Shown piece after piece: positions 1-64,000 of a DNA stretch of 64,000 bases (positions are counted from its first letter, which is position 1; every line of letters begins with the position of its first letter). Source of the DNA: Bacteroidota bacterium (lineage in GTDB: Bacteria > Bacteroidota > Bacteroidia > 2-12-FULL-35-15); contig JAOQAE010000004.1 of assembly GCA_025963725.1 (NCBI GenBank), positions 679,616 to 743,615 of the forward strand, in the 5' to 3' direction. The notes beneath the pieces are model-generated. The model was not told the origin of the DNA. It worked only from the letters and a program-made list of their open reading frames with translations, and did no database searches. A program made the position numbers and the translations under genes.

Positions 1-110
1 GGAGAGGAGTATCTGGGAAGAAAAGGGAATCCGCCTTTTGTATAACCTGATATAATAAATACTGCACCCAATAAAATGGTGAGTGTTACAAAAAGTATCT
101 TTTTCAGCAT
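1..110 (-). CDS. N-terminal fragment of a small membrane protein (DoxX-like?)
   Basis: Reading the minus strand from an ATG at 108-110 gives an open frame of 36 residues that leaves the window at position 1. It begins MLKKILFVTLTILLGAV and continues FIISGYTK, so one membrane-spanning helix starts almost at the N-terminus. The phrase ISGYTK just after a first helix is typical of DoxX/MauE-like membrane proteins of Bacteroidota, but the motif normally continues differently from the GGFPFL seen here, so the family is only a suggestion. It points the same way as the oxidoreductase gene at 171-1757 and lies downstream of it, 60 nt past its stop, so it may be the next gene of that operon. Confidence 0.55.
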   Translation of the reverse strand, partial: MLKKILFVTLTILLGAVFIISGYTKGGFPFLPRYSS

Positions 111-170
111 GACACAAAAGTAAAAAATTATGAGCGCAGTGCCTAAGATTTATCATTCCTTAACAATTCT

Positions 171-1757
171 TCATTCCGGAACCTTATACTTACTGATCCT
201 GCTGAGCAGGTTGCGGTTCAGGATCACCACGGAAGTGATGATGCCGGAGAACATGGCGGAGCCCACACCCACGCATACGATGTCCTGCCCGGTAAGGTAC
301 AGGTTCTTGTAGGGCGTTGTTGCACGCAGCTGCTTCAGCGTAAAGCGCTTCGGGCTGTGCTCGAGGCCGTAGATCTCGCCGCGCTCATAATTGCTGAAAT
401 GCCTCGTGGAGAGCGGGGTGGAAAGCTCGCACACCTCGATCTTTCCTTTCAGCTGCGGCAGCACGCTGTAAAGCTTTTCGAGCAGGCGCTCCTGCATTTC
501 CGCTTTGTACTTATCATATTCATCACCGCGCTTTTTCCATTTCATATCTTTCCATTCCTCCACCCATTCGTAGGGGCAGGATGCAATTACCTGCACCGTG
601 CTGGTGCCCGGGTGCCTGCGGGCCCAGTCGGTATCCTTTGCCGACGGAAATGAAATATAGCTGAGCGATGGTTCCCAGTGCCTGTGCTCGAGGTGCGCAT
701 TGTAATCCTTGTCCAGCTCGTAGCTGTTGTACAGCCAGATGTTATGCTTTGGCAATGCAAGCTCATCGTCGGTTCCTTTCAGGCCTACATAAAGGCAGAT
801 ATGCGATATGGATGCTTTCAGGTTATTGATCTCCGTGGTGCTTTCGCTTTTTTCCGCACGGATGAGCTTATTGTAAGTATTGTGGATGCCGGCGTTGCTG
901 ATGATCTTGCCTGCGCGGAGTATATCGCCGTTCTCCATCTCCACCCCGGTGGCCTTATTGTTCTCGATCACAATGCGCTTTACCGGCGCGCTGATCGCGA
1001 TGGTGCCGCCATTGGCCTCTATCACGCTGATGAGGCTTTTCGGGATGCTGGAAGAGCCGCCAACAGGATAATTGCCGCCATCGAGGAAATGATCGGTGAC
1101 CATGGCATGGATCGCAAAGCTGCTCTTTTTAGGCGGCAGCCCGTAATTGCCGCACTGCGCCGACAATACGGAGATGAGCTTTTCATTCGACGTTAATCCG
1201 CGGATCACTTCGTAGGTTGTTTGCTGCGAATATTTGTAAAACCCCCTTCTCAGGAAATAGCCGACACTTTTGCTGAGCCAATCCGGCATAGTGCGCTCGG
1301 CGAAGAACATCAGGGAAAGCCCTGCCACTTTTGAAACCAGCTTATAATAATCGCGGATCGCTTTTTCTTCCTCCGGGAAATACGCGATCATTTGCTGCAG
1401 CTGCTCTTCACGGCCTGCCATAAAATTATACACATCGCCGGCAATGATCGCCTGGTCGTATACCTTTCCCATGTCCGACCATTTCAGCTTTCCATCGGTA
1501 ACATAATCAAAGGCCTTCCGCAAAAGTCCGTCCTTAATATTTACCTGTCCTACGTAATGCACGCCTACGTCCCATTCAAATTTTTTACGCTTAAAGGTAT
1601 GTGTGAATCCGCCGGCTACATAATGCTTCTCAAGCACCAGCACTTTTTTGCCGGCCTTTGAAAGAATGGCGGCAGTGGTGAGCCCGCCCATTCCGGAGCC
1701 GATGATAATGGCGTCGTAATAGTTTTTTGCCAGTTCCGGGGAGTACAGGTTCTTCAT
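171..1757 (-). CDS. CrtI/RetSat-type FAD-dependent oxidoreductase (phytoene desaturase-like)
   Basis: A 528-residue protein of the NAD(P)/FAD-dependent amine-oxidase superfamily, close in layout to carotenoid desaturases (CrtI) and all-trans-retinol 13,14-reductase. The dinucleotide-binding site IIGSGMGGLTTAAIL is near residues 18-32, followed by the second FAD motif LEKHYVAGGFTHTF. The C-terminal FAD-contact segment NLYLTGQDIVCVGVGSAMFSG is close to residues 490-510, as in CrtI proteins. There is no signal peptide. The substrate cannot be read from the sequence; a polyene or long isoprenoid is the usual partner. A second enzyme of the same superfamily lies at 5446-6981 and an FAD halogenase-like protein at 7031-8299, so a shared pigment or lipid-tailoring role is plausible. 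The start is the first in-frame ATG. Confidence 0.85.
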   Translation of the reverse strand: MKNLYSPELAKNYYDAIIIGSGMGGLTTAAILSKAGKKVLVLEKHYVAGGFTHTFKRKKFEWDVGVHYVGQVNIKDGLLRKAFDYVTDGKLKWSDMGKVYDQAIIAGDVYNFMAGREEQLQQMIAYFPEEEKAIRDYYKLVSKVAGLSLMFFAERTMPDWLSKSVGYFLRRGFYKYSQQTTYEVIRGLTSNEKLISVLSAQCGNYGLPPKKSSFAIHAMVTDHFLDGGNYPVGGSSSIPKSLISVIEANGGTIAISAPVKRIVIENNKATGVEMENGDILRAGKIISNAGIHNTYNKLIRAEKSESTTEINNLKASISHICLYVGLKGTDDELALPKHNIWLYNSYELDKDYNAHLEHRHWEPSLSYISFPSAKDTDWARRHPGTSTVQVIASCPYEWVEEWKDMKWKKRGDEYDKYKAEMQERLLEKLYSVLPQLKGKIEVCELSTPLSTRHFSNYERGEIYGLEHSPKRFTLKQLRATTPYKNLYLTGQDIVCVGVGSAMFSGIITSVVILNRNLLSRISKYKVPE

Positions 1758-1952
1758 AAATATGTGCTAATATACAAATGTGGCGGGAATAACCAAGGTG
1801 TTACGTATGTGTCACGAAGCTATGTAGTTATACCGGCCGGTGTAGAAAGAAAATCACAGCTCTGCTGGAATAATATTTTATTGCCTTGTTATGCAATGCA
1901 TTTTTCATTGCAAATGAATGTTTAATTAAACTTTACGGGGGCCGGACTATAT

Positions 1953-4505
1953 ATGATCTTAAACGAAGTTAGAGTTATGCGTGGCCCGAATATGTGGTCA
2001 CCTATCCATAGGAAGCTAATTGTCCTGAAGCTGGACTTAACGAAGTACGATGAAAATTTTATAAGGGAAAAAACGGATGCACTAAAGGGCGATCTGTCCT
2101 CCCTGCCGGAATCCGCTGATGAAAGCGGGTATATGGCTTTTTGCAGGCTGATCGCCTCGGTCGCCGCGCAGGTGCAGCCTCATAAAGGGCTGTACTCCAA
2201 CGTGGAGATGAAGGGCAACAGCTCCTACTACGTGATCTTTGGCTACGAGTATGAAGGAGCGGGCGTAGAAGCCGGCTACATGGTATGCGAGGCGTTTGAG
2301 GACGTGCTGGAAGGAAAGGGAAAGTTCGAGATCGCGCAGATCCGGAAAGAAATAGCTGAATTATCAAACAGCTCGCGGTTGGGGCCGAGCACTTTCTCCA
2401 TCGTGGAAGCGGCTGTGAAAAGGAACATCCCGGTTAAAAAGATACCCGGAGGGCTTATTCTTTTGGGACAGGGGAAATACCAGAAAAGGATCTCCGCATC
2501 CATTTGTGACACCACAGGTTACATCGCCGTGGAGATTGCCGGTGATAAAGAGCTCACAAAGCAGCTGCTGGAATCGGCCTTTATACCTGTTCCTGTGGGC
2601 GTGCTCGTTAAAAATGAAACCTCACTGATGGAGGTAAGCCAGGAGCTGGGCTACCCGCTGGTGACAAAGCCGCTCGACGGACACCAGGGAAACGGGATCA
2701 CCAGCGATATTACCCAGTTCGATACATTGGTGAAAGGCTTCAGGATCGCGAAAGAATTCTCGAATTCCGTGATCGTGGAAAAACATATTAAAGGAGATGA
2801 TTTCCGCTTCCTCGTGGTCGGCTATAAGCTGGTAGCCGTTGCAAAGCGTACGCCCGCATGTGTTACGGGCGACGGCGTTTCCACGATCGCCGAGCTGGTG
2901 GAAAAGGTGAATACCGATCCCCGCCGCGGAAGCGGCCACGGGAACATTCTCACCAAAATCCAGATCGATGAAAATACATTGCAGCTGCTCAGGGCAAAAG
3001 CGCTTACGGTTAATTCGGTGCTGAGGGAAAATGAATGCCTGTATTTAAAGGATACCGCCAACCTGAGCACCGGCGGCACTGCCGAGGACGTAACCGATGA
3101 GGTGCACCCCGAAAATGTATTGCTGGCGGAAAGGGCGGCAAGGATCATCGGGCTGGATATCTGCGGCATTGATATTATGGCGCCGGATGTGAAAACACCG
3201 CTGCACCAGAATGGCGGCGCTATCCTCGAAGTGAACGCTGCGCCGGGCTTGCGCATGCACATTGCACCTTCAGGCGGCAGCCCGCGAAATGTAGGCGACC
3301 CGGTGGTCGACCTGATGTTCCCGGATGGGTCGTCGGGCAGGATCCCTATCATTGCGATCACGGGCACCAATGGCAAAACAACCACCAGCCGCCTGATGGC
3401 ATATATTGCAGGGGTGCAGGGCTACAATGTGGGCTTTACTTCTACGGATGGCATCTATATAAACGATACCTGCATTTATAAAGGCGACTGCTCCGGCCCG
3501 AAAAGCTCGGAAATGATCCTGCAGGAGCCGTCGATAGATTTTGCCGTGCTCGAATGTGCCCGTGGCGGGATCATCCGTTCGGGGCTCGCATTCGATCAGT
3601 GCGATGTTGCCATTGTAACAAATGTGGCTGCTGATCACTTGGGGCAAAAGGATATTTACACCGTGGAGGACCTTGCCAATGTGAAATCCGTGGTGCCGCA
3701 GTCGGTTTCAGAGAACGGCTATGCGGTGCTGAATGCTTCCGACGACCTGGTGTATAAAATGCGTGAAAAGGTGAAAGGTAAAGTGGCGCTGTTCAGCATC
3801 GACCCTTCCAATCCGCGCATAAAGAAGCATGTGGGAGAAGGCGGAACAGTTATCACGCTCGATGAGAAAAAAGACATTGTCATTATCCGCCCTACGGAAA
3901 AGATCATCATCGAGAATGTAATGAATGTGCCGCTTACCATTAACGGGAAGGCCGATTTTATGATCGAGAATGTGATGTCGGCAGTGCTTGCTGCGTACTT
4001 GGCCGGCTTTTCTGTGGATAAGATAAGAACGGCCATTCAAACCTTCAGGCCATCTGCGGAGCAAACCCCCGGGCGCATGAACATTATTGATGTGAATGGC
4101 GTGAATGTGATCGTGGATTATGCACACAACCCGCACAGCTTAAAAGCCCTTGCAACGCTGCTCGATAAAATCGATACGCAAAAAACAGGGATCATTACCG
4201 GGGTGGGCGACCGCCGCGATGAAGATATTATGGAGATAGGCCGCGTGGCCGCAAAGATGTATGATGAGATCGTGATCCGGATCGATAAGGATACGAGGGG
4301 CAGGCCGGCAAAGGAGATCCAAAGCCTGATCGTAGCGGGGCTGATGGAAGTGAACCCCGGTGTAAAGCATCACCTCATTCCCGATAGTAAGGAAGCATTG
4401 AAATTTGCGATCAGAAATGCGGGCGCAGGCGATTATGTAATTATAAGCGCCGACGATACGGCGGAAACAATAGAGATCGTTAAAAGATTTAAAGCAGAAA
4501 ACTAA
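1953..4505 (+). CDS. cphA: Cyanophycin synthetase
   Basis: An 850-residue cytoplasmic ligase that builds multi-L-arginyl-poly-L-aspartate (cyanophycin), an insoluble nitrogen, carbon and energy reserve. The order is that of CphA. An N-terminal domain (about 1-160) opens with VMRGPNMWS, matching the usual L.GPN.WS start. An ATP-grasp domain (about 200-460) carries KPLDGHQGNGIT near residue 240 and IDIMAP...ILEVNAAPG near 400-430. A Mur-ligase-like domain follows, with the P-loop TGTNGKTTT near 469-477, a segment ARGGIIRSG near 530, and VDYAHNPHS near 725. The length is close to the family norm. The ATG at 1953 is chosen because it restores the conserved N-terminus. The stop lies 11 nt before iaaA, so the two are very likely co-transcribed. 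No cyanophycinase (cphB) gene lies within the window. Confidence 0.95.
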   Translation: MILNEVRVMRGPNMWSPIHRKLIVLKLDLTKYDENFIREKTDALKGDLSSLPESADESGYMAFCRLIASVAAQVQPHKGLYSNVEMKGNSSYYVIFGYEYEGAGVEAGYMVCEAFEDVLEGKGKFEIAQIRKEIAELSNSSRLGPSTFSIVEAAVKRNIPVKKIPGGLILLGQGKYQKRISASICDTTGYIAVEIAGDKELTKQLLESAFIPVPVGVLVKNETSLMEVSQELGYPLVTKPLDGHQGNGITSDITQFDTLVKGFRIAKEFSNSVIVEKHIKGDDFRFLVVGYKLVAVAKRTPACVTGDGVSTIAELVEKVNTDPRRGSGHGNILTKIQIDENTLQLLRAKALTVNSVLRENECLYLKDTANLSTGGTAEDVTDEVHPENVLLAERAARIIGLDICGIDIMAPDVKTPLHQNGGAILEVNAAPGLRMHIAPSGGSPRNVGDPVVDLMFPDGSSGRIPIIAITGTNGKTTTSRLMAYIAGVQGYNVGFTSTDGIYINDTCIYKGDCSGPKSSEMILQEPSIDFAVLECARGGIIRSGLAFDQCDVAIVTNVAADHLGQKDIYTVEDLANVKSVVPQSVSENGYAVLNASDDLVYKMREKVKGKVALFSIDPSNPRIKKHVGEGGTVITLDEKKDIVIIRPTEKIIIENVMNVPLTINGKADFMIENVMSAVLAAYLAGFSVDKIRTAIQTFRPSAEQTPGRMNIIDVNGVNVIVDYAHNPHSLKALATLLDKIDTQKTGIITGVGDRRDEDIMEIGRVAAKMYDEIVIRIDKDTRGRPAKEIQSLIVAGLMEVNPGVKHHLIPDSKEALKFAIRNAGAGDYVIISADDTAETIEIVKRFKAEN

Positions 4506-4516
4506 AAATAACCACA

Positions 4517-5449
4517 ATGGAAAAAATAGGAATTGTTATACATGGTGGCGCCGGCCCCGATTCGGAATTTATTAAAAAACACAAGCAAGAGTATGAGGAA
4601 GGCCTGCGTAAAGCCCTGGATAAAGGCTACGAGGTACTGAAGAACAAAGGCAAAGCGATAGACGCCGTGGAGGCCGCAGTAAACGAATTGGAGAATAATC
4701 CCATCTTCAATGCAGGCAGGGGCTCGGCCATCAATGCGAAGGGCGAAGTTGAAATGTGCGCTTCCATCATGAACGGGCAAAACCTTAATTCGGGGGCTGT
4801 AGCGATCGTTAAGAACGTAAGGAACCCGGTTTCACTGGCCAAGGCGGTCATGCTGAACACCAGCCATATTTACCTCGGCGGCGAAGGTGCGCTGAATTAT
4901 GCCAAAAGTATCAATATAGAGCTGGAGCCCGAATCCTATTTTGTTACGGAGCACCAATATGACGCATACGCCAAGAAGCGGAAGGAAGCTTATGCCAGCA
5001 ACCGGCACATTGCCATGGAGCAGATCCACGAGCGCTCCCACGGCACGGTTGGCGCTGTTGCGCTGGACCATGAGGGGAACATTGCCGCAGCCACATCCAC
5101 CGGGGGAACTGAATTCTGTAAGGAAGGAAGGATCGGAGACAGCAGCATGATCGGCGTAGGCTCCTATGCGGATAACTCCACCTGCGCGGTTTCAACCACG
5201 GGCGATGGCGAGTACCTGATCCGCGGGGTGATCGCGCATTCGGTTTCGAACGTGATGAAATATACCAAGGCCGATGTGCAGGAAGCCGCCCGGAAAGTGA
5301 TCTTTGAAGAGAACAAGGATGCAGAGGGAGATATGGGAGTGATCGCGATCGACCGTGACTGCAATATCGCAATTGAGTTTAACAGCGCACGCATGCACCG
5401 TGGATGGAAAACTCCCAAAGGCACTGGCGTTGGGATCTACAAGGATTAG
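4517..5449 (+). CDS. iaaA: Isoaspartyl peptidase / L-asparaginase (plant type, Ntn-hydrolase)
   Basis: A 310-residue threonine-dependent N-terminal nucleophile hydrolase that cleaves beta-aspartyl dipeptides, here most simply beta-Asp-Arg released from cyanophycin. The precursor self-cleaves before the nucleophile threonine: SHGTVGAVALD places it at Thr177, and the substrate-loop motif TSTGG follows about 25 residues later. The N-terminus GIVIHGGAG and the stretch NAGRGSAIN are family landmarks. There is no signal peptide, so it acts in the cytoplasm. It is 11 nt downstream of cphA, which supports a synthesis-plus-recycling unit. Its stop codon overlaps that of the convergent oxidoreductase at 5446-6981 by two bases (stop codons at 5446-5448 and 5447-5449). 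Confidence 0.93.
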   Translation: MEKIGIVIHGGAGPDSEFIKKHKQEYEEGLRKALDKGYEVLKNKGKAIDAVEAAVNELENNPIFNAGRGSAINAKGEVEMCASIMNGQNLNSGAVAIVKNVRNPVSLAKAVMLNTSHIYLGGEGALNYAKSINIELEPESYFVTEHQYDAYAKKRKEAYASNRHIAMEQIHERSHGTVGAVALDHEGNIAAATSTGGTEFCKEGRIGDSSMIGVGSYADNSTCAVSTTGDGEYLIRGVIAHSVSNVMKYTKADVQEAARKVIFEENKDAEGDMGVIAIDRDCNIAIEFNSARMHRGWKTPKGTGVGIYKD

Positions 5450-6981
5450 CTTTTTGTTTGCGGAATGGTTTTGAAGGGAACTTTGTATGCCTTGCAGATC
5501 TCCTTGGCAACATCCCTTCCTGTTTTGATCGCAATGGGCAATCCGCCTCCGGGCTGGTTCCAGTGGCTTGAATAATAAAAGTTCTGCAGGCCCGGCAGCT
5601 TAAATCCTACCGGCGATCGTGCCACCAGGTTCTTCCCCGGCAGCCAGCCCTGCGTGCTGCCTTTCCAGTTGTTTGTATAGCGGTGGAATGTGGCGGGCGT
5701 TGCCACATCTATCACTTCAATGAACTCTTTGATCCCGCCAAGGCGCAGATCCAGCAGCTCTATGATCTTATTGGTGAATTCCTCTTTTGCCTGCCTGTAT
5801 TTCGGGCGGTCGTTCTTCCGCGCATCTATCCAGAAATCCCTGTTTGTTGTATAAAAGCTCACCGTTACCGAAGTTTTTCCTTTCGGCGCCAGCGTATCAT
5901 CGTAATTGTAAATATGCACTTCAAAGCGCGGGTATTTGGTGCCGTCGGGTGAAACGATCGGCTCATCCAGCGGGATCCTGGAAAAATGCGGAAAATCACT
6001 GAGGTCTTTCCCGATACCGAAGGAGAACTGCATCACCGAATAAAACACTTCCAGCTTTTTCAGGTCGCGCAGGTCGAGCATATCCTGGTTCACATATTTT
6101 CCGTCCAGCGCTTCAAACACGGTGAAATACCAGTCGGCAGCGGAAAGCGTAAGGTCAGAATAATGTTTGGCATCATTCCGTACCAGCAATCCCTTTGCAA
6201 TTCCGTTTTCCGTAATGATCTTTTTTACCGGGGTTTTGTAATGCATGGTGCCGCCGAGCGATAAATAGGTCTGCTCGATTTTTTTAGCGAATTCCATGGA
6301 GCCGCCGATCGGGTAGCCGGCGCTTTTTTTATCGAACACCGACAAAGGCATGGTGAGCACCATCATGTTCACTTCCTCGCCATCGTACAGCAATTCAAAG
6401 CTTTCCCTCAGAAAAGGATTTTTAAATTTCCGTGCGTAAGTAAAATTCGTGTAATTCTTTATTTTGAGGAACCAGTAAAGGAACTCGGCGTAGCGCATCA
6501 TTTTTATTCCGCGCAGCGCCGACTGAAAAAAAGGAAGGTCGTCCATGATAGGAGGAAGGTCGAACTTCTGCATCACACGCATCGGCTTGATGAATTCCCT
6601 GATCGCTTTTGTATCCTCCGGCGCAAGGTCGGTCATGTATTCCTCGAGCTGTGTGAGGTTGGTGTACAGCTTGAAATTTTTTTCGCCGTATTTGTTCGCA
6701 TGGTCTTTTGTGCCTACTTCAACGCGGATGTCGTGGTTATGAAACTTTATTTTTTTCATATCCAGGATCTCCGACCAGATCTTGTAAAAGGAAGAGCCTT
6801 CATCGGAGCCAAGGATCCAGTGTGCGCAGCTGTCGAAGGTATAATCGCCTTTTTTCCAGCTGGTGCAGAGTCCGCCGGGGATCGAATGCTTTTCGAAGAT
6901 GTGTGTTTCAAAGCCGTTCATCTGCAGGAAGCATCCTGCAGTTAAACCCGAAACTCCACCGCCGATAATATTGATCTTCAT
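5446..6981 (-). CDS. CrtI/RetSat-type FAD-dependent oxidoreductase, second copy
   Basis: A 511-residue FAD-dependent amine-oxidase-superfamily enzyme. The N-terminus MKINIIGGGVSGLTAGCFLQ is a GxGxxG Rossmann motif. It is followed by FEKHSIPGGLCTSWKKG, the second FAD-binding motif, and GYPIGGSMEFAKKIE near residue 225, as in phytoene-desaturase-like proteins. The C-terminal FAD region reads QNFYYSSHWNQPGGGLP. It is related to the protein at 171-1757 but clearly divergent, so it is not a recent duplicate. It lies 49 nt downstream of the halogenase-like gene at 7031-8299 on the same strand, and the two probably form one transcription unit. The exact substrate is unknown. The gene ends tail to tail with iaaA, with overlapping stop codons. 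Confidence 0.85.
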   Translation of the reverse strand: MKINIIGGGVSGLTAGCFLQMNGFETHIFEKHSIPGGLCTSWKKGDYTFDSCAHWILGSDEGSSFYKIWSEILDMKKIKFHNHDIRVEVGTKDHANKYGEKNFKLYTNLTQLEEYMTDLAPEDTKAIREFIKPMRVMQKFDLPPIMDDLPFFQSALRGIKMMRYAEFLYWFLKIKNYTNFTYARKFKNPFLRESFELLYDGEEVNMMVLTMPLSVFDKKSAGYPIGGSMEFAKKIEQTYLSLGGTMHYKTPVKKIITENGIAKGLLVRNDAKHYSDLTLSAADWYFTVFEALDGKYVNQDMLDLRDLKKLEVFYSVMQFSFGIGKDLSDFPHFSRIPLDEPIVSPDGTKYPRFEVHIYNYDDTLAPKGKTSVTVSFYTTNRDFWIDARKNDRPKYRQAKEEFTNKIIELLDLRLGGIKEFIEVIDVATPATFHRYTNNWKGSTQGWLPGKNLVARSPVGFKLPGLQNFYYSSHWNQPGGGLPIAIKTGRDVAKEICKAYKVPFKTIPQTKS

Positions 6982-7030
6982 TTGTTAGTTCTGAGAAACG
7001 GAATCTTCCGGTTTACTGTCATATCGATCC

Positions 7031-8299
7031 CTATTTGCCCTTCGCTTCCTCCGCCGCTGCGGCCTTCTGCATCCTGATGATGGTTGCGAGCGTGCTCACT
7101 GCGCGCTCATGCTTCTTCACAAACGGATTGCTCAGGTCCCATACATAGCCTGCAAGTACGGAGCAGATCTGTTTTTTAATATTCGGGTCGGGATCTTTCG
7201 TAAAGAAGATCTGGTGCAGGTCGCCGTTGTACCAGCCTTTCACATAGGTCCTGAAGGTATTGATGCCCTGCATCATGTGATCCACGTATTCCTTCTCCCA
7301 GTCGATCGTTTCGCCTTTCAGCTTCCTGCTCACCAGCTTTGCTGCCGTAGAGCCAGATTCCATTGCGAATGTAACGCCGGATGAAAATACAGGGTCGAGG
7401 AACTCTGTTGCATTTCCTGCGGTTACAAATCCATCGCCGTAAAATTTAGTGGAGCTGATCGCGTAGCCTTCAATTGTTCTTGGGGCAAGCACCATTTCCT
7501 GGCCTTTGAAGCGGTCTTTTAATTGCGGACAATCGGCAACGATCGCTTTCATGCGCTCGGTTGCATCTTCGGGGAAGTCCTTAAAATATTCGGGATTGCC
7601 AACAAAGCCCACCGAAGTGATCCCGTTGGAAAAAGGGATGATCCATACCCATACTTCCTGCTGGTGAACAACTACGGTGATGCGGTTTCCTTCAACACCT
7701 TCGGGGCGGTTCGGGTCTTTAAAATGCGTGAAATGCGTTTTGCGCGGATCGAAGCTGGATTGCTTGTTGAGCCCGAGCAGGTTTGGGATCACGCGCCCAT
7801 AGCCGCTGCAGTCGATGATATAGCGCGCTTCGATCTGTTTTTTATTTCCATCCTTGTCTTCCACGGTTGTGATGGAAGAATGGTCTTCATTGAACTGTAT
7901 GCCGGTAACGCCTGTTTCAAACTCCACGGGAATGCCTTTTTTAGCAACGCCGTTTGCAAGGATCTGGTCGAACTGTGCACGCGGCACCTGCCAGGTCCAG
8001 GTCCAGCCTTTGCTGAACTGATCCGAAAAATTAAAGTCGCACACTTTATCGCCCATCAGGAATTTCGCCCCGAACTTTTGCTGGAAGCCCGCCGCTTTCA
8101 CATCTTCCAGGAGGCCGGTTTCATCCAGGTGGTCCATCACGCGCGGCAAGAGGCTTTCGCCGATCACGAAACGGGGGAATTTTACTTTTTCAACAACGCG
8201 GACCTTCAATCCGTTCTTATGAACGATCGAAGCGGCAATGCAGCCCGCAGGCCCCGCACCGATCACTAATACATCTGTTTTTTCGGTAATCATATCCAT
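7031..8299 (-). CDS. FAD-dependent monooxygenase/reductase of the tryptophan-halogenase and geranylgeranyl-reductase superfamily
   Basis: A 422-residue flavoprotein. DVLVIGAGPAGCIAA near residues 9-23 is the FAD Rossmann motif. FPRFVIGESLLPRVMD near 42-57 is the GESxLP block shared by flavin halogenases and geranylgeranyl reductases. VWVWIIPFSNGITSVGFV near 218-235 is the WxWxIP-type block of flavin halogenases. FVTAGNATEFLDPVFSSGV near 288-306 is the C-terminal FAD-contact region. Proteins of this type occur in Bacteroidota flexirubin/aryl-polyene loci, but no ketosynthase or acyl-carrier genes are in this window, so halogenation is not established. The first gene of a probable two-gene unit with 5446-6981. 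A TACATTTG -7 element lies upstream at 8358-8365. Confidence 0.82.
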   Translation of the reverse strand: MDMITEKTDVLVIGAGPAGCIAASIVHKNGLKVRVVEKVKFPRFVIGESLLPRVMDHLDETGLLEDVKAAGFQQKFGAKFLMGDKVCDFNFSDQFSKGWTWTWQVPRAQFDQILANGVAKKGIPVEFETGVTGIQFNEDHSSITTVEDKDGNKKQIEARYIIDCSGYGRVIPNLLGLNKQSSFDPRKTHFTHFKDPNRPEGVEGNRITVVVHQQEVWVWIIPFSNGITSVGFVGNPEYFKDFPEDATERMKAIVADCPQLKDRFKGQEMVLAPRTIEGYAISSTKFYGDGFVTAGNATEFLDPVFSSGVTFAMESGSTAAKLVSRKLKGETIDWEKEYVDHMMQGINTFRTYVKGWYNGDLHQIFFTKDPDPNIKKQICSVLAGYVWDLSNPFVKKHERAVSTLATIIRMQKAAAAEEAKGK

Positions 8300-8357
8300 C
8301 TGAATTATGTTGTTGTTCCAAGGATAACAACCCTGTTTTTAAATTGTTCTGTAGTCA

Positions 8358-8365
8358 CAAATGTA
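8358..8365 (-). promoter_or_regulatory. Candidate -7 promoter element for the 7031-8299 gene
   Basis: The minus strand reads TACATTTG, matching the Bacteroidota -7 consensus TAnnTTTG, 58 nt upstream of the start codon at 8299. No convincing TTG was found at the -33 distance, so only half of the promoter is supported. Confidence 0.35.
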
Positions 8366-8424
8366 GCTATTATTTTTTTTACGGATGGGCATAAACAGCC
8401 AATTTTAGTAAGGAATTATCTGAT

Positions 8425-8454
8425 TTTGCGGCGTTCCGCGCAAGGATATATTTG
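8425..8454 (+). promoter_or_regulatory. Bacteroidota-type promoter for the ABC transporter ATPase gene
   Basis: TTTG at 8425-8428 and TATATTTG at 8447-8454, separated by 18 nt, match the phylum promoter pattern. The start codon at 8475 follows 20 nt after the -7 box, so the leader would be very short. This favours the ATG at 8475 over an upstream TTG. Confidence 0.55.
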
Positions 8455-8474
8455 CTAATTTGGCAGCCTGCAAT

Positions 8475-9227
8475 ATGTCCTCAAACGCCATCATAGAAAC
8501 ACACGATCTGCTAAAGGTTTTCAAAGGCTCAGACGAGCCTGTTGTAAAAGGCATTTCGTTCTCGGTGCAGCGCAATGAGGTATTCGGGCTGCTTGGCCCG
8601 AATGGCGCCGGAAAAACCACTACCATTTCCATTCTCTGCGGATTGTTCCCGCCTACTTCCGGGAAAGTGACCATCGATGGCATGAGCCTGCAGGGCGACC
8701 TTGCGGGGATCAAACAGATAGTGGGAGTGGTGCCGCAGGACATAGCGCTGTATCCCACGTTAAGCGCAAGGGAGAACCTGAACTTTTACGGCAACATGTA
8801 TGGTGTAACAGGCAAAGTATTGAAAGATAAGATAGAAGCATGGCTGCATAATTTCGGGCTCACCGAAGCGGCAAACAGGCGTGTATCCACATACTCCGGC
8901 GGAATGAAGCGCAGGCTGAACCTTATTGCAGGCATCCTGCACGACCCTAAGATCCTGTTCCTCGATGAGCCTACGGTAGGAGTGGATGTACAGTCGCGGA
9001 ACGTGATCATCGAGCATTTACAGGCATTGAATAAAAAAGGAACAACAATTATTTATACTTCGCATCACATGGAGGAGGCGGAGCATTTCTGCACACAGGT
9101 AGCCATCATCGATTACGGAAAAATAATCGCGAAAGGATCGCCCGCAGAACTGATCGCAGCATATCCCGGATGTACGAACCTTGAATCGGTGTTCCTGCAT
9201 TTAACAAAAAGGAAGCTGAGGGATTGA
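8475..9227 (+). CDS. ABC-2 type transporter ATP-binding protein
   Basis: A 250-residue ABC ATPase that would drive export through the permease encoded at 9477-10760. Walker A GPNGAGKTT is at residues 41-49, the Q-loop segment VVPQDIALYP near 80-90, the ABC signature YSGGMKRRLN near 140, Walker B ILFLDEPTVG near 158-168, and the H-loop YTSHHMEE near 196. The sequence is closest in style to DrrA/CcmA-type ATPases of ABC-2 exporters. The open frame extends upstream to a TTG at 8460, but the ATG at 8475 gives the natural MSSNAIIE start and fits the promoter at 8425-8454. The cargo is unknown; the pigment-type oxidoreductases on the other strand are a weak hint. Confidence 0.93.
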   Translation: MSSNAIIETHDLLKVFKGSDEPVVKGISFSVQRNEVFGLLGPNGAGKTTTISILCGLFPPTSGKVTIDGMSLQGDLAGIKQIVGVVPQDIALYPTLSARENLNFYGNMYGVTGKVLKDKIEAWLHNFGLTEAANRRVSTYSGGMKRRLNLIAGILHDPKILFLDEPTVGVDVQSRNVIIEHLQALNKKGTTIIYTSHHMEEAEHFCTQVAIIDYGKIIAKGSPAELIAAYPGCTNLESVFLHLTKRKLRD

Positions 9228-9296
9228 TAGTTTGGAGTTCGTAGTTCGTAGTCGGGAGTGTGGAGACGGTTGACATTTATGACTGAGCCCACGAGC

Positions 9297-9344
9297 CGTC
9301 ATTTCGAGTGTCCTTCCCTTTTCGGGAAGGACGTATCGAGAAAG
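9297..9344. repeat. Palindromic REP-like intergenic element
   Basis: Contains GTCATTTCGAG at its left end and GTATCGAGAA at its right, around a perfect 9-bp stem (9310-9318 with 9324-9332, loop of 5). Similar TCGAG-containing ends recur at 10.8-11.0 kb and 30.8 kb, so this is a member of a dispersed palindromic family. It lies inside the ABC transporter unit. A second short hairpin, CCCCTC/GAGGGG, is at about 9387-9402 in the same 249-nt gap. Confidence 0.5.
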
Positions 9345-9476
9345 GCGGACAAAGGATTTTGGAATAACATAAAAACACACCCCTTGCCCCTCTCAAGAGG
9401 GGAATAGATTGTGCGCAGACTGATAATTAGTACAGATTCGTTATCCGTACATTAGTAAAAATTCGCAATTCGTACT

Positions 9477-10760
9477 ATGAATAAATTAAAAGCCGCCATC
9501 ATCAAAGAGATCCTTCTCCTGTTAAGGGACAGGGTAGGGCTGGCTATTTTATTCATTATGCCGATGATCCTCATTTTTGTGATGACCCTCATCCAGGATT
9601 CCGCCTTTAAAACGCTGAATGAAAAAGGCATCCCGATCGTTTTCGTGAACAATGATAACGACTCGCTGGGCATAGAGATCGGCGTGGGATTGCGCTCCTC
9701 GGAACTGTGCACGGTGTACGATTCCATTAACGGAAAGCCTGCAACGGCGGAAACAGCAAGGCAGGCGGTGGCCGATGGACAGTTCCTTGTGGGCATTGTG
9801 ATCCCGGCAGGAGCCACTGAAGCCGTGCGTAAAAATGTAACGCAGCTCGTGGAGCAAACGCTGAGCACCGATCCTGTAATTGAAACAAAAGTTCCCGATT
9901 CTGTAGATATTAAGATCTTCATCGACCCGATCACCAAGAAATCATTCATCGCTTCCGTTACCAGCTCTTTGCGCGAATTTATTTCGGGGATCAAGACCAA
10001 GATCATGTTCCGCAGCTTTGCAGAGCAGATCGCGGAGATCATCCCTGATAAAAAGAAAACGCCGTCGAATGCATTCGGGCAAACGCAGATCATCCGCTAC
10101 CAGGAAATTTACGCTTCCAAAACCATCGGCGCTATCGTTCCAAATGCAGTGCAGCACAACGTACCTGCCTGGGCCATCTTCGCGATGTTCTTCATCGTGA
10201 TGCCCTTGTCGGGAAGCATCATGAAGGAAAAAACGGAAGGCAGCATTTTCCGGCTGCATACAATGCCGAGCTCTTACCTGATGCTGATCAACGGGAAGAT
10301 CATTGTGTATGTGCTGGTATGCCTGTTGCAGCTCGCACTGATGCTTTCCGTCGGTTTCTTCTTTTTGCCGATGCTCGGGTTGCCGGTGCTCCAGATGGGG
10401 CACAGCATAGCCGGCATATTGATCATTTCCGTGGCAACCGCTTTTGCAGCTACCGGCTATGCGGTAATGGTGGGCACTATCGCTTCCACCGAGCAGCAGG
10501 GCGCCATCATGGGCGCATTATCGATCCTCCTGCTTTCCGCTTTGGGCGGCATCTGGGTGCCTACATACGTGATGCCGCAGATGATGCGGAACCTCAGCGC
10601 CTTCTCGCCGCTCAACTGGTCGCTGGAAGGGTTTTATGAATTGTTCTTACGTGGTGGCGATGCCGCCTCCGTGGCAGGCTCTGCTTTGAAGCTGATGATC
10701 TTTTTTGTGATCACGATGGTAATTGCTTCATTCGTAAATAAATTGAACAGGAGGGCTTGA
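9477..10760 (+). CDS. ABC-2 type transporter permease
   Basis: A 427-residue membrane protein, the partner of the ATPase at 8475-9227. One membrane helix lies near residues 22-42 (GLAILFIMPMILIFVM). A large extracytoplasmic domain of about 170 residues follows, and then five helices from about residue 225 to the end, including the ABC-2 signature region STEQQGAIMGALSILLLSALGG. This matches the YhhJ/DrrB type with a large N-terminal loop, in which each subunit has six helices. The ATG at 9477 is the first start in frame. It is 249 nt downstream of the ATPase, a gap filled by palindromic elements, so co-transcription is likely but not certain. Confidence 0.9.
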   Translation: MNKLKAAIIKEILLLLRDRVGLAILFIMPMILIFVMTLIQDSAFKTLNEKGIPIVFVNNDNDSLGIEIGVGLRSSELCTVYDSINGKPATAETARQAVADGQFLVGIVIPAGATEAVRKNVTQLVEQTLSTDPVIETKVPDSVDIKIFIDPITKKSFIASVTSSLREFISGIKTKIMFRSFAEQIAEIIPDKKKTPSNAFGQTQIIRYQEIYASKTIGAIVPNAVQHNVPAWAIFAMFFIVMPLSGSIMKEKTEGSIFRLHTMPSSYLMLINGKIIVYVLVCLLQLALMLSVGFFFLPMLGLPVLQMGHSIAGILIISVATAFAATGYAVMVGTIASTEQQGAIMGALSILLLSALGGIWVPTYVMPQMMRNLSAFSPLNWSLEGFYELFLRGGDAASVAGSALKLMIFFVITMVIASFVNKLNRRA

Positions 10761-10770
10761 TTTATCGAAT

Positions 10771-10919
10771 GACATTGGCGTCAGTTCGTTGCGAGGTACG
10801 AGCGTTCGAGAACAAAGCCACCAATTATTTTCTGTGCGGAGCCGCCGCAGATTCGCAGATTTATTCTTATAACAATTACCGCAGATTATATCGCTTCGCG
10901 ATTGAGGAGCGCGTCATCC
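10771..10919. repeat. Direct repeat copy 1 (non-coding, 149 bp)
   Basis: The first of two tandem copies of a 149-151 bp unit beginning GACATTGGCGTCAGTTCG and ending GAGCGCGTCATCC. The copies differ at only a few positions. They lie in the 483-bp gap between the ABC permease and the rsmH-type gene, which contains no credible gene. The open frame of 140 codons running through both copies encodes a repeated low-quality peptide and is an artefact of the repeat. Confidence 0.85.
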
Positions 10920-10984
10920 AGGGCAACCACCAGGATCATTCTACTCAACACTTCTCGATACTCTCCCTTCGGTCGAACTCGATT
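10920..10984. repeat. Spacer between the direct repeats, carrying a REP-like arm
   Basis: The 65-bp spacer contains CACTTCTCGATACTCTCCC and then TTCGGTCGAACTCGA. Its reverse complement recurs in the element at 30758-30860. Together with the start of repeat copy 2 it rebuilds nearly the same palindromic element that is found there. Confidence 0.6.
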
Positions 10985-11135
10985 GACATTGGCGTCAGTT
11001 CGTTGCGAGGTACGAGCGTATCGAGAACAAAGCCACCAATTATTTTCTGTGCGGAGCCGCCACAGATTCGCAGATTTTATTCTTATAATAATTACCGCAG
11101 ATTATATCGCTTCGCGATTGAGGAGCGTGTCATCC
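10985..11135. repeat. Direct repeat copy 2 (non-coding, 151 bp)
   Basis: Second copy of the unit at 10771-10919, with a period of 214 bp. The sequence downstream (about 11136-11243) holds another fragment of the dispersed family, GAGATTGCTTCGTCGTACC followed by CTCGCAATGACA, which matches the type of palindrome at 27363-27432, and a small AT-rich palindrome CCGATAGCTATCGG near 11198-11211. Confidence 0.85.
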
Positions 11136-11243
11136 CGGGCTTGCCCCTGAGATTGCTTCGTCGTACCTCCTCGCAATGACACACAGATCCGTAATCCCGA
11201 TAGCTATCGGACGTAACGATCCGCGATCCGTACAATTATGAGA

Positions 11244-12287
11244 TCACGCCTTGATCGCCCAGCGCAGCTTTGCGGAGCGTGCACGCGGATTGGTATTGCA
11301 TTCCTCTGCCGATGGCCTGATCGGATCGGGCGCCACTTCACGGTAAATACCTTCCCGGAATAGCTGCTGAAACGATTTTTTTACCCGCCTGTCTTCCCCC
11401 GAATGAAATGATAGTATGGCAACCCTTCCGCCTGCTGCCAGCGCATCCGGAAGCTTCGCAAGAAATTTGTCGAGCACGCCGAACTCATCGTTCACCGCTA
11501 TCCGCAATGCCTGGAAGCATCGCTGGCAGGCTTTCTTCACCTGTTCTTTCCGTTCATGTGCAGGGAGAAATTCCAGCGCATCGGCGATTAGCTCCTGCAG
11601 CTCCGTGGTAGTGGCAAGGTTCATTCCGCCTGCAATTCGTGAAGTTATAGTTTTGGAAATGACCGTGGCATGCGGCTCATCCGAGTTTTCCATGAGCATT
11701 ACTTCCAGCTCGAGCCTTGAAATATTTTTTAAAAGCGCTGCAGCCGGCTTCCCGCTTGTAGGGTTCAGCCGCAGGTCGAGCGGGCCTTCCACCTTGAATG
11801 AAAAGCCTCTTTCAGGATTGTCGATCTGCATGGAGGAAACACCGAGATCGGCGAGCACAAAATCCAAAGGGCCTGCTTCCGCAGCAATAAGGTCGATCCC
11901 GGAGAAGTTCATTTTTTTTACCGTAAACACTTCCGGCCCGAAGCCAAGACCGGCGAGGCGGTCGCGGGTCCGCGGCAATTCAAAAGGATCAACATCCGTG
12001 GCGTAGAGGTGTCCGCCGGGTACAAGGCATTTCAGCATTTCGAGGCTGTGTCCGCCGTATCCAAGCGTTGCATCAAGTCCCCTTTGTCCCGGTTTGATCT
12101 GAAGGAACGCTAATATCTCATCCACGCAAATAGAGCGGTGCATACCGGCCGGAGTGCGGCCCTGCTGCATCACCTTCTCCACATCGGCAGAATAATTTTC
12201 CGGTTGCAGCTCCTTATATTTTTCCCTGAAGGCTTTGGGATGCGTGCCTTTGTAACGTACCCTGCGCTTCGGTTTATTCTCGTCCAT
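11244..12287 (-). CDS. rsmH: RsmH/MraW-family 16S rRNA (cytosine-N4) methyltransferase
   Basis: A 347-residue SAM-dependent methyltransferase. RsmH N4-methylates C1402 of 16S rRNA in the ribosomal P site. Motifs in order: DATLGYGGHS (SAM site, near residue 75), DLGVSSMQIDNPERGFSF (near 146-163), PLDLRLNP, RCFQALRIAVNDE (near 258-270) and SFHSGEDRRVKK (near 294-305). All are RsmH signatures. It carries a basic N-terminal extension of about 50 residues (KRRVRYKGTHPKAFREKYKE) that is absent from the usual roughly 310-residue enzyme. It is also outside the division/cell-wall cluster where mraW normally sits, since no mraZ, ftsL or pbp follows. It may be a second, divergent paralogue rather than the housekeeping enzyme. 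Confidence 0.85.
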   Translation of the reverse strand: MDENKPKRRVRYKGTHPKAFREKYKELQPENYSADVEKVMQQGRTPAGMHRSICVDEILAFLQIKPGQRGLDATLGYGGHSLEMLKCLVPGGHLYATDVDPFELPRTRDRLAGLGFGPEVFTVKKMNFSGIDLIAAEAGPLDFVLADLGVSSMQIDNPERGFSFKVEGPLDLRLNPTSGKPAAALLKNISRLELEVMLMENSDEPHATVISKTITSRIAGGMNLATTTELQELIADALEFLPAHERKEQVKKACQRCFQALRIAVNDEFGVLDKFLAKLPDALAAGGRVAILSFHSGEDRRVKKSFQQLFREGIYREVAPDPIRPSAEECNTNPRARSAKLRWAIKA

Positions 12288-12299
12288 GGTGAAGATTAA

Positions 12300-13505
12300 T
12301 TAATATGCGTAATCGCTGAGGTACTCAAATCGCTTCGCCAGCTTGCCATCCTTGCAAATGGTTGCGCGCTCTATAATGTCTTCCTTGTCCTCCCCGATCA
12401 CGCTTGGCAGCACGCGCTCCATCAGGTCTTTCCCGAAGTCGTCGCTTGCATCGCGCGGTAATTCGCAGGGCAGGTTATCCACTGCCATAATGCACACCGT
12501 ATCCTTGTTGAAAGGAAGATCTTCCCGGTGCTCGCGGATGTTGTACCCGTAAAAAGGTTTGTCGATGCTGCTTGCGCGGATAGTGGTAGGCACGCTGCCA
12601 TCAATGTCGCAGGTAATATCGGCGATCACGCTGATATGGAAATCTGGATCGAGCATGTCCACCAGCTCAAACATTTTCGGTGATCTCGGATCCCAGAAAT
12701 GCGCCGAAATAAAGATGTCCGCAGCCTTGGTGTATTTCCGGAAAACGGATTCGAAATGCTCGGGGTTTGTATAGAAATCCTGTAAATCGAAATTATGATC
12801 GCCTTTGCGCTCAACGTAGTCACGCGCGTTCAGCTGGCAGTACACAGGCTCGCGGAAAGAGGCCATCAGGAACTCTTCCGGCGTTACCTTGCGGATCCTT
12901 AGCGCGCTCAGCGTTTCTATCACGCCGTTGGCAACGCGTCCTCCGCCTGTGAGGGCGATCTTGATATTCGGAAGCTTCACGCGCTTCAGCTCATCTTCCA
13001 TTTCAGCCCTGTCGCGGCAAACATGCGCCGGGCGCAGCTGGAACAGGTCGTATTTTTTTCCGTAGCCGAGGATGCCGTTGTAAGCGCCTACAATTCCTGC
13101 ATAGCGGCCAAAGCCGATGATGCGGTTGTGGTTTTTGTCGGTGAGCGTTTCATAGTCGATCATCTGGATCTTCTTCCCGATCAGCGTTTTCATCAGCTTC
13201 TGGTTATGCGGCTGCTTTTTGATCGTATGTGAGAAGAAGAAATATTTTTTGCCGGGCATCAGCAGCTCTTGCGGAACTTCCTTCACGCCCATCAGCACCT
13301 CGCAATCGTAGAGGTCTTCCTGCAGGGGCACGCCGAATGCCGTATACTCAGCATCTTCATAGCAGCGGATCCTGCTCGGCTGCACTACAATTTCTATATG
13401 AGGATATTTCCTGATGAGCTCGGCACAGATCAGCGGGGTAAGGGGAACACGCTTGTCGGGCGGACTTTTCTCTTCGCGTAAAACGCCAATTTTAAGTTTA
13501 TTCAT
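12300..13505 (-). CDS. Saccharopine dehydrogenase / lysine-ketoglutarate-reductase-like NAD(P) oxidoreductase
   Basis: A 401-residue protein of the alanine dehydrogenase/PNT superfamily. The N-terminus IGVLREEKSPPDKRVPLTP is the AlaDh/PNT substrate-domain start. FFFSHTIKKQPHNQKLM near residues 90-106 and IDYETLTD...FGRYAGIVGAYNGI near 116-145 resemble the lysine-ketoglutarate reductase half of animal and plant AASS enzymes. IALTGGGRVANGVIETL near 187-203 is the nucleotide-binding glycine motif. It would form or split saccharopine, an intermediate of lysine metabolism, but other amino-acid dehydrogenase activities are possible. There is no saccharopine-reductase partner nearby. It ends 12 nt before the rsmH-type start on the same strand, which suggests co-transcription. 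Confidence 0.75.
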   Translation of the reverse strand: MNKLKIGVLREEKSPPDKRVPLTPLICAELIRKYPHIEIVVQPSRIRCYEDAEYTAFGVPLQEDLYDCEVLMGVKEVPQELLMPGKKYFFFSHTIKKQPHNQKLMKTLIGKKIQMIDYETLTDKNHNRIIGFGRYAGIVGAYNGILGYGKKYDLFQLRPAHVCRDRAEMEDELKRVKLPNIKIALTGGGRVANGVIETLSALRIRKVTPEEFLMASFREPVYCQLNARDYVERKGDHNFDLQDFYTNPEHFESVFRKYTKAADIFISAHFWDPRSPKMFELVDMLDPDFHISVIADITCDIDGSVPTTIRASSIDKPFYGYNIREHREDLPFNKDTVCIMAVDNLPCELPRDASDDFGKDLMERVLPSVIGEDKEDIIERATICKDGKLAKRFEYLSDYAY

Positions 13506-13675
13506 AAGGTAGGTTTTAATAAATGCAAAGATACTAAATTAGCCCGGAAACATCCTTTTTAAACCATGGGAACGAATAGCGGGCCAGTAGCCCAAATGCG
13601 CCGCTAAGGCTTGCGAGTGTTGATGTTTTGGCTTTTTTTAGCAGTTAGCAGCTGTTTATTACCTGAAAAATAAAG

Positions 13676-13707
13676 TTGGAAGTAATACTTAAATTGACTT
13701 AAATTTG
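13676..13707 (+). promoter_or_regulatory. Bacteroidota-type promoter for the 13725 gene
   Basis: TTG at 13676-13678 and TAAATTTG at 13700-13707 are separated by 21 nt. The ATG follows 17 nt after the -7 box. The rest of the 219-bp gap from 13506 holds nothing recognisable. Confidence 0.5.
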
Positions 13708-13724
13708 ATTAAAACAATACAACC

Positions 13725-15149
13725 ATGAAACATACAAACTTACTTTTCTCTGGACTGCTTCTTTTCGGGGCAACTGCCATGAAAGCACAAATGGTGAATG
13801 GCAATGCATATATAAAAGGCACGGGTGTCGAGATTGGCATCGACAGCCTTGGTGGCTTTGAAGGTTGCGGAACTGGTGTTTCACCTGTTCCGGCCGGCAT
13901 GCACTTTCGCTCCGATAATCCCTGGTTCGGCTTTGTGGCCAATCCGCAGAACAATGCCTGGGCAAGTTTCGATGGTGATTTCTTTACGCCGGGCAGCCCC
14001 GAAAATGGCTGGGGATTTGAGATCGGCACTGCCGGTGCCTCCGGTGCAAACAATTGCGCCGATTTCGGTACAGTAGGTGCCACAGGGCGGATCGTAAACT
14101 GGCAGCATACAGGTACTACCTACAGTGTAGATTGGGAAGGTGACGCGATCACCGGAACAAACCTTCATTTCAGGATCAATTACCTGCTGCAGGAAACCGA
14201 CCTGTTTTATATCACTACCGTAACGGTTGTTAATAATACTACCGCTACAATCCCCGATCTTTACTATTACAGGAACCTCGATCCCGATAATAATGAACCG
14301 ATTTCGTTTGATTTCACAACTCAGAATACGATCGTAAGCCAGCATGTTGCCGGCGGAACGGCTGTGGCAGAGGTAACTGCTACACAGGCAGCACCATGGT
14401 TCAGCTCTTTTACCTTTGTAGCTGCCGATACCAATTTTGTTGCGGGATACGGCGGGTTTACCAACAGGGACGGATCCGATATGTATAACGGCGCTTCGAG
14501 CTTCACACAAACTACGGGTTCGGTAAACTATGCCGATGAGGCGATCTATCTTGCTTACCTCGTGCAGAATTTAGCGCCCGGCGATTCCGCAACATTCAAG
14601 TTCTGCTCCGTATTCGATTCATCTGCCGTAGACTGCGCCATCAGCGCGCTGGGAGTTTCCCTCACCACTCCAAATATGGTTTACCTCAATGCTCCTGCCT
14701 TTGCGCTTACCGGCGGAACACCTGCGGGTGGAACGTACAGCGGACCGGGCGTAACGGGTAACATGTTCGATCCTTCGGCGGCAGGTGCGGGAGTAACAGA
14801 TGTTATTTATACGTATACCGACTCGGTAGCCGGCTGCACAGGAAGCACTTCATCAAGCATTCATGTGGATGTTGCGGCGGGAATTTCCTCAACAGCTGCG
14901 GCAAATACTGTTTCTGTGTACCCGAACCCCTTCAGCAATGAAGCTACCGTTTCATTCTCCAAAGATGTGAAGCTTTCCAATGCAGAATTCCACGTGTATG
15001 ACCTGGTAGGAAAAGAAGTGATCCGCAAAATGGATATCCGGACGAACAGCATCCGGATCGAGCAGGGAGAGCTTACTCCGGGCGTATATTTCTACAGGTT
15101 CATTAACGATGGAAAAGAGGCCGGTTCCGGCAAGATGCTCGTAAAATAG
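13725..15149 (+). CDS. Secreted protein with T9SS type A sorting domain
   Basis: A 474-residue exported protein of unknown function. A signal peptide covers about residues 1-21 (MKHTNLLFSGLLLFGATAMKAQ). The middle 300 residues look like a beta-rich extracellular domain with many Gly, Thr and Asn residues and scattered Cys, and contain no catalytic motif I recognise. Residues about 320-385 resemble a short Ig-like linker (GGTPAGGTYSGPGVTGNMFD) common in Bacteroidota surface proteins. The last 80 residues are a T9SS sorting domain: VSVYPNPFSNEATVSF, LVGKEV, then LTPGVYFYRF and a terminal KMLVK. It is expected on the cell surface or in the medium. A strong terminator follows at 15213-15243. Confidence 0.88.
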   Translation: MKHTNLLFSGLLLFGATAMKAQMVNGNAYIKGTGVEIGIDSLGGFEGCGTGVSPVPAGMHFRSDNPWFGFVANPQNNAWASFDGDFFTPGSPENGWGFEIGTAGASGANNCADFGTVGATGRIVNWQHTGTTYSVDWEGDAITGTNLHFRINYLLQETDLFYITTVTVVNNTTATIPDLYYYRNLDPDNNEPISFDFTTQNTIVSQHVAGGTAVAEVTATQAAPWFSSFTFVAADTNFVAGYGGFTNRDGSDMYNGASSFTQTTGSVNYADEAIYLAYLVQNLAPGDSATFKFCSVFDSSAVDCAISALGVSLTTPNMVYLNAPAFALTGGTPAGGTYSGPGVTGNMFDPSAAGAGVTDVIYTYTDSVAGCTGSTSSSIHVDVAAGISSTAAANTVSVYPNPFSNEATVSFSKDVKLSNAEFHVYDLVGKEVIRKMDIRTNSIRIEQGELTPGVYFYRFINDGKEAGSGKMLVK

Positions 15150-15212
15150 ATGTCAGTTCGTCGCCTTTCCGGCGGACGTATCCAGAACTGGTTAAGAATA
15201 ATTTTTTTTTAG

Positions 15213-15243
15213 AAGTCCCCCGCACTCCGGGGGACTTTTTTTT
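15213..15243 (+). terminator. Rho-independent terminator after the 13725-15149 gene
   Basis: A perfect 10-bp stem (15213-15222 with 15228-15237, loop of 5, stem AAGTCCCCCG) is followed by a run of T to 15243. Upstream, at 15153-15185, a short CGCC/GGCG palindrome with GTCAGTTCG belongs to the dispersed REP-like family. Confidence 0.85.
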
Positions 15244-15380
15244 GCCCTTCCCGTATGGGAATCCGGCCATCGGCACAACTTTTTATAAAACATTGAAACA
15301 ACCCCCTTCTGCGGAAAAGTGTTGGGCGACATTAAAAGGCCGCTTACCGAATAGGGCAGGGGAAGAGGAAAATACCGGGA

Positions 15381-15388
15381 TATCTTTG
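15381..15388 (+). promoter_or_regulatory. Candidate -7 element (TATCTTTG) before the Dps-tail-like gene
   Basis: TATCTTTG fits the strict TAnCTTTG form of the Bacteroidota -7 box, 38 nt upstream of the ATG at 15427. No clear -33 TTG was found at the right distance. Confidence 0.4.
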
Positions 15389-15426
15389 TTGTGTCAAATG
15401 AAGATAAACTCAAAAAAAGCAATAAA

Positions 15427-15798
15427 ATGGAAACTTTAGACTTAAAAAGCAAAACACAAGCTGCGCAATATTCCCTCAACCTGATCAAGGTAAGCCTCGA
15501 TCATCTCGTAACCCCTGATGCAGAAAATAAAGCTCCGGATGTGGATGCTACCGAAGCTGCTATGAAGCAACTTTCAGTAATCGAAGCAAAAAAAGAGCTT
15601 GTCAATAAATATCCCTGCTCCAACGAAATGCTGAAAGAGCTGATCAAGGATCATGAGCGCATCATTACGCAATTGGGAAAAAGCATGTCGCGTTACTATG
15701 AGCGTTACCGTGATGTAAGCTTGCGTGATCTGCTGAACAGGGTCATTGAAGAGCATAAAAATATCGCCTGGAGATTAAAAAGATACCTGGTTGCATAG
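15427..15798 (+). CDS. Small helical protein resembling the C-terminal half of Dps/ferritin-like proteins
   Basis: A 123-residue cytoplasmic protein, probably all helical. Residues about 82-122 (LIKDHERIITQLGKSM, then DVSLRDLLNRVIEEHKNIAWRL) resemble helices D and E of Dps, where a DLL....EHEKxAWML pattern is conserved. The first 60 residues do not show the Dps ferroxidase helix with its His and Asp ligands, so iron oxidation is not supported. The ATG at 15427 is preferred; the frame is open from a GTG at 15391, which would place the TATCTTTG box almost on the start codon. It is 33 nt upstream of a 66-residue protein and probably co-transcribed with it. The family is unnamed as far as I can tell. 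Confidence 0.7.
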   Translation: METLDLKSKTQAAQYSLNLIKVSLDHLVTPDAENKAPDVDATEAAMKQLSVIEAKKELVNKYPCSNEMLKELIKDHERIITQLGKSMSRYYERYRDVSLRDLLNRVIEEHKNIAWRLKRYLVA

Positions 15799-15831
15799 AA
15801 TACCGTTTAACAAAATTAAGACAGAGAACTA

Positions 15832-16032
15832 ATGTTTGAGATGTATAAGTATATCCTTGGGAAAGTGAGCTTTGATAAGGAGATTTTCAAGAAAGAATTA
15901 AGAAAAGCGGTAAGCGCGTTAAAGAAGGAAGAAGCGGATGAGCTGATCGGCTGGTGCCGCATCTCATTCGATGAGCAGCTGGTAAAGAATGCGATCGCGG
16001 AGAAAGAGCAGATGCGGATGCTGGTTAGCTAA
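15832..16032 (+). CDS. Conserved small protein of unknown function (66 aa)
   Basis: A short charged protein, MFEMYKYILGKVSFDKEIF followed by KKELRKAVSALKKEEADEL, predicted to be two or three helices with no membrane segment or signal peptide. I recall similar short proteins with a KVSFDxxLFxKEL start in other Bacteroidota, but no function is known to me. It follows the Dps-tail-like gene by 33 nt on the same strand and ends 5 nt from the stop of the convergent phosphatase gene. The reading frame looks coding because of its regular Lys/Glu helical pattern and tight packing between genes. Confidence 0.65.
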   Translation: MFEMYKYILGKVSFDKEIFKKELRKAVSALKKEEADELIGWCRISFDEQLVKNAIAEKEQMRMLVS

Positions 16033-16037
16033 GCGGC

Positions 16038-18032
16038 TCAGATCCTGATCCCGATGATGCAGACATCGTCCACCTGCTCCAGGTTGCCTTTCCAGGTGTG
16101 GAATGCTTCTGCGAGAATTGTTTTTTGCGCTGGCGCGGGTAAGGCAGCATTCGTGTTCAACAATTCTTTAAAGGGCTTATACTTGAATTTTTTTCCTTTT
16201 TCTCCACCAAACTGATCGGCATAGCCATCGGTGAACAGGTACAGGAGATCTCCTTTTTTTAACGAAATTTTATGCGTGGTGAATGCCGCTGCATTCTCAG
16301 TTTTACCGATCGGCTGCTTATCGGCGGTAAGCTCTTTAAATTCCCCCGAGGAAATATACCACAAGGGGTTATAAGCGCCGGCCCATTCCACTTCCCCCGA
16401 GGGGCTAATACTGCAGAGGGAAATGTCCATCCCGTCCTTTACATCTTTATCACTTTTCGAGAACGTTGCCATTACCAGCTCACGCGCCTTATCGAGGATC
16501 TGGCCCGGATCTGTGATCCCGAATTCGATCACGGCGCGGTTCAGCGCGTTGCTGCAGATCACGCTCACCATTGCCCCCGGAACGCCGTGCCCGGTACAAT
16601 CGGCAACCGCGATAAAGGTTGTTTCCCCTCTTCGCTCCATCCAGTAAAAATCACCTGCTACAATATCCTTCGGCTGATAGAACACGAAATTTTCAGGGAG
16701 ATAAGCATCGATGTATGATTTTGGCGGGAGGATCGCATCCTGCAGCCTTTTCGCATACATGATGGAGTCGGTGATCTCCTTGCTTTTTTCTTCGATCAGG
16801 TCCTTTTGCTGCTCTACTTCCTTTTTTTGCGCTGCAATGATCTCGTTCGCTTTTTTCTTCTGATGGTATCCCCTGAAAATAAAAAGGGCAAGCGTGAGCA
16901 TCAGCAAAAAGCCGATAATGAAATAATTCCGCTGCATCCGCTGCCTTTTAAGCTCTTCCTGCGCTATGGCATCCTTCTTTGCCTGCGCTACCTTTTCGGC
17001 GGTTTGCTTTTTATCGAAATAAAAATTCATTTCGTTGCGCACCGTCTTCTTCGTTTTTTCTTCGTTGAAAATGCTGTCGCGCGTGGCGGTGAATTTTTTG
17101 TAGTTCTCGAAGGCAAGCTGCCATTTGCTTTGCTGCTCATACAGGTCGCTCAGCTCGCGGTGTGCATTTTTTTTTGAGTCGAGGTCGCCCACATCGGAAG
17201 AGATCTTTAATGCTGCTGAAAGGTAACGTTCCGCCTCAGCGTATTTCTTCTGCTTTGTATAGATCCCGCCAATGCTGTTGCTCACGCCAGCGATCAGCAC
17301 CTTGTCCTCAATTTTTTCCGCTATAGCGAGCGCCTTTGAATACCATGAAAGCGCCGTGTCATACTCGTTGCGGGCTTCATGAATGCCGGCGATGCTGGCG
17401 AGGTACAATCCCGTAAGGCCCTGTTCCTTCATTTCCTCCGCACTTTTCAGGGCGGTTAAATAGCTTCCGAGCGCCTGCTCATGCTCGCCGGCATTCTTCT
17501 GGATCTCGGCAATGTTTCCGCGGATGATGGTCGCCGCCTTTTTATCGCCGATCTCCTCCTTGATCTTCAGCGCCCGCTGGTAATAGTCCAGCGCTTTCTG
17601 CCGGTCGCCCTGGCTGGAGAACACCAGCCCGATATTGGCGAGGGCACGCGCGATCATGTTCTTATTGCCGCTTGCTTCCACAATGCGGAGCGCCTTGAAA
17701 TAATTATCAAGCGCATTCGGGTAATCGGCCTGGTACCAGTAGAGCACGCCGGTGTTTGTAAGTGTTTGCGCTTCGCCGGGACTGAACTTCAGTTGTTTCG
17801 CCAGCTTTAAAGAAATGGAAAGTACGGAATCGGCAGCGATGTACCGGCCTTCAATGATGTACTGGCGGGCAAGGGCGTTCAGCGCATTCACCTTATTGCT
17901 GTCGGCAGGTGACGCTTTTAATGCAGCGATGAGCGTTTCCGTTTTTGAAGCCTGCCCGAAGGTACAGGCAGCAGAAAAGAACAATATGAAAAATAAAATA
18001 CTTGCCTTGGTATAAATAACCTGCCTTCTCAT
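16038..18032 (-). CDS. TPR-repeat membrane protein with SpoIIE-type PP2C phosphatase domain
   Basis: A 664-residue signalling protein. A signal peptide or first helix spans about 10-27. About six TPR units (roughly 40-320, for example ALANIGLVFSSQGDRQKALD) would lie outside the membrane. A helix FIIGFLLMLTLALFIF is near 367-383, and then a coiled coil near 390-430. The cytoplasmic SpoIIE/RsbU phosphatase domain (about 440-664) carries the metal-binding motif GDFYWME near 458, DCTGHGVPGAMVS near 478-490, DGMDIS near 530 and LFTDGYADQFGG near 605-616. Such proteins dephosphorylate anti-sigma-factor antagonists or other serine/threonine targets. No anti-sigma partner is adjacent. It converges on the 66-aa gene with a 5-nt gap. 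Confidence 0.9.
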   Translation of the reverse strand: MRRQVIYTKASILFFILFFSAACTFGQASKTETLIAALKASPADSNKVNALNALARQYIIEGRYIAADSVLSISLKLAKQLKFSPGEAQTLTNTGVLYWYQADYPNALDNYFKALRIVEASGNKNMIARALANIGLVFSSQGDRQKALDYYQRALKIKEEIGDKKAATIIRGNIAEIQKNAGEHEQALGSYLTALKSAEEMKEQGLTGLYLASIAGIHEARNEYDTALSWYSKALAIAEKIEDKVLIAGVSNSIGGIYTKQKKYAEAERYLSAALKISSDVGDLDSKKNAHRELSDLYEQQSKWQLAFENYKKFTATRDSIFNEEKTKKTVRNEMNFYFDKKQTAEKVAQAKKDAIAQEELKRQRMQRNYFIIGFLLMLTLALFIFRGYHQKKKANEIIAAQKKEVEQQKDLIEEKSKEITDSIMYAKRLQDAILPPKSYIDAYLPENFVFYQPKDIVAGDFYWMERRGETTFIAVADCTGHGVPGAMVSVICSNALNRAVIEFGITDPGQILDKARELVMATFSKSDKDVKDGMDISLCSISPSGEVEWAGAYNPLWYISSGEFKELTADKQPIGKTENAAAFTTHKISLKKGDLLYLFTDGYADQFGGEKGKKFKYKPFKELLNTNAALPAPAQKTILAEAFHTWKGNLEQVDDVCIIGIRI

Positions 18033-18066
18033 ACTACAATGATAATCAAAAGGCCGGGCAGAAAAA

Positions 18067-18097
18067 AAAACGGGCTTAAAAGAAAGCCCGTTTTAGT
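18067..18097 (-). terminator. Rho-independent terminator after the giant CARDB gene
   Basis: An 11-bp stem (18067-18077 with 18084-18094, AAAACGGGCTT) with a 6-nt loop. On the minus strand it is followed by a long T run (the A run at 18062-18070), placing it just downstream of the stop at 18129. Confidence 0.75.
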
Positions 18098-18128
18098 AAG
18101 AAAATTTTTATTTTCAGGATCCGGAATG

Positions 18129-21100
18129 TTAATTCACCTTCACATATTTTCCGGAAGCGCTTTTCCTGTTCCCGCTGATCTTTAAGAAATATATTCCATT
18201 GCTGGCTTCACTTACAGAAATCGTTTTTTCAACGTCCACCGTATTCCTGAACGCATCACTGTAAACAACCGCCCCCGTGAGATCCAGGATCTCCAGCTTC
18301 AGCTCCTCTCCCCATTCCTCTGCTGCAAAATGCCCTTTGAAGCTGATCCTTCCGGAAGCTGGATTCGGATACAGGATCAGCCCGAAATTTTCCGAATGCT
18401 CCACAATGCCTGTTACGTTTGAAACGTAGATGGCTTTCACGGCTGTATTGTCATTTTCACGGCTTTCCTTAATAAGGTTCTTGTAATCAGCTGCCGCGAT
18501 GAGATAATAGATCCCCGGCGTGATCCACGTAGGCAGCAGCAGTCCGGCTTCCACGGTTTTGTTTGACCATATCGGTACGGCACCGGAATCCACGGCCGAG
18601 ATCAGAAGATCCACATTGTCGAGCTGCCAGTCGGCCGATAAAAAATAACCTACCTGGCTCGAAGGCATCGCCACATCCTCCGCCCGAACATCCGCGCTTA
18701 CTGTTTCTGTCACATTCAGGTTCATGGTATCCTGCGATACAAGATTGTGGAGGTTGAGATTGCCGAGCCCGCTGGTGTTGTAATTCAGCTCTATGTAGCG
18801 GATGTTGTTTGTTTCATCTGTTTCGGGAATGTAATTGAGGTAATCGGTAAACGCGATCACATAATACTTCCCGGGCGATGTTCCGGCCGGAAGGCTGAAG
18901 CTGAGGTTGCCTGAAAACTGCTGGCCGGGGGAAAGCATTGCTGTGTTTTGGATCCCGAGGATGGCATCCGATGGGCCGGGAATAGTATCCGCTGAAAAAT
19001 AGAATGCCGTTTTTAAATTGAACTGGTAGAGGTTGCACACGTTGCGGTTGGTGTAGTACATGGTAAGGCCTGTGGCGGAAGTAACTATTCCGCCGCCCCA
19101 GCTGCACGCCACTCCATTCATAAATACCTCGTTGAAGCCTTGTGAGATATAGATCCGCCTGCTCAGGAAGTTGTTCAGCTCTGCGCTTTCGGGGATCACA
19201 TCCAGGTAATCGGCGTAAGCAACCAGGTAGTAATCGCCGGCAGCTATTGATACGGGAATATTGAGCGTACAAGCTGCGCTGTCGGAGTTGCCCGGGTTCA
19301 GCGGGTTCATCAGTCGCTGGGAAAGGAAAAGATCGGAGGCATCGTACATGGAATCGAGGGATAAATAAAACCCAACCTTGTAGGAAGCGGTTCCCGCGCT
19401 TGCTGCATTGAACAGTACAGGCGTGGCGGTAATAGAGCTGCCGGATGCTGCCGCTGTGCCATCCGTACGTAATGCTGAAACACGCAGGTCGTAAGCCGGA
19501 GCAGTTACTGCAAGCGGAGTATAATTGAGATTATTCGCCTCGTTGGTTTCTGTGGTGATGTGATTGTGATCGGCGACAAACAGCACGTAATACGCACCGT
19601 AGGCGGTTCCTGCAGGAATGGTGATGGTGCCGCTGGTATATGAAATGCCGTAATAAGGAGCGTGCGACAGCCAGGGCGCCGTGGTGGAACTTAAATAAAC
19701 ATCGGATGCATCGAGCAGCGTATCAGCCGACAGGTAATAGCCGATCGTCTGGTTGTTCAGCGTGGCATTGCCATACAGCTCGAAGCTGCTTTTTACGCGT
19801 GTGGTGGCTCCCGGCGCCAGCGCGCTCACAGCGGCAGAGGGATGCGTGATGAGCAGGTCGCTGCTGAGGGGCTCGATAGTGACGGGAAGCAGGCCTGTAT
19901 TATTTGTTTCATCCGTTTCAATTACAGTATTAGCTAAATCGAGCACCACGATCACATAGTAGTTGCCGCTCAGGCCTGCCGGCAGTATTTCATTTGTGCC
20001 GCCCACCATGCTTGAATTGCCCGGCGCCCCGGTACCTGCAGTAGTGCTGAGCAGCGTGTCCGACGCATCGAGAACGGAATCAGCGGAAAGGTAATAATGC
20101 ACGGAGTGGTAGGGCGCATCCCCGTAACTGAGGTTCTGCAGGCTAAAGGAAATGTTCAGCCAGTATCCTTCAAGGATCGTGCGTGTGCCGGTATACAATC
20201 CCTCGATGGCAAGGTCCGGAATATTTGGAAAAATATTGATGGGCATAAATGCAAAATTATTTGCCTCATCCGATTCCGAATAAGCATTCAGCGTGTCGGC
20301 GCGGAGGATGATATAATAATTGCCGGGGCTGATGCCGGTAGGGATGCTCAGCGTTTGGCCGCCGGGAGTGAAGATCGTTGCCGAGCTGCCTCCAAGCAAA
20401 ATGTCGGATGCATCAAAAATGCTGTCGGCGGAAAGATAAATGCCCCTTGCAACCGATGCCGTATAAGGGAAAGGAATGTTGCCCGCATCTTCAATATAAT
20501 AGCTCAGGTGAGTGGAGCCTCCCGGTACCGGTGTATAATTGCTGAGCTCGGCGTGGCTGAACCTCATGTCCATTGTGGCGGGCTCCACCATAAATGTCCC
20601 ATACGAAATGTTGTTGCCCTCATTCGTCTCAGTAAACATATTGAGCGCATCGGCCTGTACAAGCAGGAAATACTGCCCGGGCAGCAGTGAAGGCGGAATG
20701 GGAACAGTATCGCCATGCGAGAAATACAGCGTGGGGGAGGCGGAGCCCCTGTAGGAGTAGTCCACGGGAATGTCCCATACATCCAGCAATGTGTCGGTTG
20801 AGATAAAGTAGCGTACCACCGATGTGTCAATGCCTTTGTAAAGGATATTGCTCACAGAGGTGGAAACAAGCAGGCTGCCGCCCGGGTAATGGATCACAGG
20901 CCCGTAATAGCTGGAAACAATATAAGGATTGGAAGGCCGGAGGTCGATGGTGGCCGGATGCACTGTAATTGCATTGTGATGCCAGTTGTTACCCTCATCC
21001 GTTTCTGCAATAAGGTTTGTGTGGTCAGCCTTCAGCAGAAGGTAATAATTCCCCGGGGTTACGGATAAAGGGATGTTCAGCAGCACATCATCATAATTGG

Positions 21101-23909
21101 CGGCACCCGGCAGCACGTGGGAATACAGGTCATCGCCAAGAAAGAGGTCGTCGTTGCTGTAAACCGAATCGGCAGAAAGATAAAATCCCGTGAACGAAGC
21201 GGGAGCGGTGATGGTACCCGTATTTGTGCAGTTGTAGGAAACGTGCGCAACCGCTCCCTGAACGCAGCTGGCCGGGCCCCAGAAAGTGCTGAAGGCAAGG
21301 TCGGCTGCAGCATAGGGCACACAGCTGGCAACGGCCTTAAAGCCCGATTTAACCGTGGAAGCATTGGAAAAGAACTTCAGCGTAAGGGCGCCGCTTGGGT
21401 GTGTCGACACAATTCGTGAGGGAGTCATGCTGTAGCTGCCGATCAGCGGGTCGCCCGCAGATGGGCCGTTATAAATATCAATGCGGTCGCAGCAGGTTTC
21501 CAGGTCGAGGAACAGAAAATCGAGCGCGATGAAATTTCCGGTGATGCCCGGATACAGTGTTAAAGAGCCATGCTCGCCATTGTGGTAATTTCCGTTGCCT
21601 CCGCTGTCGTAGATCACTTCGCCGCAGGTAGTGTGTGTCACGCTGCCGGAAGTGGCGAAATTAAAGGTGGTTCCGCTTCCTGCGCCAAGTATGAGCTTCG
21701 TAGCTTTGTAATTGTCTGTTTCATCCGGCTCGGGCAGCGTGTCCGAATGATCCGCATAGCTGATAAGGTAATAATCGCCATCCGGTACCGACGAAGGAAA
21801 GCTGAGGTTGAAGGTAAGATAGGCGGAGGATGCAGGCCCTATGGAGCCGGTCACTTTTGTGGCAATCACAATATCGGATGCATCGGGTACCGCATCCGCC
21901 GACAGCAGCATGCGCGTGTAGGTGGTTCCCGATGGTATATTGCCGGTGTTGCTGATGCCGGTGTACCCCGTTACGATAATGCCTCTCGGGATAGTATCCC
22001 TGTTGCCGTAGGAAAAGCCGCAGTACGTATTTTCGAGGTCGGCATACGGCGCCGAAATGTTCACGCGGAGATACGAAACGTTGTTTGCTTCATTCGTTTC
22101 ATCAATGATGGCGCCCTGATCAGCTACCACCAGCACATAATACTGCCCCGGCAGAATGCTTCCCGGAATGTTGAGCGTATCGTAGATCCAGCCGCTGGAA
22201 TTGCCGCCGATCCTGTTCAGCGTTTGTGTGCCCAGCAAAACATCCGAAGCATCCGGAATTGTATCGGATGAAAAATAGCAGGCTACCTGCTGCGCCGGGC
22301 AGTTTCCTCCTTTTGTGTTGTTGATATAGGTATAAAGCCTGGTGCTGGAGCCCATTGCAAGGTTGGTGGCCGTTAATGAAGGAATGGCCGGCTGCAGGTC
22401 CGTTTCATAAGGCTTGATCTGCACGGGCAGCACATATTTGTTGTTCTGCTCGTTCGTTTCACTGATCAGGTTGCCCGGATCGGCCTGGAAGATGAGGAAA
22501 TAGTTACCGGTTGAAATGCCGGCGGGCAGGGTATCACTCATGCTCGGGCCTGAGCCGTAGGAGCTGTAGTACATGGTGTCCTGGTGCAGCAGCATATCCG
22601 ATGCATCGAGCGCCGTATCCGCGGAAAGGAATACGCTTGTGCGGATATGTATGTTATACGGAATATCGGTCAGGGACAAGGTGTAGGATGCATTGTAATT
22701 TCCTCCCTGGGTCCATACAGGCATGGAGCTTCCGCTGTACATCCTGATGTCGTATGCCGGGAACGGCACATGCAGGGCGAAGGAGCTGAGGTTGTTCGTT
22801 TCATTTGTTTCGCTGATCGCATTGGCCGGATCCGCTTTCACAAAAACCTTATAATTTCCGGGAGGCGTGTTCAGCGGAAGTGTAAAAGTGCTGTAGCTGT
22901 ATCCGTAGCTTGGAGGCGCCAGCAGGGGATGCACCTGTTTAGTGCCCAGCAGAAGGTCGGCAGCGTCTAAAATATTGTCGGCCGATAGGTAGGCGGATAT
23001 GTCCGCCTGCATTGCAGGGCCGTTGCCAATATCCAGCAATGTGGCAGGCACGTAAAAGCTGGCGCCCGGGTACACCGTTTCAGAGCTCAGCGGGGTTGAG
23101 AACACCAGCTCATGCACGCCCGGTACAATGCTGATGGCTTCGTATTTAAAATTGTTGCTTTCATTGCTTTCCGCTGCGGAGTTTGATGGATCGATCTTAA
23201 CGAGCAGGTAATAATTTCCGGGTGCAAGGTTTGGCACTTTCACGGCCCAGCCTCTCGAGCGGTGATCGCCGCCATAGATCGTATCATATACGTCGGTAAA
23301 GAGCAATGAATCATCGGCTCCCGGTAGGGTATCGGTGGAGATGGAATAGGCCACGCTTGCATATTCACGCATTCCTCCATTGTTGCAGATGTCGGTGCTG
23401 AGGTCGATGCCGCCGCCGGGGATGTACAAAGGATGGTAAGGCGTGTAGCCGGGATATGTCTTAAACGTGAGGTCGGCAGGCGGAAGCACGCTCAGCGCCT
23501 GTATGTTCGCCGAAAAGCCCTGGTACAGGTAGCTCGATTGAATACTCAGGTTCAGTGTTAAGCCGCCGCTCCTGTCGGTAGAATATACGGTAGGGGGGAG
23601 GCTGCCGCCAATGAAGTTCCCGAGCTGAGTGCCATAGGTACTGAGGCCGTTTAAAATTTGGAGGTGGTCCAAAGGCCCGAGTGAAAAGCCGGTGAACGTA
23701 AGCTGTACAAAAGTACCCGGCACCATTGGCTTTATGTAGAGCAGGCCGCTTGTAAACTGCCCGATGGTACCTGCGCCCGATGCATCCGTAAGCACCCCGG
23801 AAGAAGCATAGATCGTATCTGAGCGGTAGTTATCCGGCATCATGAATGTTTGCGCAGAACAGCATGTGGCTGCAAAGGCTGCGAGTAAAATGAAGTAAAA
23901 TTGTTTCAT
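18129..23909 (-). CDS. Giant secreted CARDB-repeat/CUB protein with T9SS sorting domain
   Basis: A 1926-residue surface protein. The signal peptide is MKQFYFILLAAFAATCCSAQ; this ATG (23907-23909) is chosen over an open extension to 24017 because it gives a clean export signal. Residues about 20-140 look CUB-like (LDHLQILNG...). Thirteen CARDB-type beta-sandwich repeats follow, each ending in a pattern such as PGNYYLLxxADxxN then ETNExNN. Between repeats 5 and 6 (about residues 755-870) a CUB domain is inserted, with CCDRIDIYNGPSAGDPLIG and SGALTLKFFS. The last 85 residues are a type A sorting domain (LILYPNPASGRISF, NGIYFLKISG, KYVKVN). Such repeats usually mediate cell-surface adhesion or protein-protein contacts; no enzyme domain is visible. 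A terminator follows. Confidence 0.9.
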   Translation of the reverse strand: MKQFYFILLAAFAATCCSAQTFMMPDNYRSDTIYASSGVLTDASGAGTIGQFTSGLLYIKPMVPGTFVQLTFTGFSLGPLDHLQILNGLSTYGTQLGNFIGGSLPPTVYSTDRSGGLTLNLSIQSSYLYQGFSANIQALSVLPPADLTFKTYPGYTPYHPLYIPGGGIDLSTDICNNGGMREYASVAYSISTDTLPGADDSLLFTDVYDTIYGGDHRSRGWAVKVPNLAPGNYYLLVKIDPSNSAAESNESNNFKYEAISIVPGVHELVFSTPLSSETVYPGASFYVPATLLDIGNGPAMQADISAYLSADNILDAADLLLGTKQVHPLLAPPSYGYSYSTFTLPLNTPPGNYKVFVKADPANAISETNETNNLSSFALHVPFPAYDIRMYSGSSMPVWTQGGNYNASYTLSLTDIPYNIHIRTSVFLSADTALDASDMLLHQDTMYYSSYGSGPSMSDTLPAGISTGNYFLIFQADPGNLISETNEQNNKYVLPVQIKPYETDLQPAIPSLTATNLAMGSSTRLYTYINNTKGGNCPAQQVACYFSSDTIPDASDVLLGTQTLNRIGGNSSGWIYDTLNIPGSILPGQYYVLVVADQGAIIDETNEANNVSYLRVNISAPYADLENTYCGFSYGNRDTIPRGIIVTGYTGISNTGNIPSGTTYTRMLLSADAVPDASDIVIATKVTGSIGPASSAYLTFNLSFPSSVPDGDYYLISYADHSDTLPEPDETDNYKATKLILGAGSGTTFNFATSGSVTHTTCGEVIYDSGGNGNYHNGEHGSLTLYPGITGNFIALDFLFLDLETCCDRIDIYNGPSAGDPLIGSYSMTPSRIVSTHPSGALTLKFFSNASTVKSGFKAVASCVPYAAADLAFSTFWGPASCVQGAVAHVSYNCTNTGTITAPASFTGFYLSADSVYSNDDLFLGDDLYSHVLPGAANYDDVLLNIPLSVTPGNYYLLLKADHTNLIAETDEGNNWHHNAITVHPATIDLRPSNPYIVSSYYGPVIHYPGGSLLVSTSVSNILYKGIDTSVVRYFISTDTLLDVWDIPVDYSYRGSASPTLYFSHGDTVPIPPSLLPGQYFLLVQADALNMFTETNEGNNISYGTFMVEPATMDMRFSHAELSNYTPVPGGSTHLSYYIEDAGNIPFPYTASVARGIYLSADSIFDASDILLGGSSATIFTPGGQTLSIPTGISPGNYYIILRADTLNAYSESDEANNFAFMPINIFPNIPDLAIEGLYTGTRTILEGYWLNISFSLQNLSYGDAPYHSVHYYLSADSVLDASDTLLSTTAGTGAPGNSSMVGGTNEILPAGLSGNYYVIVVLDLANTVIETDETNNTGLLPVTIEPLSSDLLITHPSAAVSALAPGATTRVKSSFELYGNATLNNQTIGYYLSADTLLDASDVYLSSTTAPWLSHAPYYGISYTSGTITIPAGTAYGAYYVLFVADHNHITTETNEANNLNYTPLAVTAPAYDLRVSALRTDGTAAASGSSITATPVLFNAASAGTASYKVGFYLSLDSMYDASDLFLSQRLMNPLNPGNSDSAACTLNIPVSIAAGDYYLVAYADYLDVIPESAELNNFLSRRIYISQGFNEVFMNGVACSWGGGIVTSATGLTMYYTNRNVCNLYQFNLKTAFYFSADTIPGPSDAILGIQNTAMLSPGQQFSGNLSFSLPAGTSPGKYYVIAFTDYLNYIPETDETNNIRYIELNYNTSGLGNLNLHNLVSQDTMNLNVTETVSADVRAEDVAMPSSQVGYFLSADWQLDNVDLLISAVDSGAVPIWSNKTVEAGLLLPTWITPGIYYLIAAADYKNLIKESRENDNTAVKAIYVSNVTGIVEHSENFGLILYPNPASGRISFKGHFAAEEWGEELKLEILDLTGAVVYSDAFRNTVDVEKTISVSEASNGIYFLKISGNRKSASGKYVKVN

Positions 23910-24113
23910 GTTCAGTTGGCGCTTGGTTCCATGCGCTGTTATAACCATTTTTATACCAGCTGAAAATGAGCATGTTAATACACGGTAAACTTGTGCAGGA
24001 GCAAATGAAAAGAACAATCTGTAAGCTGTATTTGATCCACCCGGATTATTTAATTATTATTGCATGAACAGAATAGGTTCCTGCTCCGGGACCTGTTTTT
24101 TAACTTAGATCTT

Positions 24114-25871
24114 ATGGGTAAAAAAGTTGTGATCCTTGGCGGAGGCGTTGCAGGAATGAGCGCTGCGCACGAGCTTTGCGAAAGGGGCTTCCAGGTAAGC
24201 GTATATGAGCTGAACGAAATGCAGGGCGGGAAAGCGCGGAGCATAGAAGTGGCGGGCTCTGCAAAAGGCGGGCGCAGGCCGCTTCCCGGTGAGCACGGTT
24301 TCCGTTTCTTTCCCCGCTTCTACAAGCATTTGCCCGATACCATGGCCCGCATTCCCTTCCCGGGAAATCCCAAAGGTGTTTTTAATAATCTTACAGAAGC
24401 TTCACGCGGTGAAATGGCGCGCTATGGCAAAAAGCCGATCCAGCTCGTGACGCGGTTTCCACGGAACCCGGCGGATGTGGATGCGATCATCAAAGAGATC
24501 TTCGGGGGAAGCGATACGGGCCTTACGCCGGATGACCTCGAATATTTTGCAGGGCGGCTGTGGCGGCTCATGACCAGCTGCAACGGACGAAGGCTCGTAG
24601 AATATGAGCAGATGTCGTGGTGGGATTTTATCGGCGCGGCGGGCCGCTCCGAAGCATACCAGCAGCTGCTTGCGATCGGGCTTACACGCACGCTGGTGGC
24701 TGCAAAGGCGCAGGAAGCCAGCGCACGCACGGGCGGCGACATCCTGCTGCAGCTGATCTTCGACATGACCACGCCCGGCACCAGCGCCGACAGGCTGCTG
24801 AATGCGCCTACCGACGATGCATGGCTCGATCCATGGCTCGCATATCTCAGGGGAAAAGGAGTGAACTTCCAGCTGAATGCCGCCGTGGAAGAAATAAAAT
24901 GCGACGGGCATATTGTTACCGGCATAGTGATAAAGCAGGATGGAAAAAGAACCGAAGTAAACGGCGATTATTATATTTCGGCCCTGCCCATCGAGGTGAT
25001 GTCGAAATTCATAACGCCCGAATTATTAAGCGCCGATCCTTCCCTCAGAGGCCTTCCGATGCTTGCGCCTTCGGTTTCCTGGATGAACGGCATCCAGTTC
25101 TATTTGAACAGGAACATCAACATTGTTGAGGGCCATACCATCTACATCGATACGCCTTGGGCGCTTACATCCATCTCACAGCGCCAGTTCTGGCCATCGG
25201 TAAGGTTTGATGACCTTGGCGACGGAACGGTGGAAGGCATCCTGTCGGTCGACATTTCCGATTGGTTCACGCCGGGCACCTTGTTCACAAAGCCATTCAC
25301 GGGGAAATACAAATGCGCCAGCGAATGTACGCGTGAAGAGATCAAGCAGGAAGTATGGCACCAATTGAAGAAAAGCCTGAACGTTGAAACGGAGGTTCTC
25401 AGCGACAGCATGCTTCATTCCTGGTTCCTCGATTCCGACATCGTGATCGGCGATGCTGACCGTCCGCACCCTACCGTGAACCTCGAGCCGCTTCTCATAA
25501 ATAAGGCGGGCACCTGGAAGCTGCGTCCCGAGGCGGTTACAAAGATCCCGAACCTGCTGCTTGCATCGGATTACGTACGCACCTATACCGATCTTGCCAC
25601 CATGGAAGGCGCTAACGAAGCGGCGCGCAGGGCGGTTAACGGCATCTTAATAAAATCGGGAAGCAGTGAAAAGCCCTGCGAACTCTGGAACCTGCACGAG
25701 CCTGAGCTGCTTGCGCCCTGGAGGTTTCACGACCAGCAGCGCTTTGTGAAAGACCTGCCCTGGGATGGCGGCGCATACGGCATCTGGGGATATGTTTCGC
25801 GCTTCATCACCTGGCTGTTGCGCATCCTGAAAAAGTTCCTGGATCTTTTCCGGAAGAAGCCGAATCAATAA
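24114..25871 (+). CDS. FAD-dependent amine-oxidase-family enzyme (hydroxysqualene dehydroxylase HpnE-like)
   Basis: A 585-residue soluble flavoprotein. MGKKVVILGGGVAGMSAAH gives the FAD Rossmann motif at residues 5-18. YELNEMQGGKARSI is the second FAD site, and GEHGFRFFPRFYKHLPDTM near 59-77 is the characteristic block of the HpnE/phytoene-desaturase-like subgroup. NLLLASDYVRTYTDLATMEGA near 498-518 is the C-terminal FAD contact. It is longer than the roughly 420-residue HpnE of hopanoid clusters, with a basic, hydrophobic tail (WLLRILKKFLDLFRKK) that may anchor it to the membrane. No squalene synthase genes are nearby, so the substrate is open. The ATG at 24114 is preferred over an upstream TTG at 24060 because it gives the natural Rossmann start. 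Confidence 0.82.
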   Translation: MGKKVVILGGGVAGMSAAHELCERGFQVSVYELNEMQGGKARSIEVAGSAKGGRRPLPGEHGFRFFPRFYKHLPDTMARIPFPGNPKGVFNNLTEASRGEMARYGKKPIQLVTRFPRNPADVDAIIKEIFGGSDTGLTPDDLEYFAGRLWRLMTSCNGRRLVEYEQMSWWDFIGAAGRSEAYQQLLAIGLTRTLVAAKAQEASARTGGDILLQLIFDMTTPGTSADRLLNAPTDDAWLDPWLAYLRGKGVNFQLNAAVEEIKCDGHIVTGIVIKQDGKRTEVNGDYYISALPIEVMSKFITPELLSADPSLRGLPMLAPSVSWMNGIQFYLNRNINIVEGHTIYIDTPWALTSISQRQFWPSVRFDDLGDGTVEGILSVDISDWFTPGTLFTKPFTGKYKCASECTREEIKQEVWHQLKKSLNVETEVLSDSMLHSWFLDSDIVIGDADRPHPTVNLEPLLINKAGTWKLRPEAVTKIPNLLLASDYVRTYTDLATMEGANEAARRAVNGILIKSGSSEKPCELWNLHEPELLAPWRFHDQQRFVKDLPWDGGAYGIWGYVSRFITWLLRILKKFLDLFRKKPNQ

Positions 25872-25889
25872 AATACAGGTGTAGGTCAC

Positions 25890-27329
25890 TCAGTTTATCT
25901 TCGCGCTGTTTTTCATCACAGCGCCCTTTACCAGCTTCGGAACAGCATTGGGCCCGTCGCTTTTTTTATAGCTGTATTTTTTTACGAGCCTGCCGGAATA
26001 GTCGAACACCAGCAAGCCGGTGGATTCATCTTCGATCGAATCGCTGTAAACAAAAGTGCTGTCGAGCCCCGCAAGATCTTTTATCCGTATCTGCACATCC
26101 CCCGTTCCCGTGATAGTGCCGTTGCCCAGCTGGATGGAATACTTGTACGATGATTTGCTGTTCTTCTGGTTCAGCAGCATCACCGTGATGTAATTCGAAT
26201 CCGCAGCGGCGATCACCTTCAGGTCCTTGTTGGCGCCGGTGATCTCGCTTTTATAATAATTCCCTTTTATATTGTCGGTCATTAATTTATAATGATGATA
26301 CGTTGGCCAGAGCTTGCCTGTGCGCTCATCGATGTAGCCGAGCGACACTTCTATCACGCTCCAGAAGGCAATAAAGGCCAGCCCTTTTTCCATTCCCACG
26401 CCCATCAGCTCGCACCAGAACTGACCGGCAAGAAAGCTATGCGCATCCAGCTCCGGGTCGGGAGAGTTCCTGTAATTGAGGTTTGTTTCGGTAAGCGCGA
26501 TCTTCAGCGCATGCTCTCCGCGGTGATGATAGTTGTTGCAGGTATCGAGCCTTGCGCTCAGCAGGTCGAGCATGTGCGAAATGTGCCATGGATCGCGCAG
26601 GTTGCTCACCAGCTCTGCACGCGTTTGATTGCCGCCGTATGGATAGGAGTGAAAAGTGATAATGTCGAGGTAATAATAGCTGTGGCCCGGCACTTTGCCG
26701 GTGATGTCGTAAAAGCCGCCGGGAGTGGTGAGCTCGGTGATGAGGTGATTGCGGTCGTCGTAATAGGTAAGCTCGGGGCCTAAGGTAATAATTGTTGAAT
26801 CCACCGCTTTCATCTTCACCGCGAACTGCCGCGTATAATCGGCCACCGGCGATGCCGTATAATAGCCGTATCCATTGGGCGGCTCGAGGTCGGGCTCGTT
26901 GCCGATGCTCCAGTACTTTACGTTCCGCTTCATGGTCACGTTGATGAATTTTACCAGCGCTGCCGCCGTATCGGCTGTATATACATTATTGTTGTAAGGC
27001 ACCTGCAGCAAAGGCTCTATGCCTTTCGACCGTGCCGAGTCGATCACCTGGATGTATTGCCTCCGCGTAGGCATGTTCTGGTCGGCATGCTCGCCGCCAA
27101 ACCTGATCAGCTTTACACCGCTCTGCCTCACACGCTCCCAGGTGTTGTTCTGGTTTATTTTTCCATACAGCTTGCAGTTGATGCCGTAAGGCTTGCCGCT
27201 GCAGTTCTCAATATCGCCCAGCGTGTCCGCCATCCATGCATTCTGCCCGAAGAAAAGCGGTGGAATGGTTTGGCCGCTCATAGTGACGGCGGAAAATAAA
27301 AGAAGAAAAAGCGTATATATTGGCTTCAT
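25890..27329 (-). CDS. Secreted glycoside hydrolase, TIM-barrel (clan A-like)
   Basis: A 479-residue exported protein, with a signal peptide at about residues 1-20 (ending VTMSGQ). The sequence reads as a (beta/alpha)8 barrel. GVKLIRFGGEHADQN opens the barrel, KYWSIGNEPDLEPP holds the likely acid/base Glu145, and KIALTETNLNYR holds the likely nucleophile Glu281, in the spacing of clan A families such as GH39, GH44, GH51 and GH79. A beta-sandwich of about 100 residues follows the barrel. There is no T9SS sorting domain, so it should stay in the periplasm or at the outer membrane. The sugar specificity cannot be assigned. It is divergent from the sorbosone-dehydrogenase-like gene and close to a GH26 enzyme and a GT2 synthase. 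Confidence 0.75.
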   Translation of the reverse strand: MKPIYTLFLLLFSAVTMSGQTIPPLFFGQNAWMADTLGDIENCSGKPYGINCKLYGKINQNNTWERVRQSGVKLIRFGGEHADQNMPTRRQYIQVIDSARSKGIEPLLQVPYNNNVYTADTAAALVKFINVTMKRNVKYWSIGNEPDLEPPNGYGYYTASPVADYTRQFAVKMKAVDSTIITLGPELTYYDDRNHLITELTTPGGFYDITGKVPGHSYYYLDIITFHSYPYGGNQTRAELVSNLRDPWHISHMLDLLSARLDTCNNYHHRGEHALKIALTETNLNYRNSPDPELDAHSFLAGQFWCELMGVGMEKGLAFIAFWSVIEVSLGYIDERTGKLWPTYHHYKLMTDNIKGNYYKSEITGANKDLKVIAAADSNYITVMLLNQKNSKSSYKYSIQLGNGTITGTGDVQIRIKDLAGLDSTFVYSDSIEDESTGLLVFDYSGRLVKKYSYKKSDGPNAVPKLVKGAVMKNSAKIN

Positions 27330-27362
27330 GCGGAGTTTTTAAAAAACAGTTCTTCGTAAGAA

Positions 27363-27432
27363 CGTCATTGCGAGCGAAGCGAAGCAATCTCATTCTTTTT
27401 GGCAGATTGCTTCGCTGCCGCTCGCAATGACG
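27363..27432. repeat. Long imperfect palindrome (REP-like) between divergent genes
   Basis: Left arm 27363-27390 (CGTCATTGCGAGCGAAGCG...) and right arm 27404-27432 are almost perfectly complementary over about 28 bp, with a 13-nt loop. Fragments of the same sequence recur near 11150-11180. It lies in the 169-bp space between the divergent genes at 27329 and 27499. Palindromes of this GTCATTGCGAG...GAAGCAATCT type are common in Bacteroidota genomes. Confidence 0.8.
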
Positions 27433-27498
27433 CTCCGTAAAATAAGCAAGCAGGTGGCACAAAAATTTGCTGTGATCCAATAACTTAACTTGTTAGTT

Positions 27499-28743
27499 GT
27501 GCTACTCAAAAAAAATACCACGAGGATCTGCATCGCGTTTTTGTTCCCTGCATTTTGCATTGCGCAGCCGGGAACAGCGAAGCTCACTGCTGAAAAGAGC
27601 ATCCCGCTGCAGAAGCAGAAAGTGGAGGTGCCCGCCAGATTCAAAGGGCAGCTGCAGGGCGACCATTATGTGAATATTCCCGCCGGCTACAAGGCAACGC
27701 TTTTTTATACAGGGCGCCTTTCCAAATCACGATTCATGGCCTGGGGCCCCGACAGTGTGCTCTACATCGCCAATATGAGCAGCGGCGAAATAATTGCGCT
27801 TCCCGACCGCGATCACGATCATGTGGCGGATACAGCCATCGTTGCTGCGAAAGATGCCTACGGGCATGATGTTGCCTTTTATAAAAACGACATGTACGTG
27901 GCCGAAGAGCAGAAGGTGGAAAAGTTCAGCGACAAGGACGGCGATGGATTTTACGAAACAAGGACCTCTTTCATCGACAGCATTCTGCCGGGGAAGCTGC
28001 GGCCTCCGGGAGGACATACCACGCGCACCATTGTTTTTGACGAAGCAAAAAAGAAAGTATACCTCTCCGTTGGCTCCTCCTGCAACATCTGCAGGGAAGA
28101 CGACAGGGCCGTGATCTATGAGTTTGATATAGACGGAAGCAACCGCAGGATCTTTGCAAGCGGAACGCGCAATTGCGTGGGAATGGAGCTCAACCCCAAA
28201 ACGGGCGAGCTCTGGGCGACCAATAACGGCAGCGATTACCAGGGAAATGATATTCCGCCTGAATGGGTGGATGTGATCCGCGACGGCGGCTTTTATGGCT
28301 ATCCCTTCGCATACGGCTACCAGGCATACTTCGATTTTAATGCGCACGACGATTATAAAAAGATCCTTCCACTCACAGCGGCCGACAGCGCCCTGGTAAA
28401 AAAGATGAAAGCCCCGGCGGCGCTAATACAGGCACATTCGGCGCCAATGGCGATCCAATTCTCCAACAGCTCATTCGGCAAAAAATACGCGGATGGCGCT
28501 TTCGTAGCATACAGGGGCTCGTTCGAACGCAAGCCCCCTACGGGTTACAAGGTGGTATACCTGCAATTCAATAAGAATAACGAGGTTACATCCGTCAGCG
28601 ATTTTGTCAGCGGCTTTCTTCCTTCGGCTTCTGAGGCGCCATGGGCAAGGCCTGTAGGGCTTGAAGCCGACCTTCGCGGAAACCTTTACATCGGCAGCGA
28701 CGATATCAATCAATTTATTCTTGTGCTTTCTCCTCTAAAATAA
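27499..28743 (+). CDS. Secreted sorbosone-dehydrogenase-like beta-propeller protein
   Basis: A 414-residue exported protein of the L-sorbosone dehydrogenase / soluble quinoprotein glucose dehydrogenase-like family, usually a six-bladed propeller that binds PQQ and calcium. The signal peptide reads LLKKNTTRICIAFLFPAFCIAQ. Propeller landmarks are VLYIANMSSGEIIALPD near residue 90, GGHTTRTIVF near 170, KVYLSVGSSCNIC near 185-197, FASGTRNCVGMELNPKTGELW near 215-235, and APMAIQFSNSSFG near 318. The GSSCNIC cysteine cluster is typical of the sorbosone branch. It has no cytochrome domain. The start is probably the GTG at 27499; the frame is also open from a TTG at 27490. The substrate is unknown; carbohydrate oxidation would fit the neighbouring GH and GT genes. 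Confidence 0.8.
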   Translation: MLLKKNTTRICIAFLFPAFCIAQPGTAKLTAEKSIPLQKQKVEVPARFKGQLQGDHYVNIPAGYKATLFYTGRLSKSRFMAWGPDSVLYIANMSSGEIIALPDRDHDHVADTAIVAAKDAYGHDVAFYKNDMYVAEEQKVEKFSDKDGDGFYETRTSFIDSILPGKLRPPGGHTTRTIVFDEAKKKVYLSVGSSCNICREDDRAVIYEFDIDGSNRRIFASGTRNCVGMELNPKTGELWATNNGSDYQGNDIPPEWVDVIRDGGFYGYPFAYGYQAYFDFNAHDDYKKILPLTAADSALVKKMKAPAALIQAHSAPMAIQFSNSSFGKKYADGAFVAYRGSFERKPPTGYKVVYLQFNKNNEVTSVSDFVSGFLPSASEAPWARPVGLEADLRGNLYIGSDDINQFILVLSPLK

Positions 28744-28847
28744 GCCTTAGGTAAAATCACCACAGAGTGGGGAAAAAATAAATTAATGTCCTGTTTTTTA
28801 ACATGGTACAAGTTTAACACGTTCACTGTATCATCTAAAGCCAGGGA

Positions 28848-30698
28848 ATGAAACAGTTCTATTTCAATAAGTTTGAGCACCGGAAGCCGTATGAGCCTGT
28901 AAAGGAACATCCGCACCGGGCGTTGCTGTTCCAGGTGGCCGGCGTGCTCACTGTGCTAACCGGCCTTGTTTACATTTACTGGAGATGGGCTTATTCGCTC
29001 AATTATGATGCAATGTGGTTTTCCCTCACGCTGGTGATCGCGGAAACCGTTTCGTTCATCAGCATCTTCTTTTACATTTTTGATATGTGGAAAAGCAAGG
29101 ATGCTGAAAAATTACCGCCGCCACATTATTTATCGGACATTGAAACGCCCGAAAGCGGCTGGGACCGGCCGCTGAAGGTCGATATATTCATCGCTACCAT
29201 CAACGAAGAGCTGGAGCTGTTGCGGTATACCATTAAAGATACGAAGGCGCTGAGGTATCCTTACGACGATGTGGAGATCAATATTTATATCCTCGACGAC
29301 GGCAGAAGAGATGGCAGGGACCCTGAAAAGGAGAACATAAAAAAGCTCTGCGAGGAGGAAGGCATTCATTATCTCACACGTGAAAATAATTTCGGCTTCA
29401 AGGCAGGCAACTTAAAGAACGGGCTTGCCCATTCATCCGGCGACCTCTTCGTGATCCTCGATGCCGATACGCGGCCATTCCCCGGGTTCCTCGAAAATAC
29501 GCTGGGCTATTTCCGGAAGCAGAAAGTGGCATGGGTGCAAACCTGCCAGTGGTTCTACGATACAACAGAGGGCATTCCCTTAAGCAATTATATTATCCAG
29601 ACAGCGGGCATCACTTCCGACAAGCTCAAAAGAGCGATCAGCTATCTTACTCCCAACCTGAAAACGGGTGAGGACATTTACGGCAGCGATCCGCGCCAGT
29701 TCTACCAAGTGATCCAGCGCAAGAGGAACAACCACAATGCTTCCTTCTGCTGCGGAGCCGGATCGGTGCACCGCCGGGAAGCCGTGATGGGTGCAGCCCT
29801 CGAATCGTTCGCCGGTGTGTTGAACCGCAAGCTCGCAAGGGCGATCGAGTCGAAAAGAATGAGTGACCCGATCAGCAGCAAAACGGAAAAGAAGATCATA
29901 TTCCGGAGCACGAAGGTGGCGCCGTTCATGTTCCATGCTTCGGAAGACCTGTACACCTCCATGGTGCTTCACAGCCATGAGAACCGTAAATGGGAAAGCG
30001 TGATGCATCCTTACGTGGAAAGCAAGCTGCTCTCGCCGCAGGATATCGATTCCTTCGTAAAGCAGCGCTCGCGCTATGCCGAAGGCTCCATCGACATTGC
30101 CATCCACGATAACCCGCTGTTTAAAAAAGGCCTTACCTGGCGTCAGCGGATCTGTTATTTCAATTCGGTATGGTCGTATTTTTCCTGCATCTGGACCATG
30201 GTGTTCCTCTTCAGCCCGATCCTGTTCTTCTTCACGCACATTATGCCGGTGAGCTGCAAAACGGCCGACTTCTTTATTTTCTTCCTGCCGTTCTTCATCA
30301 TGATCAAGATCACCGAAGTGGCAGGCTCCTGGGGCGTTTCGCAAAAGCGCGGAAAGCAATATCACATCTGCCTTTTCTGGCTCAACTTTCAGGCGCTCAT
30401 CAAAGTGATCTCCGGCAGAAAAATAAAATTCAATGTAACGCCGAAGTCGAAGCAGAAGGCGCATCCTTTCCGCTATGCATGGCCGCACATCACCATCATC
30501 ACGCTTACGCTTGCAGGCCTGCTGTTTAACGTTGTTCCTGCGTTTTCCGGCAAGCCCGATTTTGTGCTCGCCACTGTAGTGAACGGATTGTGGGCGCTTC
30601 AGAACTGTTACATTCTTGCGGTGTTTGTCCGCGCTGCGTATTGGAATACCGAACAGTTTGCTCCGGCAACTGTTACCGAACCATTAACACGATCTTAA
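28848..30698 (+). CDS. Cellulose-synthase-like processive glycosyltransferase (GT2)
   Basis: A 616-residue inner-membrane synthase. Two N-terminal helices (about 28-48 and 58-80) precede the GT-A catalytic domain. The substrate-binding motifs are in order: ILDDGRRDG near residue 147, LDADTRPFPG near 203, the acceptor-side ASEDLYTSM near 363, and QRSRYAEGS near 404, the Q(R)xRW-type motif here with Tyr in place of Trp. Four more helices follow to residue 605. There is no C-terminal PilZ domain, unlike BcsA, so no direct cyclic-di-GMP site. No bcsB or bcsC gene is nearby. The product could be a beta-glucan or beta-mannan; the adjacent GH26 enzyme makes a mannose-containing chain worth considering, which is inference. 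Confidence 0.88.
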   Translation: MKQFYFNKFEHRKPYEPVKEHPHRALLFQVAGVLTVLTGLVYIYWRWAYSLNYDAMWFSLTLVIAETVSFISIFFYIFDMWKSKDAEKLPPPHYLSDIETPESGWDRPLKVDIFIATINEELELLRYTIKDTKALRYPYDDVEINIYILDDGRRDGRDPEKENIKKLCEEEGIHYLTRENNFGFKAGNLKNGLAHSSGDLFVILDADTRPFPGFLENTLGYFRKQKVAWVQTCQWFYDTTEGIPLSNYIIQTAGITSDKLKRAISYLTPNLKTGEDIYGSDPRQFYQVIQRKRNNHNASFCCGAGSVHRREAVMGAALESFAGVLNRKLARAIESKRMSDPISSKTEKKIIFRSTKVAPFMFHASEDLYTSMVLHSHENRKWESVMHPYVESKLLSPQDIDSFVKQRSRYAEGSIDIAIHDNPLFKKGLTWRQRICYFNSVWSYFSCIWTMVFLFSPILFFFTHIMPVSCKTADFFIFFLPFFIMIKITEVAGSWGVSQKRGKQYHICLFWLNFQALIKVISGRKIKFNVTPKSKQKAHPFRYAWPHITIITLTLAGLLFNVVPAFSGKPDFVLATVVNGLWALQNCYILAVFVRAAYWNTEQFAPATVTEPLTRS

Positions 30699-30757
30699 GA
30701 AATTTTTTTACGGGAATTGTTACTGTTAATGGTATACTTTTTTACGATATGTCTATA

Positions 30758-30860
30758 GTCACTTCGAGTTCGACCGAAGGGAGAGTATCGAGAAGTGTTG
30801 GTTGCAGGATGATCGGGAGGCTTGTTCTCGATATGCTCGTACCTCGCTACTCGAACTGAC
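30758..30860. repeat. Small inverted-repeat element (about 103 bp, MITE/REP-like)
   Basis: The ends GTCACTTCGAGT (30758-30769) and ACTCGAACTGAC (30849-30860) are complementary at 11 of 12 positions. Internal parts, such as the reverse complement of CACTTCTCGATACTCTCCC and CTCGATATGCTCGTACCTCG, are shared with the 10.9-11.0 kb repeat region. It fills most of the gap between the GT2 gene and the small secreted protein gene and encodes nothing. Confidence 0.7.
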
Positions 30861-30897
30861 GCTTATAATAAATCAACACTCTTAATAAACTCTACTC

Positions 30898-31227
30898 ATG
30901 AGATCTTTATTCATACTACTTCTCTCATTAAGCGCATTGGCTGCTCCAGCTCAAACGCAGGCTCAACGGCCATCCGCCGCAAAGATCCAGGTGCAGGAAA
31001 AAGCGGCCCGGAAGATCAGCCTCGAATTCGGCAGCGAGAAAGAGATCGGCAACCTGCTGATCGTAATTTCCGACAAGGATGGGCAAACCGTTTTTCTTGA
31101 TAACCAGTACCGCTTCAAAGGCGATTATAATAAAATGATCGATCTCGCCGAAACAGGTGCAGGCGCCTACACATTAAAAGTAGTGCGGGATGAAGATGTA
31201 TTTGTTCAACAAATTGAAATCAGGTAA
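30898..31227 (+). CDS. Small secreted protein with a sorting-domain-like beta-sandwich
   Basis: A 109-residue protein with a signal peptide (MRSLFILLLSLSALAAPAQ). The mature part is a single beta-rich unit: NLLIVISDKDGQTVFLDN, then GAGAYTLKVVRDEDVF and a short terminal QQIEIR. This spacing copies the strands of a T9SS type A sorting domain (usually VxxYDxxGKxV...GxYxLxV) but lacks the YPNP opening, so it may be a free-standing domain of that fold. It lies only 2 nt upstream of the GH26 gene, so the two are translated from one message. Its function is unknown; a chaperone or subunit for the downstream enzyme is one possibility. Confidence 0.65.
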   Translation: MRSLFILLLSLSALAAPAQTQAQRPSAAKIQVQEKAARKISLEFGSEKEIGNLLIVISDKDGQTVFLDNQYRFKGDYNKMIDLAETGAGAYTLKVVRDEDVFVQQIEIR

Positions 31228-31229
31228 CC

Positions 31230-34200
31230 ATGAACATTTTTACAAAGCACGGCAGAGCTTGTTTGTTTCTTTTATTCAGCGCCCACTTATCTTTCGGGCA
31301 GCTGAAATCCATCGTATATGATTTTGATGGCCTCGACATTAACCAGGCTGATCTTCCCGAAGGCGATTACGGTGGCGGCGACCTTGTTTACAGGGTAGCC
31401 GCAAATCCGCTGCCGGCAAGCGATATGATCGGCGACAGGGTGCTGAAGCTCAACCTTAACTGGAATACCGGGCATGGCCTTTTCGGGCGGGGGATCTCGC
31501 GCTACATCGAGTTTGACCCCAACACCGATAACTTTAACTTTTTCTTTTACAATCCTCTTTCCAATAACCAGAGCGCCACTTTTGATGTGGTGCTGACTGA
31601 TGACGACAACCAGGACAATGCGTACCAGATCTCCGCCGACGATACATGGAAAAAATCCGTTGTGGTTCCCGGCGGCTCCGGATGGCAGTTCATTTCAATT
31701 CCCTTAAAAGATTTTACAGATATAAATGCCGGCGGCAACGGCGTGTTTGATATGACATTCAGTTCCAACAAAGGAATGCTGCTGATGGCTGAGTTCCGCT
31801 TTACGCGCAGCAGCCCCGGCTTGAGCAGCCCGGTGTTTTACCTTGATGTTGTGAACTTTTCGGAAGGCGCTATGCCGCATGGCGCAACCATGTTCGACCT
31901 GCCGCCTAAAAGTGCGGCCGACTATTGCCTGCTCGGCGCTTTTCACAATAACCCGAGAGGACAGGAATACCTGACTCCCGGGCAGGTGGAGTCGTACTTT
32001 CCATCGTCGCCGGGAAAGAAATTAAAGTATGTGAATTTTTTTCTTGACTTTGCAAAGGACGGCGGCCATGTGGCCAATGAACTTCCCGGCAACGAGATCC
32101 AGACGCTGCTCAATAATGGCTATACGCCTGTGATCACATGGGAGCCTATGTTCCAGGGATATGCGCGGCTCGATCCCGTGCAGCCGCGGCTGAACAATAT
32201 CATCAACGGCGATTACGATGCGTACATCGACAATTTTGCAAACAAGGTAAAGACTTACACCGATACGGTTATCATCCGCTTCATGCACGAGTTTGAAGGC
32301 GACTGGTATCCATGGTCGATCACGCATAACGGGCAGGATCCTGCACGGTACGTGGCTGCATACAGGCATGTGGTGGACAGGTTCAGGGCGAGAGGCGCAA
32401 CAAAAGTAAAATGGATGTGGTGCGTGAACTCCGATTATTTTCCATACAAGTCGTATAACTGGGTGGTGCCGGCGTATCCGGGAAATGCGTACGTCGATAT
32501 TATTGCAACGGATATCTACAACAATCATTATCCCACTGCGCTGCCATGGTGGCGCTCTTTCAGGTGGCAAACAACGGAAACCTATTATTACCTTACAAAA
32601 TATTTTCCCGCCAAGCCTTTATACATCTGCGAAGTAGGTTGCCGCGAACGGCAAAGCAGCGAGAATGCATCTTCGGAAAGCAAAGGAGCATGGTTTGCAA
32701 AAATGGACAAGGAGCTTCAGTCGGATTACCATAAAGTGCGGGCATTGCTTTTCTTCGATGCAGCGCCTGATCAAAACTGGTTCCTCAATTCTTCCGCAGG
32801 CTCCCTGCAATCGCTTACCGATAACATCTGGGCCGATAATTATTATTTTAACTCCGTGCCTGCATCCACCTGCAGCGGTACGGGAAGCATCTCGCGGGAT
32901 GTATGGTATGGCGTGAACGGCTATCTCATTTCCGATATCCCTGTCAGCTCCACGCCATCCGCATCCGGTACACTCAGCCTGTTCAAAGCGCCTGAGAACG
33001 TTGCCGATAATTACGGGCAGCGGATCAGGGGATATGTTTGTCCGCCTGTTACCGGAAATTATATTTTCTGGATCTCCAGCGACGATAACAGCGAATTGTG
33101 GCTCAGCACGAATGACCTGCCTGCAAATAAAGTAAAGATCGCTTCTGTTTCCGGCTGGACCGCTTCGGGCGAGTGGACAAAATATCCTTCGCAGCAATCG
33201 GTTGTTAAATACCTCGTTGCGGGTCAGAAATATTATATTGAAGCGCTGCACAAGGAAGCGAACATGGGCGATCACCTCGAGGTGGGCTGGCAATTGCCCG
33301 GCGGTGCGCAGGAGCGCCCGATCCCCGGCGCGAGGCTCATCCCTTTCAGCGGCGGCACAACCACGGGCATCGATCTTATCGCAGCAGGCGCAAGCTGGAA
33401 ATACCTTGATAACGGCAGCAACCAGGGAACTGCATGGAGAAGCCTCTCGTACAGCGAAACAGGATGGAAAACAGGTAATGCCGAGCTCGGGTACGGCGAT
33501 GGAGGAGAGGCCACGGTAGTCAGCTACGGCCCTTCTGCAACGAATAAATACATCACTACTTATTTCCGGAAACAATTCACTGTTTCCAGCACCTCCGGAA
33601 TTACCGGATTAGAGCTCAGCCTCATGCGCGACGATGGCGCTATTGTGTACCTGAACGGAGCAGAATTATTCAGGAGCAATATGCCGGGCGGCACCATTGC
33701 ATACAATACGCTGGCGCCAACCTATGTTGACGGAGCCGCCGAATCGTCTTATATTACATCCACTGTAAGCGCTGCCGCCCTGCTCACCGGAAATAATGTG
33801 ATCGCGGTAGAAGTGCACCAGCAGAATGCCAACAGCTCCGACATTAGCTTTAACCTGAAATTAAAGGCTATCAAAACCCGCACTGCCGAATCTGCAGATT
33901 CTACAGCAGGAGAAGGGCTTGCCTCAGCCGAAGCGCCCTGCACATCCACGCTAAGGGCTACTGGCGCAACTACTTTCTGTCCCGGCGGAAGTGTGCTGCT
34001 CCAGGCAGATGCGGCTGAAGGCTATGAATATCAATGGATCCGCGATGAAAAAGAGATTCCCGGTGCTGTTGCAGCAAGCTACACGGCTTCCACGGATGGC
34101 GATTATCAGGTGAGGATCAGCGGGAAAGGCTGCACGGCATGGTCGGCGCCCACCGCAGTGAGTGTAAGCTCATCGCTCACGGCAAGGATCACCACCGGCG

Positions 34201-34760
34201 GAAAAACAGCGATCTGCAGGAAGGGCAGCGTGAAATTATACGCAAATACCTGCAGCGATTACATGTACCAGTGGAAGCGCGATGGCGAAGACATTCCGGG
34301 CGCTACAGCGGATACCTATACAGCGGATGTTCCCGGCAGCTACCAGGTGATGATCGTGAACGGCTCTTCCGTTGCATGGTCGGCGCTGGCAACAGTAACG
34401 CAGGCCGACTGTGAAAGCAGCGACCCGGCCGATCCGGTGAACAATGCTGTGGCCTTACTTGGAACAGAGTCCGCATCACAGGAGAGCATCAATAATTTTT
34501 TCCGCGTGAGCGTATACCCGAACCCAACCACCGGCCTGTTCACTTTCGACTTTTGCCTCGAGGACAATACGGAGGCAGAGCTTGAAGTGCGGGTGCTGAA
34601 TGCTGTGGGACAGACCGTTTACCGCACGCCGCCAACCCGCTTCAGCGGTTGTGTGAAAGATGTGATCGAGCTCGACAGCAGGCTTGCCACGGGCGTTTAT
34701 TTCCTGCAGGTGCGCATCGGCAGCCGCACGGAGAATGTAAAAATATTGCTCAGCAGGTGA
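31230..34760 (+). CDS. Multidomain secreted GH26 (beta-mannanase-like) enzyme with PA14 and T9SS sorting domains
   Basis: A 1176-residue exported glycoside hydrolase. After the signal peptide (ending LSFG) comes a carbohydrate-binding-like beta-sandwich (about 22-205). The GH26 barrel (about 220-545) follows, with the acid/base in RFMHEFEGDWYPWS (Glu354) and the nucleophile in YICEVGCRE (Glu468), spaced as in GH26 mannanases. A PA14 domain (about 551-703: GNYIFWISSDDNSELWLS) and a galactose-binding-like module (about 711-884: LMRDDGAIVYLNGAELFR) come next. Two short Ig-like repeats (about 905-1060: YEYQWIRDEKEIPGA, YMYQWKRDGEDIPGA) and a type A sorting domain (VSVYPNPTTGLFTFDF to the end) close the protein. 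It should degrade or trim a beta-mannan at the cell surface. Confidence 0.88.
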   Translation: MNIFTKHGRACLFLLFSAHLSFGQLKSIVYDFDGLDINQADLPEGDYGGGDLVYRVAANPLPASDMIGDRVLKLNLNWNTGHGLFGRGISRYIEFDPNTDNFNFFFYNPLSNNQSATFDVVLTDDDNQDNAYQISADDTWKKSVVVPGGSGWQFISIPLKDFTDINAGGNGVFDMTFSSNKGMLLMAEFRFTRSSPGLSSPVFYLDVVNFSEGAMPHGATMFDLPPKSAADYCLLGAFHNNPRGQEYLTPGQVESYFPSSPGKKLKYVNFFLDFAKDGGHVANELPGNEIQTLLNNGYTPVITWEPMFQGYARLDPVQPRLNNIINGDYDAYIDNFANKVKTYTDTVIIRFMHEFEGDWYPWSITHNGQDPARYVAAYRHVVDRFRARGATKVKWMWCVNSDYFPYKSYNWVVPAYPGNAYVDIIATDIYNNHYPTALPWWRSFRWQTTETYYYLTKYFPAKPLYICEVGCRERQSSENASSESKGAWFAKMDKELQSDYHKVRALLFFDAAPDQNWFLNSSAGSLQSLTDNIWADNYYFNSVPASTCSGTGSISRDVWYGVNGYLISDIPVSSTPSASGTLSLFKAPENVADNYGQRIRGYVCPPVTGNYIFWISSDDNSELWLSTNDLPANKVKIASVSGWTASGEWTKYPSQQSVVKYLVAGQKYYIEALHKEANMGDHLEVGWQLPGGAQERPIPGARLIPFSGGTTTGIDLIAAGASWKYLDNGSNQGTAWRSLSYSETGWKTGNAELGYGDGGEATVVSYGPSATNKYITTYFRKQFTVSSTSGITGLELSLMRDDGAIVYLNGAELFRSNMPGGTIAYNTLAPTYVDGAAESSYITSTVSAAALLTGNNVIAVEVHQQNANSSDISFNLKLKAIKTRTAESADSTAGEGLASAEAPCTSTLRATGATTFCPGGSVLLQADAAEGYEYQWIRDEKEIPGAVAASYTASTDGDYQVRISGKGCTAWSAPTAVSVSSSLTARITTGGKTAICRKGSVKLYANTCSDYMYQWKRDGEDIPGATADTYTADVPGSYQVMIVNGSSVAWSALATVTQADCESSDPADPVNNAVALLGTESASQESINNFFRVSVYPNPTTGLFTFDFCLEDNTEAELEVRVLNAVGQTVYRTPPTRFSGCVKDVIELDSRLATGVYFLQVRIGSRTENVKILLSR

Positions 34761-34771
34761 TCTATATAACT

Positions 34772-36469
34772 ATGAAAATACTACTTCTTTTCTCTATCGG
34801 TATAATTTCCTGCTTCTCCCTGCAGTCGCAGAGCTATAGTGGCCAGTGGGCTGAAAGTGGCGCGGGCACAGGGCATGATGCCGGACACCGGGTGGCTGCG
34901 GATGCTACGGGCAATTCATACGTCTGCGGGCAATTCAAAAGCCGCTCCATATCATTCGGCGCGTATACGCTGGTTAACTCCGATACAAGCGGCAGCACGG
35001 CGGATGTATTTCTTGTTAAATATGATCCTGCCGGAACTGTGCTTTGGGCGAGAAGCGCAGGAGGAAGCGCTTTTGATATCGGCCTGGGGCTTGCTGTTGA
35101 TCCTGCAGGAGACATCCTCCTTGGCGGATATTTCATCAGTAAGAAAATGCTGATCAGCTCCGTGTTCCTTACCAACGCTGATGCCTCCGCAAGCACCTCC
35201 GATATTTTCATAGCGAAATACACAAGCTCTGGCAGCCTGCTCTGGGCTAAGAGCGAAGGGGCGGAAGGGGATGAGCGGCTCTATAATATTTGCAGCGATG
35301 TGAATGGAAATGTGCTGGCCACGGGAACATTCAAAAGCAATTCCGTGATCTTCGGACCTGCTGTGCTTACCAATTCGCAGCCCGGCAATGAGGATATTTT
35401 TATTGCAAAGTACGATCCGTCCGGGATGATCGACTGGGCACAAAAGGCAGGGGGCTGGGATATTGATTATTCAATTGGCATTGCCACCGATACTGACGGC
35501 AATGTGATCATAACGGGAAGCTTTCACGGTACAGACATAACCTTTGGAGGGATCACCCTGGTTACGGGAAGCCCGGGGTTCAGCGATGTATTCATCGCAA
35601 AATATAACGCTTCAGGAAATGTGCTTTGGGCAAAAAGCGCCGGTAGCAGTGGCGGTGACTTTGCAGATGATGTTGCGGTTGACGCTGACGGAAATATATT
35701 TATCACCGGGCAGTTTTACGATCCGGTGATGCACTTTGATGCGGTTTCTGTTACAAACACGATCGCCTGGACCTCCGATGCATACCTTGCCAAATACGAT
35801 GCATCGGGAAATGCCTTGTGGGCGAGAAGCGGCGGCGGCGACTCCTACGATGCAGGCTTCGGGATCTGCTGCGACGGCAATGATGTGATCATCACCGGCA
35901 GCTTTACAATTGATTCTATAAAGTTTGGTACAACTACTTTATTGAATGAAGGCAGCTACGATATTTTTGCCGTGAGGTACGATGGCTCCGGAAACCTCTT
36001 GTGGGCGCGCTCTGCAGGTGGCACCAGCGGCGACTATAGCAATGATGCCTGCATTGATGCGAACGAAAATCTTTTTCTTACAGGCTGCTTTTACAGCCCG
36101 GTGATCGCGCTGGGGACGAGCGTTCTTATGAACGGCGGGAGCAGCCAGGATGTTTTTCTCATGAAATTCGCTGATCTGACGGAAGTCGGAGTCTATGAAA
36201 ATGATCCATTGATCCTAACGGTCTACCCGAACCCGGGTTCCGGGATCTTTCATATAGTGGCAACAGCAGGAGACGGGGCAGAGCTGATCGTTACAAACCT
36301 GCTTGGCGAGGTGATCTGTTCGCGGAAAGCTGATGCCAGTTCGAATGGTTTTAACGAGGAGATCGATCTCTCCGGGCAATCCTGCGGAATGTATCTTGTT
36401 CAGCTCGTATCATCAGGCGATGCCGGTGAAAAAATAAGGCGCAGCCAGAGGATCACTCTTATTGAATGA
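34772..36469 (+). CDS. Secreted SBBP beta-propeller protein with T9SS sorting domain
   Basis: A 565-residue exported protein. The start is the ATG at 34772, giving the signal peptide MKILLLFSIGIISCFSLQSQ; the frame is open further upstream, but inside the GH26 gene. Six to seven repeats of about 65 residues with the pattern DxFIAKYDxSGxxLWAxSAGG and VDxDGNIxxTGxF are SBBP repeats, which form a seven-bladed propeller. The C-terminus is a type A sorting domain (LTVYPNPGSGIFHIVAT ... CGMYLVQLVSS). The propeller matches the N-terminal domain of both giant proteins at 36551-51641, so it is a short cousin without SprB repeats. Surface binding is likely; no catalytic residues are evident. It starts 11 nt after the GH26 stop and so may be co-transcribed with that gene. 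Confidence 0.88.
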   Translation: MKILLLFSIGIISCFSLQSQSYSGQWAESGAGTGHDAGHRVAADATGNSYVCGQFKSRSISFGAYTLVNSDTSGSTADVFLVKYDPAGTVLWARSAGGSAFDIGLGLAVDPAGDILLGGYFISKKMLISSVFLTNADASASTSDIFIAKYTSSGSLLWAKSEGAEGDERLYNICSDVNGNVLATGTFKSNSVIFGPAVLTNSQPGNEDIFIAKYDPSGMIDWAQKAGGWDIDYSIGIATDTDGNVIITGSFHGTDITFGGITLVTGSPGFSDVFIAKYNASGNVLWAKSAGSSGGDFADDVAVDADGNIFITGQFYDPVMHFDAVSVTNTIAWTSDAYLAKYDASGNALWARSGGGDSYDAGFGICCDGNDVIITGSFTIDSIKFGTTTLLNEGSYDIFAVRYDGSGNLLWARSAGGTSGDYSNDACIDANENLFLTGCFYSPVIALGTSVLMNGGSSQDVFLMKFADLTEVGVYENDPLILTVYPNPGSGIFHIVATAGDGAELIVTNLLGEVICSRKADASSNGFNEEIDLSGQSCGMYLVQLVSSGDAGEKIRRSQRITLIE

Positions 36470-36501
36470 TCGCTTTTATCATTATCCTCCGGTATAAATA
36501 A

Positions 36502-36531
36502 AAAGGCCTCCCGCAGATGCAGGAGGCCTTT
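36502..36531. terminator. Bidirectional terminator between convergent surface-protein genes
   Basis: A perfect 10-bp stem (36502-36511 with 36522-36531, AAAGGCCTCC) and a 10-nt loop. T-rich DNA lies to the right and A-rich DNA to the left, so it can terminate both the gene ending at 36469 and the one ending at 36551. Confidence 0.8.
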
Positions 36532-36550
36532 CGCTTATTTTATTTTTTTA

Positions 36551-39500
36551 TTAGTGTGTTACAACGATCTTCTGCTGTACCACCTGCTTGTTGTTGTAGC
36601 CGGTGATGAAATAAACGCCGTTGCTTAATCCATCGATGCTCATGCTGTAATTGTTCTCAGCATTCAGCTCCACCATGTACACATTTTGTCCGAGCTCATT
36701 CACGATCCTGTAGCTTCCTTTAACAGTTGCTTTGATCGTAAACACGCCGTTGTTCGGGTTCGGGTAGATGCTCAGCTGCTGAACATTCGAGAGCTTCTCA
36801 ACTCCTGTTCCTGTGATGGCCACACAAGCCGAAGTGTCGGAGCATGCGCCTTCGCTGATCACAACTGCATAGCTGCCATCCGCCATTGCTGTATAGCTCT
36901 GGCCGGTTTCACCTGTGATCGCTGTGTTTGTAGCGCAGTCGATCCACTGGTAAGATGTTGCTGTTGCATTGTTCGCTGTGATGGTTCCGCTGCTCAATGT
37001 TGTAGTCACATCGATCGCAGCCGGCTCAGCAATAGTTACGGAGCCTGTTGCTTCGCAGCCTGCACCGTCGGTCACCGAGTAGGTGTAAGTGCCTGCGGTG
37101 ATCCCGCTGATGTCTTCCGTAACGGCGCTGTTGCTCCATACATAAGTGTAGGTCCCCATGCCGCCTGTAACAGTATTGTCGATCGATCCGTCGCTTGCGC
37201 CGTTGCAGGATGCATCAACCGAAACGGTTGTCACTACCGGCGCACCTATGTCGGAAACGCTTGCAATGTCCGTTGCAGTACAGCCGTTCGCATCTGTGAT
37301 GGTAACAGTGTATGATCCGGCAGTAAGCCCTGTTTCGGTAGCCGCAGTTCCGCCGCCCGACCAGAGGTATGTTAATGTGCCTGTTCCGCCGCTTGCCATC
37401 ACCGTTGCCGATCCTGTTGCAGAGCCGCAGTTCGAGCTTGTTGTGGCTGTTGTTGAAGCAATTGCGGAAGGTTCCGATACAGTGATCGTTGTTGTTGTGG
37501 TACATCCGTTTGCATCAGTAACTGTGTAAGTGTATGTTCCTGCGCTTACGGTGAATGTTCCTGTGCCTGTATAAGGGCCTGTTCCGTCCATCGCGCTCAC
37601 CGTTACATCAGCTGTTCCGCCGTTGCAAAGAATGGTGGTAGCAGATGACATTGCCATTAGTGCTGTTGGTTCCGATACCGTGATGGTTGTTGTCGCGGTG
37701 CATCCGTTTGCATCAGTTACAGTGTAAGTGTATGTTCCTGCGCTCACGGTGAATGTTCCTGTGCCTGTATAAGGCCCTGTTCCATCCATTGCGCTTACTG
37801 TAACATCCGCAGTTCCGCCATTGCATAAAATAGTGGTTGCAGATGACATCGACATCAATGCTGTTGGCTCAGTTACCGTAATGGTAGTTGTTGCGGTACA
37901 TCCGTTTGCATCGGTAACAGTGTAAGTGTATGTTCCTGCGCTTACGGTGAATGTTCCTGTGCCTGTATAAGGCCCTGTTCCATCCATCGCGCTCACTGTA
38001 ACATCAGCAGTTCCGCCGTTGCAAAGAATAGTGGTTGCCGATGACATTGCCATAAGCGCTGTTGGCTCAGTTACCGTGATGGTTGTTGTTGCAGTACATC
38101 CGTTTGCATCGGTCACTGTATAAGTGTATGTTCCTGCGCTTACGGTGAAGTTGCCTTCGCCTGTGTACGGGCCTGTTCCGCCTGCCGCTGTCACTGTTAC
38201 AACAGCTGTTCCACCGTTACAGAGGATAGATGTTGCCGTTGAACCTGCGGTTAATGCAGGAGGCTCGGTGATCGTTACTGTTTGTGTGAACATACATCCG
38301 TTTGCGTCGGTGATGATTACGGTATAAGTTCCTGCACATAATCCTGTTGCAGTTGCAGCAGTTCCGCCTGCAGGCGCCCACATGTATGTATAACCCGGTG
38401 TTCCGCCTGCTGGTGTTACTGTTGCGCTTCCATTGCATGCACCGTTGCAGGTCGCATTTGTTTGAGCAACAGTTGCTGTGATCGCAGGAGGCTGCGTGAC
38501 GTTGAATATTGCGGTAGCAGAGCATCCGTTCGCATCCGTTACAGTTACCGTCCATGTGCCAGCTGTTAAGCCGTTCGCAGCAGCGGTTCCGTCACCGGCT
38601 GGATTGCCTGGTGTCCAGTTATAGCTGTAAGGGCCTGTTCCACCCGTTGCCGGATTTACAGCAGCTGCCCCATCAGATCCGCCGAAGCAGGATACGTTGG
38701 TTTGAGAAGCAGCCGTTAAAGAAGGGCTGCTGGCAGCAGTTACATTCACTGTTTTAGTGATCGAGCATCCGTTCGCATCTGTAATTGTTGCTGTATAGGA
38801 TCCGATGCCAAGGCCGGTTGCTGTTGAAGCTGTTCCACCGGCCGGTGCCCATAAATAGGTGTAAGCTGGAGTTCCGCCGCTTACAACCACCGTAGCAGTT
38901 CCGGTATTGGAAGAGCAGGCTGTAGTGGTAGAAGAGATGGTCGCTGTTAATGCCGGAGGCTGCGTTACAGTAGCATTTACTGTTCCTGTACATCCGTTTG
39001 CATCCGTGATAATAACAGCGTATGTTCCTGCAGCAAGTCCTGTGCGGTCTTCTGTAGTCACTCCGCTGCCCCAGTTAAAGGTATAGCCCGGTGTTCCGCC
39101 TGATGGTGTTAAGTTGATCGTTCCGTTAGATCCGCCGAAGCAGGAAACGCTGGTTACAACCGTTGTTCCTGAAACTGGACTTGGTGGCTGTGTCACAGTA
39201 GCATTTACTGTTCCTGTACATCCGTTCGCATCGGTGATGATCACGGTGTATGTTCCTGCAGTAAGTCCTGTACGGTCTTCCGTTGTGATTCCCGAGCCCC
39301 AGTTAAAGGTATATCCAGGTGTTCCGCCTGATGGTGTTAAGTTAATGGTTCCGTTTGATCCGCCGAAGCAGGAAACGTTTGTTACAACCGTTGTTCCTGA
39401 AACAGGTGAAGTTGGCTGGGTCACTGTAGTATTTACTGTTCCTGTACAACCGTTAGCATCTGTGATCTGGACCGTGTATGTTCCTGCAACAAGGCCTGTG

Positions 39501-42500
39501 CGGTCTTCTGTTGTAGGCCCTGAAGGCAGCCAGTTAAAAGTGTAACCGGAACCTGTTCCGCCGTTTGGCGTTAAGTTGATCGCGCCGTTAGATCCGCCGA
39601 AGCAGGAAACGTTTGTTACAACCGTTGTTCCTGAAACAGGGGATGTTGGCTGGGTCACTGTAGTATTTACTGTTCCTGTACATCCGTTGGCATCGGTGAT
39701 CTGGACAGTGTATGTTCCTGCAACAAGTCCTGTACGATCTTCCGTTGTTGGTCCTGAAGGCAGCCAGTTAAAAGTGTAGCCGGAACCTGTTCCGCCTGAT
39801 GGTGTTAAGTTGATGGCGCCGTTTGATCCGCCGAAGCAGGAAACATTTGTTACAACCGTTGTTCCTGAAACAGGGGATGTTGGTTGTGTAACAGTTGTAT
39901 TCACAGTGCCTGTACATCCGTTCACATCGGTGATCTGAACAGTATAAGTTCCTGCAACAAGTCCTGTGCGGTCTTCGGTTGTAGGGCCAGAAGGCAGCCA
40001 GTTAAACGTATAAGGGCTTGTTCCGCCGTTTGGTGTTAAGTTGATCGCACCGTTCGATCCGCCGAAGCAGGAAACGTTGGTGGTCACTGTTGTTCCTGAA
40101 ACAGGGCTTGCCGGTTGTGTTACAGTAGTATTCACAGTGCCTGTACATCCGTTCACATCGGTGATCTGAACGGTATAAGTTCCTGCAACAAGTCCTGTAC
40201 GGTCTTCTGTTGTTGGTCCCGAAGGTAGCCAGTTAAAGGTATATCCGCCACTTCCGCCTGATGGTGTTAAGTTGATCGCACCGTTTGATCCGCCGAAGCA
40301 GGAAACATTTGTTACAACTGTTGTTCCTGAAACAGGGCTGGTTGGCTGTGTCACAGTAGTATTCACTGTTCCGGTACAACCGTTAGCATCTGTAACAACT
40401 ACAGTGTATGTTCCGGCAACAAGTCCTGTGCGGTCTTCCGTTGTAGGCCCTGAAGGCAGCCAGTTAAAAGTGTAGCCGGAACCTGTTCCGCCTGATGGTG
40501 TTAAGTTGATCGCACCGTTTGATCCGCCGAAGCAGGAAACGTTTGTAACAACTGTTGTTCCTGAAACAGGGGATGTTGGTTGTGTAACAGTTGTATTCAC
40601 AGTTCCCGTACATCCGTTCACATCGGTGATCTGAACCGTGTAAGTCCCGGCAGTAAGTCCTGTACGGTCTTCCGTTGTAGGGCCTGATGGCAGCCAGTTA
40701 AAAGTATAAGGGCCTGTTCCGCCCGAAGGCGTTAAGTTGATCGCGCCGTTTGATCCGCCGAAGCAGGAAACATTTGTCACAACTGTTGTTCCGGACACAG
40801 GAGTTGGCGGTTGTGTAACCGTCATCGTCACCGTTCCTGTACAACCGTTTGCATCAGTGATCTGAACACTGAAGGTTCCGGCAGTAAGCCCTGTGCGGTC
40901 TTCCGTGGTAGGTCCCGAAGGCAGCCAGTTAAAGGTATATCCCGGTGTTCCGCCGCTTGGCGTTAAGTTAACAGCACCGTTTGATCCGCCGAAGCAGGAA
41001 ACGTTAGTAACAACGGTTGTTCCGGACACGGGAGTTGGCGGTTGTGTAACAGTCATTGTCACAGTTCCTGTACAACCGTTCACATCAGTGATCTGAACAC
41101 TGAAGGTTCCGGCAGTAAGCCCTGTGCGGTCTTCCGTGGTAGGCCCCGAAGGCAGCCAGTTAAATGTATATCCGCCACTTCCGCCATTTGGCGTTAAGTT
41201 GACAGCGCCGTTTGATCCGCCGAAGCAGGAAACGTTTGTAACAACTGTTGTTCCTGAAACAGGCGATGTTGGTTGTGTTACAGTAGTATTCACTGTGCTT
41301 GTACATCCGTTCACATCGGTGATCTGTACGGTGTATGTTCCTGCAACAAGTCCTGTACGGTCTTCTGTGGTAGGCCCTGAAGGCAGCCAGTTAAACGTAT
41401 AAGGACTTGATCCGCCGTTTGGTGTTAAGTTGATCGAGCCGTTTGATCCGCCGAAGCAGGAAACGTTTGTTACAACCGTTGTTCCTGAAACAGGTGTCGG
41501 CGGTTGCGTAACAGTTGCGTTCACAGTTCCTGTACATCCGTTCATATCGGTGATCTGTACGGTGTAAGTTCCGGCGACAAGTCCTGTGCGGTCTTCTGTT
41601 GTGGGGCCTGAAGGCAGCCAGTTAAAGGTATATCCGCCGCTTCCGCCGTTTGGTGTTAAGTTGATCGTTCCGTTAGATCCGCCGAAGCAGGAAACATTGG
41701 TGACAACTGTTGTTCCTGAAACGGGCGCAGAGGGCTGTGTAATATTATAGGTTCTTGTGATCTGGCAGCTATTTGCATCGGTAACCGTTACCGTATACAC
41801 CTGCGCTGTTAATCCTGTTACAGTAGCAGTGCCGTCGCCGGTAGGATTTCCGGGTGTCCAGTTATAGGAATAGGAAGGTACTCCACCCGAAACACTTACC
41901 GTTGCAGCCCCGTTAGAGCCTCCGAAGCAGGCTACATTGGTGAGTGCTCCTGTAGTTGCAAGTGTCGGCGGTTGTGTAATATTAAACGTTCTTGTTGCAG
42001 TACATGAATTGGCATCGGTAACAGTTACGGTATATACCTGTGCCGATAAGCCGGTCACGCTGCCTGTTCCATCGCCGGAAGGATTTCCCGGTGTCCAGTT
42101 GTAGCTCAGCGTGCCGGTACCTCCTGTTGCACTCACCTGCGCGGCTCCGTTGCTGCCTCCGAAACAGGAAACGTTTGTTTGTGATACGGTATTAATAATA
42201 ATTGCCGGCGGCTGTGTGATGGTGAATGTTTTGGTGATGCTGGTGCTTACAGCATCTGTAATAGTTACTGTATAGTTGGTTGCGCAAAGTGAAGAGGCGG
42301 TAGCGCCGCTTCCTCCCGCAGGGGACCAGCTGTATGTATAGGGAGCTGTTCCGCCGGAAGCAACCACTGTTCCCGATCCGGTACATACCCCGTTACAGGT
42401 AAGGTTCACCTGTGACTGTGTTGCTGTAAGCGGTGGTGCCACCATTTTCACAACAAAGGGATCGGTACTGTTTGCATTGGTTGTAAGTGCCGGGAGCGGA

Positions 42501-43918
42501 GAGAAAGTAAGGTTGGTGGTAGCCAGTCCGGCGCCCCAGATGTCGCCGGAAGAATTAGCCGTGACCGCATTGATCGGGTTATCGGTAGCAGTGGCAGGAT
42601 CTGCCGCTCCTATCCTTGCCCATACGGCAAGGCCATTGGCCGCATTTACATTCAGCAGCAGCGGGTCTCCACCGTTCGGCCTTACGTTTGTGACCTGTAC
42701 GCTGGAAGCTGAAGGGAAAGTGCAGGTACCTGCAGCAACAACACCTCCGATGATAATGCCTCCCGAGCTGTTGGAGCAAATGCCCTTTGCCCGGTCGGAC
42801 CCTATTCCGGATCCACCGGCGGATTTTGCCCAGGTAAAAGTATTGGTAGAAGGGTTGTAACGTGAATAGAACATATCATCCACGCCACCTGCGCCTGTTG
42901 AATTGTTCAGCGTGGTGCTCCCTATTGTTAAAGAAGGACTGTTGAAATAACCGCAGAAGAACACATCGCCCGTGGCAGCATCGTAGCATGCCGCAAGCCC
43001 GTCCTCATTGCTGCTTCCGCCGCCGCCAGCTGTGGCCCCGCTTATAAATGTGCCTGTAGCGGCATCCACTTCCAGCAGTACGATATCATTTCCGGCACCA
43101 ACTGAAGCAGGAAAGCTTACGCCTCCGTAATTAAGGGTACCCCCGCCGGTAGCGCCGCCTGTTAAAACAACTTCGTTGAGTGCGGGCACGTAGCAGATCC
43201 CGCTTCCTACTCCATTGTCAGCACCGGCACCCCCGCCACTGTTCGCCCACAGGAAAGTTCCCGCGGGATTGATCTTGGTAACAAAAAGGTCGCTGCTGGT
43301 CCCCCCGGTAGGAGTTACAGAGGATCCTCCGAACGTTGCCGGTACTGAAAAAAAGCTTCCGGTAACATATACATTCCCGGAAAGGTCCATGCAGATGGCC
43401 TGCGGTGAATCGGTGCTGCTTCCTCCCATGGTTGCTACCCAGGTGGTTGCACCTGAAGCAGCATCGAGCTTAAGCACATAGCCGTCCTGCCCTCCGGCAG
43501 AAGCATAAGCTGTAGGGGAGGAACCCACGGTCATTGAAGTGACAAATGTTCCCGTTACATATACGGATGCTCCGTCTGTAACAATGCCCAGTCCATGATC
43601 ATTCCCTGCGCCGCCCAGGCGGATCGCCCACTGGAGCGCGCCTGAAGAGTTGTATTTAACGACGAGCCCGTCGAAAACCCCTGCAGATGTAAGGGTGGTT
43701 CCGCCGAAAGTAGCAGTTCCGCTGTTGATGGTACCTGTAATATATACGTTGCCGGCAGCATCCATGCAGGTTGCATTACACCGGTCGCCGGTGGCGCCGC
43801 CGCCGCTGGCAACAGCGGTCCATGTTTGGGAATTGGCCGATACCGAAGCAAGAAGCATTAGGGCAAGGGCAAAAGAAGTACAATTCCGTTTGAAGGAATG
43901 AAGTAAAGAAAAAATCAT
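36551..43918 (-). CDS. Giant SprB-repeat surface protein with SBBP propeller and T9SS sorting domain (copy A)
   Basis: A 2455-residue protein. A signal peptide of about 31 residues precedes an SBBP propeller (about 32-490, for example CMDAAGNVYITGT). About 24 SprB-type repeats follow (about 495-2300), each with a Cys-containing opening such as NVSCFGGSNGAINLTPSGG and a closing ITDxNGCTGTV. Repeats 4-15 are nearly identical (76-78 residues each), and repeats 19-22 form a second family of 66-residue units (TILCNGGTADVTVSAMDG). An Ig-like unit (YQWIDCATNTAITGETG) and a type A sorting domain (LSIYPNPNNGVFTIKAT, NGVYFITGYN, KIVVTH) end it. SprB is the gliding adhesin of Flavobacterium; this protein is a SprB-repeat relative, not an orthologue, so a role in gliding is possible but unproven. 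Confidence 0.93.
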   Translation of the reverse strand: MIFSLLHSFKRNCTSFALALMLLASVSANSQTWTAVASGGGATGDRCNATCMDAAGNVYITGTINSGTATFGGTTLTSAGVFDGLVVKYNSSGALQWAIRLGGAGNDHGLGIVTDGASVYVTGTFVTSMTVGSSPTAYASAGGQDGYVLKLDAASGATTWVATMGGSSTDSPQAICMDLSGNVYVTGSFFSVPATFGGSSVTPTGGTSSDLFVTKINPAGTFLWANSGGGAGADNGVGSGICYVPALNEVVLTGGATGGGTLNYGGVSFPASVGAGNDIVLLEVDAATGTFISGATAGGGGSSNEDGLAACYDAATGDVFFCGYFNSPSLTIGSTTLNNSTGAGGVDDMFYSRYNPSTNTFTWAKSAGGSGIGSDRAKGICSNSSGGIIIGGVVAAGTCTFPSASSVQVTNVRPNGGDPLLLNVNAANGLAVWARIGAADPATATDNPINAVTANSSGDIWGAGLATTNLTFSPLPALTTNANSTDPFVVKMVAPPLTATQSQVNLTCNGVCTGSGTVVASGGTAPYTYSWSPAGGSGATASSLCATNYTVTITDAVSTSITKTFTITQPPAIIINTVSQTNVSCFGGSNGAAQVSATGGTGTLSYNWTPGNPSGDGTGSVTGLSAQVYTVTVTDANSCTATRTFNITQPPTLATTGALTNVACFGGSNGAATVSVSGGVPSYSYNWTPGNPTGDGTATVTGLTAQVYTVTVTDANSCQITRTYNITQPSAPVSGTTVVTNVSCFGGSNGTINLTPNGGSGGYTFNWLPSGPTTEDRTGLVAGTYTVQITDMNGCTGTVNATVTQPPTPVSGTTVVTNVSCFGGSNGSINLTPNGGSSPYTFNWLPSGPTTEDRTGLVAGTYTVQITDVNGCTSTVNTTVTQPTSPVSGTTVVTNVSCFGGSNGAVNLTPNGGSGGYTFNWLPSGPTTEDRTGLTAGTFSVQITDVNGCTGTVTMTVTQPPTPVSGTTVVTNVSCFGGSNGAVNLTPSGGTPGYTFNWLPSGPTTEDRTGLTAGTFSVQITDANGCTGTVTMTVTQPPTPVSGTTVVTNVSCFGGSNGAINLTPSGGTGPYTFNWLPSGPTTEDRTGLTAGTYTVQITDVNGCTGTVNTTVTQPTSPVSGTTVVTNVSCFGGSNGAINLTPSGGTGSGYTFNWLPSGPTTEDRTGLVAGTYTVVVTDANGCTGTVNTTVTQPTSPVSGTTVVTNVSCFGGSNGAINLTPSGGSGGYTFNWLPSGPTTEDRTGLVAGTYTVQITDVNGCTGTVNTTVTQPASPVSGTTVTTNVSCFGGSNGAINLTPNGGTSPYTFNWLPSGPTTEDRTGLVAGTYTVQITDVNGCTGTVNTTVTQPTSPVSGTTVVTNVSCFGGSNGAINLTPSGGTGSGYTFNWLPSGPTTEDRTGLVAGTYTVQITDANGCTGTVNTTVTQPTSPVSGTTVVTNVSCFGGSNGAINLTPNGGTGSGYTFNWLPSGPTTEDRTGLVAGTYTVQITDANGCTGTVNTTVTQPTSPVSGTTVVTNVSCFGGSNGTINLTPSGGTPGYTFNWGSGITTEDRTGLTAGTYTVIITDANGCTGTVNATVTQPPSPVSGTTVVTSVSCFGGSNGTINLTPSGGTPGYTFNWGSGVTTEDRTGLAAGTYAVIITDANGCTGTVNATVTQPPALTATISSTTTACSSNTGTATVVVSGGTPAYTYLWAPAGGTASTATGLGIGSYTATITDANGCSITKTVNVTAASSPSLTAASQTNVSCFGGSDGAAAVNPATGGTGPYSYNWTPGNPAGDGTAAANGLTAGTWTVTVTDANGCSATAIFNVTQPPAITATVAQTNATCNGACNGSATVTPAGGTPGYTYMWAPAGGTAATATGLCAGTYTVIITDANGCMFTQTVTITEPPALTAGSTATSILCNGGTAVVTVTAAGGTGPYTGEGNFTVSAGTYTYTVTDANGCTATTTITVTEPTALMAMSSATTILCNGGTADVTVSAMDGTGPYTGTGTFTVSAGTYTYTVTDANGCTATTTITVTEPTALMSMSSATTILCNGGTADVTVSAMDGTGPYTGTGTFTVSAGTYTYTVTDANGCTATTTITVSEPTALMAMSSATTILCNGGTADVTVSAMDGTGPYTGTGTFTVSAGTYTYTVTDANGCTTTTTITVSEPSAIASTTATTSSNCGSATGSATVMASGGTGTLTYLWSGGGTAATETGLTAGSYTVTITDANGCTATDIASVSDIGAPVVTTVSVDASCNGASDGSIDNTVTGGMGTYTYVWSNSAVTEDISGITAGTYTYSVTDGAGCEATGSVTIAEPAAIDVTTTLSSGTITANNATATSYQWIDCATNTAITGETGQSYTAMADGSYAVVISEGACSDTSACVAITGTGVEKLSNVQQLSIYPNPNNGVFTIKATVKGSYRIVNELGQNVYMVELNAENNYSMSIDGLSNGVYFITGYNNKQVVQQKIVVTH
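37480..38240 (-). repeat. Tandem repeat block, 198-bp units (SprB subfamily 2) in copy A
   Basis: Four consecutive units with a period of exactly 198 bp, measured between recurrences of the ATCCGTTTGCATC motif at 37506, 37704, 37902 and 38100. They encode 66-residue TILCNGGTADVTV-type repeats. The units are nearly identical at DNA level, showing recent expansion or gene conversion. Confidence 0.85.
38950..41735 (-). repeat. Tandem repeat block, 228-234-bp units (SprB subfamily 1) in copy A
   Basis: Twelve consecutive units. Successive copies of CCGCCGAAGCAGG occur at 39132, 39360, 39594, 39828 and 40059, giving spacings of 228, 234, 234 and 231 bp. All are multiples of three, and length changes fall at the GGTGSGYTF/GGTPGYTF loop. 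The units encode VSGTTVVTNVSCFGGSNG repeats. The complementary strand shows long false open frames for the same reason. Confidence 0.9.
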
Positions 43919-43979
43919 GTGTATGGTTTTTTTAAGTATTTACGAAATAATATAACGCAGGAGTAGTGCGCGACGAAAG

Positions 43980-44009
43980 CAAATATAAAACAAATTAGAA
44001 AAGAGGCAA
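43980..44009 (-). promoter_or_regulatory. Bacteroidota-type promoter for giant protein copy A
   Basis: On the minus strand, TTG (44007-44009) and TATATTTG (43980-43987) are separated by 19 nt, 61 nt upstream of the start codon at 43918. The same arrangement, including the flanking G before TTG and the C on either side, is found before copy B. Confidence 0.6.
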
Positions 44010-44090
44010 CTTTATTTTGCTGGAAAATCTTTCAAAAAGAACAAACCGGATGGCTGGGATTTAAATTAAAAAACTTATTAAACATAAAAA

Positions 44091-44114
44091 AAGAGCTCCC
44101 GCGAGGAAGCTCTT
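44091..44114 (-). terminator. Rho-independent terminator after giant protein copy B
   Basis: A stem AAGAGCT (44091-44097) pairs with AGCTCTT (44108-44114). The inner bases CC and GG can extend it. An A run at 44085-44092 reads as a T run on the minus strand, just past the stop at 44136. Confidence 0.7.
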
Positions 44115-44135
44115 CGTTTATGACAATGTATCTTA

Positions 44136-47100
44136 TTACTGTATAATGATCTTTTGATTCAGTGATATGTCGTCTACCTGCGCATTCACAAAGTAAATGC
44201 CGCCGGTAAAGCTTCCGTCGCTATTGAGGTTGATCAGCTGATCACCTTCAATATTGCTTAATGCTTTCGACCATACCATTTTTCCATGAACGTCGTAGAT
44301 CTGCACCGTTACCTGGTGAGGGCCTTCCGTCAATCCTTCCAGGGCCAGGCTGAATCCTGTGCTTCCGGATGGGTTCGGGAATACAACCAGCCTTGAATCA
44401 TTCATTTCCGTTGCGCTGCCGTCTTCAAAGCCGCGGTTGATGAACGACAGTGTTGGCATTAATGCCGTATTGATGGTGATCGTACAGGTGTTCGTGTTCG
44501 TTCCGACTGCGCCGCCGACCTTTGCATTTACCCTTACGGTATATGTAACGCCGTTTGCAAGTCCCGGGAAGCTGTTCTTCGTGATGGAAGTGCTGTTTGC
44601 GCCTCTCATGCGTGTTACATTGTAGCCGCTTGCGTTGCTGATGTTCCACTCATAATCGGTGGCCCCTGTAACTGCTGTGCAGGTAAGGTTACCCGACAGG
44701 TTCATCGACTGGTTGCACTGGCTGGCGATGAGCTGTGTTGCCGGTGAAGGCCCCATCGTGATCACGCATACCGGCCCGAAATTAGCCCAGTTGCCATCGA
44801 TCTTAGCCCTGATCCTCACGTTGTAGGACTGATTGAACTGCAACCCTACGATGTTTGTTTTCGTGATGAACTGTGATGATGAACCGCGTGTGATCGTGAA
44901 TGAATACCCTAATGAGGCATTGGTGAATTCCCATTCATAATCCTGTGCGCTGGTAACAGGGTTACAGTTAAATGTTCCGTTAAGGTCAGCGATCGTTTGT
45001 CCGCACTGGCTGGAAACCATCTGTGTAAGAGGTAAGGCCGGTGAGATGGTTATTGTGCACATAGTGCTGAAAGCGCCCCATACTCCGGCAACTTTCACCC
45101 TGATCCTTACATTGTAAGTGGTCCCGTACTGAAGTCCCGGGATGGATGTTCTCGGGATCAGCTGTGAGGAAGTTCCGCGTCTTGTTATGGTAGAATAACC
45201 CAATGCCGCATTTGTGAATTCCCATTCATAATCCTGCGCTCCTGTAACAGGCACGGCTACGAATGATCCTGTCATATCCGCGAGGGTGGCACCGCATTGT
45301 GTTGCAGAAAGCTGCGTGTTGGGAACGGTACAGATCCTGGTCACAGCGGTGATCCTTTGTGCTGTGCATCCGCCTGCATCCGTTACGGTAACCGTATAGC
45401 TGCCCTGCGATAATCCGCTCACATCTTCGGTCGTTGCTCCGTTGCTCCATAAGTAAGTATATGCCGGAGTTCCGCCTGCTACTGTAAGGTTGATGGCGCC
45501 ATCGTTATCCATGCAAGTCGATTGCGTCATGGTGCTGCTTAAGCTCAGTGGAGCAGAAGGCTGTGTGATGGAGAATGTTCTTGTTGCCGTACACCCGTTC
45601 GCATCGGTAATGGTGCAGGTATATGTTCCCGGTGAAAGCGAAGAGGCTGTTGCTGCAGTTCCGCCTGAAGGAGCCCATGCATAAGTATATGATGGTGTTC
45701 CGCCGCTTACCGTCACAGATGCCGTTCCGTTGCTTCCGCCGAAGCAGGATATGTTGGACTGCGATGTTGTTGCAGCGATCGCAGAAGGCTCTGTGATGGA
45801 GAATGTGTTAATTGATGAACATCCGTTCCCATCAGTGATGGTGCAGGTGTATGATCCTGCCGGCAGGCTGCCTGCTGTTGCGGAAGTCCCGCCTGACGGT
45901 GCCCACGAGTAGGTGTACGATGGTGTTCCGCCTGTAGCGGAAACCGTTGCGCTTCCGTTGCTTCCGCCGTTGCAGGAAATGTTGGCCTGTGACGTTGTTA
46001 CAGTAATTGCAGTCGGTTCAGTAATAGTTGTGCTTGCTGTCGCGCTGCATCCGTTGTCATCAGTGATCGTACAGGTGTATGTTCCCGGGGCAAGCGAAGA
46101 TGCTGTAGCAGCGGTTCCGCCCGAAGGGGACCATGCGAAGGTAAACGGTGATGTTCCTCCTGAAGGTGCTGCTGTTGCTGATCCGTTGTCAGCGCCGTTG
46201 CAGGATACGTTTGTAGTTGAGCTGATGGAAGCGCTAACCCCGGCAGAGCTGTTCACAACAGCTGTTGTTGTGCTGCTGCATCCGTTTGCATCGGTGATGG
46301 TGCATGTATATGTTCCTGCAGAAAGCCCTGTTGCAGTTGCAGCAGTTCCGCCCGAAGGTGCCCATGAATAAGTATAGGAAGGTGTTCCTCCCCCTGCTGT
46401 TGCCGTTGCCGTACCGTTGCCGCTTCCACAAGCTGCAGGAGTGGAAGAGGAGGCCGCTGTGATCGCAGAAGGCTCTGTAATGCTAACTGTTTTTGTGGTG
46501 CTGCATCCGTTTGCATCGGTGATCGTGCAGGTGTATGTTCCTGCAGAAAGCCCTGTTGCCGTTGTAGCAGTTCCGCCTGCCGGTGACCACGAGTAAGTGT
46601 AAGATGGAGTTCCGCCTGTTGCAGAAATTGTTGCGCTTCCGTCGTTTCCGCCATTGCAGGAGATATTGGTTTGCGATGTTACTGCAGCAGTAATGGCAGG
46701 AGGCTGTGTGAGCGTCACTGTTTTTGTAATGGAGCATCCGTTCGCATCGGTGATGGTGCAGGTGTAAGATCCTGCGGAAAGTCCTGTTGCAGCTGCCGCC
46801 GTTCCGCCTGATGGCGACCATGAATAAGCGTATGAAGGTGTTCCACCTGTTGCCGACACTGTTGCGCTTCCATCGTTTCCGCCATTGCAGGAGATATTGG
46901 TTTGAGATGTTACCGTAGCAGCGATGGCAGACGGCTCTGCAATAGTAGCGGTTGCCGTTGCGCTGCATCCGTTATTGTCGGTTACTGTGCAGGTGTACGT
47001 TCCAGGTGCGAGTGAAGCTGCGGTTGCCGCTGTTCCGCCCGATGGCGCCCATGCGTACATGAACGGGCTGCTGCCGCCTGTTGGTGCTGCTGTTGCAGAT

Positions 47101-50100
47101 CCGTCGTCGGCCCCGTTGCAGGAAACGTTTGAAGAAGAAGTAATGGAAGCCGTGATGCCGCCGGTGCTGTTTACAGCAACAGTGGTGCTGCTGCTGCATC
47201 CGTTTGCGTCTGTAACTGTGCAGGTATAAGTTCCTGCGAGCAGTGAGGATGCCGTAGCGCCTGTTCCACCCGACGGTGCCCATGAATAAGTGTAAGAAGG
47301 TGTGCCGCCGCTTGCTGCCGCAGTTGCAGTTCCGTTATTATTCCCGCATGTTGCAGGAGTGGAAGAGGAAGTAGCAGTAATTGCGGATGGTTCCGTGATA
47401 GTTACTGTTTTTGTTATGGAGCATCCGTTAGCATCGGTAATGGTACAGGTATATGTTCCTGCCGAAAGCGTTGTTGCCGCTGCGGCAGTTCCGCCTGTAG
47501 GCGACCACGAGTAAGTATAAGATGGTGTTCCGCCTGTTGCAGAAATGGTTGCGCTTCCATCACTTCCTCCATTGCAGGAGATGTTGGTTTGAGAAGTTAC
47601 CGAAGCAGTGATTGCAGGAGACTGTGTTACAGTTGTATTTACAGTTCCCGTACATCCGTTCACATCGGTAATGATCACGGTGTAGGTTCCTGCGGTTAAG
47701 CCTGTTCTGTCTTCTGTGGTGATTCCCGAGCCCCAGTTAAAGGTGTATCCCGGTGTTCCGCCTAAAGGCGTTAAGTTGATCGCACCGTTTGATCCGCCGA
47801 AGCAGGAAACGTTGGTAACAACCGTTGATCCCGATACAGGAGTTGGTGGCTGGGTTACAGTTGTATTTACAGTTCCGGTACAACCGTTAGCATCTGTAAC
47901 AATTACAGTGTATGTTCCTGCTGTTAATCCCGTTCTGTCTTCTGTAGTGATTCCGGAGCCCCAGTTAAAGGTATAAGGGCCGGTTCCTCCTGAAGGCGTT
48001 AAGTTGATCGTTCCGTTAGATCCGCCGAAGCAGGAAACGTTTGTAACAACTGTTGTTCCGGATACAGGAGTTGGTGGCTGTGTAACAGTCATTGTCACCG
48101 TTCCTGTACAACCGTTCGCATCAGTGATCTGAACACTGAAAGTTCCTGCAGTAAGCCCCGTGCGGTCTTCCGTTGTAGGGCCCGACGGCAGCCAGTTAAA
48201 GGTATATCCCGGTGTTCCGCCGCTTGGCGTTAAGTTAACAGCACCGTTTGATCCGCCGAAGCAGGAAACGTTGGTAACAACTGTTGTTCCGGATACCGGG
48301 GAGGTTGGTTGTGTAACGGTGGTATTTACTGTTCCGGTACATCCGTTCACATCGGTGATCTGGACCGTGTATGTTCCTGCAACAAGTCCTGTGCGGTCTT
48401 CTGTTGTAGGCCCTGAAGGCAGCCAGTTAAACGTGTATGGGCTTGTTCCGCCATTTGGTGTTAAGTTGATGGCTCCGTTAGATCCGCCGAAACAGGAAAC
48501 ATTAGTAACAACGGTTGATCCTGACACAGGAGTTGGTGGTTGTGTAACAGTCATTGTCACTGTTCCTGTACAACCGTTCATATCAGTGATCTGAACACTG
48601 AAGGTTCCGGCAGTAAGCCCGGTGCGGTCTTCCGTTGTAGGGCCCGACGGCAGCCAGTTAAAGGTATATCCGCCACTTCCGCCATTTGGCGTTAAGTTGA
48701 CAGCACCGTTGGATCCGCCGAAGCAGGAAACGTTTGTAACAACGGTTGTTCCGGATACCGGAGAGGTTGGTTGTGTAACGGTGGTATTTACTGTTCCGGT
48801 ACATCCGTTAGCATCTGTAACAACTACAGTGTATGTTCCGGCAACGAGTCCTGTACGGTCTTCCGTTGTAGGCCCCGAAGGCAGCCAGTTAAACGTGTAT
48901 GGGCTTGTCCCCCCGTTCGGTGTTAAGTTGATCGCTCCGTTAGAACCGCCGAAGCAGGAAACGTTGAATGCAACTGTTGTTCCTGAAACAGGCGATGTTG
49001 GTTGTGTAACAGTAGTATTCACTGTGCTTGTACATCCGTTCACATCGGTGATCTGAACGGTGTATGTTCCTGCAACAAGGCCGGTACGGTCTTCTGTTGT
49101 AGGTCCTGCCGGCAGCCAGTTAAACGTATAAGGGCTTGATCCGCCGTTTGGTGTTAAGTTGATGGCTCCGTTTGATCCGCCGAAGCAGGAAACGTTGGTG
49201 GCCACCGTTGTTCCTGAAACAGGCGTTGCCGGCTGGGTAACAGTGGCATTTACTGTTCCTGTACATCCGTTCACATCTGTGATCTGAACAGTGTATGTTC
49301 CCTGAGTAAGCCCGGTACGATCTTCCGATGTGGGGCCTGATGGCAGCCAGTTAAAGGTATATCCGCCGCTTCCGCCATTCGGTGATAAGTTGATCGTTCC
49401 GTTTGATCCGCCGAAGCAGGAAACATTGGTCACCACTGTTGTTCCTGAAACAGGGGCTGTGGGTTGTGTGACCGCGTAGGACCTGGTGAGCACACAGCCT
49501 TTGATGTCGGTAACGGTCACCGTATAGTTTCCGGCAGAAAGACTTGTTGCCGAAGCTGCGGTTCCGCCGGATGGTGCCCAGGCATAGGTGTATGTGGGTG
49601 TTCCGCCTGAAACACTCACGCTTGCGCTTCCATTAGAACCTCCAAAGCATGACACATTGGAAAAAGAGCTGGTGGCTACAAGTGCCGGGGGCTGTGTAAT
49701 ACTTAATGTGCGTGTTGCAGTACATGAATTTGCATCGGTAACGGTTACTGTATAAACCGCTGCCGTTAAGCCGGTCACGCTGGTTGTTCCATCGCCGGAA
49801 GGATTTCCCGGTGTCCAGTTGTAGCTCAGCGTGCCGGTACCTCCTGTTGCACTTACCTGCGCGGCTCCGTTGTTGCCTCCGAAGCAGGATACGTTTGTTT
49901 GGGATACGGTATTAATAATAATTGCCGGGGGCTGTGTGATAAAGAATGTTTTGGTAATGCTGGTGCTTACTGCATCTGTAATGGTTACTGTATAGTTGGT
50001 TGCGCAAAGTGAAGAGGCTGTAGCGCCGCTTCCTCCCGCAGGAGACCAGCTGTAGGTATAGGGAGCTGTTCCACCGGAAGCAACCACTGTTCCTGATCCG

Positions 50101-51641
50101 GTACATACCCCGTTACAGGTAAGGTTCACCTGTGATTGGGTTGCAGTAAGCGGTGGCGCTATCATTTTCACTACAAAAAGATCGGTGCTGTTGGCATTGG
50201 TTGTAAGTGCCGCGAGCGGAGAGAAGGTAAGGTTGGTGGTAGCCAGTCCGGCGCCCCAGATGTCGCCGGAAGAATTAGCTGTGACCGCATTGATCGGGTT
50301 ATCGGTAGCAGTAGCAGGATCTGCCGCTCCTATCCTTGCCCATACGGCAAGGCCATTGCTTGCATTTACATTCAGCAGCAACGGATCTCCACCGTTCGAC
50401 CTTACGTTTGTGACCTGTACGCTGGAAGCTGAAGGGAAAGTGCAGGTACCTGCAGCAACAACACCTCCGATAATAATGCCTCCCGAGCTGTTGGAGCAAA
50501 TGCCCCTTGCCCGGTCGGACCCTATTCCGGATCCACCGGCGGATTTTGCCCAGGTAAAAGTATTGGTAGAAGGGTTGTAACGCGAATAGAACATATCATC
50601 CACGCCACCTGCGCCTGTTGAGTTGTTCAGTGTTGTGCTTCCCAGTGTAAAGGAAGGGCTGTTATAGTAACCGCAGAAGAACACATCGCCCGTGGCCGCG
50701 TCATAGCATGCTGCAAGCCCGTCTTCATTGCTGCTTCCGCCACCGCCTGCTGCTGTACCGCTGACAAATGTGCCTGTAGCGGCATCCAGCTCTAAAAGTA
50801 CGATATCATTTCCTGTACCTGCTGAAGCAGGAAAGCTTACGCCTCCATAGGTAAGCATCCCTCCGCCGGTTGCACCGCCCACTACTACCACTTCATTGAG
50901 TGAAGGAGAATAGCAGATCCCGCTTCCTACTCCATTGTCATTACCAGTACCGCCGCCGTTTTTCGCCCACAGGAAAGTTCCGGAAGGATCGATCTTTGTA
51001 ACAAACAGGTCGCTTCCCGTCCCTCCGGTAGGACTTACAGAGGATCCTCCGAACGTTGCCGGTACTGAAAAAAAGCTTCCGGTAACATATACATTCCCGG
51101 AAGGGTCCGTGCAGATGGCCTGCGGTGAATCGGTGCTGCTTCCTCCCATGGTTCTTACCCAGGTGGTTGCCCCTGAAGCAGCATCGAGCTTAAGCACATA
51201 ACCGTCCTGCCCCCCGGCAGAAGTATAAGCTGTAGGGGAAACACCCACGGTCATTGAAGTGCTGAAAGTTCCTGTTACATACACGGATGATCCGTTTGTT
51301 ACGATCCCCATGCCATGGTCATTCGTCGTTCCTCCCAGGCGAAGCGCCCACTGGAGCGCACCTGAAGAGTTGTATTTAATAACAACCCCGTCGAAGGCTC
51401 CTGCTGATGTAAGGCTGGTTCCGCCGAAAACAGCAGTTCCGCTGTTGATGGTACCTGTAACATATACGTTGCCGGCAGCATCCATGCAGGTTGCATTACA
51501 CCGGTCGCCGGTGGCGCCGCCGCCGCTGGCAACAGCGGTCCATGTTTGAGAATTGGCCGATACCGAAGCAAGAATAAGTGTTAAGGCAAGAGCAAAAGAG
51601 TTGCAGTTCCGTTTGAAGGAATGGAGTAAGGAAAAAATCAT
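44136..51641 (-). CDS. Giant SprB-repeat surface protein with SBBP propeller and T9SS sorting domain (copy B)
   Basis: A 2501-residue paralogue of the protein at 36551-43918. The signal peptide, propeller (about 32-490) and first SprB units are almost the same as in copy A. About 21 SprB repeats follow (about 495-2105). Repeats 4-11 belong to the 77-residue CFGGSNG family shared with copy A, and repeats 12-20 to a CNGGNDGSATVSATGG family that copy A lacks. Three related modules of about 95 residues come next (2107-2400: DYEWEFTNAALGYS, TYNVRIRVKVAGVWG), resembling fibronectin-type units. A type A sorting domain (LVVFPNPSGSTGFSLAL to KIIIQ) closes the protein. The 3' third is therefore different in origin from copy A while the 5' part is shared. 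A surface adhesin role is the likely function. Confidence 0.93.
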   Translation of the reverse strand: MIFSLLHSFKRNCNSFALALTLILASVSANSQTWTAVASGGGATGDRCNATCMDAAGNVYVTGTINSGTAVFGGTSLTSAGAFDGVVIKYNSSGALQWALRLGGTTNDHGMGIVTNGSSVYVTGTFSTSMTVGVSPTAYTSAGGQDGYVLKLDAASGATTWVRTMGGSSTDSPQAICTDPSGNVYVTGSFFSVPATFGGSSVSPTGGTGSDLFVTKIDPSGTFLWAKNGGGTGNDNGVGSGICYSPSLNEVVVVGGATGGGMLTYGGVSFPASAGTGNDIVLLELDAATGTFVSGTAAGGGGSSNEDGLAACYDAATGDVFFCGYYNSPSFTLGSTTLNNSTGAGGVDDMFYSRYNPSTNTFTWAKSAGGSGIGSDRARGICSNSSGGIIIGGVVAAGTCTFPSASSVQVTNVRSNGGDPLLLNVNASNGLAVWARIGAADPATATDNPINAVTANSSGDIWGAGLATTNLTFSPLAALTTNANSTDLFVVKMIAPPLTATQSQVNLTCNGVCTGSGTVVASGGTAPYTYSWSPAGGSGATASSLCATNYTVTITDAVSTSITKTFFITQPPAIIINTVSQTNVSCFGGNNGAAQVSATGGTGTLSYNWTPGNPSGDGTTSVTGLTAAVYTVTVTDANSCTATRTLSITQPPALVATSSFSNVSCFGGSNGSASVSVSGGTPTYTYAWAPSGGTAASATSLSAGNYTVTVTDIKGCVLTRSYAVTQPTAPVSGTTVVTNVSCFGGSNGTINLSPNGGSGGYTFNWLPSGPTSEDRTGLTQGTYTVQITDVNGCTGTVNATVTQPATPVSGTTVATNVSCFGGSNGAINLTPNGGSSPYTFNWLPAGPTTEDRTGLVAGTYTVQITDVNGCTSTVNTTVTQPTSPVSGTTVAFNVSCFGGSNGAINLTPNGGTSPYTFNWLPSGPTTEDRTGLVAGTYTVVVTDANGCTGTVNTTVTQPTSPVSGTTVVTNVSCFGGSNGAVNLTPNGGSGGYTFNWLPSGPTTEDRTGLTAGTFSVQITDMNGCTGTVTMTVTQPPTPVSGSTVVTNVSCFGGSNGAINLTPNGGTSPYTFNWLPSGPTTEDRTGLVAGTYTVQITDVNGCTGTVNTTVTQPTSPVSGTTVVTNVSCFGGSNGAVNLTPSGGTPGYTFNWLPSGPTTEDRTGLTAGTFSVQITDANGCTGTVTMTVTQPPTPVSGTTVVTNVSCFGGSNGTINLTPSGGTGPYTFNWGSGITTEDRTGLTAGTYTVIVTDANGCTGTVNTTVTQPPTPVSGSTVVTNVSCFGGSNGAINLTPLGGTPGYTFNWGSGITTEDRTGLTAGTYTVIITDVNGCTGTVNTTVTQSPAITASVTSQTNISCNGGSDGSATISATGGTPSYTYSWSPTGGTAAAATTLSAGTYTCTITDANGCSITKTVTITEPSAITATSSSTPATCGNNNGTATAAASGGTPSYTYSWAPSGGTGATASSLLAGTYTCTVTDANGCSSSTTVAVNSTGGITASITSSSNVSCNGADDGSATAAPTGGSSPFMYAWAPSGGTAATAASLAPGTYTCTVTDNNGCSATATATIAEPSAIAATVTSQTNISCNGGNDGSATVSATGGTPSYAYSWSPSGGTAAAATGLSAGSYTCTITDANGCSITKTVTLTQPPAITAAVTSQTNISCNGGNDGSATISATGGTPSYTYSWSPAGGTATTATGLSAGTYTCTITDANGCSTTKTVSITEPSAITAASSSTPAACGSGNGTATATAGGGTPSYTYSWAPSGGTAATATGLSAGTYTCTITDANGCSSTTTAVVNSSAGVSASISSTTNVSCNGADNGSATAAPSGGTSPFTFAWSPSGGTAATASSLAPGTYTCTITDDNGCSATASTTITEPTAITVTTSQANISCNGGSNGSATVSATGGTPSYTYSWAPSGGTSATAGSLPAGSYTCTITDGNGCSSINTFSITEPSAIAATTSQSNISCFGGSNGTASVTVSGGTPSYTYAWAPSGGTAATASSLSPGTYTCTITDANGCTATRTFSITQPSAPLSLSSTMTQSTCMDNDGAINLTVAGGTPAYTYLWSNGATTEDVSGLSQGSYTVTVTDAGGCTAQRITAVTRICTVPNTQLSATQCGATLADMTGSFVAVPVTGAQDYEWEFTNAALGYSTITRRGTSSQLIPRTSIPGLQYGTTYNVRIRVKVAGVWGAFSTMCTITISPALPLTQMVSSQCGQTIADLNGTFNCNPVTSAQDYEWEFTNASLGYSFTITRGSSSQFITKTNIVGLQFNQSYNVRIRAKIDGNWANFGPVCVITMGPSPATQLIASQCNQSMNLSGNLTCTAVTGATDYEWNISNASGYNVTRMRGANSTSITKNSFPGLANGVTYTVRVNAKVGGAVGTNTNTCTITINTALMPTLSFINRGFEDGSATEMNDSRLVVFPNPSGSTGFSLALEGLTEGPHQVTVQIYDVHGKMVWSKALSNIEGDQLINLNSDGSFTGGIYFVNAQVDDISLNQKIIIQ
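45530..47630 (-). repeat. Tandem repeat block (SprB subfamily 3) specific to copy B
   Basis: Nine degenerate units encoding CNGGNDGSATVSATGG or CGSGNGTATATAGGG openings and TYSWSPSGGTAATATGLSAG middles. A higher-order order is visible: an NISCNGG unit, a CGNNNG unit and an NVSCNGAD unit recur in the same sequence (repeats 12-14, then 16-18), suggesting that a three-repeat block was duplicated as one piece. Confidence 0.8.
47630..49470 (-). repeat. Tandem repeat block (SprB subfamily 1) in copy B
   Basis: Eight units of about 228-234 bp encoding the same VSGTTVVTNVSCFGGSNG repeats as the 38950-41735 block, and nearly identical to them at DNA level. Confidence 0.88.
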
Positions 51642-51685
51642 GTAATATAGTTATTAGAGTAAAAAAGGGTTTCTGTGCTGTAATG

Positions 51686-51715
51686 CAAATATAATAAAAT
51701 ATCCGAGGGTCGCAA
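51686..51715 (-). promoter_or_regulatory. Bacteroidota-type promoter for giant protein copy B
   Basis: On the minus strand, TTG (51713-51715) and TATATTTG (51686-51693) are 19 nt apart, 44 nt upstream of the start at 51641. A small palindrome AGGGTCGCAACCCT at about 51706-51719 overlaps the -33 element and could be an operator, which is inference. Confidence 0.6.
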
Positions 51716-51799
51716 CCCTGAGTGATAAATAGCGATAAGTTGGGCTTAGAGACTGGAATGGCTTGTTTTACTGATGTTTTATGGGGCTTTAGGAGGCGT

Positions 51800-52303
51800 T
51801 TAATCGCGGAGCCATTTTTTCATTATAGGAAATTGTTCTTTCGTGGTCATTCCCATCCAGGTGATCAGCGGGATTCCTATAAATACATTTTTGCTGTAAT
51901 TGTCAAGGAGCCAGAGGCTGTCGCCCTTGTATCCGTTGGGGTGAAAAACAACTGCGGGTGAAATGCCAAGCTTAACAGCAGCGGCATAGCTCCAGAGCAT
52001 TGCGGCCATTTCTTCGCCTTCCTTTTCAGTCATGCCCCCGGTTACATTTCCATGAAGTAATTTTCGTTCAGCCGCGGTGGTAACGGCAATGTGGCCGGCT
52101 TCATGCAGGAGGTCGCCGGGATATAATAATTTTTTTCTGTCGAAAATGAGCGTCCCGTTCTGAATGTCGAGGCCGGGAACAAAAGTAACATCGCCTGTAA
52201 GGCCTTCCTGTACATCGATCCCAACGCTGCTGATGAACTCAACCAGCCGGTTAATGAGTGCGTCTTTTTCAGTGGTGGTAGTTTCGCTTAATGCCATGTT
52301 CAT
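51800..52303 (-). CDS. Uncharacterised protein with an HExxH (zincin) motif
   Basis: A 167-residue protein, with no signal peptide and no clear membrane segment. LLHEAGHIAV places His67-Glu68-x-x-His71, the zinc-binding and catalytic motif of gluzincin/metzincin-like peptidases, in a helix after a beta-strand (GTLIFDRKKLLYPGD). A second region, MTEKEGEEMAAMLWSYAAA near residues 91-109, has an acidic helix that could supply the third zinc ligand (Glu in EGEE). The remainder (GISPAVVFHPNGYKGDSLW) is of unknown fold. I do not recognise a named family. It is transcribed away from the 52517 gene and toward the giant proteins, and appears to be a single-gene unit. The N-terminus may be the ATG at 52303 or the next Met two codons on. 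Confidence 0.7.
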   Translation of the reverse strand: MNMALSETTTTEKDALINRLVEFISSVGIDVQEGLTGDVTFVPGLDIQNGTLIFDRKKLLYPGDLLHEAGHIAVTTAAERKLLHGNVTGGMTEKEGEEMAAMLWSYAAAVKLGISPAVVFHPNGYKGDSLWLLDNYSKNVFIGIPLITWMGMTTKEQFPIMKKWLRD

Positions 52304-52390
52304 ATAATCCGCTAATGTAGTTTTTTTAGTTTTCCTTATTTGCTCCCGCCGCTTTTTATTTCTCTTAAGGCAGTTAGCCGTGAAAATTTA

Positions 52391-52421
52391 TTTGGCTGCT
52401 GATTTTATATTTATATATTTG
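52391..52421 (+). promoter_or_regulatory. Consensus Bacteroidota promoter for the 52517-54656 operon
   Basis: TTTG at 52391-52394 and TATATTTG at 52414-52421, 19 nt apart, match the consensus exactly. The leader to the ATG at 52517 is about 90 nt. The rest of this 213-bp gap holds no other feature I can see. Confidence 0.65.
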
Positions 52422-52516
52422 ATCGACAGAACATTTTTACACGTTAAACCGGCAATGATTTTCTACTCCCGATCATTCCGGAAAAATTTATCTTCATTTT
52501 AATAATACTGCTTGTT

Positions 52517-53647
52517 ATGAGATCATCATCACGCTTCCTTGTGTTATTTTTTGTTTGTGCATTCTTTCGCTCGTTTGCACAGGAGGTGCAACCCGCTGCC
52601 GACAGCATCACGCCTCCTTCAGCAATGCCTCTTCATTCATCACCGGCCGACCACACGGGCAGCCTTACTATTGAGAAGATCGTGTTAAAGCCTGCCTGCG
52701 GAGAGCCAACGGATGGGCAAATGGCCAAGTTCGGCGATACGATCGAATTCACTATTTCAAATGTTGAAAGGCTGCGCGACAAGAGGACGCTTGCCAACCC
52801 GATCATCCTGTATGCCAACAGGCTTCCGCTGGAAGGCATCGTCGGGCATTTCAGGATCAGCGATATGCAGAAGCTGGAGTTCATCCTGGTGCAATCGGCA
52901 ATAGACCATTCCGACTGGAATGAGATCCTGAGAACAGGCTTTAATAAAAAAACGCTGTTCGTAAATGTAGGTTTGAAAGATGGTTCCCTCATGTCGGAAA
53001 CCTCGGTGCCGCTCACTTTTCACCTGCGTTCCATGCTGGAGTTCATTCCTTTTTTAATGCTTGTCTTTTTCCTTGTAGTGCTTACGATCTATCTCGTATG
53101 GAAAAAAGGCCTCCTCCGGGTAAATACCGGCGGCGATAATTCCTACAGCCTTTCCACGCTGCATTTGTTTTTCTGGACAAGCATCATTCTCATCTCCTAT
53201 TTTGTGATCTGGTACACCTGCAATGATATCAATGGTATTGAGCCAAGCTGCCTGATCCTGATCGGGATCAGCGCCGGTACGGCCAGCGCGGGCACTATCA
53301 TCAACAACTCGCTTAAAAAAAGCCAGAGCCCCGATCCTGCAGATGTGAATAAAACGCAGGGTTTCTTCAACGATATCTTTTCCGAAAACAAAGCGATCAG
53401 CATTCACCGTTACCAGATCGTGGTGTTCAACCTCGTAGTGGGTGTGTTCTTTCTGTACAACGTTTTTTCCGAATTGAAAATGCCTGTGCTGAATGAGACC
53501 ATTTTAACGCTGCTGGGGATCAGCTCCGCTACTTATGCATCCCTGAAAGCGATTCAGGTGAAATCGGCAAATGACAAGGAAGAGGCGAGGGAAAATGTAG
53601 GCAATGTAAATGTAAACCCGCCTGTTGATAATACTTCAGTTAATTAA
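52517..53647 (+). CDS. Membrane protein of unknown function with extracytoplasmic N-domain
   Basis: A 376-residue protein. The signal peptide MRSSSRFLVLFFVCAFFRSFAQ is followed by about 150 extracytoplasmic residues that look like one beta-sandwich (SLTIEKIVLKPACGEP, then GDTIEFTISNVERL). Membrane segments follow near 177-197, 216-236, 245-263, 298-316 and 328-345. The phrase STLHLFFWTSIILISYFVIW (about 216-235) is repeated in style in other bacterial membrane proteins that I cannot name. The C-terminal 30 residues are charged and cytoplasmic. It precedes the GH19-like gene by 16 nt, so the two form an operon from the promoter at 52391-52421. A transporter or pore for the unsignalled lytic enzyme is conceivable, but nothing in the sequence proves it. 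Confidence 0.75.
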   Translation: MRSSSRFLVLFFVCAFFRSFAQEVQPAADSITPPSAMPLHSSPADHTGSLTIEKIVLKPACGEPTDGQMAKFGDTIEFTISNVERLRDKRTLANPIILYANRLPLEGIVGHFRISDMQKLEFILVQSAIDHSDWNEILRTGFNKKTLFVNVGLKDGSLMSETSVPLTFHLRSMLEFIPFLMLVFFLVVLTIYLVWKKGLLRVNTGGDNSYSLSTLHLFFWTSIILISYFVIWYTCNDINGIEPSCLILIGISAGTASAGTIINNSLKKSQSPDPADVNKTQGFFNDIFSENKAISIHRYQIVVFNLVVGVFFLYNVFSELKMPVLNETILTLLGISSATYASLKAIQVKSANDKEEARENVGNVNVNPPVDNTSVN

Positions 53648-53663
53648 TCCAACCAAACACATT

Positions 53664-54656
53664 ATGGCAGATACCACATTCCTACCGGCCTTTTTTCAGA
53701 ATAATGCAGCAGCGTCTTTTGCGAACAGCGCGGACCTGAATGCATTTTTCATCAAGAAGAAAGGTACAGATTTCATCACATGGTTCAATGCTGCCCTTGC
53801 GCAGAAGAATTACTGGGGCGCTGCAGGCGGCGGACAAAGCGTTAAGATGGCAACCGATGCGGATGCGCTCAGCAGGTTCAACCAGTTATGGGACCAGATC
53901 CCCGTACTGTTTGGTACGCCTTCTATCAACCTGCTGCAGTTCATTTCGCTGATGAGCATTGTGAACAATGAAACCGGCGGTTCCGTAAAGCCGATCACCG
54001 AAAGGGTTGGAAATGCTGCAAACCCGGCACTTGCATACGCATTCAATAAGATCCCCGGAATTAAAAGGTCGTACAATACCCTCGATACGAATATTACCGC
54101 CTATGATCTTTTTCACAACGCGGATTACATTGCGCAGTTTGGAAAATTACCGATGGGCGCGCAATTGGTAAATACAACGAACGTCGCTTTCAAAGGCGAG
54201 ATATGGCCTGCAGGGGTCAATACAGCGACTGATCCGGCTGTGAACGGATTTGTTATTGAAGCCGATTTCTTTAAGTTCAGGGGCCGCGGATTCATCCAGA
54301 CAACGAACAGGGGGAACTACAAAGCGCTTATTAATTTTGTGCTTGCATACAAGGGAACAAATCCGCTTGTGCTGCAATACCAGAAGAAATGGGCAGGAAG
54401 CGCCGCCGATAAGATCGCGACCATTTCAACGAATGCCGACTGGGATGCTCTTTTCCAGAATTCACAGATGGCCATTCCTGCCGCAGCGATCTCGGTGCAT
54501 AATAAATTATCGGGAGCATATCTTGGTAAGATCACCATGACAGCTGGGGCAGAGGCAAGCGTAAAAAAAATGGGATTTGCGATCGCCGGTGGCGGCGCAT
54601 CAACATACGCATCGTTGTTCCTGAACAGGGTGGTGCAGATCGCCAACGCAATTTAA
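53664..54656 (+). CDS. GH19/lysozyme-like lytic enzyme without signal peptide
   Basis: A 330-residue protein. SIVNNETGGSVKPI has the first catalytic glutamate (Glu103) in the position of the HETxGG motif of GH19 chitinases and phage-type endolysins. FRGRGFIQTTNRGNYKALI near 210-228 matches the GRGxxQLTxxxNY motif of that family. The N-terminal 90 residues are a helical region with no close match. There is no signal peptide at the chosen ATG (53664); an extension to 53625 does not add one. The likely substrate is peptidoglycan or a chitin-like polymer. It is co-transcribed with the membrane protein at 52517-53647 and converges, 1 nt apart, with the formyltransferase at 54658. Confidence 0.78.
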   Translation: MADTTFLPAFFQNNAAASFANSADLNAFFIKKKGTDFITWFNAALAQKNYWGAAGGGQSVKMATDADALSRFNQLWDQIPVLFGTPSINLLQFISLMSIVNNETGGSVKPITERVGNAANPALAYAFNKIPGIKRSYNTLDTNITAYDLFHNADYIAQFGKLPMGAQLVNTTNVAFKGEIWPAGVNTATDPAVNGFVIEADFFKFRGRGFIQTTNRGNYKALINFVLAYKGTNPLVLQYQKKWAGSAADKIATISTNADWDALFQNSQMAIPAAAISVHNKLSGAYLGKITMTAGAEASVKKMGFAIAGGGASTYASLFLNRVVQIANAI

Positions 54657-54657
54657 C

Positions 54658-55584
54658 TCAGCTTCCGAGGCGGTTGCCTTTTTTGAACCCGAATAATGCA
54701 AGGCGGTGCCCGGGATAAAAGCCTTCTTCACAATACATCACATCCACGCGGATCGTCCTGTTATCACAACAGGCAACAATAAGCCCTTTGCTTTCATCCA
54801 GTTCCAGTATGGTTCCCGACAGTGTGTTTTCGGGCACCTTCACTGCTGATAAGGAAACGTCGGTAATACCGAACGTCCATCCGTTGCCTTTTGTGCCCGC
54901 ACCTTTATTCCAGGGGTTGCAGGCTTTCACCAAAGCTCTTACTTCCACCATTGGCATGCTGTTCCAGTCGATGAACAGATCTGCCGGCTTAGGCCTTGCG
55001 TACCATTTCGCTTTGCTGTGATCCTGCGGCTCCGGCTTTAAGCTGTTAGTCATCAGCCCCTGGATAAGCTTCCCGCTCAGTTCAACACCTGCATAGGCAA
55101 GCTGTGTGCAGAGCATTCCGAATGTGGTTTCAGGTGAGAGCGACAGCTGCTGGCTGAGAAGAAGGTCGCCTTCATCAAAGCTTTCCGTCATTTTGTGTAC
55201 GCTTACACCCGCTGTGGCGGCCCTGTTCCGGATCATCCAGAAAAGCGGGTTGCTTCCTCTCCATTCGGGAAGAGGGGCATAATGAAAGTTGATGAAGCCG
55301 TGTTTGGGAATTGAAAGGCATTCGGCCGGTATACGCCACGGGAATGTTTTTACAAGCACTACATCAGGCTGGTGCTGCATGAGCCAGGCGCTAAGGTTGG
55401 CGCTGAAATTTTCTTTTGTGAATGGCTGCACGGGCACTTTTCTGCCTGCACACACCTGCCGGATGAGCAGCTGAACTTCGTTTGCACGGTCCGTTATGCC
55501 AACGGCAGCCAGCAGCCCGCTTTGTGCAAGCTGGCTGAGAGCGGGAAGCGCAAGGCGGTCGTTGCAGAGAATTGCGATGCGCAT
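54658..55584 (-). CDS. Methionyl-tRNA formyltransferase-like formyltransferase
   Basis: A 308-residue protein of the 10-formyl-tetrahydrofolate transferase family (Fmt, ArnA N-domain, PurN). The catalytic trio is present: Asn99 and His101 in INFHYAPLPEWRGSNP, and the aspartate of the SFDEGDLLL motif (Asp140, with Asp137 nearby). The C-terminal 100 residues have the OB-fold character of Fmt (VRALVKACNPWNKGAG, then SGTILELDESKGLIVAC). It is not the housekeeping Fmt by context, since it lies in an operon with tail-collar proteins and has no def gene beside it. Its substrate could be an amino sugar or an amine on a protein. Its start overlaps the stop of the substrate-binding-like gene (TGATG), so translation is probably coupled. 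Confidence 0.85.
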   Translation of the reverse strand: MRIAILCNDRLALPALSQLAQSGLLAAVGITDRANEVQLLIRQVCAGRKVPVQPFTKENFSANLSAWLMQHQPDVVLVKTFPWRIPAECLSIPKHGFINFHYAPLPEWRGSNPLFWMIRNRAATAGVSVHKMTESFDEGDLLLSQQLSLSPETTFGMLCTQLAYAGVELSGKLIQGLMTNSLKPEPQDHSKAKWYARPKPADLFIDWNSMPMVEVRALVKACNPWNKGAGTKGNGWTFGITDVSLSAVKVPENTLSGTILELDESKGLIVACCDNRTIRVDVMYCEEGFYPGHRLALFGFKKGNRLGS

Positions 55585-56714
55585 CAGATGCAGAGGTAAT
55601 TATTTTTCCAGTCGGAAGTGCTTTCCAGCCTTGTTGCTATGAGGGAGAGGTGCAATCCAGGATCGGCCGGCATCTGTTCCCCAAGGACCAATGCGCATTT
55701 TCCGTTTTCGCCTTCTGTGATAGCGGCATTGTATAAAGACCCGTATGAATAATGCGTGTCGGGGTGAAATGTTTGTTTGCCTCTCGGGCTTTCGAATGAC
55801 CAGCTTTTTAATGCATCCGGGGCTATGGTTTCACTTTCAAGAAGATGAGCGGTAACAATACCTGCTTCCCATCCCAGTAAATGAAAAATGGTGGCAGCCT
55901 TTTTCTTTTCTGTCTTTATTGTTTCAATGAATAACTGCTGCGCATCATTCTGAATGTGAGATGACCATGGAATAACGGTGTTGAATGTTCCGCCCGGGAA
56001 TTCCATTTTATGAAGCAGCTGTTCCTCTGCCATGAAGGAAGAGCAATAAAAAGGGAGTGAAACTGCTTTTGCCCCGTTGTGCTTGAGTGCGCTCATAAAA
56101 AGCTCAGCGAGATACGTGCTGAAGGAAGCGCATACGGCTTCTGCGCCTGAAGATTCCAGCAGGTCCATGTACTGGCTGATGTTAAATTCGGAGATCTTAA
56201 AGGGGCTTACATAGTTAGCACATACAATTCCATTGTTTTCCTCCACAGCCTTAGCAACAGCCCAGGGTGCGCGATAGCCGCCATCATAAAAAGAGGTCGC
56301 CTTTAAGATCCTTTTTCCGCCTTCTGCCGCTTTCCATCCTGAGATATATGCGGCTTCCATTCCCTGCAGGGAAATGTGGAAAGCGTAGGGATGCTGCATG
56401 CTTTCAGGATGCTGTACGCCGGCATCAAGAAAAATAAAAGGCCGCTGAGTGGTGTTTGACAATGAATAAAGAGGTTCTGCATTCCGCGGATTGGAGTATG
56501 CTATGATAAGCTGTACATCATCCTGAAGAATAAGTTTTTCTGCTTTTGAATAATTAAGGGCTGCATCATCACCGTAGCCTATGTTCTCTGAAATGAACTG
56601 TATATTATCTTTTCCGGCCTGCTTAAAATAAGAACGAAGGCCATCAATTATATCAAAGCCCATAGAAGGGTAATCGGTAGAGCGGGGAAGGAGGACACCT
56701 ATGCGAAACGACAT
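55584..56714 (-). CDS. Periplasmic-binding-protein-fold protein lacking a signal peptide
   Basis: A 376-residue protein of the type I substrate-binding (Leu/Ile/Val-binding, AmiC-like) fold. IGVLLPRSTDYPSMGFDIID opens the first lobe, ISENIGYGDDAALNYSKAEKLI follows, and RPFIFLDAGVQ near 98 and YAFHISLQGMEAAYISGWKAA near 118 match the hinge-side segments. GGTFNTVIPWSS near 240 and GWEAGIVTAHLLES near 275 close the second lobe. From the chosen ATG (56714) the protein starts MSFRIGVLL with no export signal; upstream codons to 56774 do not give a convincing one either. It therefore seems cytoplasmic, which suggests a ligand sensor rather than a transport component. No permease or ATPase genes are adjacent. 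It is in the operon with three tail-collar genes. Confidence 0.75.
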   Translation of the reverse strand: MSFRIGVLLPRSTDYPSMGFDIIDGLRSYFKQAGKDNIQFISENIGYGDDAALNYSKAEKLILQDDVQLIIAYSNPRNAEPLYSLSNTTQRPFIFLDAGVQHPESMQHPYAFHISLQGMEAAYISGWKAAEGGKRILKATSFYDGGYRAPWAVAKAVEENNGIVCANYVSPFKISEFNISQYMDLLESSGAEAVCASFSTYLAELFMSALKHNGAKAVSLPFYCSSFMAEEQLLHKMEFPGGTFNTVIPWSSHIQNDAQQLFIETIKTEKKKAATIFHLLGWEAGIVTAHLLESETIAPDALKSWSFESPRGKQTFHPDTHYSYGSLYNAAITEGENGKCALVLGEQMPADPGLHLSLIATRLESTSDWKNNYLCI

Positions 56715-56793
56715 AAAATTTTTTTTGGTAACAAAAATGAAAAGAAAATGGGAACATAGTGTTCCCATTTTCAAAAAAAGTAAAAATTAAAAA

Positions 56794-57336
56794 TTAATTG
56801 CGTGCAGGATAAACACCATACTGGCAAATAATGTAATTGAGCCCCAATACAGGGTTCTGGGTACTGAATGGCACATTTGAGCCTACCGGCGACATCGTGA
56901 TATTACCGGTAAAAGGCTGCATATTCGTGCTTGGAGCACCTGCATAGGCAAGTCCGCCATTGGTAGTGGTTGCAAAAACTCCTCCACCCGGATTAGGTGA
57001 GCTGCCGGTGGCCGAGCATTTTTGATCCGCAGTGATCGATACCGGGTGAATGTGAGCCGGCATTTGAGCCGCACTTAAAAGAGCTTGTGTCGAACCACCC
57101 ACTTGTCCAAGTGTATATGGCGACAGGCCCTGGCCTGATCCTGCACCTACAACGGTACGTCCGCGCAGGTCCGGCAGTGCAAAAGTAGTAGTTCCATTTC
57201 CTCCGTAAACTGTACCGAGAATAGAAAATAAAGCAGTGTTGCTTGCAATGTTAATGACCTGGCCCTGGCAGAATGCCCAGTTCTTTGGTGCAAAGTTGCC
57301 TGCAAAGCAAGTTGTATATCCGATAACTCCTTCCAT
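56794..57336 (-). CDS. Phage-tail-collar-domain (Mdp-type) protein 3 of 3
   Basis: A 180-residue protein of the tail collar domain family (microcystin-dependent-protein type). The N-terminal domain has CFAGNFAPKNWAFCQGQ, then ALFSILGTVYGGNGTTTF and LPDLRGRTVVGAGSGQG. A variable middle part with PAHIHP (a possible metal-binding HxH) follows. The C-terminus is NPVLGLNYIICQYGVYPARN. There is no signal peptide. Phage tail fibres use this fold to attach to receptors, but there is no phage structural gene here. It shares the same layout and terminal PxRN with the two upstream genes, so the three form a duplicated set. It lies 79 nt upstream of the binding-protein-like gene, in the same operon. Confidence 0.9.
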   Translation of the reverse strand: MEGVIGYTTCFAGNFAPKNWAFCQGQVINIASNTALFSILGTVYGGNGTTTFALPDLRGRTVVGAGSGQGLSPYTLGQVGGSTQALLSAAQMPAHIHPVSITADQKCSATGSSPNPGGGVFATTTNGGLAYAGAPSTNMQPFTGNITMSPVGSNVPFSTQNPVLGLNYIICQYGVYPARN

Positions 57337-57373
57337 ATTTTTCTGTGATTTTAAAGGTTTTTAATTTGATTGT

Positions 57374-57928
57374 TTAGTTGCGTGAAGGAAAAATTCCTTC
57401 AACGGCAATGATGTAATTCATTGCAAGGTATGGTGAAATAATGTTGATGGGCATGCTGCCACCTGCAATTGTTGAAGCGGATACACAGCTTGAAGAAAGG
57501 AGCGAATCCCCGGAATCGCTGGCTGCATAGTTACTGCTGCCTGTTGCTGCTGCAGGAAATGCACCGTTCGGATTATCGGTTGTTCCTGCCGCATTCAGTG
57601 CAGGAGGATTCCCGCTAAAAGTCAATAACCCGTGGTTGTGAACCGGCATTTGGGCTGACGTAACCGATATATTCTCTGTTCCGCTCATTTGTCCGAGTAC
57701 GTAATTGGAAAGTCCCGGGCCTTGTCCCTGGCTGTTAGCGATCCTTCCGCGCATGTCGGGAAGCGCAAAGGTTGTTTGTCCGTCGCCACCGTAGGTAGTT
57801 CCGATTAATGCGAAAAGTGCATCGTATTCTGCGATAGCCAGGAGCTGTCCCTGGCAGAACATCCAGCTGCGGGGCGCGAAGTTACCGGCAAATATGGTAA
57901 TGTTAGCGAGATATGGTTCAATAAACAT
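57374..57928 (-). CDS. Phage-tail-collar-domain (Mdp-type) protein 2 of 3
   Basis: A 184-residue member of the same family: FAGNFAPRSWMFCQGQLL near residue 12, ALFALIGTTYGGDGQTTF near 35, and LPDMRGRIANSQGQGPG near 54. The middle portion has MPVHNHGLLTFSGNPPA, with the HxH motif in the same place. The end is NYIIAVEGIFPSRN. It differs from the neighbours mainly in the serine- and glycine-rich variable loop (about 110-150: AATGSSNYAASDSGDS). It is 37 nt upstream of gene 3 and 50 nt downstream of gene 1. The role is probably binding or structural; secretion would need a route other than a signal peptide. Confidence 0.9.
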   Translation of the reverse strand: MFIEPYLANITIFAGNFAPRSWMFCQGQLLAIAEYDALFALIGTTYGGDGQTTFALPDMRGRIANSQGQGPGLSNYVLGQMSGTENISVTSAQMPVHNHGLLTFSGNPPALNAAGTTDNPNGAFPAAATGSSNYAASDSGDSLLSSSCVSASTIAGGSMPINIISPYLAMNYIIAVEGIFPSRN

Positions 57929-57978
57929 GATTTTTAGTTTTATAGTTTATAATAAAAGAGGTTGAAGACAGATTACAA

Positions 57979-58518
57979 TTAGTTGCGGCTCGGGAATAGC
58001 CCGTACATGCAGATAATGTAATTAAGCGTCAGGTAAGGCTCAAGTATAGAAACAGGCTGAGAACCGCCGGCAGCTCCGATGGTAACCGAATACGCAGGAG
58101 CTGTCATTGTAGCATTTGCACCTGCAGTTGCATACATGCCCGGGAATATCGAGGGAGTCTCATTTGCAGGATCCGCAGAATCAGCTGCAGTATTGTCGGC
58201 CTGGAGCCTGATCGACACAGCTCCGTCGTGAACGTGCGCCGGCATGTTACCGATGTTAAGGATTGTTGCTTCTGTTCCCTGCACCTGTCCGAGCGCAACA
58301 TTCGGGAGTCCGGCTCCCTGGCCCGTGCCTATCGGCGTACGCCCGCGAAGATCAGGTAAGGCGAATGTGTTAATGCCGTTACCACCAAACGTGGTCCCAA
58401 GCAATGAGAATAATGCCTGGTTCTGTGCGATCGGCAATAACTGACCGCTACAGGATGCCCAGTTCTTTGGGGCAAAGTCAGCCCCAAAGCATGTTACTAC
58501 TGCCATTGTTCCTTCCAT
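57979..58518 (-). CDS. Phage-tail-collar-domain (Mdp-type) protein 1 of 3
   Basis: A 179-residue protein, first of the operon. Family blocks: CFGADFAPKNWASCSGQLL near residue 10, ALFSLLGTTFGGNGINTF near 35, and LPDLRGRTPIGTGQGAG near 54. PAHVHDGAVSIRLQ near 94 carries the HxH motif. The C-terminus is YLTLNYIICMYGLFPSRN. A TACATTTG box lies at 58614-58621 on the minus strand, about 96 nt upstream, and could be its promoter. The gene is divergent from the hydroxylase-sulfotransferase fusion at 58741, with 222 bp between start codons. Their shared control region suggests a functional link, which is inference. Confidence 0.9.
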   Translation of the reverse strand: MEGTMAVVTCFGADFAPKNWASCSGQLLPIAQNQALFSLLGTTFGGNGINTFALPDLRGRTPIGTGQGAGLPNVALGQVQGTEATILNIGNMPAHVHDGAVSIRLQADNTAADSADPANETPSIFPGMYATAGANATMTAPAYSVTIGAAGGSQPVSILEPYLTLNYIICMYGLFPSRN

Positions 58519-58613
58519 AAGAAATAAGATTTTTTTGGTTTAGATTCTGTGTAAGAATAGATGGGATATCCGGAGTAGCGAATTCACATTATTCTGAGCG
58601 AAAGGTATAAAAA

Positions 58614-58638
58614 CAAATGTACCTTCAAAATATTTTTG
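58614..58638. promoter_or_regulatory. Candidate divergent promoter elements
   Basis: TACATTTG on the minus strand (58614-58621) and TATTTTTG on the plus strand (58631-58638) both fit TAnnTTTG, facing away from each other toward the tail-collar operon and the fusion gene. No clear -33 TTG was found for either, so the call rests on the -7 boxes alone. Confidence 0.35.
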
Positions 58639-58740
58639 TTATTTAGGGCTTGGAAAGTTATGAACAATTACTTTTTGTATTGCTGAAATCCGTTGATAGC
58701 TGCGGTTTACCAGCCCTTAAAAATTTATGCCTTAATAGAA

Positions 58741-60420
58741 ATGAATGATTCCTTTCCACTGCCCATAGAAATTGATGCGCAAAAATTAGCTGCCGATCTT
58801 ACTACCTGCCTCGAGGCACAGTGGAAGGAACACTTTAATACACGCGACTACTCGGGAAGCTGGACTGCCATCGCTTTGCGCTCCCAGTCGGGAAATGCGC
58901 AGGATATATACGCGAACAACTCGGAGCTTCCCTTTGTAAACACACCATTGCTGGAAGAATGCAATTATTTTAAATTTATCCTGGATCAGATCCATTGCGA
59001 AAAAGAAACCGTGCGGCTGTTGCGTCTTCAGCCAGGCAGCGTTATAAAAGAGCATCGCGATCAGGGCTTAGGTTATCGCTTCGGTGAGTTTCGCCTGCAT
59101 ATCCCGATCATAACCGATGCCGCTGTTGAATTTATTGTCGGCGGAAAAAACATCCCGATGAAAAAAGGCGAATGCTGGTATGCCGACTTTGACCTTCCGC
59201 ACAGCGTGAAGAACGACAGTGAGCGTGAGCGCATCCATCTTGTGATCGACGGGAAGCGCAATGAATGGACGGATGAATGGTTCAGGTCTGCAGGATATGA
59301 TTTTGCAGAAGAGAAGGAGCAGCTGCAGCCAAAGTATACCGAGGAGATGATCAATAACATGATCGAAGGGCTGGAAAAGATAAATACGGAAACGTCCCGT
59401 AACATGATCGCGGAGCTGCTCGAACGGAAAAAAAAGATCGCTGAAAGAAAAACGGTGGAGCAGGTTGTTGATCCCTCAAAACGGCCTGTTCCTTCAAAAG
59501 TATTCATGGATAAGAGCGGGCTGCGCTTCCGCTGGACCTACACCGGAACAAAGCGCTTCACAGAGCCGTTCTTCAGCGATACGCTTGCCGTATGCAAAGG
59601 CTTGCCGGAGAACAGGCAGCGTGTCGAAACTCCGGTGGAAGAGCTTTTCCGGCATGCAGAAGCGATCGATGCCATTGAACCATCTGCATTTATTTTTCAT
59701 GTTTCAAGATGCGGTTCCACGCTGCTTTCGCAGATGCTTTCGGAAAGCGAGCGCTGCATTGTGCTTTCCGAGGTGCCGTTACTGGATGATCTGCTCCGGC
59801 TGGATCTCAGCTATCCGGGGATGTTTGATGAAAAGCTTACCGACCGGCTCTTTAAAGCGGCAGTACGGCTGTATGCGCGCCGTTCGGAGAAGCGGGAAAC
59901 ACACCTGTTCATCAAATGCGACAGCTGGCATACGCTGTTCTATGGCCGCATCCGCCGCTGCTTTCCGGCAGTGCCGGTTATTTTATTATACCGCTCAGCA
60001 ATGGAGGTGGCCCGCTCACAGGATAAGATGCGGGGAATGCATGCTGTTCCCGGAGTGCTGCCGGCTTCCATATTCAGACTGGAGGAGAAGGATCTTCCTG
60101 AAATGAGCCAGGAGCTGTACTTTGCGAAAGTGCTGGAAAGTTATTTCAGCGCGTATGAAATGATCCTTGAGAAAGACCGCCGCGCATTTCCACTTAGCTA
60201 TCATGAAGGCGCTGAAGCGATGCTGCAGGTTATTATGAAGCATACGGGCTTTGTGCCGGATGAAAAAGAAATGGCTGCGATCCGGGAGAGGACACGCTAT
60301 CATTCCAAGGACCGGAGCGCGGTTTTTGAAGAACGGCAGGAAGAAAAGCCCGTACCGGAATATATGCGAAAGGCCTGTGAAGCTTTTCAGCGGATGGAAC
60401 ACCAGAGAACCCTGAAATAG
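58741..60420 (+). CDS. Asp/Asn beta-hydroxylase domain fused to a sulfotransferase-type domain
   Basis: A 559-residue two-domain protein. The N-terminal half (about 1-190) is an aspartyl/asparaginyl beta-hydroxylase-type 2-oxoglutarate/Fe(II) domain. EHRDQG gives the iron ligands His105 and Asp107, RLHIPI follows, and DLPHSVKNDSERERIHLVID gives His154 and the 2-oxoglutarate-side Arg. A charged linker with a helical segment (about 200-255) joins it to a P-loop sulfotransferase-like half (about 270-559). That half has FHVSRCGSTLLSQML near 320-333, the phosphosulfate-binding loop, and VILLYRSAMEVARSQ near 411-425. The ATG at 58741 is used; a TTG at 58693 is unlikely. It could hydroxylate and then sulfate a peptide or small molecule. 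The nearby tail-collar proteins are possible targets. Confidence 0.85.
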   Translation: MNDSFPLPIEIDAQKLAADLTTCLEAQWKEHFNTRDYSGSWTAIALRSQSGNAQDIYANNSELPFVNTPLLEECNYFKFILDQIHCEKETVRLLRLQPGSVIKEHRDQGLGYRFGEFRLHIPIITDAAVEFIVGGKNIPMKKGECWYADFDLPHSVKNDSERERIHLVIDGKRNEWTDEWFRSAGYDFAEEKEQLQPKYTEEMINNMIEGLEKINTETSRNMIAELLERKKKIAERKTVEQVVDPSKRPVPSKVFMDKSGLRFRWTYTGTKRFTEPFFSDTLAVCKGLPENRQRVETPVEELFRHAEAIDAIEPSAFIFHVSRCGSTLLSQMLSESERCIVLSEVPLLDDLLRLDLSYPGMFDEKLTDRLFKAAVRLYARRSEKRETHLFIKCDSWHTLFYGRIRRCFPAVPVILLYRSAMEVARSQDKMRGMHAVPGVLPASIFRLEEKDLPEMSQELYFAKVLESYFSAYEMILEKDRRAFPLSYHEGAEAMLQVIMKHTGFVPDEKEMAAIRERTRYHSKDRSAVFEERQEEKPVPEYMRKACEAFQRMEHQRTLK

Positions 60421-60427
60421 ATCCTGA

Positions 60428-62242
60428 TCATTTTTTGATCTCCGCCAGCTTCATCTTTATAAAGGGAAGCGCTTTATTGGCCTGCTCATTGGAAGGATCG
60501 ATGCTCAATGTTTTTTCCCAGCAGGCTTTTGCCTCTTCCAGCCTGTTCGTTGAATAATAAGCGCCGCCAAGATCCGACCAGTAGGAGGCATTGCCGGGAT
60601 CGGTCTTACAGGCCCATTCCAGTAATTTCACCGCATTGCCGAATTGCTTCTGCTGCCCTTCGCTGAGGCCTCTTTTATAAGCAAGCGCAGCAAAGGTTGC
60701 TTTATGCGGCTTCGAATCGAAGATCGAAAATCCTTTGTCCCACAGCACAAACGCACTGTCGTAATTGCCCATGTGGTAATAGCATACGGCCTCGTTGAAA
60801 TAAGCATTTCCAAATTTGGGATGGATCCGTATGGCGTGCTCGGAATACGCCACCGCCTTTTTCAGCAGGCCGGTTTTTTCGCTGCTGTGCGCAGGCTCAA
60901 ATGCCATGTTCACCATCGCAACGGCTGCGTTCGCATTACAGAGCGCGCTGTTGGGTGAGGTTTCCACGTCTTTCAGAAATAATGTATGTGAATTTTTCCA
61001 GTCCCTGTTGCGCGGAACAACGATCATCACAGAACCAATGAGCACAATAACGAGAAAGGTGTTCGCGATAGAGGCAAAGCTGCGCGGACTTAGTTTTTCC
61101 TTCAGCTGCTGAAGGCCAAGGCCAAGGGCAAGGCAGAATGCAAAGGAGGAGTGAAAGAGGAAGCGCTCTCCCATGCTTGCGCCAATGTTGAATACAAGGT
61201 TGCTGACAAGGAACAGGTTGCTGAAATAGATGATGCCGATCAGCCCGTAAATATTCCGCTGCACGATCAGCCGCACAGTAAAATAAAGAAGTGTGCAGTG
61301 AAGCAGGATGGATGCCCATACGTCCCAGCTGGCGAAAGTGCGGTAAGCGATCTGCGCATACGAATAATCGGCGCTGAGCGGGAATGGCTTGAGGAGGAGG
61401 ATAAAATATTTCAGGAGAATGTACAGCTTTGTCGCGAGCTTTTCGGCTCCCGTTGCAAATACATACGCATTGTTAAGCGGGTCCATCTGCTCGGGCGCAC
61501 CCCAGCCTACGATCTTTCCACGGATAAGCGCATAGGCAGCAAAGATCGCCATCAGCACCCAAATGCTTTTAAGTGCATTCTTCAGGGTGTAGTCCCTGAG
61601 CGTATATGCTGCAACAGGCAATACCGCCAGCAGCGTGATCGCGTATTCCTTCGAGAGAAGCGCCGCTATGAAGCAGAGAGAAGTACTGATAAGGTTTTTC
61701 CTTGTGGGTACATCCAGGTATTTTAAATAAGAGGAGATGGTAAGGATGTAAAAGATGAGCGAAAGGATCTCATCACGGCTTTTAATGTTTGCCACCACTT
61801 CGGTATGGATGGGATGCAATGCAAAAAGAAAGGCGGCTGCAAAAGCTGTAGTTAGGCTCAGCTTCAGGTCCCGGAAAATGAAAAGGAAGATCAGCATCAC
61901 CAGCAATCCGTACAGGGCCATGTTCACAAAATGCTTGGGGCCGGGTGAAAATCCGACGAACTGCTGCTCGATGGCGAAGGATGCAACGGATAAGGGACGG
62001 TAGCGGCCGCCGCTCAGCTTGTTGCCTGTAACCTGCGCATCTTCTAAATAGGAAGCGAACATGTCGGTTGAGAAGATCTCCTTTATTCCTGCAAAGCCTT
62101 TTTGTACCGGCTTGTTCCCTGAAACAATGATCTCATCATCGAAGGCATATTCGTTTTTTATGGTGTTGAAATAAACGCCAACCGACAATGCAAATAAGAA
62201 GAGAAGAATGTAAGGCCGCTTGATGGTATTTAAAAATTCCAT
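60428..62242 (-). CDS. TMTC-like multi-pass membrane protein with C-terminal TPRs
   Basis: A 604-residue protein with about ten membrane segments, then TPR repeats (about 420-600, for example YYHMGNYDSAFVLWDKG and YYSTNRLEEAKACWEK). The luminal segment has YAFDDEIIV near residues 32-40, which contains the DD pair placed like the catalytic acid of GT-C mannosyltransferases, and GGRYRPLSVASFAIEQ near 78. LFALHPIHTEVVANIKSRDE near 138-157 is the diagnostic block of animal TMTC O-mannosyltransferases and bacterial relatives. A polyprenyl-phosphate-sugar-dependent protein glycosyltransferase is the most likely role; its substrate is unknown. The gene starts directly after the stop of the paralogue upstream (TAA then ATG), so the two are one operon. 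Confidence 0.82.
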   Translation of the reverse strand: MEFLNTIKRPYILLFLFALSVGVYFNTIKNEYAFDDEIIVSGNKPVQKGFAGIKEIFSTDMFASYLEDAQVTGNKLSGGRYRPLSVASFAIEQQFVGFSPGPKHFVNMALYGLLVMLIFLFIFRDLKLSLTTAFAAAFLFALHPIHTEVVANIKSRDEILSLIFYILTISSYLKYLDVPTRKNLISTSLCFIAALLSKEYAITLLAVLPVAAYTLRDYTLKNALKSIWVLMAIFAAYALIRGKIVGWGAPEQMDPLNNAYVFATGAEKLATKLYILLKYFILLLKPFPLSADYSYAQIAYRTFASWDVWASILLHCTLLYFTVRLIVQRNIYGLIGIIYFSNLFLVSNLVFNIGASMGERFLFHSSFAFCLALGLGLQQLKEKLSPRSFASIANTFLVIVLIGSVMIVVPRNRDWKNSHTLFLKDVETSPNSALCNANAAVAMVNMAFEPAHSSEKTGLLKKAVAYSEHAIRIHPKFGNAYFNEAVCYYHMGNYDSAFVLWDKGFSIFDSKPHKATFAALAYKRGLSEGQQKQFGNAVKLLEWACKTDPGNASYWSDLGGAYYSTNRLEEAKACWEKTLSIDPSNEQANKALPFIKMKLAEIKK

Positions 62243-64000
62243 TTATTTTTTATTTTTTTTGAATGCATCGTAATACATGTTCGCATTCAGCGTATCGCCC
62301 AGCTTGTTGTAAGTGAGGGCGAGAAAGTAGAGCGGCTGCGGGTTCTCGGGATTCAGCTTATACGATCGGTTGAAAGCCCTGATGGCTTCCTGGTCCCTGT
62401 TGCTCATCGCCAGCGCATTGCCGTAGTTCAGGTAAAGGTCGGCCGATGTGGAATCAACCTGCAGGCCCTTTTCATATTCCTTGCAGGCTTTGTCATATTC
62501 TTTCTTAGTGAACCATGCAGTGCCAAGTATATTGTACGATCCGATCATCCTGTTGCCAAGCGTATGCGCTTTGTCAAGATAAACAATGGCGCTGTCGGGC
62601 TGCTGCGACCTGTAAAACGACTCGCCCATATTTGCATACAGCTGGTGGTCCTGGGAGTTGATCAGGAGCGCTTTCCGGTAGGTGCCGATAGCTGCGGCAT
62701 ATTCTTTCCGGCGTGAATACAGGCTTCCGGAATTGATGAGCGCATCGTAATAGGAAGGATCGATGCTGAGACAGAGGCCGAATTCCTTTTGCGCTTCCGC
62801 TTCTGCATCGGTTTTTTTGTACATGTTGTTCATCAATGCAGTAGCGTAATTATAATGCGCGCGCGCACTGTTCGGCACTGTTTTCACGTCACTCGCAAAC
62901 AGTGTTGGATCGTCTTTCCAGTCGGCGTTGCGCGTATATGTTTTTACGGAGAAGAGCAGCAGCACAGGAATAAAAACATAGGCAGCCCTGGAAGCCGGAA
63001 AGTTTTTCAGCAGGTCGGTTTTCGATAAATAAAACACCAGCCAGCATATTAAAAGCGAAGAGCCGATGGTGGAAACGAATAAGAACCTGTCGGCCATGGT
63101 GGCGCCGATATTAAAGAAAAGATTTCCCGTAAGGAAGAGCGGAAGAAGGATAAAGGCAATGCCAATGCCGATAAAAGGATCCTTCCTGAAATAACGGAAG
63201 CCCGCGAATACCGTAAGGCCAAATAAAAATAAGCCCAGCAGCGCAAGCGGAGAAAAGAGCCCGATGACTGGGATCTGGTTGAAGGAGTAATCATACGACA
63301 TCTGGTAAGGATATACCAGCTTCATGAGGTAGCGTGCAAAGATCCCGAGCGCCGTTGCTTTTTGCTCTATGAAGGACGCGCCCACAAGGCTGTTGTCGTT
63401 ACGGGTGTATTGGATCACCGCAGAACCGGCGGAATGGATCACATACTGATGCAGGAGCAGCCATACAACAGAGGTGATGATGAGGTTGAGCCTGTTCCGG
63501 AGGATCGTGATGATATTTTTTTCCTTTAAATAATCGAAGAGAAAGATCAGCGGTAAAAAGATGATGGCTCCTTCCTTTGATAATAAGGACAGAAAAAAGA
63601 AGAATGCGCTTAGCAGCATCGCCAGCATTTTATTTCCCTCTGTTTTAAAATACAGGTAATTGCAGCAGAGGAGGAAAAAGAGGAGGGCGAGGATCTCGTC
63701 GCGGCTTTTGATGTTGGCCACCACTTCGGTATGCAGCGGGCTTACAACGAATAGGAGTGTGGCAAACAGGAAAAAGAGCGGGTTCGTTCTTTCGAACAGC
63801 CTGCTGAAAGTGCGGTAGAGCAGGCAGCACACGATCGCATACAAAAGAATGTTCATGAAATGGTGGATCGCCGGGTTATCGGGGCTCAGCTGGTATTCAA
63901 CAGCGAACATCACCATCGACATGGGCCTGTACAGCCCCGCGTTGGATTCCCAGAAGCCCTGCCAGTAAAAGGTGCTGAGAAGCTTTGGAATGCCGCTGAT
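62243..64000 (-). CDS. TMTC-like multi-pass membrane protein with TPRs, 5' end outside the window
   Basis: Paralogue of the protein at 60428-62242, reading off the right edge. About 585 residues are visible, beginning ISGIPKLLSTFYWQGFWES. The ATG at 63922 is internal: upstream codons continue in frame (GLYRPMSMVMFAVEY) and align with GRYRPLSVASFAIEQ of the neighbour, so the true start lies beyond 64000. It shows the same VVSPLHTEVVANIKSRDE block, about nine visible membrane helices, and a longer TPR tail (about 375-585) ending with LNANMYYDAFKKNKK. The DD-containing first luminal segment is outside the window. Its stop abuts the start of the downstream gene. The two proteins may act as partners or on different substrates. 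Confidence 0.82.
   Translation of the reverse strand: MSGIPKLLSTFYWQGFWESNAGLYRPMSMVMFAVEYQLSPDNPAIHHFMNILLYAIVCCLLYRTFSRLFERTNPLFFLFATLLFVVSPLHTEVVANIKSRDEILALLFFLLCCNYLYFKTEGNKMLAMLLSAFFFFLSLLSKEGAIIFLPLIFLFDYLKEKNIITILRNRLNLIITSVVWLLLHQYVIHSAGSAVIQYTRNDNSLVGASFIEQKATALGIFARYLMKLVYPYQMSYDYSFNQIPVIGLFSPLALLGLFLFGLTVFAGFRYFRKDPFIGIGIAFILLPLFLTGNLFFNIGATMADRFLFVSTIGSSLLICWLVFYLSKTDLLKNFPASRAAYVFIPVLLLFSVKTYTRNADWKDDPTLFASDVKTVPNSARAHYNYATALMNNMYKKTDAEAEAQKEFGLCLSIDPSYYDALINSGSLYSRRKEYAAAIGTYRKALLINSQDHQLYANMGESFYRSQQPDSAIVYLDKAHTLGNRMIGSYNILGTAWFTKKEYDKACKEYEKGLQVDSTSADLYLNYGNALAMSNRDQEAIRAFNRSYKLNPENPQPLYFLALTYNKLGDTLNANMYYDAFKKNKK

Follow-up and report, generated by a model that had tools for sequence, protein, structure and literature searches.

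The lasso peptide canucin offers a precedent for hydroxylating the terminal residue of a ribosomal peptide: CanE carries out the 2-oxoglutarate-dependent beta-hydroxylation of the C-terminal Asp of the canucin precursor (PMC9266682). The enzyme proposed here would resemble CanE in this respect; a sulfotransferase, the other half of our proposal, is not mentioned in that review (PMC9266682). The catalytic base of sulfotransferases is either His or Glu, and the same source covers the motifs of the tyrosylprotein sulfotransferases, TPSTs (PMC9372746). The window, which is the whole 64,000-nucleotide stretch of Bacteroidota DNA that was analysed, combines both kinds of domain in a single open reading frame (ORF). 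In the following, H denotes the Fe/2-oxoglutarate hydroxylase domain or gene and ST the sulfotransferase domain or gene. The fusion has the following features:

58741–60420, + strand: fused hydroxylase-sulfotransferase ORF, 559 amino acids from ATG
58783–59259, + strand: Asp_Arg_Hydrox domain (PF05118), residues 15–173, Pfam 4.6e-18
59053–59061, + strand: iron ligands H105 and D107 (HRD), invariant in 18/18 rows
59200–59202, + strand: iron ligand H154, invariant in 18/18 rows
59230–59232, + strand: R164, presumed 2-oxoglutarate-binding Arg, invariant in 18/18 rows
59482–60417, + strand: sulfotransferase domain, about residues 248–559, from Pfam, alignment and models
59698–59727, + strand: 5'-PSB-like motif HVSRCGSTLL, residues 320–329, assigned by pattern
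59770–59772, + strand: E344, candidate catalytic base, 21 residues after R323, invariant in 53/53 rows
59992–60018, + strand: 3'-PB-like motif R418...S426, conserved, assigned by pattern

An in-frame TTG precedes the ATG by 48 nt. The original prediction had placed H105, D107, H154 and CGSTLL (residues 324–329) on one polypeptide, and these positions were confirmed. The three iron ligands are invariant in 18/18 H rows and the CGST part of the motif in 53/53 ST rows, which is more than chance would give.

The N-terminal domain is, judged by its sequence, a predicted Fe/2-oxoglutarate hydroxylase with its key residues intact. Its PF05118 match scored 66 bits, above the cut-off of 22.6, and H105, D107, H154 and R164 were unchanged in every row of the hydroxylase alignment; the 2-oxoglutarate-binding role of R164 is presumed from its family. 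The closest solved sequence relative was L-proline cis-4-hydroxylase (cis-P4H; 4p7w, E 1.9e-13), and the modelled domain matched the structures of cis-P4H (4p7w, Z 17.4) and of the Asp/Asn beta-hydroxylase AspH (5jqy, Z 16.7). The fold and the HxD...H...R residues are thus common to H and to these PF05118 enzymes, whereas H differs from them in being fused to, or paired with, an ST and in its substrate, which is probably a protein C-terminus.

The ST assignment of the C-terminal domain is weak by sequence and firm by its predicted structure and genome context. The Sulfotransfer_3 match (residues 316–428; 0.0012, 19.6 bits) fell below the Pfam cut-off of 27, while for three fused relatives the Sulfotransfer profile scored above its cut-off in L062 (28.6) and L088 (27.9) and below it in L137 (26.6). 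Sequence profiles of the C-domain stayed weak, with 12 rows as with 55; 4gox was the best solved match (E 0.02–0.04), and an olefin-synthase ST domain weakly headed the sequence search. When fused, H-only and ST-only rows were pooled in one alignment, the ST-only rows fell on the H domain, and this alignment was discarded. In the ST alignment (alignment position + 235 gives the numbering of the fusion protein), H320, S322–T327, E344, K392, R418 and S426 were invariant in all 53 rows. By analogy, as to both the residue and its spacing, E344 may be the equivalent of the TPST catalytic base. An AlphaFold2 model of the ST domain alone, made from 53 rows, had a pLDDT of 93.8 and a pTM of 0.92. Foldseek placed TPST2 first (8.7e-5; TM about 0.45–0.5), with other P-loop folds following from 3e-3, and VIA-align gave a Z of 14.2 for both STF9 (2z6v, 221 residues) and TPST1 (5wrj, 219 residues), followed by CurM (12.9) and olefin synthase (12.5).

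The modelled ST thus shares with TPST1/2 the same fold (Z 14–15 over about 219 residues), the 5'-PSB-like and 3'-PB-like motifs and a conserved Glu of presumed equivalence. It is about 13–17% identical to them, and its acceptor is probably an aliphatic hydroxyl made by the enzyme itself, not Tyr; the kinship suggested by the model is one of fold resemblance only. The original prediction had read the polypeptide as an enzyme that hydroxylates and then sulfates; this predicted reading is supported by the conserved PAPS-site motifs and by the resemblance of the model to PAP-bound sulfotransferases. A full-length model of the fusion had a pLDDT of 83.3 and a pTM of only 0.60, and does not fix the mutual placement of the active sites.

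A family search of 36 genomes of the genus, including the window's own, revealed a fused copy with 82% identity in one second genome and both halves as adjacent genes in one further genome; neither the fusion nor its halves matched in 33 of the 36. A search by domain order led to the same 36 genomes. At a locus of the same genus (L039, genome G013) the H is 68% identical to that of the window and the ST only 33%, which suggests that the ST partner of L039 has been swapped.

At least 576 ST loci were found, of which the best 80, all in named records, were analysed (L084, L087, L098 and L107 appear also among the class genomes used below). H was present in 66 of the best 80 ST loci: the two genes were same-strand neighbours in 45, and H was fused to ST in three, from Chitinophagaceae UBA1930, a Saprospiraceae MAG and Pedobacter yulinensis. 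In a tree of 66 ST domains the five fused rows require four changes, two of them forced by well supported (starred) branches. Additionally, a Diaphorobacter plasmid (L035, a betaproteobacterium) encodes a 630-amino-acid Asp_Arg_Hydrox plus Sulfotransfer_3 protein with the same domain order as the window's fusion. Its ST part showed no similarity to the ST of the window at the thresholds applied, and its neighbours are IPTL-CTERM and DUF4915/TIGR03032 proteins, with no collar within the fetched stretch. Open frames of 624–701 amino acids also surround H matches in five genomes of the gammaproteobacterial class (G428, G456, G549, G662 and G672). Split, adjacent H and ST genes are therefore the usual form, and fusion recurs. 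The idea of a unique fusion was ruled out by the fused relatives, the Diaphorobacter protein and the tree, and since fusion recurs and a different H–Sulfotransfer_3 fusion exists in a betaproteobacterium, the H–ST architecture is not new in itself. The unusual two-step fusion of the original prediction is hence real, but less unusual than was claimed. Recurrent fusion between partners that are often adjacent is as expected of consecutive steps.

APS kinase makes PAPS. A family that was first met unlabelled, by clustering the neighbours of ST genes, proved to match APS_kinase above the Pfam cut-off (1.4e-33 or better) in 4/4 members tested. It was present in 51 of the best 80 ST loci, with a median gap to ST of 37 nt and with 50 of the 51 copies within 3 kb. 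Of 15 collar loci that lack a neighbouring H or ST, a set that is not a matched control, one held an APS-kinase match (a 661-amino-acid ORF). The presence of this family beside ST genes gives independent genomic support to the C-domain being a sulfotransferase; together with the predicted fold, this linkage speaks against a chance P-loop or a kinase-like C-domain, and that reading was rejected. The window's host genome has one APS kinase, located away from the fusion locus. Near APS kinase and ST in Ferruginibacter-type loci there is also a 133-amino-acid protein that is weakly cytidylyltransferase-like (Pfam 0.0024, below cut-off; L058:9554–9955, L060, L067 and L068).

The genes divergent from the fusion, and the region that separates them from it, are as follows:

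58519–58740, no strand: intergenic region separating the fusion from the divergent collar operon, from coordinates
57979–58518, − strand: collar protein 1, 179 amino acids, ends FPSRN (PF07484, 8.4e-25)
57374–57928, − strand: collar protein 2, 184 amino acids, ends FPSRN (PF07484, 2e-27)
56794–57336, − strand: collar protein 3, 180 amino acids, ends YPARN (PF07484, 4.1e-25)
55584–56774, − strand: Peripla_BP_6 protein, recurrent cluster member (Pfam, neighbour families)
54658–55584, − strand: Fmt-like formyltransferase, recurrent cluster member (Pfam, neighbour families)
51800–52303, − strand: HEAGH-motif protein, 167 amino acids, no Pfam family above its cut-off

The three collars, the Peripla_BP_6 protein and the Fmt-like formyltransferase run divergently from the fusion. 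Several families have versions of this arrangement, and the clusters of three Collimonas genomes combine H and ST with one or two collars. The Peripla_BP_6 protein, which lies between the collars and the formyltransferase, has no evident signal peptide by eye. Neighbour families were assigned by single-sequence searches at 1e-8. The HEAGH-motif family was matched in 24 of the best 80 ST loci and also in H loci, with relatives at L051:10416–10937 and at L054:8319–9512, the latter fused to a hydroxylase. It is possibly a metalloenzyme of the same pathway (a HEXXH enzyme is the subject of the preprint PMC12636437). Other exchangeable members are PhyH (15/80) and a PKHD-type oxygenase (9/80 of the best ST loci). 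The carbamoyltransferase family was matched in four loci that have H and no detected ST (L048, L051, L053 and L054, the assignment being Pfam-checked for L051 only) and in one of the best 80 ST loci (L108). The four H loci suggest that a carbamoyltransferase may provide an alternative cap for the hydroxyl. Lasso-type genes stand beside collars at L040, L034 and L171, where PqqD, Transglut_core3 or lasso-B2-like, and Asn-synthase-like genes occur (L040 holds PqqD, Transglut_core3 and an Asn-synthase-like ORF). Among the window ORFs scanned near the fusion, the PqqD, B2 protease and Asn-synthetase-like cyclase that mark a lasso peptide or RiPP cluster were not seen.

A 330-amino-acid protein encoded at 53664–54656 (+ strand) contains the stretch GRGFIQTTNRGNY, which is reminiscent of GH19-type enzymes, and had no Pfam match at 0.001. 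A phage tail module was rejected, no terminase, capsid or tape-measure family being found by Pfam among the 16 window proteins scanned. Hydroxylase matches in phage records were weak only (three records), and the fusion's peptide patterns had no match in viral contigs. An anti-phage system was likewise rejected, with no PADLOC match.

In the fetched stretches, collars were present in 45 of the best 80 ST loci, 44 of these with H. The remaining 35 had no collar in the stretch, which was shorter than 20 kb in 13 of them; they include 14 of the 15 Flavobacterium loci, nine of which do have H or ST plus H. Co-occurrence of the fusion partners with unrelated pathways only would, by the original prediction, have spoken against it; the neighbours proved to be non-random (APS kinase in 51, H in 66 and collars in 45 of the best 80 loci). 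The class was sampled with 395 genomes: 81 of them, about a fifth, encode collars (PF07484 at E ≤ 1e-6, any match), and 28 match the H profile (E ≤ 1e-6). Collars were found in 24 of the 28 H genomes versus 57 of the 367 without H, absence being judged by profile search (Fisher p=1.5e-14).

Collars adjoining H end ...G[IV][FY]PSRN. The last residue was Asn in 107/114 collars from loci with H, a group that includes four contigs duplicated among sets, versus 15/39 from loci without H. To reduce ascertainment, short collars were taken from the 395-genome set; these represent, among the matches listed, about 56 of the 81 collar genomes, with long collar proteins mostly left out. Twelve of the 134 matches, which lacked a canonical end, were dropped, leaving 122. 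Where H was close (profile E < 1e-70; 17 genomes), all 40 canonical collars ended in Asn (37) or Asp (3), in 17/17 genomes. The 30 genomes without H had 14 Asn, 3 Asp and 47 other ends (17/64 Asn/Asp; p=1.4e-15 versus close H), with at least one Asn/Asp end in 14 of the 30, and the seven genomes with a weaker H had 5 Asn, 2 Asp and 11 other. This division into close and weak was post hoc, having been chosen after the collar ends were seen; the rows of the H profile came from 16 of the 17 close genomes and were picked by similarity to the window protein, not by collars. Before the split, all H genomes pooled gave 45/63 versus 15/71 (p 4.8e-9), and, counted per genome, 22/25 versus 13/32 had one or more Asn ends (p 3e-4); the pooled counts include G014, which is outside the 395. 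The three Asp-ended collars of close-H genomes sit in two of the four carbamoyltransferase loci. Within the Gammaproteobacteria, the sole close-H genome (Collimonas) has an Asn-ended collar, H-less collars of up to 260 amino acids end in Asn in 3/12 cases, and in two weak-H genomes the ends are Ser in one and Asn, Ser, Ser and Gln in the other.

As H belongs to an Asp/Asn-hydroxylase family and a close H was always accompanied by Asn/Asp ends in this sample, we infer that the C-terminal Asn of the collar is hydroxylated and that ST caps it. The divergent tail-collar operon had been named beforehand as a candidate source of the substrate, and the C-terminal correlation strengthens this conjectural link. 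H would place a hydroxyl on the C-terminal Asn of the neighbouring collars, most likely on the beta carbon, and the TPST-shaped, PAPS-dependent ST would sulfate this new hydroxyl. In most relatives the two steps would fall to two neighbouring genes, and in the window to one fused protein. The modification may serve to change the tip of a trimeric fibre acting together with a giant adhesin. Collar-type trimers usually form surface-binding fibre tips, so a charged collar end could tune binding. That the window's protein is such a bifunctional enzyme, acting on the C-terminal Asn of its neighbouring collars, we hold to be nearly an even prospect, with the collar C-terminus as substrate, the carbon attacked, the order of the steps and the purpose all presumptive. 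More tentatively, the clusters may form a new modification system: the C-terminal Asn/Asp of collar fibres would be beta-hydroxylated and then capped with sulfate (in sister clusters with carbamate), a neighbouring APS kinase giving PAPS, and exchangeable tailoring modules would surround a core of collar and giant adhesin.

The two sequential steps could also be real and directed at something other than the collars: the giant adhesin secreted from beside the cluster, a glycan or a small molecule. The collars would then be partners or carriers; this we consider rather unlikely. The best solved sequence match of H, cis-P4H, acts on a free amino acid, and two cluster members, the Peripla_BP_6 protein and the Fmt-like formyltransferase, have the look of small-molecule genes. 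Giant secreted proteins that group loosely by similarity into one cluster were found in 38 of the best 80 ST loci. A haemagglutinin-like giant occurs in each of the three Collimonas loci (presumably filamentous-haemagglutinin-like, judged by the N-terminus), and a giant IPTL-CTERM protein adjoins the Diaphorobacter fusion. Giants were also matched in 4 of the 15 collar loci without H and ST, so they seem tied to collars rather than to H/ST, and modification of an adhesin or small molecule would leave the tracking of the collar's last residue with H unexplained. The window itself encodes two giants (36551–43918 and 44136–51641, both − strand) with nearly identical N-termini, the second carrying SprB repeats and ending in a Por_Secre_tail; giants flank many collar clusters, with L072, L086 and L096 noted among such loci.

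Less likely again is a reading in which nothing is modified at the C-terminus, and collar lineages that accompany H have their conserved terminal Asn only for recognition or assembly. This would fit the Asn ends found without H (14/64), and other, weaker columns also differ between the groups. The last residue nevertheless came first among 282 column/residue tests (2e-12; next 8e-8), ahead by more than four orders of magnitude. Independent pairs, chosen greedily on a tree from which the last five residues had been left out, numbered nine for, none against and two ties (p 0.004), which counts against this reading. Modification also fits the genomes in which the genes are unlinked: H is on another contig than the collars in G098, G133, G203, G274 and G338, and far from them on one contig in G223, and Asn is the last residue of 11/11 canonical collars in these six genomes.

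The best structural matches after STF9 and the TPSTs are the ST domains of the curacin and olefin-synthase enzymes, in which sulfation of a hydroxyl precedes elimination; that the sulfate is a leaving group, activating the beta carbon for elimination or substitution with a dehydro residue, a cross-linked product or a trimmed C-terminus as the outcome, is nonetheless improbable, as the TPSTs match the ST model better and no candidate elimination partner was common to most of the best 80 ST loci.

Hydroxylation and sulfation of the collar C-terminus thus remains our preferred reading, and several observations count against it. Asn ends without a detected H occur in the class and in the Gammaproteobacteria, as counted above, the genomes with a weaker H are mixed, and no collar was present in the stretch fetched for 35 of the best 80 ST loci. 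Giant adhesins accompany many clusters, the three of Collimonas included, the closest solved sequence relative of H is a free-amino-acid enzyme, and the ST falls below its Pfam cut-off. In the literature covered, which lies largely outside subscription journals, no paper joins sulfotransferase, beta-hydroxylase and tail collar, and absence is claimed for that combination only; among the matches listed, no role was met for short clustered collar proteins and nothing on an H–ST–collar system.

The analysis names a one-residue modification, its would-be enzymes and a source of PAPS. If the proposal is true, known protein chemistry would gain the hydroxylation and subsequent sulfation of a protein's C-terminal residue, and the fused enzyme would serve as a compact means of making a hydroxyl and then capping it. 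It would also provide a first handle on the function of collar fibres.
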